This document shows positions 1 through 64,000 of a DNA stretch of 64,000 nt, one piece after another. Source of the stretch: Cantharellus purpuraceus (lineage: Eukaryota; Basidiomycota; Agaricomycetes; Cantharellales; Hydnaceae); assembly GCA_025174535.1 (NCBI GenBank), contig JALBUN010000024.1, forward strand, positions 124,001-188,000, in the 5' to 3' direction. Each line of letters begins with the position of its first letter. Position 1 is the stretch's first letter. Below the pieces are notes generated by a model. That model made no database searches and was not told the DNA's origin. It saw nothing but the letters and a program-made list of their open reading frames with translations. The position numbers and the translations under genes are program-made.

Positions 1-539
1 ACGAGAGTAAATGCTTAATAGAAAAATAGCCAGTTATTGTATGGCTTCGTAATTCGAGATTCGAGTTGAATATGCAATATTCTAATAGAATATGCAAAAG
101 CTAATAGAAATACGCGTTCGTTCTGGAGATATCCCAGATACGAATAGATTCAGACACACAGACAGAAACAGGTGAGAGGAAATTCTCTGGTCCATTGCAT
201 ATCTATCTAGGCGTGTTTTATACAAGATATGCATGCTAATAACTCGTGATAAAAGTTCTGTGTCATTTGAAACATGGGAAAGAAACCTGTGATAAAAATG
301 AAATGGGGGGTGGAGCCAATAGGGAAAAAATGACGAAATAAAATATAAAAGAAATATAGGAGAATGTTCTGATGTCTGTGGAGCTTACAGGGGCTTCTCC
401 TCTTCCCTCCTAACCATTTCCCTTCGCTTTCCTACCTCCCCCTCAACCTCCTGAGCCTCCTATGTGCTCCTATTCCTCCTATCCCCTCTGTTCCCCCTCT
501 GTTCCCCTCTCCCCTAGAAGTCCGGTCTTCCAAATAACA
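1..539 (-). repeat. LTR of family 'LTR4', cut by window start
   Basis: The stretch matches, in the same orientation, the solo LTR at 27849-28613, and in inverse orientation the LTRs at 33034, 34478 and 38413. Shared marks are the motif GAGTAAATGCTTAAT near its left part, the AATATGCAAAAG block, a pyrimidine-rich block near 400-520 and the end CAAATAACA. Read on the minus strand the LTR begins TGTTATTTG. Its other end lies left of the window, so no target duplication can be checked. It abuts a copia LTR fragment at 540. Confidence 0.75.
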
Positions 540-736
540 GCTTAGGGGTCCAGATATTCCAAAAAGAGGGGAATGCACTTAGAGGCTAGAGGAAGTAGGT
601 GGATGAATCCAACTGTCCAACCAGTGACACTCTGAAGCAGGTAACAGCGATGTGTGAAGTAGTCTAGCAACTGCTTCACACAAGTTCAAGATCCTAATGC
701 TCTGCAAAGGCAGTACACACTAGTAACTTTAACAAA
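540..736 (-). repeat. Copia-type LTR fragment (left part of the target of transposon copy 1)
   Basis: This is the reverse complement of about 14975-15165. The same LTR resumes at 8158, so the 7.4-kb multigene transposon sits inside it. The last three bases (AAA, 734-736) are repeated at 8158-8160, as expected for a 3-bp target duplication. No coding sequence is seen. Confidence 0.7.
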
Positions 737-1167
737 GACGCTTATTCAGAAATACAACAAATACGTATGTACAACCTATTTTCCTCAAATTTTATACAAT
801 ACACTTCAATTCAAACTTATTTTCATATTTCAACATGATTCTCAAATTTTACACAATATACTAGATTAAAACATATTTTGATATTTTGGCATAATTCTCA
901 AAAATAATTGTTTTTTCCCCATTTAGTGGTGGCAACTCCCTTGAGGAAACATCCAAATATCATTGATTCTTTCTTATACAATACTTGTAACATAATTTGA
1001 ACTATCTTTAATCCCCACCTGGTATTTGTATATCTAAATACCCTATATAATACCAATTATATTCATATATACATTCCTATTATATCCATGTAAATAATTA
1101 TGTTCATCTCAACCAAATATCTTATCTTTTAAAGTTTATTAAAATATAGAATATATGTTTATATTTA
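737..1167 (+). repeat. Terminal direct repeat (MITE-like) A, 3' truncated
   Basis: It starts GACGCTTATTCAGAAATAC and follows units B (7592), C (44267) and D (51733) almost base for base up to about 1167. It then jumps directly into the cargo sequence (AAAAATCATCACC). The roughly 135 bases that end the other units, including the right inverted end, and the first cargo bases are missing. The short shared string TTTAAA at the break suggests a small deletion. Confidence 0.85.
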
Positions 1168-1228
1168 AACAAAAATCATCACCTTATATCATCAACAAGC
1201 TTCTTTCTCCATAGATTTAGACATGCCA

Positions 1229-1726
1229 TTATGAATTCTTATCTTCATTGGTATGTCTGGACACTGTCCAACACAGCAAAGCCAATAGTATACCAATACT
1301 AGTTATGTAGATCATGTGCACTGTACGGCCAAGATATAGTTTCTGCCTATTTATATCTGGGCCTGGCTGTCTAACAAACGCCTGATTCACATGTGTGGTT
1401 ATAATGTGTGCATATCCAGAGGTTGGATCAGAACCACTTACAAATCTGTTGGTTTTATTCAGAAAACCTGCAAATTCTGCTACAAAAATAGGATCACTTT
1501 CATTATAGCCTATTTTATCAGGTTGTAGACCAAGAAATACATATTTGATATGAGGATACTTTGAAAGCTGGAACACTTCACCTTCAGCATATGAACGGTC
1601 CAGATACTGCCCAAAGGGGTACCAGTCACACGTTGTACAATTAGCTAGCCGGTGTGGATTGCTGTGAAAAGGCTTTTGGTAAAACTGTTGATTGAGACGC
1701 TGTTTCAGTAATGGATCAGTCTCCAT
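1229..1726 (-). CDS. Cargo ORF A: putative tail-anchored protein, 165 aa
   Basis: Function not recognised. The protein opens with METDPLLKQR, has a CTTCDW Cys pair near residue 30, a mixed central part, and one hydrophobic segment near residues 133-153 (IYITSIGILLALLCW) followed by a short charged tail. That is the layout of a tail-anchored membrane protein. An identical copy is at 44911-45408, and a diverged 159-residue copy at 42298-42777. It lies downstream of the transposase on the same strand, about 55 bases beyond its stop. Conservation of length and frame across all three copies argues that it is a real gene of the element. I cannot name a family. Confidence 0.7.
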   Translation of the reverse strand: METDPLLKQRLNQQFYQKPFHSNPHRLANCTTCDWYPFGQYLDRSYAEGEVFQLSKYPHIKYVFLGLQPDKIGYNESDPIFVAEFAGFLNKTNRFVSGSDPTSGYAHIITTHVNQAFVRQPGPDINRQKLYLGRTVHMIYITSIGILLALLCWTVSRHTNEDKNS

Positions 1727-1781
1727 AGATACCTATAAGTATAAAACATACAAATATTCAATTTTATTCTGGGAAAAAAAT

Positions 1782-3257
1782 TTACAGTTGAATGTAGCAT
1801 AGGTATACAATAATATTATTACTATTGTCTTTCCAATACTCTTTAATACATTCTGTAGATTTAAAGCTTGATGTTGCTTCCCAAGTTTTCTCTGCATAAC
1901 ATTTCCATTTAACTAAATATTCTACGTACTTTCCTTTTTCTTTGCCTTATTATTTGTTCTACTTCATTTTCAGTCTCATAATGCATCTCCACATCATACT
2001 CACATCTTTCTAATAGTCGTTGTTGAGATTGAGTCATCTTGTCAACATCTTCTGCTCTTTCCAGTAATGATCTGGGTGGCTCAATATCTGGGTCCTCTTC
2101 CTCAGGGTAATCAAAATATTGTTCACACCATTTTTCATGATAAGGGGATGGTTTGATCTTACGTAGTTCTACAAATTTCTTAATATTCCATAATAGACAT
2201 GCTACCTTTAATTCCAGATTAAAGACAGCAGGATTTGTAGTTCTAATAGATCTCTTATTATCAAATTTTTCAAACAATCTTGCAAACCCTCCAAAGAATG
2301 CTTCTACTGTTGAACGAAAGGCACCAAACTTCTTATTAAAAATCTTTTCTTCAGGTTTAAGTTCAACATTTTTGGCTTCCGAAAAGGATAAAAGAAGTTC
2401 TTAGGCTTTAATATACTTGCCTTTACTACTTCTGGAATAGCAGATGGATAAGCTCCATCAAAGCCTATCTGATCATTCTTATCTATTTTATTCCATACAG
2501 CCATCTCTACAAACATTTTTGCATCAGGATTTAGTTTACATGCCAATGAAGGTGAGGTGAATAGAACCATTTGATTAATGTCAATGCATACTTGAGTACG
2601 AAATCCTGCCTTTTTAAATTTATATGAGTACCCCTCTTCAGATGCCGATCCAATCAAAATTCCTCTTGTATCATGACCATCAAGAAGTAATGTCACTGAT
2701 TCCATTTTTGGAGGATTCTTTATAAGAGCTGATAATATCCTTATTATTATATTTGAGAACATTGTACGCAGTGAATCAGTAACTTGTTTATCTAGATCAA
2801 AGTTAAGATGATGCAGACGACCATAAAATTCCTTATGAACATCATAAAAGCTACTTGATGGCATGAAATTTCCTATTTCTTCATAAGTAGGACCTTTGAG
2901 TAGATGATATAGTACTAACAAGCCTTTTTCTATCTCTCTATAAGGTGTAGAATGTTCTTCAACTGAAAACAATACCACAAGAAAGAAAAATACTGGTATT
3001 GGTCCAAGCTTGTTATATACTACTTTTTTTACATCATCCATATCATTCATATCTTTTAGTTTTGTTCTATGATATTTTTTGTGTTCTAAGACAGGCCACT
3101 TTGTGTATAGAAAATTCCAATGATTGTCCATCAACTTATTATATGCTCTGTCCCTTTGATCATTCCACATTTTAAGTTGCTGAAGCTCTTTTTCTTCTTT
3201 CTCTTTTTGCTCTTTCTCTTTTTGCTCCTTTGTGCGTTTTTGCTGGTCTGAGGGCAT
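1782..3257 (-). pseudogene. PIF/Harbinger-like DDE transposase with C-terminal chromodomain, frameshifted (copy 1)
   Basis: Reading from 3257: a charged Lys/Glu-rich N-terminus, a helical region with FFFLVVLF, then a DDE core with TLLLDGHDTRG (first Asp), GFDGAYPSA (second Asp) and, after a frameshift near 2370, FRSTVEAFFGGF (Glu) at 2277-2320. This Asp/Asp/Glu layout with DGAY and R-x3-E fits the DDE_Tnp_4 (HARBI1/IS5) group. A chromodomain-like tail (EYLVKWKCYAEKTWEATSSF, about 1840-1915) follows after a second frame change near 1915. The intact frame of this tail is best seen in copy 2 at 42868-43086. The gene is divergent from the plus-strand 216-aa ORF. Copy 3 shares the frameshift near 2370, so the damage predates the last transposition, which must have used transposase supplied in trans. 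Confidence 0.8.
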
Positions 3258-3353
3258 TTTGACTAAGATACTCTTATATTACAGTAAAACAAAAATATGT
3301 TCATTTTTTTGATAATTGAATTTTAAATTAAATAATATTTATTCTATGAAGCT
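3258..3353. promoter_or_regulatory. Divergent (bidirectional) promoter region
   Basis: A 96-bp AT-rich spacer separates the start of the minus-strand transposase (ATG at 3257) from the plus-strand 216-aa ORF (ATG at 3354). It is kept in copy 3 (46939-47033) and copy 2 (52349-52444). TATA-like strings are present toward both genes, but I cannot fix a start site. Confidence 0.45.
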
Positions 3354-4004
3354 ATGTTGTCTGTCTCTAAGCAAGTTGTTCGTAAAATATCTACTGTCTT
3401 TGTTAAAAAAGAACCAGAGGATGATGAAAATCCTTTGTATATAGACTCTGACACCATCTACATAAAATTCAGATTAAGAAATCCCCCAAAGGACTTCTTT
3501 CCAGCTGGATCGGTTTCTCAGGAAAGAGATAAAACACCAGAAGCACTGTACAATAAGATGATTGAAAAGGGCAATGAAATAAGTAATTCAACCTGGATTC
3601 AACAAAATCATTGTATGTCAAGTCTGCAAACCATGCAACAGGATAATCTGCCTAGTTGTAATATTTCTATTGCTAGAGAAACTGGCAAGAAGTGTGATAT
3701 TTCTATTGCTGGGGAAACTTGTAAGAACTGTGATGTGTATAACAATTTGGTTACATCAATGGTTGTTGCATTGAAACAACAGCAGAGAGTTTTCAAGAAA
3801 AGTAAAATCACAATCTATGGTATGATCATAACTAAGGATGGTAGGTTAAAATTATATGAAACCACCAATAACAATCAGGGTGTTTCAATTGTTGTATATC
3901 CTTCCTCTGGATACAGCATAGAAGCTCAGTTTGAAGAGTGTTCTAATGCTATTGACATTATATTCCAAAGTATAAGAAATCAGATGTTCAAAGAATCCTC
4001 ATAA
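3354..4004 (+). CDS. Cargo ORF B: conserved 216-aa protein of unknown function
   Basis: Not recognised. It begins MLSVSKQVVRKIS, followed by an acidic patch (KKEPEDDENP, residues about 19-28) and a proline-containing segment (RNPPKDFFPAG). Near residues 97-127 a short motif is repeated (NISIARETGKKC then DISIAGETCKNC), giving paired Cys residues. The C-terminal half is beta-rich by eye (VSIVVYPSSGYSIEAQF). It is the only cargo gene on the plus strand, and it is open in all three copies (also 47034-47684 and 52445-53095) with only a few substitutions. It is therefore the best-preserved gene of the element. An accessory DNA-binding or transposition factor is possible, but that is a guess. Confidence 0.75.
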   Translation: MLSVSKQVVRKISTVFVKKEPEDDENPLYIDSDTIYIKFRLRNPPKDFFPAGSVSQERDKTPEALYNKMIEKGNEISNSTWIQQNHCMSSLQTMQQDNLPSCNISIARETGKKCDISIAGETCKNCDVYNNLVTSMVVALKQQQRVFKKSKITIYGMIITKDGRLKLYETTNNNQGVSIVVYPSSGYSIEAQFEECSNAIDIIFQSIRNQMFKESS

Positions 4005-4022
4005 GGAGTTGATTTAAAAGTC

Positions 4023-4247
4023 CTAGTTTCTACACTCACAACATTTTTCATCTATTTTCACTTGGATAATTTCAAGATTTGAACTTTTGTTCACACAACA
4101 ATAAGTACCATTAGTATCATGATGAGTATTTTTTGAATGTTCAGAGCTCTTAGGACATTTAATATCCTTACAATCTGTAACTACAGATGTAGTAGTTATA
4201 TGATTGCACTTCCAAGTAATTTGAATTTTTTCACTATCACCACACAT
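4023..4247 (-). CDS. Cargo ORF C: small Cys-rich protein, 74 aa
   Basis: Starts MCGDSEKIQITWKCNH and ends with KIDEKCCECRN. Nine Cys residues in 74, many in pairs, suggest a zinc- or disulfide-stabilised minidomain. It lies tail-to-tail with the 216-aa ORF, 18 bases apart. In copy 3 (about 47703-47926) the frame is broken by single-base losses in T runs. In copy 2 (54013-54162) a solo LTR replaces its C-terminus. I do not recognise the family. Confidence 0.5.
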   Translation of the reverse strand: MCGDSEKIQITWKCNHITTTSVVTDCKDIKCPKSSEHSKNTHHDTNGTYCCVNKSSNLEIIQVKIDEKCCECRN

Positions 4248-4298
4248 GCCTTCATTTGAGTGAATAAAAATATTGCATATTCACTTATCTGATTTATC

Positions 4299-4478
4299 TT
4301 ATACTTGTTGTAGTGCACGTAGTGGTAGCTGAATCTCATTGTCATCATAAGTAACAGTTATTAGCAAAGTGTCATCTGACAAAGTGCCAGTTACTAATGT
4401 AACAATACCTGTCACTGTCATTTGTGTTCTTGCATTGATAAATGATACCTTATCACCAATCTCGGGTATATTCAACAT
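4299..4478 (-). CDS. Cargo ORF D: 59-aa beta-rich protein
   Basis: Short ORF found by reading the minus strand. It begins MLNIPEIGDKVSFINARTQ and ends LPLRALQQV. The pattern GDKVSF, then alternating polar/hydrophobic stretches (MTVTGIVTLVTGTL, LLITVTYDD), suggests a small SH3/OB-like beta barrel; this is by eye only. The frame is the same length in copy 3 (47977-48156) and copy 2 (54214-54393), with Arg-to-His and few other changes. That conservation is the main evidence that it is coding. Confidence 0.55.
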   Translation of the reverse strand: MLNIPEIGDKVSFINARTQMTVTGIVTLVTGTLSDDTLLITVTYDDNEIQLPLRALQQV

Positions 4479-4516
4479 GGTGTCTCTGGTTATTATATAT
4501 TAATTTTCAAAACTCA

Positions 4517-5007
4517 TTATTTCTCATCTAATTTCCTATCAAGTATATCTACAAACTTCTTAAATGCTTCAAAACACTGTAGAACATTCTTTCTACTATT
4601 AATATGTTTCATACCTGTTACTGTTACAGGAAAACAACACCTTACATTTGTTATCACTTCTGAAAACAACCCTTCTGTGATAGCATGATCAAGCTCTCTT
4701 GTAACAGTTACTAGGTAAAACTGGGGGACTTTTCTCGATGTTTGAATGCAAGGTATTGTCATTTCCTCTAAAGCACTTTTTCCCTTATTCTTCCTTATCT
4801 AAGTATGTAAAAATTTTCTTGAAGACTCCTTTAAACATTTCACATCATCTTTTTGTAATCAAAACTGAGGATCTCATCATCAGTATCTAAAGTAATATCT
4901 CTAAAATCTGTCTCAAAAAACTGTTTAGTCCATTGTGTGTCAACCATTATACCATAATCCCAAAGATCATGAGAACTCCAATCATTGCACTTCTTATCTT
5001 TACCCAT
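4517..5007 (-). pseudogene. Cargo ORF E, broken copy (internal deletion)
   Basis: Both ends match the intact 255-residue ORF at 54432-55199: N-terminus MGKDKKCNDW at 5007, and the C-terminal 81 residues open at 4517-4762. About 230 bases in the middle (roughly residues 70-145) are missing, and the frame is also shifted near 4845 in a T run. Copy 3 (48195-48685) has the same deletion, so it happened before the two copies separated. Confidence 0.7.
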
Positions 5008-5499
5008 GATGTCAATAAAGAAGGATATATAAAATTTATTTACTAGATATGTGCATAGTTCTGAAGAGCAGAATGTCCATATTTTTATCTAATATTTATA
5101 AATTGAATTATATATATTTTCTAAAGTTGTCAATAGCCAGATGCATGCACTCGTTCTGAATACTACAACAAAGTCCCATACAGAATTCCCTGTCCTTTCA
5201 TCTATCATTCTTCTACCAGTTCCTTGTTTCCTATCTTGCCAGTCTTTCATTCCAAATTCTTTGCTGCATAGCTAAATAGGTGTACCAGCCGATTGGATAT
5301 TATCATATCATGGTAATGACGTCGGATGGAAGGTCACCTTGTCAGGAGCAGTTTGATCACATTATCAAAGGACAGCCTTTTGGCTGTGAGGGTTGATAAT
5401 GATGCACTTACTGAGCAGACAGTAGGTGAGACTTTGCAGCGGCATGGTGTACCAGATAATTGAATCGTTGTCCTTGAGCAGCCTGATGATGTCACTCGG

Positions 5500-6062
5500 T
5501 GTCGGTTCGCTTATGGAATAGATCCTATAAGCCTGCACGCAATGGTCCTAGCAAGCAGACGGTGTGTAACGCAGTTGTTCAGCACTCCAAAGATCAATCA
5601 GGGCGAGGGGTACGTAACAGGGAAGTGGGATAGTGCTCTGTGGTTGGATGAGGATGGGAGCAAAAGGTCGGTCCCGATGGCTGATCGTGCTCTGTGACTG
5701 GATGACAATGCGGAGCCCGGTTGGGAGGTACACGAAAGCTGGTTTCAGGAGAAGCAACCTCTCGGTGGCGGAGGGAAATCTGATCGTTGAACCAAGGTGT
5801 TTTACCTCAGTGTAGAGATGATGGATTGTGATGTAGAGTGTAGACTTAGAGCTTGGACTTTGACTTTAGAGTGCCGGCTGAAAACTTGTTTTTTGATTCC
5901 AAAGGCGAAAACTAGCGCCCTTTTATATACAAATTCCCAGGGCACAACGACACAATATGAGGAGCAAATGATGCAAGAAATGCTGATCAAGCCAGCTGAC
6001 GAAGCGTGTGAAGTTGAGCTACTAAAGGGGAAATCATGGAGAAATGAAACGACAGATAGGGA
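5500..6062 (-). repeat. LTR of family 'LTR3' inside transposon copy 1
   Basis: Begins TGTCGGTTCGCTTATGGAAT and matches 12361-12930, 31901-32144 (inverted), 49178-49741 and 63035-63178. Read on the minus strand it ends with AACCGACA. The right limit is uncertain, because similarity to the 12361 copy stops after GACAGATAGGG. Copy 3 has it at the same place, so it was carried along when the transposon moved. The preceding stretch 5050-5499 is noncoding cargo sequence. Confidence 0.6.
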
Positions 6063-6134
6063 CATCATTAGACTGCTCATGGACAGCCATTCACTCCAAG
6101 GTGACCTTGTATCCTACGTCTTTGGAGGCTTACA

Positions 6135-7217
6135 TTACTGGGTTCTCCCTCTACATCTTTTTCTTGAACTAGGAATTTGAGATTGATCAGAGTTTGAATC
6201 AGATTGATCAGAGTCTGAATCAGATTGATCAGAGTCTGAATCAGATTGATCAGAGTCTGAATCAGATCGTTCCTTAGACCTTTTTTCTTGATGCCTTGAA
6301 CCTTGAGTCATTCCTTGCTTCCATGTTTGAAAATTAATCCTATTACCATCTACGTCATATGATGACATTTCATTCTTCCTAGTATATATTGTAGATAGTT
6401 TTCTAGGCTCACCATTTATGAATAATTCCATTCTATTTAGTCTACAAGACTGATCTGAGTCTATAAGTATATAATCTACACCTCTTTTCACTATCTTAAA
6501 TGTCACCTTTCTGGTACCATTTTCCTGTAACCTTGTTACCTCCTGTTCTTGTTTTCCAGTCCAGTGATTCATATCAAATTTCCAGTCAACAATCTCAGAT
6601 ATTATTGCTTTATATTTATCACCCTGTTTCTGAAGTTTATTAATGTCTGTTCCAAGTTCCACTACAGTATCATCTGTTTCTACAATCCACTCATGCACTT
6701 CAGATTTCCATTCCACAATGTCTGATATTGTTGCAATACATCTATTAACCTGTTTCTGAAGTTTATGAATATCTGTTCTATGGTCCAATATAAGATTCTC
6801 TGCATTATGTGTATTGACCTGTTGATGAATATCTGTTCCATGGTCTGATATTGTGGCAACACACCTATTAACCTGTCTCTGAAGTTTATGAATATCTGTT
6901 CCAAATCCTGATACAATATCATTCATTTCACTCATCCATTCATCTAAATTCTCTTTCCTGTCTGTCAAAGTAGTTATAATTGTATTTTTTTCCTCAACCT
7001 GTTTCTTAAGCACCTGAATTTCCTGACTCTGGGAATTAACCTGTTGTTCAAGTATAGTTATCTGCCTATCCTTTTCACTCATCCAAGACTTGACATTTAT
7101 AAGATCAGATATTAATTCATCTTTTACTTCCATTTGACTTGCCATAGCTTTTATCAGTGCATCATTGTCACTTATCCAGCCTTTGATTGCTTTTATATCT
7201 TCAAAGATTTGTGACAT
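6135..7217 (-). CDS. Cargo ORF F: coiled-coil protein with SDSDSDQ tail, 360 aa
   Basis: Start chosen at ATG 7217 (MSQIFEDIKAIKGW). Residues about 1-230 are heptad-like and contain several imperfect copies of a motif such as TDIHKLQRQVNRCVATIS, typical of a long coiled coil or fibrous oligomer. A compact region with FKIVKRGVDYILIDSDQSC follows (about 250-290). A basic segment (RHQEKRSKER) then leads into four 7-residue units SDSDSDQ and a basic end SSRKRCRGRTQ. It is the rightmost cargo gene, before the right terminal repeat. Copy 3 carries 16 units but is frameshifted. Function unknown; a structural or DNA-bridging role is speculation. Confidence 0.65.
   Translation of the reverse strand: MSQIFEDIKAIKGWISDNDALIKAMASQMEVKDELISDLINVKSWMSEKDRQITILEQQVNSQSQEIQVLKKQVEEKNTIITTLTDRKENLDEWMSEMNDIVSGFGTDIHKLQRQVNRCVATISDHGTDIHQQVNTHNAENLILDHRTDIHKLQKQVNRCIATISDIVEWKSEVHEWIVETDDTVVELGTDINKLQKQGDKYKAIISEIVDWKFDMNHWTGKQEQEVTRLQENGTRKVTFKIVKRGVDYILIDSDQSCRLNRMELFINGEPRKLSTIYTRKNEMSSYDVDGNRINFQTWKQGMTQGSRHQEKRSKERSDSDSDQSDSDSDQSDSDSDQSDSNSDQSQIPSSRKRCRGRTQ
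6181..6264 (-). repeat. 21-bp tandem repeat, 4 units
   Basis: Four units of GATTGATCAGAGTCTGAATCA encode SDSDSDQ on the minus strand (one unit reads SDSNSDQ). The homologous array in copy 3 has 16 units. Confidence 0.95.
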
Positions 7218-7591
7218 TTTCAAATCCCTCTCTGCTTATAAAACAGAAATGAAAAAACATAATAATCATTTTTTTCTGAACATTTGATATTTTGTATAGG
7301 CAGTAGATATATACATCTTGCTTTCTTAATAAAATGATTATTATGTTTTTATGTTATAAGCATTATGAAGATGCTCTCTTTTATGCTTCAATGCAAGATA
7401 GAGTTTGATAGAAGAGTTAATTTCCACCACTTTGGATGGAAGATCTGATGGTATTGCACCCTAAAGTACGAGGGATAGTCATACAGTCTTATGTTAGAAC
7501 AAGATTATCTACCACTATGCCCTAACTAAGTTACTTTGTTTTAAAAATAGCTTCACTGCATTAAAGGTGTTTGTTTCCAAGACTTTCCTAA

Positions 7592-8157
7592 GACGCTTAT
7601 TCAGAAATACAACAAATACGTATGTACAACCTATTTTCCTCAAATTTTATACAATACACTTCAATTCAAACTTATTTTCATATTTCAACATGATTCTCAA
7701 ATTTTACACAATATACTAGATTAAAACATATTGTGATATTTTGGCATAATTCTCAAAAATAATTCTTTTTTTCCTGATTTAGTGGTGGCAACTCTCTTGA
7801 GGGAACATCCAAATATCATTGATTCTTTCTTATACAATACTTGTAACATAATTTGAACTATCTTTAATCCCCACCTGGTATTTGTATATCTAAATACCCT
7901 ATATAATACCAATTATATTCATATATACATTCCTATTATATCCATGTAAATAATTATGTTCATCTCAACCAAATGTCTTATCTTTTAAAGTTTATTAAAA
8001 TATAGAATATATGTTTATATTTATGAAAATTTCACACATCCGAAATCTTTTAAGATATCCAAATTGTAACTCCCTGGCTTTATGTATCATTGAAATCCTG
8101 ATGTATATCTCCTATACATCAGAATATTGTATACTGACATGATTCCGAACAAGCGTC
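7592..8157 (+). repeat. Terminal direct repeat (MITE-like) B, complete
   Basis: A 566-bp AT-rich unit from GACGCTTATTCAGAAATAC to GAACAAGCGTC. The ends match as inverted repeats for 14 bases with two mismatches. A subterminal hairpin (GATGTATA...TATACATC) precedes the right end. There is no meaningful ORF. The sequence 7218-7591 before it is noncoding cargo. TCCTAA on its left is also seen left of unit D and of unit E (minus strand). Confidence 0.85.
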
Positions 8158-8562
8158 AAAGAGAACTAATGGCAGGACTATTGACAGACAATCTCACCCT
8201 GTAGATTCGTAGTCACGTGAGGCAGATACTACACTCACACCCAAAGCAGGACAATCACTACTTCAAGTGCAATTGAATACAGTTACACAACTGTAAGCGA
8301 CCCTTGAACTGGACAATCAACAGTTACTGAGATATAGAGGATGACACTGTATGTCACTCTAGTCACACTGATGTGCAAATGATGGGGTAGAAATGGTTAT
8401 TATTTTCAGAGGCAGAATGGCCTCCTTTTATATTGTATTTACAGGAGCTGACTAATACTACTGGAAACTTCTACCTATTAATAGATGGAAACTACTGGAA
8501 GCTAGTGGAATATGTGAGAAGGGGGTGGAAGTTTCCTAGCCAATGAGCTGCTTGATTTGCTC
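8158..8562 (-). repeat. Copia-type LTR, right part
   Basis: The reverse complement matches about 14565-14965 over some 380 bases, including the strings CCTCTATCTCAGTAACTGTT and TCACGTGACTACGAATCTACA. It continues the LTR fragment at 540-736, from which it is separated by the inserted transposon. Confidence 0.7.
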
Positions 8563-8708
8563 TGACTCATGGCATGAGTCATGGATGGAGTCATAGTGTG
8601 ACTCAGAGCAGGAGTCATTGGTCATGGCATGAGTCATGGCAGGAGTCATTGCATGAGTCATGGAAGGAGTCATAGCATGAGTCATGGCAGGAGTCATTGC
8701 ATGAGTCA
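8563..8708. repeat. Minisatellite of GAGTCATGGCA-type units
   Basis: About a dozen imperfect 11-12 bp units (ATGAGTCATGGC / AGGAGTCATTGC) in tandem, partly arranged as a 24-bp higher-order unit. It lies between the copia LTR and the copia RT fragment. Each unit contains TGAGTCA or a variant, which resembles an AP-1/Gcn4 core site. Confidence 0.85.
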
Positions 8709-8735
8709 CCATTACTCAAATAACTCGGTCAATAC

Positions 8736-9369
8736 TTCGTTTCCCAGGCTGATCAACTCAACAAAGTGTTCATCAATCTAGATTTCAAATGGCTATATTT
8801 GGACCAGTGCATTTACTTTAGACACAACAATGCTGAAATTGTCATTGCTGCAGTCTATGTTGATGACATAGTTCTGTTCACCTCTGGACTCACTGCCATA
8901 AATGCTGTCAAGACACACCTAGCCAAGCACTTCACGATCACAGACCTTGGCGAACCAGACCAAATTGTCAGATTACAAGTCCTACATGATCCAAACAAAG
9001 GGACCATTGCACTGATGCAATCTCAATATGTCAGAAGGATACTGGAACACTTTGGAATGGCAAAATCACATCCTGTGTCCATGCCACTGGATCTGAATGT
9101 CAAGTTGTCCAAAACACCAGCTGAGAAAAGATATGACATACCCATGTATGGTGCTGCCATTGGCTCACTCATCTATGTGGCCCTTGGGACATGACCAGAC
9201 ATAGCACATGCTGTGCAATGTCTTAGCTAATTCACCTCCAACCCAGCTCCTGAGCACTGGACGGCCATAAAATGTGTCTTTCACTACCTCAATGGTACCA
9301 GGTCTCCAGGCATCACCTACACTAAATCAGACTCTACAGAAGTCTTTGGGTATGCTGACACCGACTGGG
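8736..9369 (+). pseudogene. Ty1/copia reverse transcriptase-RNase H fragment
   Basis: The frame from about 8736 encodes copia RT with the catalytic AAVYVDDIVLF motif (near 8855), then QYVRRILEHFGM and the PVSMPL block. After an in-frame TGA at 9192 (GT-stop-PDIAHAV where Arg is expected) and a TAA near 9229 it continues as HWTAIKCVFHYLNGT and GYADTDW of RNase H. It is cut off at 9370 by the Gypsy-1 LTR. Both stops are explained by C-to-T change (CGA to TGA, CAA to TAA). Confidence 0.85.
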
Positions 9370-9895
9370 TGTTATGACTATATTCATTAACGCCCAGATC
9401 CCTGTCCGATCCACTCAGATCCCCATGCATATGAAATCTATACTCCATTTGGGAACCATCATGTCTCCATTATCTGTCCGATTGTCACCGCCAAATCTCA
9501 CCCATCCGTGTCTGGTTCCAATTGATGCATCAGCATCACCATAGGAACCTGGACATCCATCCCCATCAGACTCAGACATACTCATGTAAGGCCATCGGCC
9601 TCGGAGACCCATCACTGGAGTAATTATTATTAGACTTCAAATATGTATTTAAGTTGCCCGACTGGGGACTTCATTCCCCAGTTTGAATATCAAATCACAC
9701 CTAGTTCCTAAGTCCGATCCTAACTCTCTAAGTCATACTCCATCTCCAAAATCTCAGACACCGGTATTAGTGAGGGTGCAGCACATAAGCTGAAGCCAAG
9801 TCCGTTCCAACCCCATGACGTACCCAACTCCTTCTCCAACTCTGACCAAACCTCTGACCCAATCTCCAACCCCAATTCGGACCTAGTGCATAACA
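9370..9895 (+). repeat. Gypsy-1 5' LTR
   Basis: 526 bp, TGTTATGACTATATTCATTA to CTAGTGCATAACA. It matches LTRs at 15641, 37275 (inverted), 40469 and 55641. It contains a hairpin, ACTGGGGA...TTCCCCAGT, near 9662-9683. It is followed directly by gag. Confidence 0.9.
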
Positions 9896-9972
9896 GTATA
9901 TTTGAACTGCCATACTCACTCCTACCAATGCCGCGATCCACCACCAATTCCAAACACGCATGAACTGTCAAG

Positions 9973-10437
9973 GTGCCCCCTCCCAGCATCGACACCATCC
10001 CCGAGGTCGTCAAAGAACTGACAGACCACATAGAGGCCATCAATGAAGAGGACGACACCCTGCCCTCCCCAAATCTGGTGCAAGCCATCTCCCTGCTCAC
10101 CAGCAGCATCCATACCCCACAAGCCCCTAAGTCCTGGACCAAGGTCCAGGAACCCGACCCATTTGATGGTTCCGATCTGCACAAGCTCCAGCCATTCTTG
10201 GTGCAATGCCGGTTGAACTTCCGCGACCACCCCGACGCGTTCACATCTGATTGGGCAAAGGTCACCTTCGCCATGTCCTATCTCAAGGGCACCACACTGG
10301 ATTACTTCAAGCCAGCGCTCATGGACGACTCCAATGATCCGATATGGTCAGAAGACTACTCTGACTTCATCTCCGAACTTCGGACCAATTTCGGTCCTTA
10401 CAACCCCGAGGTTGATGCCGAGAATGAATTTGATTGA
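9973..10437 (+). pseudogene. Gypsy-1 gag, fused to integrase by deletion
   Basis: Gag capsid region. The frame reads VKVPPPSIDTIPEVV, then the conserved FDGSDLHKLQPFLVQC and TFAMSYLKGTTLDYF blocks of retrotransposon gag. A stop follows at 10435 (LD-stop-LWMKE); the frame then continues to QWGDATLRHQFY at about 10550, where it meets integrase sequence. The zinc knuckle, protease, RT and RNase H are missing here. The same region is preserved in gag at 56265-56919 and, on the minus strand, at 36300-37258. Confidence 0.8.
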
Positions 10438-10529
10438 CTTTGGATGAAGGAAAATCACAAAATCACAAAATACATTGTGAGTTTCCAGCAGCTAGCCCCG
10501 AAAGTCCAATGGGGCGATGCCACACTCCG

Positions 10530-11757
10530 ACACCAATTTTACAATCCAACAAGACTATGTATGGCCAAAAATGCAAGAATACATTCAACACTACTGTAAC
10601 TCCTGCACCATGTGTATGTGCTCAAAATCACAAAGGCACAAACCCTATGGAATGCTTAAGCAACTTCCAGTCCCAGAGCAACCATGGAACTCCATCTCCA
10701 TGGATTTCATAGAGAAACTCCCCCCATTGCTTGGATACAACACCATACTTATCATTGTCGACAGGTTCACTAAACAGTCACTATTCATTCCAACACATGA
10801 CACCATCACCTCCACCTCACTAGCTAAATTGTTCGTTCTCCATGTATTCTCTAAACACAGAGTCCCATTGCATGTCACATCCGATCGGGGCTTGGAGTTT
10901 GTGTCCTCCTTCTTCCACACATTAGGAAAGGCTCTCAACATGAAGCTTCATTTCACCTCTGGATACCATCCTGAAGGAGACAGACAAACGGAATAAATGA
11001 ATCAGTCCCTGGAGCAATATCTCTGAGTCTATTGTAACTATCAACAAGACAACTGGGTTGATCTACTTCTGATCGCAGAGTTTGCCTACAACAACGCTCC
11101 GAATGCGACTACCGGCATCTCTCCATTCTTTGCTAATAAAGGCTACCATCCGAACATCTCCGTCCACCCCAAGAAGGAACTCGCCTCCACCAAAGCCCAC
11201 CAATTCATAACCAACCTCAATCAACTACACCAACATCTCCGAGAAACCATCTCCAATGCCCAGAAACAATATCAAGTCTCCACAGACCGACACCACATTC
11301 CGGCTCTGGACCTGCAACTCAGAGACAAAGTATTCATTAAGGCTGAACATTTCCAGACCACCCATCCATCAAAGAAACTCTCTGAGAACTACTTAGGTCC
11401 TTATGAGGTCATTGCTCACACAGGCAGCAGGTCCTTCACCCTCCGCCTCCCTGACCACTTCCAAGCAGTTCATCCGGTCTTCCATATATCAATGCTTGAA
11501 CCTGCTACTACAAATGAGATCTCCGGTCACACGCAACCTCCACCTCCCCTGATCATCATTGAAGGAGATAATGAATATGAGATATCTGAGATCCTGGACT
11601 TGAAGATTGATCGTTGATACAAGTGCAAGCTCCAGTACCTAGTCAAATGGACTGGATATGAAGGCACCGACAAAGAATCCTCATGGATCTCCGCGTCCGA
11701 ACTCAATCACACATCCGAATCCATCTCTGATTTTCACTCCGCTTATCCAGACAAACC
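10530..11757 (+). pseudogene. Gypsy-1 integrase with chromodomain
   Basis: Begins in the zinc-binding part (CNSCTMCMCSKSQRH). It then has the catalytic core with SMDFIEKLP (Asp), HVTSDRGLEFVSSF (Asp) and the QTE-stop-MNQSLEQYL block (Glu), followed by GPYEVIAHTGSRSFTLRLP and a chromodomain (YLVKWTGYEGTDKESSWISA, about 11640-11710). Stops at 10994, 11026 and 11616 interrupt it. A large internal deletion joins it to gag. This is the chromovirus gene order. Confidence 0.85.
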
Positions 11758-11908
11758 TGGCCCTCTAATGCTAATTCTATTATTTTGCATCATCATTTTA
11801 TTACAAGTCACAATGAAAATTACCAGCCTGCCCAAAAAACTCCGAAGGAATATCACTCTGCCTCATTTTTTCTCCGCTCTGAAATTTATAATCATTTCAT
11901 TTTTATTT

Positions 11909-12343
11909 TTATACATCGCGTTTCCTTTTCCCCTTTCCCTTATCTACCTCAGGCTCCATCTCTGACTCATCATCACTCTCTACATCCAACACCCAATCTT
12001 TCTCATCCCCCATGTCTGAATCCTTGTCCAAAGGGGCCATGAACTTCCACAACCAACATAACTTGGCTGTCTGCTGATCCTCCAGAACCTCCTTCCATTT
12101 CATTGTCTTCACCAAGTCTACTAGCAACCCCTCCATCTGCCGGAGGTGCTCTGACTGCAGGTTAACCAGCCAGATAAGCTGGCCCACGGTACTATTGGGC
12201 ACAGAGATGTGCCCTGTACCTGCACCGGTCATTGCCCCTTCTGACCTGACACTGCTACCCCTGGCTGCCACAGCACCTGTCTCCATCCGCCGCTTTTTGG
12301 TCAGATGACCTTCTGATTCTTTCTCTGCCCCTCCTTGTACCAC
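11909..12343 (-). pseudogene. Antisense ORF of Gypsy-1, C-terminal part
   Basis: A minus-strand frame of 144 codons: basic stretch TKKRRMETGAV, a helical middle (LIWLVNLQSEHLRQMEGLL) and an acidic tail ending GKGKRKRDV. It lies between the chromodomain and the 3' LTR, opposite in sense to gag-pol. I read it as the C-terminal part of the ORF whose N-terminal part is at 15332-15580 and whose central part is preserved at 39116-40327. The link is by position and composition; no copy in this window holds all parts. Confidence 0.55.
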
Positions 12344-12360
12344 TAGTTGGGGCTTGACGC

Positions 12361-12930
12361 TGTTGGTTCGCTTAAGGAATAGATCCTATAAGCCTGCACG
12401 CAACGGTCCTAGCAAACAGACAGTGTGTAACGCAGTTGTTCAGCACTCCAAAGATCAATCAGGGCGAGGGGTAAGTAACAGGGAAGTGGGATAGTGCTCT
12501 GTGGTTGGATGGGGATGGGAGCTAAAGGTTGGTCCCGATGGCTGATTGTGCTCTGTGACTGGATGACAATGCGGAGCCCGGTTGGGAGGTACGTGAAAGC
12601 TGGTTTCAGGAGCCTCTCGGTGGCGGAGGAAAATCTGATCATTGAACCAAGGTGTTTTACCTCAGTGTAGAGATGATGGATTGTGATGTAGAGCGTAGAG
12701 CGTAGACTTAGAGCTTGGACTTTGACTTTAGAGCGTTGGCTGAAAACTTGTTGATTGATTCCAAAGGCAAAAACTAGCGCCCTTTCATACACAAATCCCC
12801 AGGGCACAACGACACAATATGAGGAGAAAATGATGCGATATGATGCAAGAAATGCTGATCAAGCCAGCTGATGAAGCGTGTGAAGTTGAACTACTAATGG
12901 AAATCATGGAGAAATGAAACGACAGATAGG
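12361..12930 (-). repeat. LTR3 copy in Gypsy-1
   Basis: TGTTGGTTCGCTTAAGGAAT onward matches 5500-6062 closely, with a few indels. On the minus strand it ends ACCAACA. The fragment at 13127-13557, also read on the minus strand, lies upstream of it, as expected for a 3' LTR of a minus-strand element. Confidence 0.65.
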
Positions 12931-13126
12931 GGTAATCTTTGTAAGAATAGGGGGTGATGAGTAATAAAAGAACCAAAAATAGAACAAGGATGAGTAAGTC
13001 GTGTATGAATGAATTAAAAGATGAAACAGGGGTGAGTCATATAAAAGAACAATAGAAACGTCCACCAATACCATCTTCCCTACGGCTCTGAATGTAAATT
13101 GACCCTGAGTCACATGAGGACTTCAG

Positions 13127-13557
13127 TCAGCATCCACAACAAATACTCCTTATTGTCTTAGTGATCCGTCTCCATATGGTATCCTGTTCCAAGAGTATTC
13201 GGTCCCTTTGCCTGACACGATGTAACCTGAGTCGGATTGAAGTGGGAGGATAGGTCAGCAATGGCGACTGAAATTCTACCTCACGTTCGACTCTTCTATC
13301 CGTGTTACAATATAGAGGTGAAATGTCGAGGAATGTATATGGTTCAATGGAATTGTGAAAGAATATGGGATCGCCAATGGCATAAGACATGGTGGGGATC
13401 TTGGACGTTGAAAGAGTTTTGGAAGTATTTTGACATGTGGAGGTGGCTTAACATGCCTGTGGAGCTCGGCGTATTTTTGATAGTCCTCTGTGTCCAGAGA
13501 CCAGTGTGACGTATTATTAGAAGTGATGTTGGAGAGGGGAATAGAATGGGAAGCCAT
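13127..13557 (-). pseudogene. Retroelement accessory ORF (GDPIF family), frameshifted
   Basis: The minus strand gives HWSLDTEDYQKY in one frame, then MSYAIGDPIFFHNSIEPY in another. The same two blocks appear in the ORF after integrase of Gypsy-2 at 62132-62590 (NWTIDSRDTAHAIEYY and YIGDPIFINGSNIPY). So this is a relative of that post-integrase ORF, sitting upstream of an LTR3. Function unknown. Confidence 0.5.
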
Positions 13558-13675
13558 GTGAATGATGATGAAAGGATCAGTGTGAATAGAAGGCTGATAA
13601 TGATCGATGGTGATGAAACATGAGTGACAATTGATGGCTAGAATTAGAGACTGAGGTGGAGAGGGAGTTGCAGCG

Positions 13676-13970
13676 CTATTTAAAAGTTGATACGAAAAGA
13701 CACTGGCGGAGTTGGACTGTCAGAGTGGTTCGATATGCGTCCTCGATGCGTCCTGGCTCATCACCGTCTCCACCACCTCCTTCCACCTCTGCTCCTCCTC
13801 CTCCTTCCATCTTTGCTCCTCCTCCTCCTTCCATCTCCACTCCTCCTCCTCCTCCTTCCATCTCCGCTCCTCCTCCTCCTCCTTCCATCTTCACTCCTCC
13901 TCCTCCTCCTTCCATCTCCATTCCACCTCCACCTCCTCCTTCCGTCTCCATTCTGCCTCCTCCTGTATGG
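13676..13970 (-). repeat. Low-complexity CTCCTCCTTCCATCT array
   Basis: Imperfect 15-bp units. On the minus strand one frame reads repeated WRWKEEEE/RRKEEE, the same composition as the N-terminal part of the Gypsy-1 antisense ORF (15390-15440, 40060-40260). All three frames of both strands stay open because of the triplet-based repeat, so the open frames here are not evidence of separate genes. Confidence 0.7.
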
Positions 13971-14404
13971 GAACCACCTTTTCCCTATCAAATTCCATTT
14001 ATGCAGCACCAATGTGCTATTCTTTGCTTTTCCATTCCTAAATATCAGCATAAATTTGATGCTTGTACCTGGAATGGACTTATTCAAATATTCTCTAATT
14101 TTTCATATTTTTTTTGGGAATATTCCATGCAGAACTCAGCCCAGAATGATTTATTTCTGCTGTGCTACAGTTGTGGACCCATAGGCGCCCACAAACCTTC
14201 CCACAGCCGGCTCTCCCCCTTTGGACCAGGCATTCGGCCTGAATTCAAGCTCAGATGTCTCTGATCAATAAATATTCTCTAACTTGACAACCACAGCCTC
14301 TCAGGGCACTATTTTCCATGCAGATCATCACCTGAGATGTGGCTATCCATGGCTGTCCAAACCAGTGCAGAAAACAGGGTGGATACCCTTCTTTTTGCTT
14401 GATC
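13971..14404. other. Unassigned spacer
   Basis: No gene recognised. Two short strings recur (ATATTCTCTAA at about 14089 and 14268, and TTCCATGCAG at about 14126 and 14312). This suggests an old local duplication or decayed LTR sequence. Confidence 0.3.
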
Positions 14405-15165
14405 AGTGCCTAGTTCAGGGATCAGATCAGCTGATGGGTGATCAGATCAGGTGATTGCCTTGGAATATTCTACCCCTTTCCATAACATTCTAGCTGTTTC
14501 CTTCTATTATTAGATAGAACTTTCCAGAACCATTATTCAGCTCCTGATCAGTGTTAGTCCAGTGATCAGAACCTGTGATTGGCTTGGAATATTCTACCCC
14601 TTTCTTCCACCTCCACAACCTTCCAGTAGTTTCCATCTATTAATAGGTAGAATATTCCAGAACCATTAGTCAGCCCCTGTAAATACAATATATAAGGAGG
14701 CCATTCTGCCTCTGAAATAGTAACATATTCATCATATTCTACCCATCTTCTGCACACCAGTGTGACTAGAGTGACATACAGTGTCATCCTCTATCTCAGT
14801 AACTGTTGATTACCAGTTCAAGGATCTCTTACAGTTGTGTAACTGTACTTGATTGCACTCGAAGTAGTGATATTCCTGCTTTGGGTGTGAGTGTAGTATC
14901 TGCCTCACGTGACTACGAATCTACAGGGTGAGATTGTCTGTCAATAGTCCTGCCATTAGTGCTCTTTTTTAAGTTACTAGTGTGTACTGCCTTTGCAGAG
15001 CATTAGAAGCTTGAACTTGTGTGAAGCAGTTGCTAGACTACTTCACACATCGCTGTTACCCGCTTCTGAGTGCCACTGGTTGGACGGTTGGATTCATCCA
15101 CCTACTTCCTTTAGCCTCTAAGTGCATTCCCCTCTTTTTGGAATATCTGGACCCCTAAGCGTCTG
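14405..15165 (+). repeat. Copia-type LTR (holds the empty site of copy 1)
   Basis: Matches 540-736 and 8158-8562 in inverse orientation. The stretch AATACAATATATAAGGAGG near 14690 looks like its TATA region. The 14955-14990 segment (AGTGCTCTTTTTTAAGTTACTAG) is the uninterrupted form of the target of transposon copy 1. About 110 bases around 14455-14555 are repeated at 14570-14680 (GGCTTGGAATATTCTACCCC block). Exact LTR ends are not fixed. Confidence 0.65.
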
Positions 15166-15331
15166 TGAACTCTAGACTCTGGAAGTCTTATTCATTTCTT
15201 GCTGCTAAGAAATGTATTACTTTTCTGCGTATAGTCTGCATTGACCAATACAAAGGATTGTAACCAAAGTACAAATGTTAAATCATTTCTGGAGTTGTGC
15301 TGCAGCAGGGTTTGATATTCTTCTCAGCTGT

Positions 15332-15580
15332 TCATTCACGGAATTGTGGTGATTTAGAGTTTGCCCTAACACCATAATTTTGCAGGTTCCAAAACACCTC
15401 CTCCTCTTTCCATCTCCACTCCTCTTCCTCTTCCTTCCGTTGGGCCAAGAGCAACTGCTCAAGCTCAGCCACACTCATGCTTGCCAAAGGGTTTGACATT
15501 GTTGAGGATAAGACCTCAATCATGCCCCTCCTTTTATATGTCTCCAGACCCCCAGTATAACTCCGACTGCACCCAACCAT
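15332..15580 (-). pseudogene. Antisense ORF of Gypsy-1, N-terminal part
   Basis: A frame begins MSNPLASMSVAELEQLLLAQ and enters the KEEEEEWRWKEE region, then is cut off near 15390 by unrelated sequence. A TATA-like TATAAAAG (plus-strand 15532-15538) stands just upstream of the start, as in the 40327 copy. It lies directly before a Gypsy-1 3' LTR and is antisense to it. Confidence 0.6.
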
Positions 15581-15640
15581 CTCACCTATTCAATCCACGG
15601 ACATGAGGCCTCAGGGGCTTGGCCTTAAATGGGGAGATAC

Positions 15641-15951
15641 TGTTATGACTATATTCATTAATGCCCAGATCCCTGTCTGATCCACTCAGATCCCCATGCA
15701 TATGAAATCTATACTCCATTTGGGAACCATCACGTCTCCATTATCTGTCTGATTGTTACCGCTGAATCTCGCCCATTCATGTCTGGTTCCAATTGATGCA
15801 TCAGCATCACCATAGGAACCCAGACATCCATCCCTGTTGGACTCGGACATACTCATGTAAGGCCATCGGCCTTGGAGACCCATCACCGGAGTAATTGTTA
15901 TTAGACTTCAAATATGTATTTAAGTTGCCTGACTGGGGACTTCATTCCCCA
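15641..15951 (+). repeat. Gypsy-1 3' LTR, truncated
   Basis: Begins TGTTATGACT after a purine-rich AAATGGGGAGATAC and follows the 9370 LTR up to the CATTCCCCAGT hairpin. It is then lost. With 9370-9895 it frames one Gypsy-1 element that later took in LTR3 and copia material. Confidence 0.8.
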
Positions 15952-16401
15952 GTGTTAAGTGCTGAAAACTCGGAGTTTAAAGGAGTAGCTGGTGTTCGGA
16001 TACTAGTGAGGAAGGGGATGGGACTTTACTGTTCCAGTTCAACTGGAGACAGATGGGAACAAATAACTATTGAGTCGGATCAAGTGGACTTGGCTTCAAC
16101 TTATGTGTTGCACCCCCTCGAAATCGCCGGTCCAATATTTCGGAGTTTGGAGTACAGAGTTGGATCAAAGATCCGGAGTTCGACTTGTCAAGAAGATACT
16201 TGTCAAGAAGCTAGTAACCAAGAAGCTGATGGGGAATCTTAGTCGATATATGAACTACTGTAACATACAAGAAGTAACCCGTATAAGTATGTAGAGAATT
16301 GAATGGTAAAACTAAAAGCGATAAGACAATAAGACTAATATGGAATACAACATGGAAAGGAATTTGGAGTTCGGACTCATGTCCAAACTAATACTAAACA
16401 A
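15952..16401. other. Unassigned sequence after truncated LTR
   Basis: No gene recognised. The repeated GGAGTTCGGA/GAGTTTGGAGTAC strings and short tandem phrases (TGTCAAGAAG) look like decayed LTR-internal sequence. The Gypsy-1-like string CTTGGCTTCAACTTATGTGTTGCACC (about 16090) shows that it is partly a diverged relative of the lost LTR part. Confidence 0.35.
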
Positions 16402-16755
16402 TTAGAAAGTATAACGGTTGTTGTAACCCATAAGAAGAAGACTACTAATGAGGAGAACAATGGCGGGGTCTGGAGTTGATGGAGGTGGAGGTGATGGAGG
16501 TGGAGATGGAATCCGGAGATCAGAACTCAGTGTTACAGGATGTAACACAAGCTTCCATTCTGCAGTAGCTGCTTTTGCACTGGATGGTGCTTCCAGACAA
16601 GTCTCCATACCATTGACTATTAGCCACAGGTAGCAAGACTGCAGTGCAGCTTGCATGTGCTTGGCACAGAGTGAGTAGTTCTGGCCATTGAGCTTTGGAA
16701 ATTTGAATGCATGTGATTCTGATTCACTGGCAGGGCCCATAACCTAACAACTTAG
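16402..16755 (-). pseudogene. Copia gag start with primer-binding site
   Basis: The minus-strand frame contains FKFPKLNGQNYSLCAKHMQA and LWLIVNGMETC, typical of copia gag N-termini (UBN2 type). Just upstream on the minus strand is GGTTATGGGCCC, the half tRNA-iMet primer-binding site usual in Ty1/copia elements. The frame ends within about 110 codons. The duplicated string TTCAGCAGAAAGGGCGTG at 16772 and 16844 probably belongs to the damaged LTR. Confidence 0.7.
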
Positions 16756-16869
16756 GCAGGCGGAGACGGGTTCAGCAGAAAGGGCGTGTATTAGATACTA
16801 ATACTATCAATGAAATGTTACTAGTTGCTTACCTGGAGTTCAGCAGAAAGGGCGTGAACTCCAGTAGGC

Positions 16870-18040
16870 GCCAAAAAAAATCTCAGTACTCCGCCGAACT
16901 GTGTACCCACATGAGTCCATGTTGAGGGTGAATCGTTCCATATCTAAGTCTTCGTCATGTCCTTTCCCAAACTAGATTAGGCTCAAAATAGTTGCAGGGA
17001 TTCAAAAGTATTTACACATGTGCCTCTCGATCTCGAGCAAGCACGAGCAGATCCAAGGACATCCGATCTAATCTAGATCTAAATCAAGCGCTGTCAATGG
17101 CATCCGTTTTGAGACGTCAATTCTGACTGGGGTTCACGAGCACGGTTACCCCCCCACCCCTACTTAAGACGGGCCCTCTCTGTCGCCCGTGATCAGCTGC
17201 TGTTCCTTCGTGAATGCCTTCAGCCCCTTATCGCCATGGGAAGCTCCATCTCCGGCATGGTCCACGCTGGGTGATGTCTATATCCGGTCGGACTGGCAAA
17301 CATCTTCTGCTGCACAACTGGAGGCGTACCCCGGACGCACCCACGAACACAACAGCGGCCATGGCGCATCAGCAAGGGGGGGACCAGAACCCCTGCAAGC
17401 ACCCTCGTCGCATTGAAGGAGGGCAAGGTGGGGCGGCGACGTAGAAACCCTGACGGAACAGGTAGTACATATCTTTGTGTGACGTATGTCATTCAGATGA
17501 TACGTGAGATTTAAAAGAAGCCCATCATTCCATGGTCGTGCTTATTGCTGTTCATGGCAGTAATCCCATTGGAACCAGGTTCCGAGTTACAGCGCTAGTG
17601 CGGATATTGCAGGCAGAAATCCAATCCAAATTGAGAGCTCTGAGGCGTCATACATATCTGCCCCTCAATTCTCTTCGAGCACTACTTCGAGCACTACTTC
17701 GATAAAATCCATGCCATACCTTGGTCCACAGGATGACTCTCTTGCTCAGCGACAACCTCCTAGAAGTTTCCTACGAGCTGTGCTCTTTGTCATGACTTGC
17801 GAGGTGTTTAATCGCTTGCCATAATGGTCTTATGCAGCCCTGACGAACTCACCCGTCATGATGTCTGCTCTTGTCAGATACCTCTAGCTTACCCTGCTCA
17901 GCAAGCATCCTTGCCAGCATCGACTAGCAGAGCCCTGAAACTACGCACGCAGGGAATCATCGCATGATGAGTCTGAGTCCCCCGACAAATCGGAGGACGT
18001 TAAAGCATGTCCATCCGATAGCAGGTCAGTCGTTGATCAA
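16870..18040. other. Low-copy host spacer
   Basis: GC content rises and no repeat family of the window is seen. Around 17160-17450 there is a GC-rich stretch with several overlapping open frames and a start ATGGGAAGCTCCATC at 17236 that ends after 12 codons. I do not recognise a protein. The rest (17470-18040) shows nothing I can support. Confidence 0.3.
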
Positions 18041-18045
18041 TTTTG

Positions 18046-19810
18046 CAGCACCTGGAAATTGCATGCCCAATGGACGATATTCACGGAGCCTTTATTAACG
18101 GTCATCCCGTTGGATCAAGAAGGCGTTGGTAGACTCAGAGATTGTATCCTATGTGTTTCAGACGATGGCTCAATTGCCGTCATTGCCATCGATGACCTTG
18201 AATTTTGAGTTGAATTTTATTCATTGTTTCTATATTTCAGTAAGCTTCAATGTGTGTCTGGACAGCTTATATCTCATTCCGGGTTCGGCAGGACGTCTAA
18301 CTCGCATATGTCTGGGTGAAGACAATTTGCTGTTGGTCTATGCCAACGGTAAAGCGAAGCTGTGGGATGGAAAGACTCAGGAATTCAAGGCTGCAGATGA
18401 ATTACTCACCCAGGGTTCATGGTTTGAGGCGTAATTTCGCTACTTCATTTTCTAGTTTCAGTAAAAGACGCCACGTAGAGAGGTTGGATACGGAAAAACT
18501 AGTTTTCGTGGAACACCTCTGGCATCGCTACAAAAATCTACAAGACAGGTGTATTTTATTTTGCTATCAATAATCTACATCGACTAACTTCATACCATAG
18601 CATCAACTCTACTTCTTGATATCCGCACTCTGCGTGACCTGATACACCCCATCCCCTTTTCGCAACAATTCCGAGATCCACGTCATCCCGAAAACACTAG
18701 CTCCCGATCGACGGGTGCCACTAAATCGGACATGCCATTGCCTGCCAATTGATGCCTCGCCGCTTGAAACTCTTGAAAGCTTTGGCGGAGCATTGATGAG
18801 CTTTGGACTTGACGACACCATCGACGACATCCTCGATCAGTTTTTGAAATTTATTCAGAGCATACAGCTTCGCGATTATTGGCGCTTGTCGCAGTGCTCA
18901 GAGGGCTTTAGTCTTTGATGGTACGATCAATCTTGTCATCATTCGCTTCTCATTGTGTAGAAGAGTGTGAGCAATATGCCAACCAGGTGGCCACGTTCTA
19001 CATCGCGACAGCACCGGATGTAGTCGGGCAATCATGGCAAGCGCCCTGTTTGTCACTCTTAGCACGATATTGTTCTATACATCTTATATGTATTACACTC
19101 GGTGCTGCCTGAGCGAAGTTGATTGATTGTTTAATCCAGCTGATCTTCGTCTCGGTGTCGACTGTCAGGTGAAGACACCATTAGTTTGGTCGAGCATTGG
19201 CAACGTGAGTGTGAGCGCTTTGTTAGACATGATTTTTAAGAAGTGACTCATTGTTGTGATCAATAGTGTCCTTGTCTCCAGCCCGATGCAGAAAAACAGC
19301 CATCCTGCTTAGCATTGGCCTTGCTGATTGCGGGCAGTGGCTACGGAGCGATACGCAGTTCTTTCACCCAGGTATCTTCCATCCCTATTCTCTGCATTCA
19401 TTCTTCTGACACACGAAAATGTAGCACCTTGACAGATATCGCTAAATCGATAACACTATCTTCCTGACGAGAATTGTCCTCATCGCGTATTGGTGATCAA
19501 ACTCTGTTCTCGCGGATTCGAGATATGGCAACATCATGCTGATGCTATGGAAGTCTTGCGATCGCTATTCAGCTTATCGCGCAGAGAAGGAGCGGAACAT
19601 CGGTGCTCAAGCGAGGACGGCGGACTTGCAAATTGCGTCCAGCAATACACCATTATTCATGACGACCTTGGACTCTCGAGTGGGTTCGATTTGAGTGGCC
19701 ATATGACCATACTGCGAGGCTTAGAATTCGAGATAACGCATTCACTTTCAATACATAGATCTGGGGATTTGCGGGCGTTGATGCGGAATCTTGTGCCGGC
19801 ATGATGATTC
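18046..19810 (+). pseudogene. WD40 protein gene (possibly WDR7/rabconnectin-3 beta type), 3' half
   Basis: Exon-like blocks appear in shifting frames: DDIHGAFINGHPV (18075), RLRDCILCVSDDGSIAVIAI (18136), LYLIPGSAGRLTRICLGEDN and LLLVYANGKAKLWDGKTQEF (18265-18390), AEQ-type APDVVGQSWQAPCLSLLARY (19010), LVEHWQ (19190), LALALLIAGSGYGAIRSS (19310), and LQIASSNTPLFMTTLD (19628). Likely introns include the one ending TATTTCAG at 18240. The order and phrases recall the long WD40 proteins related to WDR7, but I identify this from memory only. Missing exons and frame changes mark it as a relic. The matching 5' half is inverted at about 21440-22900. Confidence 0.45.
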
Positions 19811-19820
19811 TGTTCGCATT

Positions 19821-20046
19821 ACTTTCTAGTTCTTCTCGCACACTACAATCTGAGCATGACTTTTCCAAAACAACGTCGGCAAGCTTGCTATGTTGATGAG
19901 ATCCACAAAAGCCTGACCTAAATGGAACGGGCCGACTTTCTAGTTCTTCTCGTGCACTATAATCTGAGCATGACTTTTCCAGACCAACATCGGCAAGTTT
20001 GCTACGTTGGAGATCCACAAAAGCCTGACCTAATGTGGAACAGGCT
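19821..20046. repeat. Direct tandem duplication of about 112 bp
   Basis: ACTTTCTAGTTCTTCTCG at 19821 and again at 19935, followed by the same roughly 110 bases to AAGCCTGACCTAA with scattered changes. The two units are adjacent. No coding role seen. Confidence 0.85.
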
Positions 20047-20312
20047 GGCCTGAAATGCAACGATGCAACAATACGGCATTGGAAACATGTCCGAACACGA
20101 GGTTCTCTATGATATTCTGACAAGAGCAACCTTGAACTTCTGGCGAATCTACTGCAGATGCCCTCGAGAAATGTGATTTGATGACCCTAGACGTTTAGTG
20201 GGTAGTTAATTTGTGGGACGACATAGTTGAGCGCTGTAGGAAGTCAGGTATCGAGTCACAATGGTGTAGAGTGAGCACACTACTCACTCATTCTGACACC
20301 CGTTCCAGCGAG

Positions 20313-20818
20313 CTGCACCATTCTCACCATGCCCGACGTGGGCGGGTGTTGAAGGTTGGGATCACTGTGGTCCTCTTCCCCTTGTTGAGGGGGTATGGCC
20401 CTTGGGGTATGGATATTCCAGAAAGAGGTATGCATGACTATATGACTCGCGACTCCGACGACTGTTGAAGCCTGTTAGAACGGCATAATTTCATCGTGGA
20501 GGAGAGAGCAGCTCACAGTTGAGCACCATAACCACTACGAGATACCAGTGGAGAGGCGTCAGGGTATGCAACGACGCCTCTCCACTGGTATCTCGTAGTG
20601 GGTATGGTACTCAACTGTGAGCTGCTCTCTCCTCCACGATGAAATTATGCCGTTCTAACAGGCTTCAACAGTCGTCGGAGTCGCGAGTCATATAGTCATG
20701 CATACCTCTTTCTGGAATATCCGTACCCCAAGGGCCATACCCCCTCAACAAGGGGAAGAGGACCACAGTGATCCCAACCTTCAACACCCGCCCACGTCGA
20801 GCATGGTGAGAATGGTGC
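20313..20818. repeat. Near-perfect long inverted repeat (hairpin)
   Basis: Left arm 20313-20560 and right arm about 20573-20818, separated by a 12-base loop (AGGGTATGCAAC). Only a few mismatches are visible along roughly 247 bases (for example AACCACTACG against GTAGTGGGTA). No target duplication or TIR signature is obvious at its outer ends. If transcribed it would form a very long RNA hairpin. Confidence 0.93.
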
Positions 20819-21430
20819 GGTGTGGAATGTATCCACATTACGTCACCCTAGCCAGAACCGGTTGACGCGGGGCTTCGTAGTCCACCGTCAATTATATTTA
20901 GCTGACACGGACTTCACATGCCGTCTGGCGCACATATATAAGATAGTCGCCAGCCGTTCCTTTTTGTCCAAGGAATTCAGACGTTGTGGTCTTGAACCGG
21001 CTTAAATCACCAGGACTCACGATGACAATTGGATATCGTTCAAACATTTCGAGATCGTATGGGATATGTTGTTATTTGGCTCTTCTAATCCTTGACAAAT
21101 CTTTCAACATGGTCAAATATTATAGCATCTTCCATAATACTCCATCCAACCTCTATAATACGATGCTTCAGATGTTTGGATGCTGTCCACCGCAGGAGTC
21201 GGGTACAGACTAGAGAAAATTCCACCCCCTTTTAAAAGGTATGCAGACAAAAAGAAAAATGGCAAAGGTGGTGAGAATGTGGACAGGAAAATGGGTAGCG
21301 CAGCCTCGTTTCGCTTGTGGTTCGTGTGTAAAGTTGCAATAGTTGGTCCAAGGACTAGTTGACAGATGCTTTGATGTGAGAGGAGAAAATTAGCAGTAGA
21401 GAGGAACTTGGGGACGAAGTGGCCTACGTG
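20819..21430. other. Unassigned host sequence
   Basis: No gene or repeat of the window is recognised. Short open frames exist on both strands, without family features. Confidence 0.3.
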
Positions 21431-21439
21431 TGCTCGACG

Positions 21440-22900
21440 GCACAGGATGACCTTTAATAAAGGCTCCGTGAATATCGTCCACGGGCACGCAATTTCAAGG
21501 TGCTGCAAGATTAATCAGGCCACTTGCTAAAACAACAGTTCCATGAACCAACCTATGATCCCACGCAGCGATTCCCCCGTCATCCACCCCTCCTATGACT
21601 AATTTCTTACCATTATGCTTATTCGTGACAGAGTGAAGGCTCGTGATGATGCCGTTTACACCTGTCCTTTGTTCGTCGTGATTATGCCATCCTCCCATCA
21701 GAAGATTCGACAATGATGATCGTCCCAGGGTGCCATCACCTGCACATATCTCAACACATCTGTCATCAACCTCTAGATAACTACATACTCACTAAATCCA
21801 AGAACGACCCACTCAATCTCTACAGGAAGCAATGATGTCGGTCGACGTGCAGTCCCCTCTTCCTTGGTAGGACGTTTTTTCGAGAATTATGACCAAGCCG
21901 TTTTGAACTTCTGCCTTTCTTTCGCGCCCCTTGTCCCCATGCTTGACTTTTGAGGTGAGTGGCGTTACAGGTGTATATGTCAAGCAGTGACGTTCCAATT
22001 CAATTGAGTCAGGCTTGACTCTGGAACTTGAGATCAGGGATGAGGAAATCGCAGTTGAAACGGAGCACGGTTTGGTGAACACGGTCGATGACACATGTTC
22101 AAGTCTCTGATCGAGGGGACTATCGTGTTTATAAGTAAGCGACGTAACAGATACGAGCTATCGATGTCACTTACGAGGACACATGTGATTGTTATCAATT
22201 TGACGCTGAACGAAGTGAAATACGCCACCATGAACATCAGCCACATATAATTCATAGTAAGAGCTTACCGCATCTGCCAGCGCGAAAACATCACGTCCCA
22301 CCGTCTCGACAGTAGTCAAGCCAAAGTGAGAGGCTTCCCCGAGCATTTTAGCTTTCATGAAGTCGATGTTTCGAAAACCTTGTGTGATCTACCTCAGCTT
22401 ACATCACAAGAACGTTCGGGTTTCTTACAACGAAATCTCTATGACTCCATAGTATACCTCTCAGGCACTCTTGGGAAGTGATAGGGGTGCTGCGACTGGC
22501 GTCACGGAAAAAGAGGAAAGAGCCTCTGCAGACGGTTGTAGAGACTCTGGAGCGGCTACCACATACGCTGGGGGGACTATCTGGAGGTCATGGGTCACAA
22601 GTCTCGACGCTGGTGGAGTGACATAGAACAACTTCGGGGAGAGGGCTCAGATCATTGTCGCAAATAAGTCATACCTATAAAGAAACAGCTACTCTCATCA
22701 TTTTCAGTAATCCCATAGCTCCAGGCGTACCCTCCATGACTCATTCTGCAACCTTTTGTAGTACACCATCGCGAGTAGTAGAGGTTGAGATTTTCTAGTT
22801 GAATAATCGCCACACGCGTTCGCCAGTCCAGATCGTCTTCACTGGTCGATGACGTTTGATCAGACGCTGACGCTAGCCCAACCGTACACTGCAAGAAATG
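21440..22900 (-). pseudogene. WD40 protein gene, 5' half (inverted relative to 18046)
   Basis: Read on the minus strand: a block KLFYVTPPASRLVTHDLQIVPP (about 22570-22640), then GVNGIITSLHSV and KKLVIGGVDDGGIAAWD (21570-21665), a WD40-type strand pattern, and last CVPVDDIHGAFI (21450-21490). The last block and its DNA (TGGACGATATTCACGGAGCC) also occur at the start of the plus-strand half at 18070. So one exon is present in both halves and the halves face each other. Frames change between blocks. The 23000-23540 region upstream shows open frames I cannot place. Confidence 0.4.
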
Positions 22901-22999
22901 AACAGTAACATGGCCTCAGTCACACATGACATATTTCAGTTGTTTCAATAACGTGCAATTGTCTCCATGTCCATGTCAAATGATCAGCAGCTATAGCTG

Positions 23000-24742
23000 A
23001 GAATGTAGAAGGAGAGAAGGGCGAGGGAGGTGGATGGAGGTGAGATGTTGCGTTCAAATCGACAGAGACCAAGCATATTCCGGACTGTATTGATGTAGCT
23101 GTCACCATGCTGCCCAGGTCAATGGCATGATTTCTGTGAGTATTCACACGCGATCCGTTAGTCCTGAAAAAGACAATGCCGCATGAAAGATGGTGCAGAG
23201 AAACCACACGGTTCTCCCCAACCAAACCGGGGTGGCAGCACGTGGAACTTGAGGGTGAGAAGAGGAGCCATTCTAACGTGAAATGACTGGCCAGGCGATG
23301 TGGAAGGCGCAAGGTTTGGGGACGAGAGGGAAGAGATAGAAGAGGATGGAGAGGAAGATAGCGACTCACGAGGCGTTCGAGGTGTGGGAGGAGTGGTTCC
23401 GGTGTATGAGAGTGGTAGCTTTTCCGCTGGCTCCCGCCGTTGCCCTCGACCTCGCTGCGAATACCCATACCCGCAACCGCACTCGATGGTCTTAGCCCAT
23501 CTACGAGAGACCTTTATCTCAAGCTCTGACCACCTTTAAGCATTCCCTAAGCTGATCCTTCTCACCATCACAGTCAACATAATTTTTAGGTGCTTCCACA
23601 GATGCTTTGGACACGAGGTGATTCGCGACCGAGTAGGCCGAGAAAGTGGATGAGGGATATGATTGGAGAGCGACGGATCAGGAGAATGTGTGGGGAACTT
23701 TATAGAAGGAGGGGGCAAAGGCGAGAGCGAGGCTTCTCGGGATACTGAGATGTCAAATGAGGGAAAAACAAGGTAGCAGGATGGTTCCCGGGAAACAGAT
23801 TTGAAGAAAGGGGTTGATTCACCATGTTAGAAGCGGTAGTATCAATTCTATGGCAGGCTTTTAACCACGAGCATTCAACACCAGAGGAAGGATGAGCGAT
23901 TAACTCTGCATGAGCGTGCCGATGACCGAACCAGCTATATCACGTGACCGAACTCGGCTATAGATGCCTTCTGCAGCCTCGGTCCTTGCAAAAGCATCCC
24001 ATGTTGCACATTTGAAACGATGCATAACTGGACTTCCCGCTTCAAAGTTGGATCTTGAGACATTTCGGTAGGAGACTTTCTGTTATTTCACAGCAGCCGA
24101 GAAGAGTTTAGTATAGGTCCAGGCTGGGTATTGCTTACTATTGTCTCTCCGGCTTGGATCTTCTAGGTGTGATGGATGAAGATAAAGTAAGTGATACAGA
24201 CAGGACGGACTGGCGTGATTGGATATGGAATCTCTATAGAATCTTAACGCAGCGAAAGCTAGTATAAACTCAGTCTCGTGTTAAACGAATGACTGTTATT
24301 CTGACAAACCTAGTATAAACTACATACTGTGTCAGCTACTTGTTAAATATAAAGTAGAAGAAATCCTTCCTCAGTCTCGTGTTAAACGAGTAACTGAGGT
24401 ACTAAACTACACAAGCAAAACTTATATACGTTCAGTAATATGCCCCTATCAGCGACTCGGTCAACGAAGATCCGTAGTCACATTTGTGGACTGTAGTGGA
24501 TCCCAAGGGACGCCCCGTTCTGTTCAACAATCTCCCGTGAGTTCATATGTTCATGTGCATTCTAGAGAATCAGTGAAATGATGCATTATTCATATAAGGA
24601 CAATATGGCTCTGGTTTCAAGCCTGGATCCTTCCTGGACTCAGAAGTGAGCGGCCATGGAGGACTATTTTCTATTAAAAATTCACCACCTCTCAGACCGA
24701 CCTATTATCTGAAAGATATAACCCTCCTCACTTAGTTATGAC
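23000..24742. other. Host spacer, no supported gene
   Basis: A minus-strand frame (22920-23468) is open for 182 codons but is low-complexity and unrecognised. Near 24270-24400 the phrase CAGTCTCGTGTTAAACGA occurs twice together with TAGTATAAACT, a small local duplication. Nothing else is supported. Confidence 0.3.
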
Positions 24743-25396
24743 CTACACCGCCTTGCTGTCGTTAACCATATTAAGAGACAACTTTTCTCGGCTAGACAGA
24801 CCGGGTCTTGCATCATTTTTGAGATTGACCCAGCACACAGACGGCAGGTCAGTTTGGATATGAATACTGATACTGTAGCCCATTAATCGCGCCGTCAGCT
24901 CTTCACCTTTACCAATAGGCACTGTGTCGTCCGAACGTGATCTACGCCTGACATTCTGTAGCTTTGCCATCTGTTCAATGCTCGATGACTGGTCAGCTAT
25001 TGACGTCGATAAGGCAGTCGAATTTGTCATGCGTTGCAGAGTGTGGTTTCCCTTTTTCGACCTCCGAGCCTTCTTAACCTTGTGGGTCAGGCATACGAAG
25101 GAGGACACGGTGAATCTCCAGGCAAAGAGGCACAAGGTGAAAAAAACCGGGGGTTCTGCTCTATACCGGGCTGACACCATATATGTATCCAGGTGGTACA
25201 ACTTATTGCGCTTTGGTCTCTCTCCGCCTGCTTTCCATCTCCTTTCGGAAAACATTCCCGCCTCCTTCGCACTTAGGTTTAACTCCTGCCGAAGTAAGAA
25301 GTATTCTGCGTTGGCTTGTACAAAAGCAGAAGGGCGGTTTTCAAGGCCGTACGGAAAAGGAACCTGACGCATGCTACTGCTTCTGAAGTGGTGCAT
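24743..25396 (-). CDS. Hypothetical ORF, 217 codons, doubtful
   Basis: Longest open frame of the low-repeat block. The translated product has no repeats, signal or domain that I recognise, and its composition (Arg/Ser-rich, with scattered Cys) is not convincing. The opposite strand is also open for 147 codons over the same bases. It could be noncoding. Confidence 0.15.
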   Translation of the reverse strand: MHHFRSSSMRQVPFPYGLENRPSAFVQANAEYFLLRQELNLSAKEAGMFSERRWKAGGERPKRNKLYHLDTYMVSARYRAEPPVFFTLCLFAWRFTVSSFVCLTHKVKKARRSKKGNHTLQRMTNSTALSTSIADQSSSIEQMAKLQNVRRRSRSDDTVPIGKGEELTARLMGYSISIHIQTDLPSVCWVNLKNDARPGLSSREKLSLNMVNDSKAV

Positions 25397-25482
25397 CGAT
25401 CAAGGTATGGTTTCGGGGTTGGTTTTGCGTGCCCCTATTAAGTATTTCTTTACGTGGCATTTTGCATGTGTCCATGAATTCG

Positions 25483-25692
25483 TACTAACAGCTCTTGGCC
25501 GGCGACCACTTGGTTGACAACGATGCGAGTACAACATTTCTCTCTGCCTGTCAATACAAGTATGGGGGCATCGCCAAGGAACCTGGTGAAACTTCGGGTG
25601 AGCTATTGACCTCCCTAATATCCAGAGTAGAGAGCGTGGAGTGGGCGAGGAAACATATCCCCAGTCGAGAACGCAAATGTGAATCTAGATAG
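25483..25692 (+). pseudogene. Possible C-terminal fragment of a protein prenyltransferase beta subunit
   Basis: The frame reads LSACQYKYGGIAKEPGE and ends ARKHIPSRERK. KYGGIAKEPGE resembles the GGF(G/S)K-P(G/D) active-site region near the end of geranylgeranyltransferase I beta subunits. The expected tyrosine/histidine-rich follow-up is absent, so this would be a degraded fragment. Recognition is weak and from memory. Confidence 0.25.
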
Positions 25693-25693
25693 C

Positions 25694-26636
25694 CAGCAGT
25701 GACTACTTCAGGTAGATTGCGTAGCGTGCTGGAGCATCCTGTAGTGTGCTGGAGCGAGGGGGGTGCTCCGTACAGCCATGAATCAGTCGGGGTAGCCATC
25801 GAGTTGTGTGTAGACAGTCATATGTATGAGACACGAATCTCACACATGTATCATCTGAGGATTGAAGAGCCAAGAGAGTGCAAGTGCACAGAGCTCAAAT
25901 GATGTACGGCGAGGCTCCAAAAGACTATAATTGGATTAAAAGATAAAAATAAAAATAAAAAATGGTGCCCGAGTTCGTTTCCCACCCACCTCACTACATA
26001 ATTAACGCGCAGCGAGCCGTCCTGTATGTCGTACGCGACCGCAGCTCCTCATACACGATCCTCGATTTCAGTGGAATTGCATGAACGCCATCTAACGCGA
26101 ATTCGACGGCCAAGTTTGAATGGGGGTGAGTAGTGGAGTGGGATGGGTGCAACAACCGCTGGGCCTGTAAATGAGCTGGAGAGGAGACTTGGTCACTCGG
26201 ACCTCGAGTAAACCGTTGTACTACGTGATGTGGCCGGGCCCCACGCAGTCGGAGAGTTGTCGCGTATGTCACCGCCCCCTCCACATTCCCATACGTTGCC
26301 CTTCTTTCTCTTTTTCTGTTTCCATTTCCTCCGTTCCCCTTGGAAAAAACTAAACCGTTAAAGACTCTCACAATGGGTATTCCTGTAAAGGCAACATTGG
26401 TTGGACTAAAGAAGAGTTAGGAGCTGCCGTGGCATGGTTTTGTATCCGCGAACAGCTCCACAGCCTATCCCCGAGCGCTTCTAGCAGCGCCGCTGGAGTA
26501 TCAGTACCTTCATGGAGCACTGGCAGGCGAATCAGAGCGCCGTAGAGTGCAGAGCGCCAAGGCTGCTAAGCTATAAGGGCGTCCAGTGAGTGACATTGGC
26601 CAACCTATAGACTAGCTCGCCTGCTCTTTCTTCTTC
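25694..26636. other. Host spacer upstream of the WW/membrane gene
   Basis: No gene is supported. The AT-rich run near 25930-25965 and a pyrimidine-rich run (26280-26340) are the only notable compositional features. Confidence 0.3.
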
Positions 26637-29335
26637 ATGGTGCATCGAGACCATACACCCCGAGGTTCGAAGCCATTTGGCATCAGCGAATTCCCTCTTT
26701 TACCAGTCCCGTACGCTGTTGCTATGCCGTCATCAAGCCAGTTTGGAGGCGCCCGATATAGTCCCAAAGGAAGTAGCTTAACTTTGAAGTATGTTGTGAA
26801 TTAGTGAAATTTTAGGATGCTGATTCAATATGTACCTTGTACAGCAAATCGCGTCTACTTGTATGTCTTCAATCATTCCTCCTGCCACGGGTGAAGTGAT
26901 GTCATTGACTTCAGCTTCCGGTTCCCGATGGGTGGGTGACGCATATCCACCCCAAAGGCTGGTTGTACTACACGAATCCCTCCCGAAAAATCGTGACCGA
27001 TTTCAAAATCGAAACTCGTGAGGGACAGGACCAGCTCCGGGTGGCATTGGAGGAGGATGAGGTGGTCGAGGCGGGCCAACTTCCCGCTCACTGCGAGTTG
27101 TGGGTTAATGAAGGAGCGAATGTGGACAGGCCAGAGAGGATGTATGTGGATCATCAAGAAAGGATCGTAAGCGTGATCCCACCCATCAGAGGGGATTCTT
27201 TACGACCGGGAAGGCGTCCGACAATGCAGCAGGATAGTGAGAAAGCGATGAAAGCGAGTATGTGACTCTACATCATTCAGTGGTGGATATCCGGTAATGA
27301 TGCAGCATGCAGAGCTGCGTTTCGAACAGGACTATTTTGACTTTCTGCGGGACCATCCATGCCATATCAGTCTTCCTGATAATGCGGAAGAGGACGCTCT
27401 TTCGATACTAACATGGTTCTGCGCAGGTGCGGATTGATATTCTCATTCGGATCTATCACCTAATCACGCACCGTACGCAGATCGTTTGCTGCACGCAGAG
27501 GAAAGTGTAGTACCCTTTTCAAAGGAGATGAGCCAGGAACTTTTGTCTTTATTGCAATCCATGGTAGCCAATACCGCATTCTCTTCGCCACGATGCGAAC
27601 CCATTAAGGTATATTTAGTGAGCGACATTCTCGAGGTGAGCATATTCAACATACAAGGCTCCGTGAATTAGACGATCACGACACTGGCAGCATATAGGTA
27701 AGCATGAATACGAAGTGAAACCAGAAAACATGTCAAAATGACCATGTCGTAGCGGGGGAAAGACTTCACCAGCACTACGGCCTCCAAGATGCGCGAAGCT
27801 ATCTCAACGAGCGGCTCCGGGCCCGCGCCCCCAAAGATGTGCCACCCCTGTTATTTGAATAATGTAAATAATTGCTTTGCTGGGGTGTAGTGATGAGCAG
27901 AAGTCGAATAGAAAGTGGAGCAGTGGTGGGAACACGATGTATGCATAGTCGAATTGAAGATATACTTGAGTAGTATCTTCCTACAAGGTTTGATGGGATT
28001 TGGTGTGATCTTCGTCTAGATATCGACAATTTAAGCAGGGATGAGGAGCAGATGACTCGAATGAGAGTAAATGCTTAATAAAAAAAGTAGCCAGTGATTG
28101 TATGGCTTCGTAATTCGAGATTCGAGTGGGATATGCAATATTCTAATAGAATATGCAAAAGATAATAGAAATACGCGTTCGTTCTGGAGATATTCCAGAT
28201 ACGAATAGATTCAGACACACAGACAGAATAAGTGAGAGATAATTACTCTGTCTATTAAGTGCATTACAGATGTGGTTTATATATGATACTAAGTCCTATG
28301 AATGAGTGAAGTCATTCGTAAATGTCCTGAGTCAATGATGAGATGGATGATGAGATGATGATGGGGGGAAGTGTGCATGATGATGAAATGATGAAAATAA
28401 AAGCGAAATAATGTCCAGGAAGTTCTGGAACTCACAGGGGCTTCTCCTGTTCCCTATTCCATTCCTGTAACCGTTCCCCTTTACCCCCTTTGTCCCTCAA
28501 AACCTCCTGAGCCTCCTATATGCTCCTGTTCCTCCCCTGTTCCCTGTAATCCCCCTCTCCTCTCCCTTCTCCCCAGAAGTCCGGCAGCTAGACGTCTGGC
28601 AGCTGGAACAACAACCCCCACCCCTTGTCCACCTCTTCTGGGACTTTTGCATGTCTGCCCTTTGCTTCGGTGTGCCGTATGCATACCTCCGATACATTGA
28701 CGAGATGTTCATCACAGGGTTCGGACGCACAGACACTACGACGGAGCGGTGGCATCGGTTTGTGCAGGAGAATGTAAAGGACTGGAATGGCACGAACTTG
28801 GTGGCGACTGTGCTAATTAGCATGGCCGTGGCGTTTTTAGCAGTCCCGGGGATTGATAATGTCTCCAGGTGTTTGGGGCTAATATCTGTCTTGGTCGCTG
28901 TGGCGAGCATTATCACGGGCTTGTTGAATGTGTGGCAGCATCAACACGAAACCCAATCAACCCCTGAGTTAACTATTATTGTGCGTGATTTATTCTCGAT
29001 AGAGTTTATTTTGATTCAAACTTTTGTATGGTAGATGGATTTTTTCAGCAAGCGGAGTGGGGTGTACATAACTTCAACCTTCTTGCGACCCTTCTATCTC
29101 TCCCCTTGGTGCTCCTCATATGGTCAACCGTGACCTTTGCTGTCGGCATCGTGACATTTTCTTGGAGGGGAATAGACCCGACTACTCTGGATGCCAGTGG
29201 TGGAGTTGGTAACAGTAACTCGCAACCTCTGGACCTGAACATGTTCCTATTTGGCTTGCCAACTGCATGGGTAACTACGGGCATATTCCTTGGGCTGATT
29301 GTGGCTGTTCTTTCGTCATTCATGTTCTTCTGGCA
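26637..29335 (+). pseudogene. Host gene: WW-domain-like protein with C-terminal membrane segments, split by a solo LTR
   Basis: Start ATG 26637 (MVHRDHTPRG). Exon 1 ends with a GTATGT donor near 26788; another GTATGT...CAG intron ends near 26910. Then comes a WW-like block PDGWVTHIHPKGWLYYTN (26921-26976), VDHQERI (27149), HAELRFEQDYFDFLRDHPCH (27307-27366), LLHAEESVVPFSKEMSQELL (27490), and GERLHQHYGLQDARSYLNER (27760-27810). Solo LTR 27849-28613 follows. Without it and one ACCCC copy, the frame runs on as DVPPPPLVHLFWDFC. Hydrophobic segments are at VATVLISMAVAFLAVPG, ISVLVAVASIITGLL and LLSLPLVLLIWSTVTFAVGI. A final intron starts at 29336 (GTAAAC); Gypsy-1 sequence begins near 29389, so the 3' end is lost. 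This matches a WW-plus-membrane protein type I know from agaricomycetes; its function is unknown. Confidence 0.6.
27849..28613 (-). repeat. Solo LTR4 in the host gene
   Basis: 765 bp, flanked by ACCCC on both sides (27844-27848 and 28614-28618). The plus strand starts TGTTATTTG and ends GAACAACA. It belongs to the family of the LTRs at 33034 and 34478. No internal retroelement sequence is present, so it is a product of LTR-LTR recombination. Confidence 0.9.
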
Positions 29336-29388
29336 GGTAAACCTTCATTCTTCCTTCATGTCTTCGCCATTGATCATTGTGATATGGC

Positions 29389-30660
29389 AGGTGTGGACGA
29401 GAAGTATTCCAAGTTCTTGTGGTTGGTTATGACATCCACCGGATCGGAGGGGCCTTCAAGGTAGTGTCTCCATATCCGGAAGGCTTCATATATGGCAAGG
29501 AGCTCTTTGTCATGGATGTCATAGTTCAGTTCGGGGGGTGTAAATGTACATGAGTGAAAAGCGATCGGGTGGACTTGTCCGTCGTCCGGAGAGATGATGG
29601 ACAGGATCGCGGCAAGTGCATAGTCGGAGGTGTCGGTCTCTAATAGGATGGGAACGTCTGGAACCCAATGAGTCAGTATTGGAGCGGAAGTAAAGGCCTT
29701 TTTCAAGGTCTCAAAACTCTGTCTACATTTGTCAGTGAAATTCCATTGGATACCCTTCCTAGTGAGTCGGGTGAGCGGAACAGTGATATCAGAGTAGCCA
29801 TGAATAAAGTGGCGGTAGAAGTTGGCGAACCCGAGGAAGGACTGTACGTCCTTGACTTTCCAGGGTTCTGGCCATTCCTGTATGGCTTTGATTTTGTCAT
29901 CAGACATTGTCAATCCTGCTGGGGAGAGGATATAGCCTAGGTATTTGACCGAGTCAGAGTGGAATTCACATTTGTCAGCGCGGGTGAAGAGGCCATGTTT
30001 TCGGAGACGTCAGAGTACCTCTCGGACATGTGTCCAATGTTCTTCTTCGTTGTCCAAATATACCAGAATGTCGTCAAAGTAAACGAGGACGGTCACATCA
30101 AGGAGGTTGGCGAAGGTATCATTCATGAACCTCTGGAAAGCGGCCGGAGCATTGGTTAGTCCAAAGGGCATGATGCACCACTCGAAAGATCCATATTGTG
30201 TGCAGAAGGTCGTTTTCCATTCGTTGCCTTCTCGGATACAGACTAGATGGTAGGCATGTCGGAGATCTATTTTGGTGTAGATCTTAGCCTTTCAAGGACT
30301 CTCAAGTAGGTCCGCAGTGCAGGGTATGGGGTATTGGTCTTTCTTGGTGATCTTGTTGAGTTCATGGAAGTTGACGCATAGACGGAGTGATCCATCTTTT
30401 TTGCAGACAAATAGGACCGGAGCTCCATGAGGAGATAGGGATGGGTGGATGAAGCCTGTGGCCAAGTTCTCGTCTATGAATGTTCAGAGAGCCAGTAGCT
30501 CTTTTTGGGATAGCAAGTAGATAGGGCCAAGTGGAGGGGTGGAGTTGTCATCCAGTTTGATCTTGAGATCGTATGGTTGGTGTTCTGCTAGGGAGTCGGC
30601 TTTAGACTTGCTGAACACGTCAGCGAACTCATGATACTCCTTGGGAACCATAGAGAGGTC
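29389..30660 (-). pseudogene. Gypsy-1 copy b: reverse transcriptase and RNase H
   Basis: The minus strand carries RT-connection motifs VQSFLGFANFYRHFI, then PILLETDTSDYALAAIL and FHSCTFTPPELNYDIHDKEL of RNase H (29374-29913). Upstream, 29914-30660 holds RT palm sequence in broken frames, for instance [19 protein letters not shown] and DVTVLVYLDDILVYL-type stretches near 30040-30180. RNase H breaks off at 29389 after the YFSS block; integrase is absent. It abuts the last intron of the host gene. Confidence 0.8.
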
Positions 30661-30672
30661 TGGTGGAGTGGA

Positions 30673-31200
30673 TCAGGCGGATCGAGTGGTGAGGAATATC
30701 GGATCAGAGAGGTGGACCTGGAATGTGTGAGAACCGTCCAGCTTGCTTAGTCTGGCGAAGACCATAGCATCCACCATTGATATGAATGGAGGGGTAGACG
30801 GTGTATCTATCAGAGCAGAGTCAGCAGAGGCAGAAGATAATTTCGCACCTATAGTTGCTGGTGACGTCAGGGATGACACAGCCTGTGCTGGAGAACGGAA
30901 TGTGATATGGCCCAATGCCCAGTCAATCAACGGATTGTAGCGGGTGAGCCAGTTATGTCCGAGAACCACAGAACAGCTGGAGTTAAGCGGAGTAACATAG
31001 AATGTAAGGTTCTGGATTTCTCCGACAGAAAAATGGATAGACAAATCTATAGCTCGTGAAATAACAGCATTAGTAGTGCCATCAAATAATTGGAGTGGTA
31101 TCGGAGTTATGGTTTATGTATGGAGTTTATGTAAATCAGAAAAAGAGGAATTGAGGAAACAGTGAGTAGAACCGGAGTCAATTAATGCTTGAATAGTGGT
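30673..31200 (-). pseudogene. Gypsy-1 copy b: protease
   Basis: The minus-strand frame has LIDSGSTHCFLN (active-site DSG, about 31165-31200), then VGEIQNLTFYVTPL and [18 protein letters not shown] (30930-31015), typical of Ty3/gypsy aspartic protease. A frame change or stop between 31044 and 31114 splits it. The near-identical copy c is at 35838-36281. Confidence 0.8.
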
Positions 31201-31746
31201 ATCGGGAATGGAGTTGGAGTGGACAAGGAGGGTAAGGGAGTCGGAGTGGAAAAGAGCAGATGTGTTCAGGCGGACCTCGTTTGTCATATGGGGAGTACCA
31301 ACGCAGCCCTCAGCCCGTATGGAGGCTATAGGACTGCTTACTATTTTTTTTGGTCTGTCGTGGCATTGGCGGTGTGGCCCTTTGCCTTTGCTGCAGACGA
31401 GGTTGCCTTGTCGCAATCCTTGGCTTGGTGACCAGGCTTTCCGCAGAACAGACAGAGGTTGTTGTCCATGCAGCACTGGTGTTCCTGCTGGGTAAGTTTC
31501 ACATCCTTTCCCAGCTTGGTGGAGAGGTCTGGAGTACTCTTGCAAGCTCTGGAGTTATTGCTGGTACTGGAGTTATTCTGACCAGAACCGGAAGCGGCAG
31601 CGTTACCAGTGTTTGACTTCTGGCCTGAGTTGGTGGTGGCCCGCTTATCGGACCCCTTGTTGGACTTTGGGGTCTTGTCCGATGATTTGTCCGATTTGTT
31701 GTTGGCTGAATTTTTGCAGGAGACCTCGGATTGATGTTCCCAATTA
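31201..31746 (-). pseudogene. Gypsy-1 copy b: gag with zinc knuckle
   Basis: Ser/Lys/Asn-rich linker, then CMDNNLCLFCGKPGHQAKDC with a CCHC zinc knuckle (CLFCGKPGHQAKDC) at about 31400-31460. The N-terminal capsid part is missing: at 31747 the sequence switches to a Gypsy-2 LTR fragment. Confidence 0.8.
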
Positions 31747-31900
31747 GGCAAGTTCTTTATACTAGATGATGCAAGGAATAGGGGAACCAAGATAGGGGAA
31801 CAATAGGGGAGAGATAGGAGAGTGCACCCTAACAGGCTGTGCTGATAGGGGCAATAAGAAAGGTGCTAAAAATAGAAACTGAGTCATATGAACCCTGACA
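31747..31900 (-). repeat. Gypsy-2 LTR fragment
   Basis: Reverse complement of 62701-62850 (first half of the Gypsy-2 LTR, ending TGTCAGGGTT when read on the minus strand). It is followed by ACCTC, the reverse complement of GAGGT. GAGGT also stands right of the Gypsy-2 LTR at 63035-63039. Confidence 0.8.
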
Positions 31901-32144
31901 ACCTCCCAACCAGGCTCCTCATTGTCCTCCAGTCACAGAGCATGATCTACCATCTTGACTGTCCTTTTTGCTCCCCATCATCCTCCAACCACAGAGCACT
32001 ATTACACTTACCCATTACTCAGTGCTACCCCTACCCCTCAACCTGACTGTTCTTTGGCATGTTGAACAACTGCATTACATACTATCTGTTTGCTAGGACC
32101 ATTGCACACAGGCTTATAGGGTCTACTCCATAAGCGAACCAACA
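31901..32144 (+). repeat. LTR3 fragment (inverted)
   Basis: Reverse complement of LTR3; ends GCGAACCAACA at 32144. It was interrupted by the Gypsy-2 LTR at the GAGGT site. The other half of the same arrangement is seen at 63035-63178. Confidence 0.7.
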
Positions 32145-32415
32145 GTGTATGAATAGATACGCATCAGGCTGACGGGTATACCCAAGATGGCATTTGCGAC
32201 TGTCTTGGGGACATTTGTCAGTCAAGTCATGCAGCAAGGGGACAAAGTGGATGAGGATACTTCAACCATGTCAGGGATGACTGAGAGCCATCCCTCTCCG
32301 GAACCATATGAACAAGACAGCCATATGGACACCAACTCATCAGAGCAGCTTCACAAGGAGCTGTATAATTATGAAGTACTGAATGAGATCATGTTTTATT
32401 CAAAAAGGGGAGGGT

Positions 32416-32690
32416 GTAAGTACCCAAGGTACTTACTTACTATAGTATATAAGTATAATTGATATATGCAGCATTCCCTTAAGGAATGTTGTCCTCTTGG
32501 TAGATATATGCACCCATAGGGTGCATATGTATAGTTATTATGTAAGCCAGTGGACCCAGTACACATGTGGGTCCACTTATAGTAGATAGACCTCAGTAAA
32601 CAACCACACTGTACAGCACATCGCACAACCAATATACTTGGTTGAGTTCTTTGTAACAGTGTAAACTAAGACACCCATTTACAAGCAACC
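32416..32690 (+). repeat. Copia-type 3' end and LTR with clustered hairpins
   Basis: A coding-like tail (YEVLNEIMFY) is followed by the polypurine AAAAAGGGGAGGG and then TGTAAGTACC, the expected order of a copia polypurine tract and LTR start. Within about 170 bases there are four inverted repeats: AAGTACC/GGTACTT, CATTCC/GGAATG, ATGCACCC/GGGTGCAT and GTGGACCC/GGGTCCAC. The 32187-32415 frame upstream has no recognised domain. The LTR's right end is not defined. Confidence 0.5.
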
Positions 32691-32826
32691 ACTTTGAATC
32701 AGAAGGGTCATCCAAGTGTTTAACTGCAACAGGATTGGATCAGAGTGATGAGCAGATGTCAGATCAGAGTTGGTCAATGTCCATGATGGTGACAGCTCAG
32801 AGGGTGGGAGTCATGAGGGTAGATGC

Positions 32827-33033
32827 TCATAGGGACAATGCCAGCTGCTTGTTAGTGAACACAGGGTGAAAGTTGTGTGGATTTACAGTGGCATAGTCAC
32901 TACTCCCTTCTTTAGGGTACACGTCCCAGCATCTAGTTAACATGTCAGGCTTTGCTCCAAGTTGACCAGGATGCAAGCAAATAACAAGGTTGAACTGAGA
33001 CAGGTATTTGGACCACTGGACTTGTCTCTGGGT
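32827..33033 (-). pseudogene. Gypsy-1 copy c: end of RNase H
   Basis: The minus-strand frame reads QRQVQWSKYLSQFNLVICL, then PGQLGAKPDMLTRCWDVYP, the standard end of the gypsy RNase H domain before integrase. It is separated from the rest of RNase H by the solo LTR at 33034-33785. Confidence 0.85.
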
Positions 33034-33785
33034 TGTTGTTCCAGCTGCCGGATATCTAGCTGATGGACTTCTGGGGAGAAAGGAGAAGAGAGGGGGATTA
33101 GAGGGGACAGAGGAGGGACAGGAGCATATAGGAGGCTCAGGAGGTTTGGAGGGGCAAAGGGGCAAAGGGGGTAAAGGAGGACGGTTACAGGAATGGAATA
33201 GGGAACAGGAGAAGCCCCTGTGAGTTCCAGAACTTCCTGGACATTATTTCACTTTTATTTTCATCATTTCATCATCATGGACACTCCCCCCCATCATCAT
33301 CTCATCATCCATCCCATCGTCGACTCAGGACATTCACGAATGACTTCATTCATTCATAGGACTTAGTATCATATATAAATTTTTCAAGATAGAGTAATTA
33401 TCTCTCACCTATTCTGTCTGTGTGTCTGAATCTATTCATATCTGGAATAGCTCCAGAATGAACATGTATTTCTATTAGCTTTTGCATATTCTATTAGAAT
33501 ATTGCATATCCCACTCGAATATCAAATTATGAAGCCATACAATCACTGGCTACATTTTTATTAAGCATTTACTTGAAATTGTTGCACCTACTCCTGCTAC
33601 CTGCTGAATTAGCTTGTATCCAGACTAGGACTTATCCAAATCACTCCAAACTTCACACAAAGATACTATTCAAGCTTGTCTCTCACATGACTGTGCATAC
33701 ATTGTGTTCCCATCACTGCTCCATTTTCTATTCCACCTCTGCTCGTCACTACACCCCAACAAGGCAATTATTCACATCAATAACA
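33034..33785 (+). repeat. Solo LTR4 with TGGGT duplication
   Basis: 752 bp from TGTTGTTCC to CAATAACA, flanked by TGGGT at 33029-33033 and 33786-33790. It is inserted into the RNase H region of Gypsy-1 copy c. Confidence 0.92.
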
Positions 33786-33790
33786 TGGGT

Positions 33791-34477
33791 GAGGAGTTTT
33801 ATCATGGAGAAGTATTCCAAGTTCTTGTGGTCCATTATGATGTCAACTGGATTGGAGGGACCTTCAAGGTAGTGTCTCCATATCCAGAAAGCTTCATATA
33901 TGGCAAGGAGCTCTTTGTCATGGACATCATAGTTCAGCTCAGGGGGTGTAAATGTATGTAGTGAAAAGCAATCAGATGGACTTGTCCTTCAGCTGGAGAG
34001 ATGATGGACAGATTGTGGTGAATGCATAGTCAGAGGCATTGGTCTCTAATAGGATAGGAATGTCTGGAACCCAATGAGTCAGTATCAGAGTGAAGGTAAA
34101 GGCCTTTTTCAAAGTCTCAAAGCTCTGTCTACATTCATCAGTGAAATTCCATTCAATACCCTTCCTAGTAAGCTGGGTGAGCAGAACAGTAATATTGGAG
34201 TAGTTGTGGATAAAGCGTTGGTAGAAGTTGGCAAACCCTAGGAATGACTGTACATCTTTGCCCTTCCACGGTTCTGGCCATTCCTGTATGGCTTTGATTT
34301 TGTCATTGGACATTGTTAGTCCTGCAGGGGAGAGGATATATAGCCTAGATATTTGACAGAGTTGGAGTGGAATTTGCACTTGTCAGTGCAGGCAAAGAGG
34401 CCATGTTGGCAGAGATGTTGGAGTACCTCTTGGATATGTGTCTGATGTTCATCTTCATTATCCGAATATACCAAAAT
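33791..34477 (-). pseudogene. Gypsy-1 copy c: reverse transcriptase-RNase H, middle part
   Basis: The minus strand repeats the coding of copy b: DVQSFLGFANFYQRFIHNYS, FTDECRQSFETLKKAFTF, VPDIPILLETNASDYAF. Stops and frame changes are present. It is cut at 34478 by another solo LTR. Confidence 0.85.
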
Positions 34478-35229
34478 TGTTATTTGGAAAACCAGACTTC
34501 TGGGGAGAAAAAAGAGAGGGGGGAACAGAGGGGATAGGAGGGATAGCAGCACATAGGAGGCTCAGGAGCTCAGGAGGGGATAAGGAAACGAGGGGAAATG
34601 ACTGAGAGGGGAAAGGAGGAGCCCCTGTAAGCTCCACAATCATCTGAACATTCACCCTAATTTTTCTTTTGATTTATTTTGTCATTTTTTCCCTATTTGA
34701 CATCACCCCCATTTTGTTTTTATCATAAATAACTTTCCCTTTATTCATATGACACAGAACTTTTATCACGAGTCATTAGCATGCATATCTTGTATAAAAC
34801 ATGCCTAGCTAGATATATAATGGACTAGAGAATTAACTCTCACTATTTCTTTGTGTCTTGTGTCTGAATTATTTGTATCTGGAATAGCTCCAGAACGAAC
34901 ACGTCTTTCTGCAATCTTTTGCATATTCTACTAGATATTGCAATATCTATTCGAATCCCAGTTTGCGAAGTTTAAGCTCCACTGGTTGATTTTATATTAA
35001 GCATTTACTTGATTTCGAAGCATCAGTCCCTGCTGCATACGTAAATTGTCAATATCTAGACGAGGACCACACCAAACCTTTTCAGATTTTGTAGGAAGAT
35101 ACTACTCAAGTATATCTTTCATTCGACTGTGCATACACCCAGTCCACATCACTTCCCCACTCCCTATTCAAATTCTACTTCACATGGAACACTCTCAGCA
35201 AGGCACCGTCACAAATTTATTTCTCAACA
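34478..35229 (+). repeat. Solo LTR4 with AAAAT duplication
   Basis: 752 bp from TGTTATTTGG to TCTCAACA, flanked by AAAAT at 34473-34477 and 35230-35234. It is inserted into the RT region of Gypsy-1 copy c. Confidence 0.92.
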
Positions 35230-35234
35230 AAAAT

Positions 35235-35830
35235 GTCATCTAAGTAAACAAGGATGGTAACATCAAGGAGATTGGTGAAGGTGTTGTTCATGAACTGTTG
35301 GAAGGCAGCTGGAGCATTGGCCAGTCCAAAAGGCATGACACACCATTTGAAGGATCCATATCAAGTGTGAAAAGTTGTTTTCCACTTGTTACCTTCTCAG
35401 ATACAGACTAGATGATAGGCATGTTGGAGATATATTTTGGAATAGATCTTGGCCTTGTGTGGACTCTCAAGCAGGTCCACAGTATGAGGTATTGGGTATT
35501 GATCTTTCTTGGTGATTTTTTTGAGTCCTTGGAAATCAACACATAAATGGAGTGATCCATCTTTCTTGTGGTCAAATAGAACCAGGGCTCCATGGGGGGA
35601 TAGGGATGGGCAGATGAAGCCTGTGGCCAAGTTTTTGTCTATGAATGCTTGGAGAGCCAGTAGCTCTTTTTAGGATAGCGAATAGATAGGGCCAAGTGAA
35701 GGGGTGGAGTTGTCATCCAACTCAATTTTGAGATCATACAGTCAGTGTTCCACTAGAGAGTCAGCTTTGGACTTGCTGAACATGTTGGCGAATTTGTGAT
35801 ACTCCTTAGGAACCATAGATAGGTCCAGCA
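35235..35830 (-). pseudogene. Gypsy-1 copy c: reverse transcriptase, N-terminal part
   Basis: The minus-strand frame contains [38 protein letters not shown] and VDLLESPHKAKIYSKI, the fingers/palm start of gypsy RT. Frame changes near 35330 and 35640. It is continuous with protease upstream. Confidence 0.8.
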
Positions 35831-35837
35831 GAGCTGA

Positions 35838-36281
35838 TCAAGTAGAGTGGGCAGCAAGAAGAATTGGATCAGAGAGGTGAACCTGGAATGTTTGTGATCT
35901 GTCCAGTTTGCTTAGTCTGGTGAAGACCATAGCATCCACCATCAATATAGACAGAGGTGTAGATGGAGTATCTATTGGAGTGGAGTCAGTGGAGGCAGAA
36001 GATAATTTCACACCTATAGTTGCTGGTGATGTCAGGGATGATACAGCCTGCACTGGAGAACAGAATGTGATATGGCCCAATGCCCAGTCAATCAATGGAT
36101 TGTAGCAGGTGAGCCAATTGTGTCCAAGAACCACAGAACAGCTGGAGTCAAGTGGAGTAACATAGAATGTAATGTTCTGGATTTCTCCAATAGAAAAATG
36201 GATAGACAAATCTATAGCTTGTGAAATCATAGCATTAGTAGTGCCATACAAAAGAGACAGAGGTTCTGTTCGATATGACAC
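35838..36281 (-). pseudogene. Gypsy-1 copy c: protease region
   Basis: [40 protein letters not shown] and a Ser/Thr/Pro-rich linker, as in copy b. The DSG active-site part is missing: the frame runs directly from the zinc-knuckle start ([10 protein letters not shown]) into [12 protein letters not shown], a deletion of about 250 bases relative to copy b. Confidence 0.8.
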
Positions 36282-37258
36282 TGTCGTTCCTGTGGAGTAA
36301 GTTTACCATCTTTACCTAGCTTGATAGAGAGGTTGGGGGTCTGCTTTGGAGTTCTGAAGGTAGAGGCTGTAGGGGGGTTGGACCTGGGGTTACCAGATTT
36401 ACTGGAGTTGGACTGCTTCTTGTTGTCACTGCCCTGGGTGTTGGAGGAAGAAGTGGACTTGCCCTTGTCGTGGGACTTGTCCTGGTTCTTGCCCAAGGAA
36501 ATCTCTCAAGCTACTTCAGAGTGTCATTCCCAATATTAAGCATTGATGGACTGTACTAAAGTCCTGAGTTCAGATGGGGTGACTGGTTTGCTTACTCTGG
36601 CAACCTTGTCCTTAATTTGGGATGGAAGGCCATTGTATAACTGGCATCGAAGTGCAGTGTTACCCCATTGGAAACGAGCAGCTAGTCAATTGAACTCAAC
36701 TAGATACTTAGTGATCTGCTGGTTATCATGCATATGGAGATTCTCCAGTTTGGCCTCAGCTTTGGCCTCTGGGTCATGAGGTCCAAAATTGGTCTTTAAT
36801 TCAGACACAAACTTGGAGTAGTCATCTAGCCAAGAGGCTTTAGAATTGGAGGTTAGGGTGGGTTTGAACCAATCAAGTGCAGTTCCCTTTAAATAAGATA
36901 GAGCATAAGTAACTTTAGCACTACCATTGGAGAACGCACCAGGACGGTCATGGAAGTTGAGGGTGCATTGCATAAGGAAGGGTTGGAGTTTATGGGAATT
37001 GGATCTGTTGAAGGTATCTGGTTCTCAGACCTTGGTCCAAGCAGAGGACTTCTTTGGAGATGATATGGAGTTGGCCAATATACTGAGGGCTTCCACAAGG
37101 TTAGGGATTGGGATGGATGAGGGATTGGCTGGAGGAGTGCCTTCCTGGAGCTCGGCAACAGGCTCCTGATCGGATACTGGAGCTTCTCCAGGGACTTCCT
37201 CAATGGTGGCAGGTGGTACTCCCACTTGGATGGAGGTTTGTGTGCTTTGGGGGGGCAT
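36262..37258 (-). pseudogene. Gypsy-1 copy c: gag
   Basis: Starts MPPQSTQTSIQVGVP at 37258. Capsid blocks are SHKLQPFLMQCTLNFHD, VTYALSYLKGTALDWFKP, ELKTNFGPHDPEAKAEAKLE. After a stop near 36545 a Ser/Lys/Asn-rich linker leads to [13 protein letters not shown], the first part of a zinc knuckle, where a deletion begins. It lies 16 bases inside the LTR at 37275 in the expected orientation. Confidence 0.85.
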
Positions 37259-37274
37259 GATGATTGAGGGTAGT

Positions 37275-37809
37275 TGTTACGCACTAGGTCTGGTTGGGTT
37301 GGAGGTTGGGTTGGAGGTTGGGTTGGAGTCAGAGAGGGAATTGAGGTACGTTGTGGGGGTTGGAACGGACTTGGCTTCAGCTTATGTGCTGCACCCTTAC
37401 TAATACCGGTGTCCAAGATTTCAGAGACGGAGTGCAACTTAGATAGTTAGGATTGGACTTAGGAACTAGGCGTGATTTGATATTCGAACTGGGGATGAAG
37501 TCCCCAGTTGGACGGCTTAAATACATATTTGAAATCTAATAATAATTACTCCGGTGATGGGTCTCCAAGGCCAATGGCCTTACATGAGTATGTCTGAGTC
37601 CAACAGGGACGGATGTCCAGGTTCCTATGGTGATGCTGATGCATCAATTGGAACCGGACATGGATGGGCGAGATTCAGTGGTGACAATTGGACAGATGAA
37701 TGGAGATGTGACAGTTTCCAAATGGAGTACAGACTTCATATGCACGGGGATCTGAGTGGATCAGATGGGGATCTTGTTGGAATACCAGATACAGGATCCT
37801 ACCATAACA
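37275..37809 (-). repeat. Gypsy-1 copy c: 5' LTR (minus strand)
   Basis: TGTTACGCACTAGG to CCATAACA, about 535 bp. It is the reverse complement of the LTR at 9370, with a diverged last 50 bases (37766-37809). It heads the minus-strand element 37809 to 32827. Confidence 0.85.
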
Positions 37810-37825
37810 ACGCATCAACACAGGT

Positions 37826-38412
37826 TGTCACAATATGGGACATTACTCATTCAATCCACATGACAACACTCCACCATATTTAAATCTATTTATTCCACTA
37901 GTACTTACTTCACAGCTGCGATGGTATATATAAAGGAGTCGCAGCTGTCTCCCTTCCCTCAGTTGTGTTTAATACACACACACTGAGGTAGGGAGTTGCT
38001 TTGTTATCCCTAAATACTATATTCACTTATTTCTCATTACAGTTTATCTGTCAAGGTATTTAGATTGTAGATTGTAGTCAGTCATGTTTAATACACACAC
38101 ACTGAGTTTATCTGTCAAGTATTTCAATAGGTTATGGGCCCCATGCTCATGCTTTAAGACCAACTCAATTTATTACACAGAATAGTCAATATGACCAACA
38201 TAAGACTCACAGAAAAAATGGTTGGAAAACTCACTGTTGGCACCTGGCCACAATGGGCCAGGAAATGCAAAGCTGTCCTCTGATCCAATGGAGTGTGGTC
38301 ACACATTGAGAGTCATAAGCAGAAACCCCCAATGGAGAAAGCTGAACTCCAAGTATGGGAGGAAACAAATGATCGTATTGTTGGCGCTTTATGCCAGGTT
38401 GTGGAGGACTCT
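37826..38412 (+). pseudogene. Copia LTR, primer-binding site and gag start
   Basis: LTR begins TGTCACAATATGGG. A TATA box TATATATAAAGG is at about 37925-37935, and GTTTAATACACACACACTGA occurs twice (about 37966 and 38088). GGTTATGGGCCC at 38130-38141 is the tRNA-iMet-type primer-binding site. The following sequence encodes LTEKMVGKLTVGTWPQWARK and KPPMEKAELQVWEETNDRIV in gag frame, with stops, up to the LTR4 at 38413. Confidence 0.7.
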
Positions 38413-39140
38413 TGTTATTTGAAAGACCAGACTTCTAGGGAGAAAAAGGAGAGGGGGGAACAGAGGGGATAGGAGGGATAGGAGCATATAGGAGGCTCAG
38501 GAGCTTAGGAGGGGATAAGGAGACGAGGGGAAATGACTGAGAGGGGAAAGGAGGAGCCCCTGTAAGCTCCACAATGATCTGAACATTCACCCTAATCTTT
38601 CTTTTGATTTATTTCGTCATTTTTCCCTATTTGACATCACCCCCCCATTTTGTTTTTATCATAAATCACTTTCCCTTTATGCACATGACACAGAACTTTT
38701 ATCACAAGTTATTAGCATGCATATCTTGTATAAAACATGCCTGGCTAGATATGCAATGGACTAGAGAATTTGCTCTCACCTGTTTTTGTTGACTGTGTCT
38801 GAACTATTTGTTTCTGGAATAACTCCAGAACGAACGCGTATTTCTATATTCTTCCAGAGTATTGCAACATATATTCGAATCCCAGTTTGCGAAGCCTAAG
38901 CTCCACTGGTTGATTTTCTATTAAGCATTTACTCTTGTTCGAGTCATCTGCTCCTGATCCCTGCTCAAATTGTCAATATCTAGATGAAGATCACACCAAA
39001 CTTCATCAAACTTCATAGGAAGATACTAATCAAGTATATCTTCAATTCGACTATGCATACACCCAGTTCCCATCACTCCCTTTGTCCCTGTTCAAAATCT
39101 ATTCTCAACACACCCCTAGCAAGGCGAAATTTTTTCAACA
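38413..39140 (+). repeat. LTR4 copy without matching flanks
   Basis: 728 bp, TGTTATTTG to TTTTCAACA. The left flank is ACTCT and the right flank CCTAC, so there is no target duplication: either an ectopic recombinant or one LTR of a rearranged element. It separates copia gag from the Gypsy-1 antisense ORF. Confidence 0.85.
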
Positions 39141-40327
39141 CCTACACCTCCTTTCCGACCCCGACAACGATCGCAGGACCGAAGGCAGTGAGTTGGGTCA
39201 GTAGGCCACATGCACTCCACGCCCGCATCACGACACAAGTCGCAAGTTACGCTGGGTCTGCCAAATGGCTCCGTTGGAGCCAGAGCCTTGGGTGGTCCAT
39301 CCATTCTTGCTGTGGCCTCCAAGTGTTCCCTCTCCTCCTCCTTGTCCTGCTGTTCTGCCGCCACCTTCTCCATCTCGCGCTTGCAAAGCTGGATCGCCAA
39401 CCTCACAACATGCAGCTCCTTCTTACAGGTCGCCAACACACGACTCTCTGCCTTGCACCATATGACCCTCCGATCCGCCTCCTGCTTCTCCGTATCAGCA
39501 CTCGGGTAGGCCTTCAATGAAAAGACCGCAACGTCGAGATTCTTCTTGGTGGTAGCGGCATAGAGCTCTGCTCTTTTGCGAGCCTCAACCATGGCTACCC
39601 AAGCCATCTCCTTGTAAGAATTTGAAGTTGGATCCGGCTCCACATCCGTCCCGACATCCACACCCGCCTCGGGCTCCGCATTTGCGTCGAGCTCCATATT
39701 GGCATTGGGATCCACCTCCACCTCTGCCCTCTCTGCCTCCACCGCATCATCTTCCTCAGCCACACCCAACCCAAATAATGGCCGTGCCTGCAGATGCAAC
39801 GGTGAGTCCTCCACAGTGACAGTTTTCGGACGAGTTGTCTCTGTCCGTGTAATGGAGATGATGGCAACTTCAGGGGTCCCTGTCCGTATCGGCACACTCG
39901 GACTTCCTGGACTGGTTGCCCCTGTCCCGGTCACCTCCTCCTCTACCTCCATGGCAGCTTCTAGCTCGTGCACCTGCTCCTCCACTTCCTTCAGTCTCAT
40001 GGCCTCCATCGCTGCCGCAAGTTCCTTGACCCTGCGGGCTCTCTTGGCCTTCACTTCCTCCTCTTTCCTTCTCCATTTCATCTTCACCGCCTCTTTCCGC
40101 CTCTGCTCTTCCTCCTTCTGTCTCCATTCTGCCTCTTCCTCCTCCTTCCGTCTCCGTTCCGCCTCCTCCTCCTCCTTCCATCTGCATTCCACCTCCTCCT
40201 CCTCCTTCCATCTCCATTCTGCCTCCTCCTCCTCTTTCTGTTTCTGCTCCTCTTCCTCTTCCTTCCATCAGGCCAAGAGCAACTGCTCAAGCTCAGCCAC
40301 AATCATGCTTGCCAAAGGGTTTGACAT
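39116..40327 (-). pseudogene. Antisense ORF of Gypsy-1 with Cys cluster, one stop
   Basis: Start ATG 40327 (MSNPLASMIVAELEQLLLA, then an in-frame TGA). After it, an extremely charged KEEEEAEWRW/RRKEEEE helix region and a coiled-coil stretch (LAAAMEAMRLKEVEEQVHEL), an acidic Pro/Thr-rich linker, a second helical part, and a C-terminal cysteine cluster CDLCRDAGVECMWPTDPTHC followed by LRSCDRC (spacing CX2CX6CX8CX3CX2C). The cluster resembles, but does not match exactly, fungal Zn2Cys6 DNA-binding motifs. The last codons lie in LTR4, so the end is truncated. It precedes a Gypsy-1 LTR and is antisense to it. In 15332-15580 the same N-terminus lacks the stop. Confidence 0.65.
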
Positions 40328-40359
40328 CATTGAGGATGAAACCTCAATCATGCCCCTCC

Positions 40360-40366
40360 TTTTATA
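40360..40366 (-). promoter_or_regulatory. TATA-like box for the Gypsy-1 antisense ORF
   Basis: TATAAAA on the minus strand, about 33 bases upstream of the ATG at 40327. The same element and spacing occurs at 15532-15538. This suggests that the antisense ORF has its own promoter just inside the 3' LTR. Confidence 0.4.
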
Positions 40367-40468
40367 TGTCTCCAGACCCCTAGTATAACTCTGACCGCGC
40401 CCAACTGTCTCACCTATTCAATTCATGGACATGAGGCCTCAGGGACTCAGCCTTAAATGGAGAGATAC

Positions 40469-40984
40469 TGTTATGACTATATTCATTAACGACCAGATCC
40501 CTGTCCAATCCACTCAGATCCCCACGCATATGAAATCTATACTCCATTTGGAAACTGTCATGTCTCCATTTATCTGTCAGATTGTCACCGCTGAATCTCG
40601 CCCATCCGTCTCCAGTTCCAATTGATGCATCAGCATCACTATAGGAACCCAGACATCCGTCCCCATTGGACTTGGACATACTCACGTAAGGCTGTCAGCC
40701 TCAGAGACCCATCACCGGAGTAATTATTACTAGATTTCAAATATGTATTTAAGCTGTCTGACTGGGGACTTCATCCCCAGTTCAAATATTGAATCACGCC
40801 TAGTTTCTAAGTCTGATCCTAACTATCTAAGTCATACTCCGTCTCCGAAATCTCAGACACCGGTATTAGTAAGGGCGCAGCACATAAGCTGAAGCCAAGT
40901 CTGTTCTGACCCCCATGACATACCCCAATTCCCTCTCCGACTCTGACCCAACCTCCGACCCCCATTCAGACCTAGTGCGTAACA
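40469..40984 (+). repeat. Gypsy-1 LTR
   Basis: 516 bp from TGTTATGACT to GTGCGTAACA, preceded by the purine-rich AAATGGAGAGATAC. It is probably the 3' LTR of a Gypsy-1 copy of which only the antisense ORF region remains. Confidence 0.88.
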
Positions 40985-41268
40985 CCTCGCCTTTAAGGCG
41001 AGTGCCTAAGTACAATAGCTGAAACTTTGTACTTGATGGCCCTAGAAGATTATTCATCCCCAGCCATTGTAGCATACCTGCTACAAAGATCTCAAACTCC
41101 ACCTCCTGCGTATTGCTCAGGAGGCAATACTTTAATCCCCACCTTGGCAAGTACAGACTTCTCTGGGTCTGTGTCTCTATTATCGACTATGGCTACTTGC
41201 ACCATGCAAGTAATGCCATTGATAGGATCAATTGTGTCCAATTGATCTGGTATGCCTTGACCTTCTAG
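40985..41268 (-). pseudogene. Gag fragment of a third gypsy-type element
   Basis: The minus strand reads PEKSVLAKVGIKVLPPEQYA, then, in another frame, EFEIFVAGMLQWLGMNNLL and QLLYLGTRLKGE, a pattern typical of fungal gypsy gag. It is cut on the left by the Gypsy-1 LTR and on the right by a MITE-like unit. Confidence 0.5.
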
Positions 41269-42169
41269 GACACTTGTTCAGAAATACATCAAATATGTAT
41301 ATAATGTATATACAACCCATTTCCTCAAATTTTATATAATATGCTTATATTAAAACATATTTTGATATTTTGACATGATTCCCAAAAATAATTCTTTTTT
41401 TTTCATTTACCGGTGGCAACTGCTTGTCGCGTAGAACTGCTACTGCTATACCTACAATACACTTCCTCGTCCACATCGTCTCGAGGATCTGTAGGCATAC
41501 TTCACCTTTGCTGTATCGGAGTCATTCATTGTGCAAAACATATAAACTATCCTTGACGGTTTACGCACGTCACTGCGTACTGCGGCACAGCTCTCAGCAG
41601 CAGCAAACTTTGACCTTTCAAGGTCGGCTGCAAGAGGCAGCCGAAAGAAAAAAAGATGGAAACAACGTATACCGATTCCCCGAGCATTTTCTCTTTCGAC
41701 AAGTAGATATAGGTACTATCGAGGCTAGAGACTGCCGGAGGTGCTTCAAGGGAATATTCTACTCCTGCTACACTTAATTTCTTTCACTCATTATTTCTTG
41801 TACTATACTGGTCAAATAATCTAATGTACCTTGAATCCTCACCTGGTATTTGTATATCTAAATATTCTATATTATACCAATAATATTAATATATATTACT
41901 GTTATATTCATATAAATAATTATGTTCATCCATAACAAACATCTTATCTTTTAAAGTTTATTAAAATATGAAATATATATTTATATTTATAAAAATTTAA
42001 GATATCCAAAAAAAAAAAACTCAGATATCTGAAATCTTTAAAGATATCCAGATTGTAACTCCCTATTTTTATGATCATTATTAAAATTCTGATGTATATC
42101 TCATATATTCTGATGTACATCTTGTATACATCAGAATATTGTATAACAGCATCCTTCCGAACAAGCATC
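41269..42169 (+). repeat. MITE-like unit F, diverged, with internal insertion
   Basis: Ends GACACTTGTTCAG and GAACAAGCATC. Flanked by TAG on both sides (41266-41268, 42170-42172). The unit resembles A-E but is older, and about 390 bases (41425-41815) with no counterpart replace its middle. It is the left terminal repeat of transposon copy 2; the cargo starts at TAGGGAGATCATTTTAAAAAC as in copy 3. Confidence 0.75.
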
Positions 42170-42297
42170 TAGGGAGATCATTTTAAAAACAAAAATCATC
42201 ACCTTATACCATTGACAAGCTTCTTTCTGCATAGATTTAGACATGCCATTACAAATTCTTATCTTCATTGGTATGTCTGTAGTGATCCCAAGCATGA

Positions 42298-42777
42298 TCA
42301 CCCATGTCTGGACACTGTCCAACACAACAAAGCAAATAGTATACTAAGACAAGTTATGTAGACCATGTGCACTGTACAGCCAAGATATAGTTTTTGCCTA
42401 TTTATATCTGGACCTGGCTGTCTAACAAATGCCTGATTTACATGTGTGGTTATAATGTGTGCATATCCAGAGGTTGGATCAGAACCACTTACAAATCTGT
42501 TGCTTTTATTCAGAAACCCTGCAAATTCTGCTACAAAAATAGGATCACTTTCATTATAGCCTATTTTATTGGGTTGTAGACCAAGGAAGACATATTTGAT
42601 ATGAGGATACTTTGAAAGCTGGAACACTTCACCTTCAGCATATGAATGGTCCAGATATTGTCCAAAGGGGTACCAGTCACATGTTGTACAATTAGCTAGC
42701 TGGTGTGGATTGCTATGAAAAGGCTTTTGGTAAAACTGTTGATTGAAATGCTGTTTCAGCAATGGATCAGTCTCCAT
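42298..42777 (-). CDS. Cargo ORF A (copy 2), tail-anchored protein, 159 aa
   Basis: About 93% identical by eye to the 165-aa protein at 1229-1726, with the same Cys pair, hydrophobic segment (HMVYITCLSILFALLCW) and short tail, here ending SRHG. Substitutions are scattered while the frame is kept, consistent with past selection. Confidence 0.7.
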   Translation of the reverse strand: METDPLLKQHFNQQFYQKPFHSNPHQLANCTTCDWYPFGQYLDHSYAEGEVFQLSKYPHIKYVFLGLQPNKIGYNESDPIFVAEFAGFLNKSNRFVSGSDPTSGYAHIITTHVNQAFVRQPGPDINRQKLYLGCTVHMVYITCLSILFALLCWTVSRHG

Positions 42778-42867
42778 AAATACCTATAAGTATAAAAAAT
42801 ATAATAATTCAATTTTATTCTAGGAATAATTTTTTTTCTATAAAATGTAAGGTATATAATAATATTA

Positions 42868-44266
42868 TTATGGTTTGCCTTTCCAATACTCCTCAGCACA
42901 TTCTGTAGATTTAAAGCTTGACCAAGATTCCCAAGTTGGATCTTGGTAACCTTTCCAAGTAACTAAGTATTCTAGTCTCCTTCCTATTCCTCGATGTTGT
43001 GTTATTTCCTCTACCTCAAATACCTCTTCATTCATCTCCACATCAGATTCATCCTCACATCTTTCTAATAGTCGTCGTTGATACATAGATATCTTCTCAT
43101 TATCATCTTTTTCTTCCTGTGGTGTTTTGAGTTTTGGTGGCTCAATGTCTAGGTCACCTGGCTGAGGATAATCAAACTGAATTTCACACCATTTTATGAT
43201 AAGGTTGTGTTGGAATTTTACGTAGTTCTACAAACTTCTTAATATTCCATAATAAACATGCTACCTTTAGTTCCAGGTTAAAGACAGCAGCATTTGTAGT
43301 TCTAATAGGCCTCTTATTATTAAATTTTTCAAATAATTGTCCAAATCCTCCAAAAAATGCTTCTATTATTGAGCAAAAGCTACCAAACCTCTTATTCTCT
43401 TTTTTGTCTTCAGGTGAAAGTTCAACACGTTGTTTCTTCCAAGTGGGATGAGTGAAATTCTCAGCATCTAAGTTACTTCCACTTATTACTGTTAAAATAG
43501 TACTATTATAGGCTCCATCAAGACCCATCTGATCAGTTGCATCCATTATATCCCATATAGCCATGTCTTCAAGCATTAGCCCATCAGGATTATCTTTACA
43601 TGGCATGGAATCTGATGTGCATAGAACCATTTGATTAACATCAATGCATACTTGAGTACAAAATGCTGCCTTTCCATGTTTAAATGAATAAAACTCTTTA
43701 GATGCTGATCCAATTACAATTCCTCTTGTATCATGACCATCAAGAAGTAATGTCACTGTTTTTAGTTCTGGAGGATTATTTATAAGAGATGATAATATCC
43801 TTATTCTTGTGTTTGAGAACATTCAAAGCAGTAAATCATTAACTTGTTTATCTAGATCAATGTTGAAATCATGTTCACGACCATAAAAGCCCTTATGAAC
43901 ATCATTAAAACTACTTGGTGGCATGAAGTCTCCCATTTCAGCATAAGTAACACCTTTGACTATGTGGTATAGGCATAATAAGCCTAGTTCTATATTTCTA
44001 CAAGGTCCTTTATAGTCTTTGAATGGAAACAATACCACAAGAAAGAAAAATACTGGTATTGGTCCAAGCTTTTCAAGTAGTACTTTTCTGACATGATCTA
44101 TTTTTTTTACATCTTTTAATGCTGACCTATGATGGTTTTGTTTTATGACAGGCCAACTTATATAAAGAAACCCCCAATGCTTGTTCATCAACTTATAATA
44201 TGCTCTGTCTCTTTGATTCTTCCACATGTTAAGCTGCTGAAGCTCTTTTTCTTCTTTCTCTTTTTG
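42868..44266 (-). pseudogene. DDE transposase with chromodomain (copy 2), interrupted by copy 3
   Basis: It carries TLLLDGHDTRGIVIGSAS (first Asp, about 43715-43770), QMGLDGAYNS (second Asp), SFCSIIEAFFGGFG (Glu, about 43345-43390) and, in the C-terminal frame 42868-43086, a chromodomain: VEEITQHRG, RRLEYLVTWKGYQDPTWESW, SSFKSTECAEEYWKG. One stop (near 43823) and a frameshift near 43190 disable it. Its first 16 codons (MPSDQQKRTKEQKEKEQ region) lie on the other side of the insertion at 52298-52348. Best copy for seeing the chromodomain fusion. Confidence 0.82.
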
Positions 44267-44831
44267 GACGCTTATTCAGAAATACAACAAATACGTATGT
44301 ACAACCTATTTTCCTCAAATTTTATACAATACACTTCAATTCAAACTTATTTTCATATTTCAACATGATTCTCAAATTTTACACAATATACTAGATTAAA
44401 ACATATTTTGATATTTTGGCATAATTCTCAAAAATAATTGTTTTTTCCCCATTTAGTGGTGGCAACTCCCTTGAGGGAACATCCAAATATCATTGATTCT
44501 TTCTTATACAATACTTGTAACATAATTTGAACTATCTTTAATCCCCACCTGGTATTTGTATATCTAAATACCCTATATAATACCAATTATATTCATATAT
44601 ACATTCCTATTATATCCATGTAAATAATTATGTTCATCTCAACCAAATATCTTATCTTTTAAAGTTTATTAAAATATAGAATATATGTTTATATTTATGA
44701 AAATTTCACACATCCGAAATCTTTTAAGATATCCAAATTGTAACTCCCTGGCTTTATGTATCATTGAAATCCTGATGTATACCTCCTATACATCAGAATA
44801 TTGTATACTGACATGATTCCGAACAAGCGTC
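44267..44831 (+). repeat. Terminal direct repeat (MITE-like) C
   Basis: 565 bp, GACGCTTATTC to GAACAAGCGTC. Left outside flank TTG; right inside flank TAGGGGGGTCATTTTAAAAAC, the cargo start. Confidence 0.93.
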
Positions 44832-44910
44832 TAGGGGGGTCATTTTAAAAACAAAAATCATCACCTTATATCATCAACAAGCTTCTTTCTCCATAGATTT
44901 AGACATGCCA

Positions 44911-45408
44911 TTATGAATTCTTATCTTCATTGGTATGTCTGGACACTGTCCAACACAGCAAAGCCAATAGTATACCAATACTAGTTATGTAGATCATGTG
45001 CACTGTACGGCCAAGATATAGTTTCTGCCTATTTATATCTGGGCCTGGCTGTCTAACAAACGCCTGATTCACATGTGTGGTTATAATGTGTGCATATCCA
45101 GAGGTTGGATCAGAACCACTTACAAATCTGTTGGTTTTATTCAGAAAACCTGCAAATTCTGCTACAAAAATAGGATCACTTTCATTATAGCCTATTTTAT
45201 CAGGTTGTAGACCAAGAAATACATATTTGATATGAGGATACTTTGAAAGCTGGAACACTTCACCTTCAGCATATGAACGGTCCAGATACTGCCCAAAGGG
45301 GTACCAGTCACACGTTGTACAATTAGCTAGCCGGTGTGGATTGCTGTGAAAAGGCTTTTGGTAAAACTGTTGATTGAGACGCTGTTTCAGTAATGGATCA
45401 GTCTCCAT
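44911..45408 (-). CDS. Cargo ORF A (copy 3), 165 aa
   Basis: Identical in protein sequence to 1229-1726: N-terminal METDPLLKQR, Cys pair CTTC, one C-terminal hydrophobic segment. Downstream of the transposase as in copy 1. Confidence 0.7.
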   Translation of the reverse strand: METDPLLKQRLNQQFYQKPFHSNPHRLANCTTCDWYPFGQYLDRSYAEGEVFQLSKYPHIKYVFLGLQPDKIGYNESDPIFVAEFAGFLNKTNRFVSGSDPTSGYAHIITTHVNQAFVRQPGPDINRQKLYLGRTVHMIYITSIGILLALLCWTVSRHTNEDKNS

Positions 45409-45463
45409 AGATACCTATAAGTATAAAACATACAAATATTCAATTTTATTCTGGGAAAAAAAT

Positions 45464-46938
45464 TTACAGTTGAATGTAGCATAGGTATACAATAATATTA
45501 TTACTATTGTCTTTCCAATACTCTTTAATACATTCTGTAGATTTAAAGCTTGATGTTGCTTCCCAAGTTTTCTCTGCATAACATTTCCATTTAACTAAAT
45601 ATTCTACGTACTTTCCTTTTTCTTTGCCTTATTATTTGTTCTACTTCATTTTCAGTCTCATAATGCATCTCCACATCATACTCACATCTTTCTAATAGTC
45701 GTTGTTGAGATTGAGTCATCTTGTCAACATCTTCTGCTCTTTCCAGTAATGATCTGGGTGGCTCAATATCTGGGTCCTCTTCCTCAGGGTAATCAAAATA
45801 TTGTTCACACCATTTTTCATGATAAGGGGATGGTTTGATCTTACGTAGTTCTACAAATTTCTTAATATTCCATAATAGACATGCTACCTTTAATTCCAGA
45901 TTAAAGACAGCAGGATTTGTAGTTCTAATAGATCTCTTATTATCAAATTTTTCAAACAATCTTGCAAACCCTCCAAAGAATGCTTCTACTGTTGAACGAA
46001 AGGCACCAAACTTCTTATTAAAAATCTTTTCTTCAGGTTTAAGTTCAACATTTTTGGCTTCCGAAAAGGATAAAAGAAGTTCTTAGGCTTTAATATACTT
46101 GCCTTTACTACTTCTGGAATAGCAGATGGATAAGCTCCATCAAAGCCTATCTGATCATTCTTATCTATTTTATTCCATACAGCCATCTCTACAAACATTT
46201 TTGCATCAGGATTTAGTTTACATGCCAATGAAGGTGAGGTGAATAGAACCATTTGATTAATGTCAATGCATACTTGAGTACGAAATCCTGCCTTTTAAAT
46301 TTATATGAGTACCCCTCTTCAGATGCTGATCCAATCAAAATTCCTCTTGTATCATGACCATCAAGAAGTAATGTCACTGATTCCATTTTTGGAGGATTCT
46401 TTATAAGAGCTGATAATATCCTTATTATTATATTTGAGAACATTGTACGCAGTGAATCAGTAACTTGTTTATCTAGATCAAAGTTAAGATGATGCAGACG
46501 ACCATAAAATTCCTTATGAACATCATAAAAGCTACTTGATGGCATGAAATTTCCTATTTCTTCATAAGTAGGACCTTTGAGTAGATGATATAGTACTAAC
46601 AAGCCTTTTTCTATCTCTCTATAAGGTGTAGAATGTTCTTCAACTGAAAACAATACCACAAGAAAGAAAAATACTGGTATTGGTCCAAGCTTGTTATATA
46701 CTACTTTTTTTACATCATCCATATCATTCATATCTTTTAGTTTTGTTCTATGATATTTTTTGTGTTCTAAGACAGGCCACTTTGTGTATAGAAAATTCCA
46801 ATGATTGTCCATCAACTTATTATATGCTCTGTCCCTTTGATCATTCCACATTTTAAGTTGCTGAAGCTCTTTTTCTTCTTTCTCTTTTTGCTCTTTCTCT
46901 TTTTGCTCCTTTGTGCGTTTTTGCTGGTCTGAGGGCAT
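45464..46938 (-). pseudogene. DDE transposase with chromodomain (copy 3), frameshifted
   Basis: Same domains as copy 1. It shares the frameshift before FRSTVEAFFGGF and adds another near 46294 (T run one base shorter), giving open pieces 46213-46938, 45986-46252 and 45591-45959. It is therefore more damaged than copy 1, although the flanking sequence is nearly identical. Confidence 0.82.
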
Positions 46939-47033
46939 TTTGACTAAGATACTCTTATATTACAGTAAAACAAAAATATGTTCATTTTTTGATAATTGAA
47001 TTTTAAATTAAATAATATTTATTCTATGAAGCT

Positions 47034-47684
47034 ATGTTGTCTGTCTCTAAGCAAGTTGTTAGTAAAATATCTACTGTCTTTGTTAAAAAAGAACCAGAGG
47101 ATGATGAAAATCCTTTGTATATAGACTCTGACACCATCTACATAAAATTCAGATTAAGAAATCCCCCAAAGGACTTCTTTCCAGCTGGATTGGTTTCTCA
47201 GGAAAGAGATAAAACACCAGAAGCACTGTACAATAAGATGATTGAAAAGGGCAATGAAATAAGTAATTCAACCTGGATTCAACAAAATCATTGTATGTCA
47301 AGTCTGCAAACCATGCAACAGGATAATCTGCCTAGTTGTAATATTTCTATTGCTAGAGAAACTGGCAAGAAGTGTGATATTTCTATTGCTGGGGAAACTT
47401 GTAAGAACTGTGATGTGTATAACAATTTGGTTACATCAATGGTTGTTGCATTGAAACAACAGCAGAGAGTTTTCAAGAAAAGTAAAATCACAATCTATGG
47501 TATGATCATAACTAAGGATGGTAGGTTAAAATTATATGAAACCACCAATAACAATCAGGGTGTTTCAATTGTTGTATATCCTTCCTCTGGATACAGCATA
47601 GAAGCTCAGTTTGAAGAGTGTTCTAATGCTATTGACATTATATTCCAAAGTATAAGAAATCAGATGTTCAAAGAATCCTCATAA
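47034..47684 (+). CDS. Cargo ORF B (copy 3), 216 aa
   Basis: Two substitutions by eye against 3354-4004 (Arg to Ser in VVSKIS, Ser to Leu in PAGLVS), frame intact. Divergent from the transposase across a 95-bp spacer. Confidence 0.75.
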   Translation: MLSVSKQVVSKISTVFVKKEPEDDENPLYIDSDTIYIKFRLRNPPKDFFPAGLVSQERDKTPEALYNKMIEKGNEISNSTWIQQNHCMSSLQTMQQDNLPSCNISIARETGKKCDISIAGETCKNCDVYNNLVTSMVVALKQQQRVFKKSKITIYGMIITKDGRLKLYETTNNNQGVSIVVYPSSGYSIEAQFEECSNAIDIIFQSIRNQMFKESS

Positions 47685-47702
47685 GGAGTTGATTTAAAAG
47701 TC

Positions 47703-47926
47703 CTAGTTTCTACACTCACAACATTTTTCATTTATTTTCACTTGGATAATTTCAAGATTTGAACTTTTGTTCACACAACAATAAGTACCATTAGTATCAT
47801 GATGAGTATTTTTGAATGTTCAGAGCTCTTAGGACATTTAATATCCTTACAATCTGTAACTACAGATGTAGTAGTTATATGATTGCACTTCCAAGTAATT
47901 TGAATTTTTCACTATCACCACACATG
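47703..47926 (-). pseudogene. Cargo ORF C (copy 3), frameshifted
   Basis: Homologous to the Cys-rich 74-mer at 4023-4247, but one base is missing in each of two T runs (near 47812 and 47907), which breaks the frame. Confidence 0.6.
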
Positions 47927-47976
47927 CCTTCATTTGAGTGAATAAAAATATTGCATATTCACTTATCTGATTTATC

Positions 47977-48156
47977 TTATACTTGTTGTAGTGCATGTAG
48001 TGGTAGCTGAATCTCATTGTCATCATAAGTAACAGTTATTAGCAAAGTGTCATCTGACAAAGTGCCAGTTACTAATGTAACAATACCTGTCACTGTCATT
48101 TGTGTTCTTGCATTGATAAATGATACCTTATCACCAATCTCGGGTATATTCAACAT
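47977..48156 (-). CDS. Cargo ORF D (copy 3), 59 aa
   Basis: Same length and start (MLNIPEIGDK) as 4299-4478, with one Arg-to-His change near the C-terminus. Its persistence in all copies supports coding. Confidence 0.5.
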   Translation of the reverse strand: MLNIPEIGDKVSFINARTQMTVTGIVTLVTGTLSDDTLLITVTYDDNEIQLPLHALQQV

Positions 48157-48194
48157 GGTGTCTCTGGTTATTATATATTAATTTTCAAAACTCA

Positions 48195-48685
48195 TTATTT
48201 CTCATCTAATTTCCTATCAAGTATATCTACAAACTTCTTAAATGCTTCAAAACACTGTAGAACATTCTTTCTACTATTAATATGTTTCATACCTGTTACT
48301 GTTACAGGAAAACAACACCTTACATTTGTTATCACTTCTGAAAACAACCCTTCTGTGATAGCATGATCAAGCTCTCTTGTAACAGTTACTAGGTAAAACT
48401 GGGGGACTTTTCTCAATGTTTGAATGCAAGGTATTGTCATTTCCTCTAAAGCACTTTTTCCCTTATTCTTCCTTATCTAAGTATGTAAAAATTTTCTTGA
48501 AGACTCCTTTAAACATTTCACATCATCTTTTTGTAATCAAAACTGAGGATCTCATCATCAGTATCTAAAGTAATATCTCTAAAATCTGTCTCAAAAAACT
48601 GTTTAGTCCATTGTGTGTCAACCATTATACCATAATCCCAAAGATCATGAGAACTCCAATCATTGCACTTCTTATCTTTACCCAT
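48195..48685 (-). pseudogene. Cargo ORF E (copy 3), internal deletion
   Basis: Shares the central deletion and frame change of the copy 1 version (4517-5007); the C-terminal 81 residues are open. Start MGKDKKCNDW at 48685. Confidence 0.7.
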
Positions 48686-49177
48686 GATGTCAATAAAGAA
48701 GGATATATAAAATTTATTTACTAGATATGTGCATAGTTCTGAAGAGCAGAATGTCCATATTTTTATCTAATATTTATAAATTGAATTATATATATTTTCT
48801 AAAGTTGTCAATAGCCAGATGCATGCACTCGTTCTGAATACTACAACAAAGTCCCATACAGAATTCCCTGTCCTTTCATCTATCATTCTTCTACCAGTTC
48901 CTTGTTTCCTATCTTGCCAGTCTTTCATTCCAAATTCTTTGCTGCATAGCTAAATAGGTGTACCAGCCGATTGGATATTATCATATCATGGTAATGACGT
49001 CGGATGGAAGGTCACCTTGTCAGGAGCAGTTTGATCACATTATCAAAGGACAGCCTTTTGGCTGTGAGGGTTGATAATGATGCACTTACTGAGCAGACAG
49101 TAGGTGAGACTTTGCAGCGGCATGGTGTACCAGATAATTGAATCGTTGTCCTTGAGCAGCCCGATGATGTCACTCGG

Positions 49178-49741
49178 TGTCGGTTCGCTTATGGAATAGA
49201 TCCTATAAGCCTGCGCGCAATGGTCCTAGCAAGCAGACGGTGTGTAACGCAGTTGTTCAGCACTCCAAAGATCAATCAGGGCGAGGGGTACGTAACAGGG
49301 AAGTGGGATAGTGCTCTGTGGTTGGATGAGGATGGGAGCAAAAGGTCGGTCCCGATGGCTGATCGTGCTCTGTGACTGGATGACAATGCGGAGCCCGGTT
49401 GGGAGGTACGCGAAAGCTGGTTTCAGGAGAATCAACCTCTCGGTGGCGGAGGGAAATCTGATCATTGAACCAAGGTGTTTTACCTCAGTGTAGAGATGAT
49501 GGATTGTGATGTAGAGTGTAGACTTAGAGCTTGGACTTTGACTTTAGAGCGTTGGCTGAAAACTTGTTTTTTGATTCCAAAGGCGAAAACTAGCGCCCTT
49601 TTATATACAAATTCCCAGGGCACAACGACACAATATGAGGAGCAAATGATGCAAGAAATGCTGATCAAGCCAGCTGACGAAGCGTGTGAAGTTGAGCTAC
49701 TAAAGGGGAAATCATGGAGAAATGAAACGACAGATAGGGAC
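49178..49741 (-). repeat. LTR3 copy inside transposon copy 3
   Basis: Same position and sequence as 5500-6062, so it is an old insertion inherited by both copies. The preceding 48686-49177 is noncoding cargo sequence with no feature I recognise. Confidence 0.6.
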
Positions 49742-49812
49742 ATCATTAGACTGCTCATGGACAGCCATTCACTCCAAGGTGACCTTGTATCCTACGTCTT
49801 CGGAGGCTTACA

Positions 49813-51193
49813 TTACTGGGTTCTCCCTCTACATCTTTTTCTTGAACTAGGAATTTGAGATTGATCAGAGTCTGAATCAGATTGATCAGAGTCTGAATCA
49901 GATTGATCAGAGTCTGAATCAGATTGATCAGAGTCTGAATCAGATTGATCAGAGTCTGAATCAGATTGATCAGAGTCTGAATCAGATTGATCAGAGTCTG
50001 AATCAGATTGATCAGAGTCTGAATCAGATTGATCAGAGTCTGAATCAGATTGATCAGAGTCTGAATCAGATTGATCAGAGTCTGAATCAGATTGATCAGA
50101 GTCTGAATCAGATTGATCAGAGTCTGAATCAGATTGATCAGAGTCTGAATCAGATTGATCAGAGTCTGAATCAGATTGATCAGAGTCTGAATCAGATCGT
50201 TCCTTAGACCTTTTTTCTTGATGCCTTGAACTAGGAGTTTGAGATCGTTCATTAGACCTTTTTCTTGATGCCTTAAACCTTGAGTCATTCCTTGCTTCCA
50301 TGTTTGAAAATTAATCCTATTACCATCTACGTCATATGATGACATTTCATTCTTTCTAGTATATATTGTAGATAGTTTTCTAGGCTCACCATTTATGAAT
50401 AATTCCATTCTATTTAGTCTACAAGACTGATCTGAGTCTATAAGTATATAGTCTACACCTCTTTTCACTATCTTAAATGTCACCTTTCTGGTACCATTTT
50501 CCTGTAACCTTGTTACCTCCTGTTCTTGTTTTCCAGCCCAGTGATTCATATCAAATTTCCAGTCAACAATCTCAGATATTATTGCTTTATATTTATCACC
50601 CTGTTTCTGAAGTTTATTAATGTCTGTTCCAAGTTCCACTACAGTATCATCTGTTTCTACAATCCACTCATGCACTTCAGATTTCCATTCCACAATGTCT
50701 GATATTGTTGCAATACATCTATTAACCTGTTTCTGAAGTTTATGAATATCTGTTCTATAGTCCAATATAAGATTCTCTGCATTATGTGTATTGACCTGTT
50801 GATGAATATCTGTTCCATGGTCTGATATTGTGGCAACACACCTATTAACCTGTCTCTGAAGTTTATGAATATCTGTTCCAAATCCTGATACAATATCATT
50901 CATTTCACTCATCCATTCATCTAAATTCTCTTTCCTGTCTGTCAAAGTAGTTATAATTGTATTTTTTCCTCAACCTGTTTCTTAAGCACCTGAATTTCCT
51001 GACTCTGGGAATTAACCTGTTGTTCAAGCATAGTGATCTGCCTATCCTTTTCACTCATCCAAGACTTGACATTTATAAGATCAGATATTAATTCATCTTT
51101 TACTTCCATTTGACTTGCCATAGCTTTTATCAGTGCATCATTGTCACTTATCCAGCCTTTGATTGCTTTTATATCTTCAAAGATTTGTGGCAT
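49813..51193 (-). pseudogene. Cargo ORF F (copy 3), coiled-coil protein, two frameshifts
   Basis: Start MPQIFEDIKAIKGW at 51193. The frame is lost near 50950 (T run) and again near 50262, where one base is missing in the RKRSNERS region. The downstream heptad array then stays open both as SDSDSDQ (49813-50301) and, in the frame of the main body, as LINLIQT (49755-50945). Compared with copy 1 it also has an extra basic segment SNERSQTPSSRHQEKR, apparently a duplicated tail. Confidence 0.7.
49859..50194 (-). repeat. 21-bp tandem repeat, 16 units
   Basis: 336 bp of almost identical GATTGATCAGAGTCTGAATCA units, homologous to the 4-unit array at 6181-6264. High identity between units indicates recent expansion by slippage or unequal exchange. 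Confidence 0.95.
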
Positions 51194-51732
51194 TTTCAAA
51201 TCACTCTCTGCTTATAAAACAGAAATGAAAAAACATAATAATCATTTTTTCTGAACATTTGATATTTTGTATAGGCAGTAGATATATACATCTTGCTTTC
51301 TTAATAAAATGATTATTATGTTTTTATGTTATAAGCATTATGAAGATGCTCTCTTTTATGCTTCAATGCAAGATAGAGTTTGATAGAAGAGTTAATGATT
51401 GGTATATATCTCGGATAGGATCCCTCCATGATTTGTTTCTGAGGTAAGTTCCTTTATAAATATCAAGGTTCCAATCACTGACTTTATACAGATGTACTGA
51501 TGGCACACTTCTGGAACAGAAATTAACAGAGTTATATACTAGTATGGAGCAGGATCATTATTTTCCACCACTTTGGATGGAAGATCTGATGGTATTGCAC
51601 CCTAAAGTACGAGGGATAGTCATACAGTCTTATGTTAGAACAAGATTATCTACCACTATGCCCTAACTAAGTTACTTTGTTTTAAAAATAGCTTCACTGC
51701 ATTAAAGGTGTTTGTTTCCAAGACTTTCCTAA

Positions 51733-52297
51733 GACGCTTATTCAGAAATACAACAAATACGTATGTACAACCTATTTTCCTCAAATTTTATACAATACAC
51801 TTCAATTCAAACTTATTTTCATATTTCAACATGATTCTCAAATTTTACACAATATACTAGATTAAAACATATTTTGATATTTTGGCATAATTCTCAAAAA
51901 TAATTGTTTTTTCCCCATTTAGTGGTGGCAACTCCCTTGAGGGAACATCCAAATATCATTGATTCTTTCTTATACAATACTTGTAACATAATTTGAACTA
52001 TCTTTAATCCCCACCTGGTATTTGTATATCTAAATACCCTATATAATACCAATTATATTCATATATACATTCCTATTATATCCATGTAAATAATTATGTT
52101 CATCTCAACCAAATATCTTATCTTTTAAAGTTTATTAAAATATAGAATATATGTTTATATTTATGAAAATTTCACACATCCGAAATCTTTTAAGATATCC
52201 AAATTGTAACTCCCTGGCTTTATGTATCATTGAAATCCTGATGTATACCTCCTATACATCAGAATATTGTATACTGACATGATTCCGAACAAGCGTC
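51733..52297 (+). repeat. Terminal direct repeat (MITE-like) D
   Basis: 565 bp. Left inside flank TTTCCTAA (as for B); right outside flank TTG, the target duplication of copy 3. The 51194-51732 segment before it is noncoding and contains the 140-bp stretch absent from copy 1. Confidence 0.93.
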
Positions 52298-52348
52298 TTG
52301 CTCTTTCTCTTTTTGCTCCTTTGTGCGTTTTTGCTGGTCTGAGGGCAT
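52298..52348 (-). pseudogene. First codons of the copy 2 transposase
   Basis: ATG at 52348 and the Lys/Glu/Gln-rich start MPSDQQKRTKEQKEKEQ. This is the 5' piece of the gene interrupted by copy 3. TTG at 52298-52300 is the duplicated target. Confidence 0.85.
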
Positions 52349-52444
52349 TTTGACTAAGATACTCTTATATTACAATAAAACAAAAATATGTTCATTTTTT
52401 TGATAATTGAATTTTAAATTAAATAATATTTATTCTATGAAGCC

Positions 52445-53095
52445 ATGTTGTCTGTCTCTAAGCAAGTTGTTTGTAAAATATCTACTGTCTTTGTTAGAAA
52501 AGAACCAGAGGATGATGAAAATCCTTTGTATATAGACTCTGACACCATCTACATAAAATTCAGATTAAGAAATCCCCCAAAGGACTTCTTTCCAGCTGGA
52601 TTGGTTTCTCAGGAAAGAGATAAAACACCAGAAGCACTGTACAATAAGATGATTGAAAAGGGCAATGAAATAAGTAATTCAACCTGGATTCAACAAAATC
52701 ATTGTATGTCAAGTTTGCAAACCATGCAACAGAATAATCTGCCTAGTTGTAATATTTCTATTGCTAGAGAAACTGGCAAGAAGTGTGATATTTCTATTGC
52801 TGGGGAAACTTATAAGAACTGTGATGTGTATAACAATTTGGTTATGTCAATGGTTGTTGCATTGAAACAACAGCAGAGAGTTTTCAAGAAAAGTAAAATC
52901 ACAATCTATGGTGTGATCATAACTAAGGATGGTAGGTTAAAATTATATGAAACCACCAATAACAATCAGGGTGTTTCAATTGTTGTATATCCTTCCTCTG
53001 GATACAGCATAGAAGCTCAGTTTGAAGAGTGTTCTAATGCTATTGACATTGTATTCCAAAGTATAAGAAATCAGATGTTCAAAGAATCCTCATAA
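52445..53095 (+). CDS. Cargo ORF B (copy 2), 216 aa
   Basis: Intact, with about nine substitutions against copy 1 (for example VRKEPEDDEN, QNNLPS, CKNC to YKNC, which removes one Cys of the repeat). Full length in a lineage that is otherwise well diverged supports function at the protein level. Upstream spacer 52349-52444 equals the divergent promoter region of copy 1. Confidence 0.78.
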   Translation: MLSVSKQVVCKISTVFVRKEPEDDENPLYIDSDTIYIKFRLRNPPKDFFPAGLVSQERDKTPEALYNKMIEKGNEISNSTWIQQNHCMSSLQTMQQNNLPSCNISIARETGKKCDISIAGETYKNCDVYNNLVMSMVVALKQQQRVFKKSKITIYGVIITKDGRLKLYETTNNNQGVSIVVYPSSGYSIEAQFEECSNAIDIVFQSIRNQMFKESS

Positions 53096-53193
53096 GGAGT
53101 TGATTTAAAAGGCCTAGTTTCTACACTCACAACATTTCTCATCTATTTTCACTTGGATAATTTCAAGATTTGAACTTTTGTTCACACAATAAT

Positions 53194-54012
53194 TGTTAAG
53201 ATAAGATATGGAGGGGTGTTGTGGGTGAGTGTAAGATGAAGGTGAGGGATGGTGGCGAAGTAGATTTTGAATAGGGGAGCAATTATTGCAAGGATGCAGA
53301 TATATGCGGGGTCTATGGAAAGGTGTTGTTTAGTAGAGTAATGTTACCAAATATCTTTTTGGTTAAGAACTGGGACTTCTGCAAAATATTTGAGCAGAAA
53401 TGGGAATAGCAACACTTCGAAAAGGTGTTTGCTTAATAGAAATGGATGTAATAATTCAAATCATTCGTAATTTGAGATAGAAATAGTTGATGCAATATCC
53501 TAATGGGATATGCAAAAGATTTCAAATCGAATAGGTTGTTTAGGAGTTATTCCAGGAACGACAGAAAGTTGACACAAGCTGTTTGTTTGCAGCTTGGAAG
53601 GGATTGAGAATAGTGAATCTCCTTATTGATACTCGTACACAGTTGTAGTTAATATACAATTTGACAATCACATGATAAAAAAAGCCTTTTAGTAAGATTG
53701 AAACATATGGTAAAAGAAATGATGTGGATACTGATAATATGTGATGTCATGGGGAAAAACTTTTTATAGAGAAAGGGGTTTTTACCCATTTGACTTGAGG
53801 TTTATGACAAATGAAAATCATCATAATACCTCCCTTTATGAGTATAGCCACCCCCGTAGAATGAAAGGATGGCTCACAAAATAAAATCGAAAATCACCTC
53901 CTCCTCATCCCTTAATCAAAAAATTCCCAAACTTTTCACAACTTTTCCTTATCATAAAACTCCCCCTTCTTGCTCCAATAGATTGTAATATTACTTGAAT
54001 AAATTCTTGACA
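53194..54012. repeat. Solo LTR, 819 bp, with ATAAT duplication
   Basis: TGTTAAGATAAG to ATTCTTGACA, flanked by ATAAT (53189-53193 and 54013-54017). The internal strings TGCTTAATAG and GATATGCAAAAG relate it distantly to LTR4. It splits cargo ORF C of copy 2. Confidence 0.9.
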
Positions 54013-54162
54013 ATAATAAGTGCCGTTAGTATCATGATGAGTATTTTTTGAATGTTTAGAGCTCTTAGGACATTTAATATCCTTACAATCTGTAACCACA
54101 GATGTAGTAGTTATATGATTGCACTTCCAAGTAATTTGAATTTTTTCACTATCACCACACAT
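54013..54162 (-). pseudogene. Cargo ORF C (copy 2), truncated by solo LTR
   Basis: N-terminal part MCGDSEKIQITWKCNH to THHDTNGTYYC is conserved. The reading frame then enters the LTR (FIQVILQSIGARRGSF), so the Cys-rich end is lost. The displaced end is at about 53115-53190. Confidence 0.65.
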
Positions 54163-54213
54163 GCCTTCATTTGAGTGAATAAAAATATTGTATATTCACT
54201 TATCTGATTTATC

Positions 54214-54393
54214 TTATACTTGTTGTAGTGCATGTAGTGGTAGCTGAATCTCATTGTCATCATAAGTAACAGTTATTAGCAAAGTGTCATCTGACAAAGT
54301 GCCAGTTACTAATGTAACAATACCTGTCACTGTCATTTGTGTTCTTGCATTGATAAATGATACCTTATCACCAATCTCAGGTATATTCAACAT
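54214..54393 (-). CDS. Cargo ORF D (copy 2), 59 aa
   Basis: Same frame, start and length as 4299-4478, with an Arg-to-His change shared with copy 3. Confidence 0.5.
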   Translation of the reverse strand: MLNIPEIGDKVSFINARTQMTVTGIVTLVTGTLSDDTLLITVTYDDNEIQLPLHALQQV

Positions 54394-54431
54394 GGTGTCT
54401 CTGGTTATTATATATTAATTTTAAAAACTCA

Positions 54432-55199
54432 TTATTTCTCATCTAATTTCCTATCAAGTATATCTACAAACTTCTTAAATGCTTCAAAACACTGTAGAAC
54501 ATTCTTTCTACTATTAATATGTTTCATACCTGTTACTGTTACAGGGAAACAACACCTTACATTTGTTATCACTTCTGAAAACAACCCTTCTGTGATAGCA
54601 TGATCAAGCTCTCTTGTAACAGTTACTAGGTAAAACTGGGGGACTTTTCTCGATGTTTGAATGCAAGGTATTGTCATTTCTTCTAAAGCACTTTTTCCCT
54701 TATTCTTCCTAATCTTGTTATTCAATTGAAAAACCACTATAGCTCTTGCTATCATCTGCGGTTCTGGATTTATCTGATTTGTGTTCTCATGTGTAAAAAA
54801 CAGTATCTCATTATCATTTTTTATAACACACATCTCTATAACATTTCTTGTTATATTTCCCCTCACATTCATAGGGATTTTATTATGAGTGATGATTAAT
54901 CTTTCATCCTTGTCATATTTCATAAGAAAGAGCACTTCTCTGGTAAAATCATTAACCAATATAGATCCTTCCCTAACTCTAGTAGAATCTAAGTATGTAA
55001 AAATTTTTCTTGAAGACTCCTTTAAACATTTCACATCATCTTTTTTGTAATCAAAACTGAGGATCTCATCATCAATATCTAAAGTAATATCTCTAAAATC
55101 TGTCTCAAAAAACTGTTTAGTCCATTGTGTGTCAACCATTATACCATAATCCCAAAGATCACGAGAACTCCAATCATTGCACTTCTTATCTTTACCCAT
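54432..55199 (-). CDS. Cargo ORF E, intact 255-aa protein
   Basis: Only full-length copy in the window. It starts MGKDKKCNDWSSRDLWDYGI; residues 30-60 are acidic (FRDITLDIDDEILSFDYKKD), the middle is mixed alpha/beta (VREGSILVNDFTREVLFLM, IEMCVIKNDNEILFF), and the C-terminal 80 residues contain VPQFYLVTVTRELDHAI and a Cys pair VRCCF. No family recognised. Copies 1 and 3 lack about residues 70-145. Its retention in the oldest copy and loss in the younger ones suggests that it is dispensable for mobilisation in trans. Confidence 0.7.
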   Translation of the reverse strand: MGKDKKCNDWSSRDLWDYGIMVDTQWTKQFFETDFRDITLDIDDEILSFDYKKDDVKCLKESSRKIFTYLDSTRVREGSILVNDFTREVLFLMKYDKDERLIITHNKIPMNVRGNITRNVIEMCVIKNDNEILFFTHENTNQINPEPQMIARAIVVFQLNNKIRKNKGKSALEEMTIPCIQTSRKVPQFYLVTVTRELDHAITEGLFSEVITNVRCCFPVTVTGMKHINSRKNVLQCFEAFKKFVDILDRKLDEK

Positions 55200-55640
55200 G
55201 ACGTCAATAAAGAAGGATATATAAAATTTATTTCATTTTTTACTAGATATGTGCATAGTTCTGAAGAGCAGAATAGTGAATCATCCATATTTTTATCTAA
55301 TATTTATAAATTGAATTATATATATTTTCTAAAGTTGTCAATAGCCAGATGCACGCACTCATTCTGAATACTACAACAAAGTCCCGTACAGAATCCCCTG
55401 TCCTTTCATCTATCATTCTTCTACCAATTCCTTGTTTCCTATCTTGCCAGTCTTTCGTTCCAAATTCTTTGCTGCATAGCTAAATAGGTGTACTAGCTGA
55501 TTGGATATTATTATGTCATGGTAATGACCGGATGGGAGGTCACCTTGTCAGGAGCAGTTTGATCACATTATCAAAGGACGGCCTTTTGGCTGTGAGGGTT
55601 GATAATGATGCACTCACTGAGCAGTGGCATGGTGTACCAG

Positions 55641-56180
55641 TGTTATGACTATATTCATTAATGCCCAGATCCCCATCCGATCCCCTCAGATCCCCACGCA
55701 TATGAAATCTATACTCCATTTGGAAACTGCTACGTCTCCATTTACCTGTCCAATTGTCACTGCCAATTCCGCCCATCCGTCTCTGGTTCTGATTGATGCA
55801 TCAGCATCACCATAGGAACCTGGCCATCCGTCCCCATTGGACTTGGACATACTCACGTAAGGCCATCGGCCTTGGAGACCCATCACTGGAGTAATTATTA
55901 TTAGATTTCAAATATGTATTTAAGTTGCCCAACTGGGGACTTCATTCCCCAGTTTGAATATTGAATCACGCCTAGCTCCTAAGTCCGATCCTAACTCTCT
56001 AAGTCATACTCCATCTCCGAAATCTCGGACACTGGTATCAGTGAGGGTGCAGCACATAAGCTGAAGCCAAGTCCATTCCGACCCCCATGATGTACTCCGA
56101 CCCTGACCCAACCTCAGACCCTAACTCCGACCCGACCTCTGATCCAATCTCCGACCCCCAATTGGACCTAGTGCGTAACA
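55641..56180 (+). repeat. Gypsy-1 LTR (5')
   Basis: 540 bp, TGTTATGACT to GTGCGTAACA, followed by gag. It cuts transposon copy 2 at a point corresponding to about 5453 of copy 1. The 55200-55640 stretch before it is noncoding cargo. Confidence 0.9.
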
Positions 56181-56229
56181 GTATATTCAAACTGCCATAC
56201 TCACTCCTACCAATGCCACGATCCACCGC

Positions 56230-56919
56230 CAATTCCGAACGCGCACGAATCGTCAAGGTACCCGCCCCCAGTATCGACACCATCCCCGAGGTCGTCGAGG
56301 AACCGACGGACCACATAGAGGCCGTCAATGAAGAAGACAACACCCCGCCCTCTCCAAATCTGGCGCGAGCCTGCTCGCTAGCAGCATCCGTAACCCACAA
56401 GCCCCTAAGTCCCAGACCAAGGTCCAAGAACTCAACCCATTCGATGGCTCCAATCCGCACAAACTCCAGCTGTTCTTGGTGCAATGCCGGTTGAATTTCC
56501 GTGACCACCCCGATGCATTCACATCCGACCGGGCGAAGGTCACCTTCGCCATGTCCTATCTCAAGGGCACCGCACTGGACTACTTCGAGCCAGCGCTCAT
56601 GGACGACTCCGATGACCCGATATGGTCAGAGGACTACTCCGACTTCATCTCCGAACTTCAGACCAATTTCGGTCCTTACAACCCCGAGGCCAATGCCAAG
56701 AATGAACTCGATCGACTTCAGATGAAGGAAAATCACAAAATCACAAAATACATTGTGAGTTTCCAGCAGCTAGCTCCGAAAGTCCAATGGGGCAACACCA
56801 CACTCTGACGCCAATTTTATGTTGGACTCCCATCCCGCATCAAGGGCGAGATATCACATGTTGGTAAGCCAGATACTTTGGCTACCCTCTGCAAGCTCGC
56901 CCAATCCATCAACACCCAT
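56230..56919 (+). pseudogene. Gypsy-1 gag, frameshifted and cut
   Basis: Frame blocks: VPAPSIDTIPEVVEEPTDHI, then, in another frame from about 56380, FLVQCRLNFRDHPDAFTSDR, TFAMSYLKGTALDYFEPALM, ELQTNFGPYNPEANAKNELD, and after a stop at 56806 GLPSRIKGEISHVG and LATLCKLAQSINTHQ. It ends at 56920, where sequence continues as a Gypsy-2 LTR piece through the shared CAAGTGTATAG. Confidence 0.85.
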
Positions 56920-57030
56920 CAAGTGTATAGACTGAGGATATCTGCTGTACCAGCTGGCATTATCTCTTATCAGCTCTCATCTATTGAGTATCTTGTTGTT
57001 GTGGCCTCATCATTCAGCGTAGCCCACACA
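56920..57030 (+). repeat. Gypsy-2 5' LTR, 3' third only
   Basis: Matches 62926-63034 of the 3' LTR, with end CCCACACA. The first 220 bases are missing. A possible leader follows to the gag ATG at 57098. Confidence 0.85.
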
Positions 57031-57097
57031 GAAGATCATGCTCATAAGACAACCCCACACTTTATAAACACTTTCCCTATTACCTTCTACACCAATC

Positions 57098-58205
57098 ATG
57101 GCCAATCAACTTCCTGAGGCATATTGGGGCACTCTGGGTGAAAGTGGTGCCTTCTTGCGAGCCTTGCTCAACAGCCAAGTGCAGCAGCTCCAACAGCTGC
57201 AACTCCAGAACCAGCACCTCCAAGGCCAGTTTGCCAATGTCCAGAACAACCTTGCTGTCACTGCAGCACAAACCATCTCCCCTCCAACATCTCCTCCTGT
57301 ATCATCATCTGCTCATCCCATAAAGGCAGCTGAACTGGAGAAATTTAGTGGAGACCGTATGGAGACAGATGGGTTCATTCATGCTATCAGGCTTGCCATT
57401 GCAATCCAGCCTGCATCTTTCCCAGATGAGCGGACCAAGATCCTGTATGCCCTCTCTTTCATGACAGCAGGTTCTGCTGAAGTATGGGCCCACAATGAGA
57501 CCCAAGCAGTCATTGATGGGACTTCATCACTCTCCACTCTTGAAGAGTTCATTAGACAAGTGGAGAATGTCTTTGGAGACCCTGATCGCTCTTGAACAGC
57601 AGGAACAAGGTTACATGATCTCAAGATGACAGCTGGCACGTCAGCAGATGAATACACAACACAGTTTGAGACACTGGCAGGAAGAACAGGGTTTAACAAT
57701 GTGGCACTCAAAGATGCCTACACACGAGGGCTCCCTGCAATGATTCTCTAAGAGATCTATGCACAGCCAGTACTTCCATTAGGTCTCAAGGCCTGGAAGG
57801 AAGCAGCCTGTCAAATTGACCACAACTACCATCGCCTCGTAGAAGTGAAATGGGCACAGGCTCCCCACACCTCCTCTTGCTCTACTCCATCTTGAGCTCC
57901 CAACACTCCTGCCATCTCTGCACCCACCACTCCTGCACCATTTAGTGGTGCTGTACCCATGGACATTGACTCCAGCCATTGTTGTATTGAAACTCGAATG
58001 TGCTATAATTGTGGCAAGTGGGGCCATATCTCCCCAGCATGCACTGAACCACGCAGAGAACGTATTCGAGCTGATCTGACAAAAGCAGCCATTGACAGTA
58101 TGGTCTCTGAATCAGTCGCAGCTGCAATGGATGCCAAAGAAACAGCACAGAAGGCATCCACCCCAGCACAAGAGGAAAAGCAGGGTTTTCAGGCCAGTCA
58201 GTGGT
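57098..58205 (+). pseudogene. Gypsy-2 gag with zinc knuckle
   Basis: Starts MANQLPEAYWGTLGESGAFL. A Gln/Leu-rich coiled region (QVQQLQQLQLQNQHLQGQF) and capsid blocks (TKILYALSFMTAGSAEVWAH, EEFIRQVENVFGDPDR) follow. After a TGA at 57594, TSADEYTTQFETLAGRTGF continues. Further stops at about 57749 and 57891 precede MCYNCGKWGHISPAC (CCHC knuckle, about 57995-58040) and a helical end. Frame is one throughout, with point stops rather than shifts. Confidence 0.88.
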
Positions 58206-58386
58206 GAAGAGCATGCCCTGCTTGACAAATCAGTTTTCAGTTCTTGAATCATGTACAATAGGGCTCACAAGCAATATGCTACACTCATATCCCCCCCGTG
58301 ATCAGACTGAAACCAAAACAGCCATGCCTAAAACTTCTTCTCAACTCCTAACTGAACATGATGACTCTCCCCACATTTATGTTTGA

Positions 58387-60364
58387 TCTGCAGACATCCA
58401 TCGATGTACAAGAATTCCTCTGAAAATCCACTCTGTAGACACTGGATACCCTCTAGCAGTGGATGCACTTCTTGACAGTGGAGCTACAGGGATGTTCATT
58501 GATGTAGAATACGTCAAGGCAGAAAAACTTTGAACACATCCCCTGCAATGTGCCATACCTGTTTATAACATTAATAAAACCCCCAACGAAACCGGTCCAA
58601 TCAAGGAAGAAGTTCATCTGCACATATGGGACCCATACAGAATGTGCCACATTCTCTGTTACAAGCTTGGGAAGCCTAGGTATCATCATTGGTCACACTT
58701 GGCTCATAAAACACAATCCAGAGGTGAACTGGTGCACAGGAGAGATAAAGATGACTCGTTGCCCCTGATTCGTGTGGAGAAGTACCAGAAAACAGAGAGC
58801 CCTTAACTGGAACCACTCTGTTGAATGGCAAGAACCCACACAGGCAACCCCTACTCAAGGAGGGAGACTGAACCTTTGTCATCTTTGTGGAAGAAGACTT
58901 GGAGAAGATCTGTGCAGGCTCAACAGTCTCACAACAGCTTGCACAGAAGGCTGCAGAATCTGCTCCTGTCAAACTCCTTGAAGATATCGTCCCAAAAGCA
59001 TGTTGGGGATTTAAGGATGTTTTCTCAAAGGAGTCATTTGATCAGCTTCCACCTTGGAAACCATGGGACCATGCCATTGAACTCACTCCAGGAGCCCAAC
59101 CTTTCAGCATGAAGATTTATCCAATGTCCCCAAACAAGCAGAAGGAGTTAAATGCCTTCCTTGAGGAGAACCTGCGGAATCACCATGTACACCCTTCCAA
59201 GTCACTGATGGCATCCCCTGTTTTCTTCATGAAGAAGGATGGCAACCTTTGGTTTGTGCAGGACTACCACAAACTGAATGACATCACAATTAAGAATGCC
59301 TATCCTCTACCCCTGGTACCTGATATCATGAACAAAATTGCTGCCGCCAACACCAAGTGCTTCACCAAGCTTGACATCTGATGGGGATATAACAATGTGC
59401 ATATTAAAGAGGGTGATGAGTGGAAGGCAGCCTTTCAGACCAACCATGGCTTATATGAACCCCTAGTCATATTCTTTGGTCTCACAAACAGCCCAGCAAC
59501 TTTCCAGACTATGATGAATGACATTTTCAATGAGCTCATTGATGATGGCATCATGGTCGTCTTCATGGATGACATTCTCATCTTCACTGAATCCCTAGAA
59601 CAACACCACAGGATTGTGCAATCCATACTAGAAACCCTTTGGACCAACCACTTGTACCTCAAACCAGAGAAATGCCTCTTCACACAACAGAAGGTAGATT
59701 ATCTTGGACTTATTCTCTCACAGGGGCAGGTCGCTATGGACCCGGTCAAGGTAACTGGAGTTCAAGACTGGCCTACACCCCACAATGTCACCAAAGTCAA
59801 ATCCTTCCTGGGCTTCATCAACTTCTACCGTCATTTCATTGAGGACTTCTCACACATTGCAAAACCCCTGAACCTATTAACAAAGGCAAATTTACAATGG
59901 TCCTGGACATCCAATGGCCCAGAACAAGAAGCCTTTGAGGAACTCAAGCGACTTGTCATGTCAACTCCAATCCTTGTCCTCCCTGATCAAACCAAGCAAT
60001 TCTGACTTGAGACAGATGCTTCAGCATATGCAACAGGTGCTGTTCTATCTCAGCTCTGTAATGATGGGAAATGGAGACCCATAGGATTTGTATCCAAGAG
60101 TCTTTCAGATGCAGAGTGCAACTATGCCATCCATGATAAGGAATTGCTCTCTGTCATACGTGGATTAGGAATGGCGCCACATCCTGGAAGAAACCAAACA
60201 CAAGATCAAGATCCTCAATGACCATCAAAACCTCACGTATTTCCATACAGCTCAGAACCTTAATCACCGACAAGCTTGCTGGTCACTCTACCTCTCTTGC
60301 TTTGATTTTGAACTGATCCATTGTCCTGGACATCATTCAGCTAAACCTGATGCCCTCTCATGAC
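58387..60364 (+). pseudogene. Gypsy-2 protease, reverse transcriptase and RNase H
   Basis: Protease: VDALLDSGATGMFIDVEYVK (DSG near 58475). RT: TPGAQPFSMKIYPMSPNKQK, VFFMKKDGNLWFVQDYHKLN, VVFMDDILIFTE with catalytic MDD (about 59550-59590), KPEKCLFTQQKVDYLGLILS. RNase H: QFRLETDAS-type start (TGA at 60003), LSDAECNYAIHDKELLSVI and ending PDALS at 60360. In-frame TGA codons at 59379, 60003 and 60361 stand where the family has Arg. Frame changes occur around 58600-58900 and near 60170. Confidence 0.88.
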
Positions 60365-60539
60365 ATGTAGATCATAAACAGGGGGAGGAAGATAATCAAA
60401 ATCAGATTCTCCTTGGCCCTGAGCTGTTTCACATTAACACAACATCCACCTATACAGGACCAGGAGCTCAAATGGTCACAGGAGAAGAGGACATATTTCT
60501 GGATCGTGTGCAGAACTGCAACAACAGAGATGAAAAGGT

Positions 60540-61480
60540 TGTGAAAGCTCTCAAGGAACTTGGTTCTTCTGGAAACCTATGAGGACAGGAATGGACTGAA
60601 GAATGGACTGAAGAATGGACTTGTTCTCTATTGTGGCAAGGTGTATGTTCCCCTTGACTCAAAGCTGCACCATGATATTGTAAGGGCACACCATGATACT
60701 TGCATCACAGGTCACCCTGGTCACTGGAGGACAACAGAGCTTGTATCATGCGGCTACTGGTGGCCTGAAATTGGACAATATATTGCAAAGTACATAAAGG
60801 GCTGTGATCTTTGCAATCGGACCAAAACCTTCCCAGCTGCTCCTATGGGTAAACTCCTACCTAATCATGTCCCAGACCAAAGATGGCAAGTGATATCCAT
60901 TGACTTAATTGTGGAGTTACCCACTAGCCATGGCTATGATGCATCTCTTGTTGTTGTGGACTGACTCTCCAAATGAGTACATGTGATCCCTACCACCTCT
61001 GACATTAATTCCATAGGGATTGCATGACTCTTCTGTGACTATGTGTGGAAACACCATGGCCTCCCTGAAGAAGTCATCAGTGACTGTGGCACCCAATTCG
61101 TCTCCCAATTTATGTGCAAGCTCAATAAGCTCTTGGGAATCAAGGTTGCAGCATCTACAGCATATCACCTACAATCCAATGGTCAGACAGAACAGGTCAA
61201 CCAAGAGATTGAACAGTATCTGAGGCTCTTTGTTAATCAGTGCCAAGATGACTGGGTTGAGTGGGTTGCCTTTGCTGAATTTACATACAACAACTGCATC
61301 CACTCTTCCACACAATCAACCCCCTTTATGCTCAACACAGGTCAACACCCAAGGCTAGGGTTAGAGCCAGTCCGAGAGACATGGCTTGAAGCACTGGAGG
61401 AATTCACTGAATGCATGGAGATGGCCACAAGTGAGGCTCATTCAGCCCTGGAAAAGGCAGCAGATGACATGGCATGATTC
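60540..61480 (+). pseudogene. Gypsy-2 integrase
   Basis: Zinc-binding HHCC: H and H in DIVRAHHDTCITGHPGHW, C and C in KGCDLCNRTK. Core: VISIDLIVEL (Asp), EVISDCGTQFVSQF (Asp), GQTEQVNQEIEQYL (Glu). TGA codons at 60962, 60974, 61025 and 61475 replace expected Arg codons. Normal length and order otherwise. Confidence 0.9.
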
Positions 61481-61507
61481 TATGATGCCCATCATCAAGC
61501 AGCACCA

Positions 61508-61960
61508 GTGTATAAGGTTGGTGACAAGGTCTGGCTCAATGCACAAAATATTGCAACAACCTGTCCAACCAAGAAGCTAGATCACAAGTGGCTAGGGCCT
61601 TACATGATTAACAAGGTGGTCTCTCAGAATGCCTACAGTCTGCAACTTCCTCCACTCTTTGGTCACACTCATCCAGTATTCTCTGTTGTTCTCCTGCGTC
61701 CCTATGAAGAGGATCCTATCCCTGAACGCCATTCATTTCCCCCACCACCTCCTATCATTCAAGATGGAGTCCAGGAATATAAGGTTGAGAAAATCCTTGA
61801 TAGCAGGGTTTTCTGAGGAAAACTGGAGTACTTGGTGTGTTGGAAGGGCTATGGAGCTGCTGATGACCTTTGGATACCAGCCAAGGATGCCAGCAGAGCT
61901 AGAAAGCATATTTCAGACTTCCACAAGGAGAATCCTGAAGCTCCAAGGCATATTTCAGCT
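61508..61960 (+). pseudogene. Gypsy-2 integrase C-terminus with chromodomain
   Basis: WLGPYMINKVVSQNAYSLQL (GPY/F module), HPVFSVVLLRPYEEDP, then YKVEKILDSRVF, a TGA at 61814, and KLEYLVCWKGYGAADDLWIP, a chromodomain (about 61785-61900), ending with a HKENPEAP-type tail. Identifies the element as a chromovirus. Confidence 0.88.
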
Positions 61961-62131
61961 GCCACCCATGCAACTCTTCCTTTCTGACCCCTCGAAAACT
62001 TTACAGAACCTCCCAAATGAGTCCTCTTTGATTGGACAGTAGGGAGGACCCCAGCACATGGTAATGGACATGGTTCAAAGTCACAGAATAGGCACAGTTA
62101 AGCTTAGCACTCACCAACCCTATCCATATCG

Positions 62132-62590
62132 ATGCCTCACCAACCATATATAAATCCAGTCAACCGCTTCCTCTCTTCCTCAGTAAACCCACTGTCGTTC
62201 ACTATCCATATTCTCACCATGCCCTACCAGCCTGACACTATCCTCCTACACCCAATTCCCTCTTCCCCATCATCCAACTGGACCATTGATTCAAGGGATA
62301 CTGCACATGCCATAGAGTATTACAACCTCCCATCCCCACCCCCACCAGCTTGATTCTGCCTTTGGCATGAAGGCACATCCTCAAGGTGCCAAACATACTA
62401 CATTGGGGACCCCATATTCATCAATGGCTCCAATATACCATACATGTTCCAAGGGCTCGCTGGCAGGGTCACCTATAGGGCAGGAGAGATGGTGCTAGGA
62501 GCAGTCTTTAAGGCAGATGAATCCGAGTTTACCATCCCACTTTATCTCAGGGAAGAGAATAACCAGTGTCAAGACTCTTCATGGACTTGA
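62132..62590 (+). pseudogene. Extra ORF between integrase and 3' LTR of Gypsy-2 (GDPIF family)
   Basis: Starts MPHQPYINPVNRFL or, more likely, MPYQPDTILLHPIP at 62219. NWTIDSRDTAHAIEYYNLPS is followed by a TGA at 62351, then TYYIGDPIFINGSNIPYMFQ, AGEMVLGAVFKADESEFTIP. No membrane or fusion features, so not an envelope gene by sequence. Related to 13127-13557. Function unknown. Confidence 0.5.
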
Positions 62591-62700
62591 CTCTGGCAGA
62601 AAGTGAGGGAGCACCTTGTAGAGTGCTTTGCGGTATGTCTCTGCTGAGATGGATAGGACGATGATGCATATCGAGATGACATGCATTGAGAGGGGGGTGA

Positions 62701-63034
62701 TGTCAGGGTTCATATGACTCAGTTTCTATTTTTTCTTATCGCCCCTATCAGCACAGCCTGTTAGGGTGCACTCTCCTATCTCTCCCCTATTGTTCCCCTA
62801 TCTTGGTTCCCCTATTCCTTGCATCATCTAGTATAAAGAACTTGCCTGATGCAGCACAGTTTCCTCAGCTTGATCTCTGAGGGTATCCGCTGTACCAGGT
62901 GAGTCCCATGTATTTATCAGTGACAAGTGTATAGACTGAGGATATCTGCTGTACCAGCTGGAATTATCTCTTATCAGCTCTCATCTATTGAGTATCTTGT
63001 TGTTGTGGCCTCATCATTCAGCATAGCCCTCACA
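62701..63034 (+). repeat. Gypsy-2 3' LTR
   Basis: 334 bp, TGTCAGGG to CCCTCACA, preceded by polypurine GAGAGGGGGGTGA. It contains TAGTATAAAGAAC (TATA-like). The right flank GAGGT equals the flank of the LTR fragment at 31747-31900. Confidence 0.9.
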
Positions 63035-63178
63035 GAGGTACATGAAGGCTGGTTTCAGGAGATGCGACCTCTCTGTGGAGGAGGGAAATCTGATTGTTGA
63101 ACCAAGGTGCTTTACCTCAGTGTAGAGCTGATGGATTGTGATATAGAGCATAGACTTAGAGCATGGACTTTGACCTTA
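63035..63178 (-). repeat. LTR3 fragment right of Gypsy-2
   Basis: GAGGTACATGAAGGCTGG to GACCTTA, matching the middle of LTR3 (about 12583-12728). It ends where MITE-like unit E begins. Confidence 0.75.
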
Positions 63179-63744
63179 GACGCTTGTTCGGAATCATGTC
63201 AGTATACAATATTCTGATGTATAGGAGATATACATCAGGATTTCAATGATACATAAAGCCAGGGAGTTACAATTTGGATATCTTAAAAGATTTCGGATGT
63301 GTGAAATTTTCATAAATATAAACATATATTCTATATTTTAATAAACTTTAAAAGATAAGATATTTGGTTGAGATGAACATAATTATTTACATGGATATAA
63401 TAGGAATGTATATATGAATATAATTGGTATTGTATAGGGTATTTAGATATACAAATACCAGGTGGGGATTAAAGATAGTTCAAATTATGTTACAAGTATT
63501 GTATAAGAAAGAATCAATGATATTTGGATGTTCCCTCAAGAGAGTTGCCACCACTAAATCAGGAAAAAAACAATTATTTTTGAGAATTATGCCAAAATAT
63601 CAAAATATGTTTTAATCTAGTATATTGTGTAAAATTTGAGAATCATGTTGAAATATGAAAATAAGTTTGAATTGAAGTGTATTGTATAAAATTTGAGGAA
63701 AATAGGTTGTACATACGTATTTGTTGTATTTCTGAATAAGCGTC
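63179..63744 (-). repeat. MITE-like unit E (inverted), probable end of another composite element
   Basis: 566 bp, the exact reverse of units B-D: GACGCTTGTTCGG to GAATAAGCGTC. TTA stands on both sides (63176-63178, 63745-63747). Right of it LTR3 does not resume; instead, on the minus strand, GTTCCTAA precedes the unit, like the cargo end TTTCCTAA of copies 1 and 3. Confidence 0.9.
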
Positions 63745-64000
63745 TTAGGAACATTGGAGGCAGTTAATAACTGTCTCCCCCTTTCTTCTCTAATCAGAGA
63801 ACCACTTGATGAGGGGTTCTTGTTTGACAGATAATCTATTGTGCAATCATCTGTGTGGTCTTGTGACTGTGATGACTCTCTCCTAGAGTCCTCCTTATGA
63901 GAAGTCTTTATGACTTCTCTAGGGTCTAGCTCCCCTTCATGAAAGTTTCTGCTGCTGGCTACATGCCGCCTTTCATCATTTATGATGTCCTGGGTGCTGC
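63612..64000 (-). CDS. Partial ORF running from window edge into unit E
   Basis: Open for 129 codons from the right edge of the window. It starts outside. Visible part: STQDIINDERRHVASSRNF, REVIKTSHKEDSRRESSQSQ, a Ser/Asp/Arg-rich polar tail, LIREERGRQLLTASNVPK, then 45 codons contributed by the MITE-like unit, ending ILHNILD-stop at 63612. It does not match any cargo gene of copies 1-3. It may be the last gene of a different cargo; low-complexity composition makes this uncertain. Confidence 0.4.
   Translation of the reverse strand, partial: STQDIINDERRHVASSRNFHEGELDPREVIKTSHKEDSRRESSQSQDHTDDCTIDYLSNKNPSSSGSLIREERGRQLLTASNVPKTLIQKYNKYVCTTYFPQILYNTLQFKLIFIFQHDSQILHNILD

What the first reader, a model, noticed from the sequence alone, without database searches (positions are those of the whole stretch)
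734..8160. A multigene DNA transposon that moves as MITE-cargo-MITE
Direct MITE-like repeats frame a 6.4-kb cargo. Only the outermost ends are flanked by a duplicated target (AAA). This is the architecture of a bacterial composite transposon, in a fungal nuclear genome, and the cargo includes a PIF/Harbinger-like transposase plus six ORFs of no recognised family. Ordinary PIF/Harbinger elements have two genes and no long direct terminal repeats. Seen: repeats, duplication, ORFs. Known: PIF/Harbinger makes 3-bp duplications. Inferred: the encoded transposase acts on these ends.
Basis: partly seen in the sequence, partly recalled or inferred. Interest (0 to 1): 0.92.

Follow-up and report, generated by a model that had tools for sequence, protein, structure and literature searches.

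The report
DNA transposon with paired MITE ends
A likely fungal genome holds more than fifty copies of a gene block bordered by 566-base repeats that also occur alone; in the thirty copies compared the two repeats of one copy are nearly the same while those of different copies differ much more, so both ends are likely copied from one template when this jumping element spreads.

Summary
A 566-bp unit with its own short inverted ends frames a gene block in direct orientation, with a 3-bp target duplication only at the outermost ends. It is a genome-wide family: 58 of 59 right ends of the block abut a unit; 31 of 37 composites with both ends read share an outer 3-bp duplication, shuffled mean 7.3; single units have one in 34 of 38. 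A second copy, 44267-52297, is absent from a near-identical duplicate of its locus, which shows the empty site. The block encodes a PIF/Harbinger-type (DDE_Tnp_4) transposase plus proteins of no recognised family.

The architecture is known from KolobokP of animals (2022). Here it comes with another transposase type, apparently in a Mucoromycota-like fungus. The surprise: the two units of a copy differ by 1.40 substitutions, against 10.00 when shuffled (30 copies); between copies units differ about 4.5 times more than the genes they frame and show no clear linkage to them. Cut-and-paste of a fixed unit alone does not explain this. Both ends likely come from one template: a one-unit circle, capture by resident single units, or strong gene conversion. 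My data do not separate these.

The parts
734..736 (.). target duplication AAA, left of copy A
737..1173 (+). left terminal unit of copy A, truncated (5' 434-437 bp of the 566-bp unit)
1174..7591 (+). internal gene block of copy A
1229..1726 (-). ORF165, predicted single C-terminal membrane segment (read by eye); no stop in 63 of 63 genome matches
1908..3257 (-). DDE_Tnp_4-type transposase gene, frameshifted in this copy (317-aa open part at 2304-3257)
3354..4004 (+). ORF216, no homologue found
4517..4762 (-). 81-aa tail of ORF256, whose middle is deleted in this copy
5493..6070 (.). repeat of about 0.58 kb carried inside the block (18 of 20 copies), not an element gene
6135..7217 (-). coiled-coil/SD-repeat ORF with a 21-bp tandem repeat of variable copy number
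7592..8157 (+). right terminal unit of copy A, complete, 566 bp
8158..8160 (.). target duplication AAA, right of copy A
44264..44266 (.). target duplication TTG, left of copy B
44267..44831 (+). left terminal unit of copy B, identical to the right one
44832..51732 (+). internal gene block of copy B (6901 bp)
51733..52297 (+). right terminal unit of copy B
52298..52300 (.). target duplication TTG, right of copy B
41269..44266 (+). left part of an older, about 82% identical sister element (terminal unit with an insert, then block) into which copy B is inserted
52298..55624 (+). right part of the same older element, broken by an insert near 53194-54009; no right unit seen
63179..63744 (-). single unit flanked by TTA/TTA

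Best explanation
Window 737-8157 is one 7.4-kb copy of a family of DNA transposons built as terminal unit, gene block, terminal unit in the same orientation, and the whole block likely moves through its own predicted DDE transposase acting on the outermost ends, with both terminal units likely renewed from a single template in the process. Shown: the architecture, the outer 3-bp duplications, one empty site, single units with their own duplications, tandem arrays that share units, and the near-identity of the two units of a copy together with their lack of linkage to the genes between them. Inferred: that this transposase cuts these ends; that single units move on their own with the transposase supplied in trans; and the template step. 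I think the template step most likely runs through an extrachromosomal form with one effective terminal unit (a circle of unit plus block, as in the translocatable units of IS26), or through repair of the freed element against a resident single unit, either of which leaves two copies of one unit at the ends. Ectopic recombination later makes the few mosaic copies and the copies with mismatched duplications.
For: Outer duplication shared in 31 of 37 composites, shuffled mean 7.3. Empty site of copy B in a duplicate locus, 99.3% identical over 2.2 kb to its left and 98.6% over 4.2 kb to its right. Single units: 34 of 38 full-length ones with a perfect 3-bp duplication, of 40 places fetched. Array of three units and two blocks with TTA at both outer ends. 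58 of 59 right block ends abut a unit. All 9 DDE_Tnp_4 matches in this genome lie in these elements (checked). Own L-R difference 1.65 against 8.62 shuffled (20 copies) and 0.90 against 11.24 (10 further copies, chosen for matching duplications); no shuffle of 20,000 reached either. Units differ between copies by 1.59%, blocks by 0.35%, units within a copy by 0.29%. Linkage r2 0.81 between homologous sites of the two units, 0.07-0.11 between units and neighbouring block, 0.054 shuffled. Unit distance against block distance: Mantel r 0.11, p 0.25.
Against: Four of 20 copies (L012, L018, L024, L028) carry clearly unlike units, and own R was the nearest R (ties allowed) in only 15 of 20, so identity at birth is not strict or is lost. 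The blocks recombine too (236 of 496 site pairs fail the four-gamete test), so plain gene conversion could do part of it. The empty site of copy B does not tell one step (whole element) from two (unit first, block later). Private changes do not separate the routes. The Pfam match is weak: 23 bits for L018, below the 24.8 cut-off, 24.9 for three genome copies. Foldseek finds only weak matches. No binding or cutting was tested.
Confidence: 0.6

Rival explanations
1. Fixed unit plus gene conversion: the composite is cut and pasted as a whole, and ordinary gene conversion between its two direct repeats, and from other copies, keeps them alike.
For: Blocks recombine among copies; four of 20 copies are mosaics as partial conversion would leave.
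Against: In ten further copies with intact duplications own L-R difference is 0-3 while every other pairing is 3 or more; conversion would have to bring in foreign haplotypes and then spread each over the whole 566 bp at the other end nearly every time, without carrying linked block sequence.
Confidence: 0.27
2. Landing pads only: single units insert by transposase, and the block reaches them afterwards by homologous recombination, as in model b1 of the KolobokP paper.
For: Paired units are as diverse as single ones (1.82% and 1.51%) and unlinked to the block; L012 looks like the reciprocal mosaic that one crossover would give.
Against: A simple crossover predicts reciprocal mosaics as the rule; one of 20 fits that. 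The duplicate of the copy B locus has no single unit, so two events would be needed since the duplication.
Confidence: 0.2
3. Chance pairing: unrelated single MITEs happen to lie on both sides of other DNA.
For: Units are common: 315 exact right ends.
Against: Same block, same junctions and shared outer duplications in dozens of copies.
Confidence: 0.01

Closest known systems
KolobokP (Kojima and Bao 2022, PMC9587614; parts 1-4 of 6 of the text read)
   Same: Long terminal direct repeats, each with short inverted ends, around an internal region with a transposase gene; solo repeats and multimers sharing repeats, with outer target duplications.
   Different: KolobokP belongs to the Kolobok superfamily, is reported from seven animal phyla and encodes a His-Me finger nuclease. 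Here the transposase is of the DDE_Tnp_4 type, Pfam finds no such nuclease, the block holds other genes, and the host is apparently a fungus. In the parts read I saw no comparison of left and right repeats within and between copies.
PIF/Harbinger transposons and Tourist-type MITEs (abstract starts in the listing: PMC2836001, PMC2213677)
   Same: DDE transposase, 3-bp duplications rich in TAA/TTA, short inverted ends, non-autonomous small partners.
   Different: Those listings describe two proteins (ORF1 and transposase) and no long direct terminal repeats; no Myb-type partner was found here by Pfam.
IS26 translocatable units and bacterial composite transposons (as discussed in PMC9587614; details recalled)
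   Same: Two direct copies of a mobile unit around a cargo; a one-unit circle can give two identical flanking units.
   Different: There the flanking IS carries the transposase gene; here the units are non-coding and the gene lies in the block.
LTR retrotransposons
   Same: Paired direct ends that match within a copy, solo ends, tandem copies.
   Different: No reverse transcriptase among the ORFs scanned; ends carry inverted repeats.
Ac/Ds macrotransposons of maize (recalled; PMC9910405 seen only in a listing)
   Same: Outer ends of two neighbouring elements can move the DNA between them.
   Different: As I recall them, occasional rearrangements rather than an amplified family with a constant block.

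Membership tests
KolobokP | unit-block-unit in direct orientation, units with own short inverted ends | tested here: met
KolobokP | solo units and multimers with outer duplications | tested here: met
KolobokP | Kolobok-superfamily transposase | tested here: not met
   Only DDE_Tnp_4 reaches E < 0.01 in Pfam; kin carry PF13359; the Kolobok C/DxxH signature itself was not checked
KolobokP | His-Me finger nuclease gene | tested here: not met
   No such Pfam match at E up to 1 in five ORFs; a diverged one could be missed
PIF/Harbinger | DDE_Tnp_4-type transposase with DDE triad | tested here: met
   E 6.5e-5 but 23 bits, under the cut-off, for L018; three genome copies at 24.9 bits; D193/D196, D267, E319 invariant in 16 sequences
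PIF/Harbinger | 3-bp target duplication, TWA preference | tested here: met
   31 of 37; 18 of the 31 are TTA or TAA
PIF/Harbinger | second, Myb/SANT-like protein | tested here: not met
   no such Pfam match at E up to 1
PIF/Harbinger | transposase acts on the element's ends | not testable with these tools
   needs an assay
LTR retrotransposon | reverse transcriptase | tested here: not met
   no match in the ORFs scanned
LTR retrotransposon | paired ends alike within a copy | tested here: met

The most novel reading that the evidence does not exclude
A DNA transposon that has converged on the life cycle of LTR retrotransposons: at every round both long ends are made from one template, through a one-unit circle or by repair against resident single units, so the gene block keeps changing its pair of ends and a pool of single MITEs serves as its supply of termini. 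It would be the second such lineage after KolobokP, with a different transposase type and outside animals.
Probability: 0.45. Interest if true: 0.9.

Novelty: new variant of a known kind. Interest (0 to 1): 0.76.

Why it matters
If the reading is right, composite-like DNA transposons arose at least twice, in unrelated transposase types, so the design is a workable way of life and not an accident of one lineage. The natural marks in this family (many unit haplotypes, one near-uniform block) turn the open question of how such elements renew their paired ends, which the KolobokP authors leave unknown, into something that can be counted, and offer a test bed for replicative or circle-based movement of a eukaryotic DDE transposon.

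Tried and rejected
Idea that the block is itself a transposon nested between two MITEs: its ends are weakly inverted (TAGGGAGGTC / GACTTTCCTAA), but 58 of 59 right block ends abut a unit, so a free block is at most rare; set aside. Viral origin of the block: transposase and ORF256 found no relative in viral contigs. ORF216 and ORF165: no homologue at E 0.001 among 113 and 5 candidates; ORF256 and the coiled-coil ORF were not searched there. Structure of ORF256: pLDDT 28, useless. Transposase model: pLDDT 84.8, but the best PDB match is Tn5 transposase at E 5.6e-3, TM 0.22, none at 0.001. Test by private changes (single units 0.47 each; shared by both units of a composite 0.53; left only 0.27, right only 0.17) did not separate the routes. 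Selection: dN/dS between families is 0.20 and 0.42 for ORF165, 0.27 for ORF256, 0.47 for part of ORF216, 0.82 and 0.83 for the transposase; against this, ORF216 gave 1.39 on only ten changes.

Literature: in the held open-access library; only PMC9587614 describes DNA transposons of this architecture among the papers listed. Subscription papers and Repbase reports were not searched.
Full report
What is there. The window is part of a 40.15-Mb assembly of 50 contigs. At 737-8157 a gene block is framed by direct copies of a 566-bp unit that begins GACGCTTATTCAGAA and ends TTCCGAACAAGCGTC. The left unit of this copy has lost its last ~130 bp; the right one is complete. AAA stands outside both ends, and nothing is duplicated inside. 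A second, complete copy B lies at 44267-52297 with TTG outside, and a single unit at 63179-63744 with TTA on both sides.

Genome-wide. An exact 29-bp left end occurs 123 times, an exact 16-bp right end 315 times. The left junction unit-block has 56 matches with up to two mismatches, of which one, on C1 at 3.82 Mb, looks unrelated. Of 59 right ends of the block, 58 are followed directly by a unit. I read 20 complete composites in full, 19 fetched plus copy B (a twentieth fetched stretch, L019, was not a composite), and the outer ends of 20 more pairs, 17 with both ends found. Of these 37, 31 share the outer 3-bp duplication; shuffling right against left gives 7.3 on average and 17 at most. The 31 are TTA 9, TAA 9, TAT 3, ATA, TTG and TGA 2 each, AAA, CTA, TTT and TCG 1 each. 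Of 40 single-unit places fetched, 38 are full length and 34 of these have a perfect duplication. On contig C45 three units and two blocks form one array with TTA at both outer ends; contig C44 (19,130 bp) holds three units, each preceded by a block end.

Empty site. Copy B sits inside an older sister element. Contig C35 holds a duplicate of that locus without copy B, 99.3% identical over 2.2 kb to the left and 98.6% over 4.2 kb to the right, and reads straight through the target; copy B adds TTG on both sides. This fixes the ends of the mobile block. It does not show whether the 8 kb came in one step. The sister family is about 82% identical (three places, two of which are the duplicates just named); its left unit keeps the same junction with the block, so unit and block have been together since before the families split. 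I saw no right unit in the sister copies fetched.

Genes. The transposase matches Pfam DDE_Tnp_4 (E 6.5e-5, 23 bits against a cut-off of 24.8; 24.9 bits for three genome copies). All nine DDE_Tnp_4 matches in the genome fall in these elements; since the family scores poorly even here, a diverged transposase elsewhere could be missed. Eighty homologues were found, the best 53% identical over 90%; the 12 that bear an organism name are Apophysomyces, Rhizomucor, Circinella, Mortierella, Actinomortierella and Thamnidium, hence my inference of a Mucoromycota-like fungus. D193/D196, D267 and E319 are invariant among 16 aligned sequences. The homologues often carry a chromodomain; here its reading frame is shifted in the 20 copies, and in frame in the sister family. 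Five of the 20 copies have an open transposase of 449-454 aa, and 12 full-length stop-free ones are listed genome-wide; ORF256 is whole and stop-free at 12 places, while ORF165 has no stop in 63 of 63 matches and ORF216 is open in 20 of 20 copies, 12 codons shorter in L027. So many copies probably move with proteins made by others. Youth of the copies may explain much of ORF165's integrity; its dN/dS of 0.20 and 0.42 against two sister copies points to selection.

The paired ends. In the first 20 copies the two units of a copy differ by 1.65 substitutions on average, against 8.62 when left and right are paired at random; none of 20,000 shuffles came as low. Ten further copies, chosen among those with matching duplications, gave 0.90 against 11.24, and each unit was closer to its own partner than to any other of the ten; all 30 gave 1.40 against 10.00. 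In the 20 copies units differ between copies by 1.59%, the block (4,982 compared columns, repeats left out) by 0.35%, and the two units of a copy by 0.29%. L013 and L023 differ at 8 of 4,982 block columns, but by 18 of about 566 at either end, with 0 differences between the two ends of each. Homologous sites of the two units are linked over about 7 kb (r2 0.81, 15 pairs), while units and neighbouring block are hardly linked (0.11, 22 pairs; 0.07, 61 pairs; shuffled 0.054). A Mantel test of unit against block distance gave r 0.11, p 0.25; that is absence of evidence for linkage, on 20 copies. Paired units are about as diverse as single ones (1.82% and 1.51%). One haplotype mark (G142) is in 12 of 38 single units and 0 of 20 composites (Fisher 0.005; 0.022 if copy A, which has it, is counted), which suggests that single units also spread on their own.

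How it likely works. A fixed unit moved by cut-and-paste would let left and right drift apart from the founding of the family; instead each pair coalesces about as recently as the blocks do, whereas units of different copies are older. Some step renews both ends from one template. A one-unit circle that inserts replicatively gives this directly; repair of the freed element against a resident single unit gives it if conversion covers the whole 566 bp; gene conversion within the element could also do it. I rank the first two together as most likely, and the tests proposed would tell them apart. Against strict renewal stand four mosaic copies of 20 (L012, L018, L024, L028), of which two also have mismatched duplications, and the recombination seen within blocks.

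What is known. [quoted passage not shown] Its authors propose transposition plus nuclease-induced unequal crossover, discuss circles and capture by solo repeats, and call the pathway unknown. By architecture this is the same kind; by transposase and the genes tested it is not a member. I found no other paper on such elements, which cover only the open-access library.

Noticed in passing
41000-56500: A large duplicated segment, present again on contig C35 without copy B.
   Followed up: yes
1905-2000 (copy A) and L018: A chromodomain-like tail follows the transposase frame but out of frame in the 20 copies; it is in frame in the sister family. A fixed loss or a frameshift in translation.
   Followed up: partly
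6180-6263 and 49858-50197: A 21-bp tandem repeat inside the coiled-coil ORF expands from about 4 copies to more than a dozen between copies.
   Followed up: no
L011 and L022: Two composites in opposite orientation share nearly the same flanks on both sides, so the same site of a repeat was hit twice or the element was inverted.
   Followed up: no
9374-9420 and 55643-56200: Similar sequence that I take for the end of a gypsy-type LTR stands beside copy A and at the broken right end of the sister element (identification by eye).
   Followed up: no
C31:135755-136057 and C4:1025006-1025278: Distant relatives of ORF256 (46% and 34% identity over parts) outside the elements.
   Followed up: no
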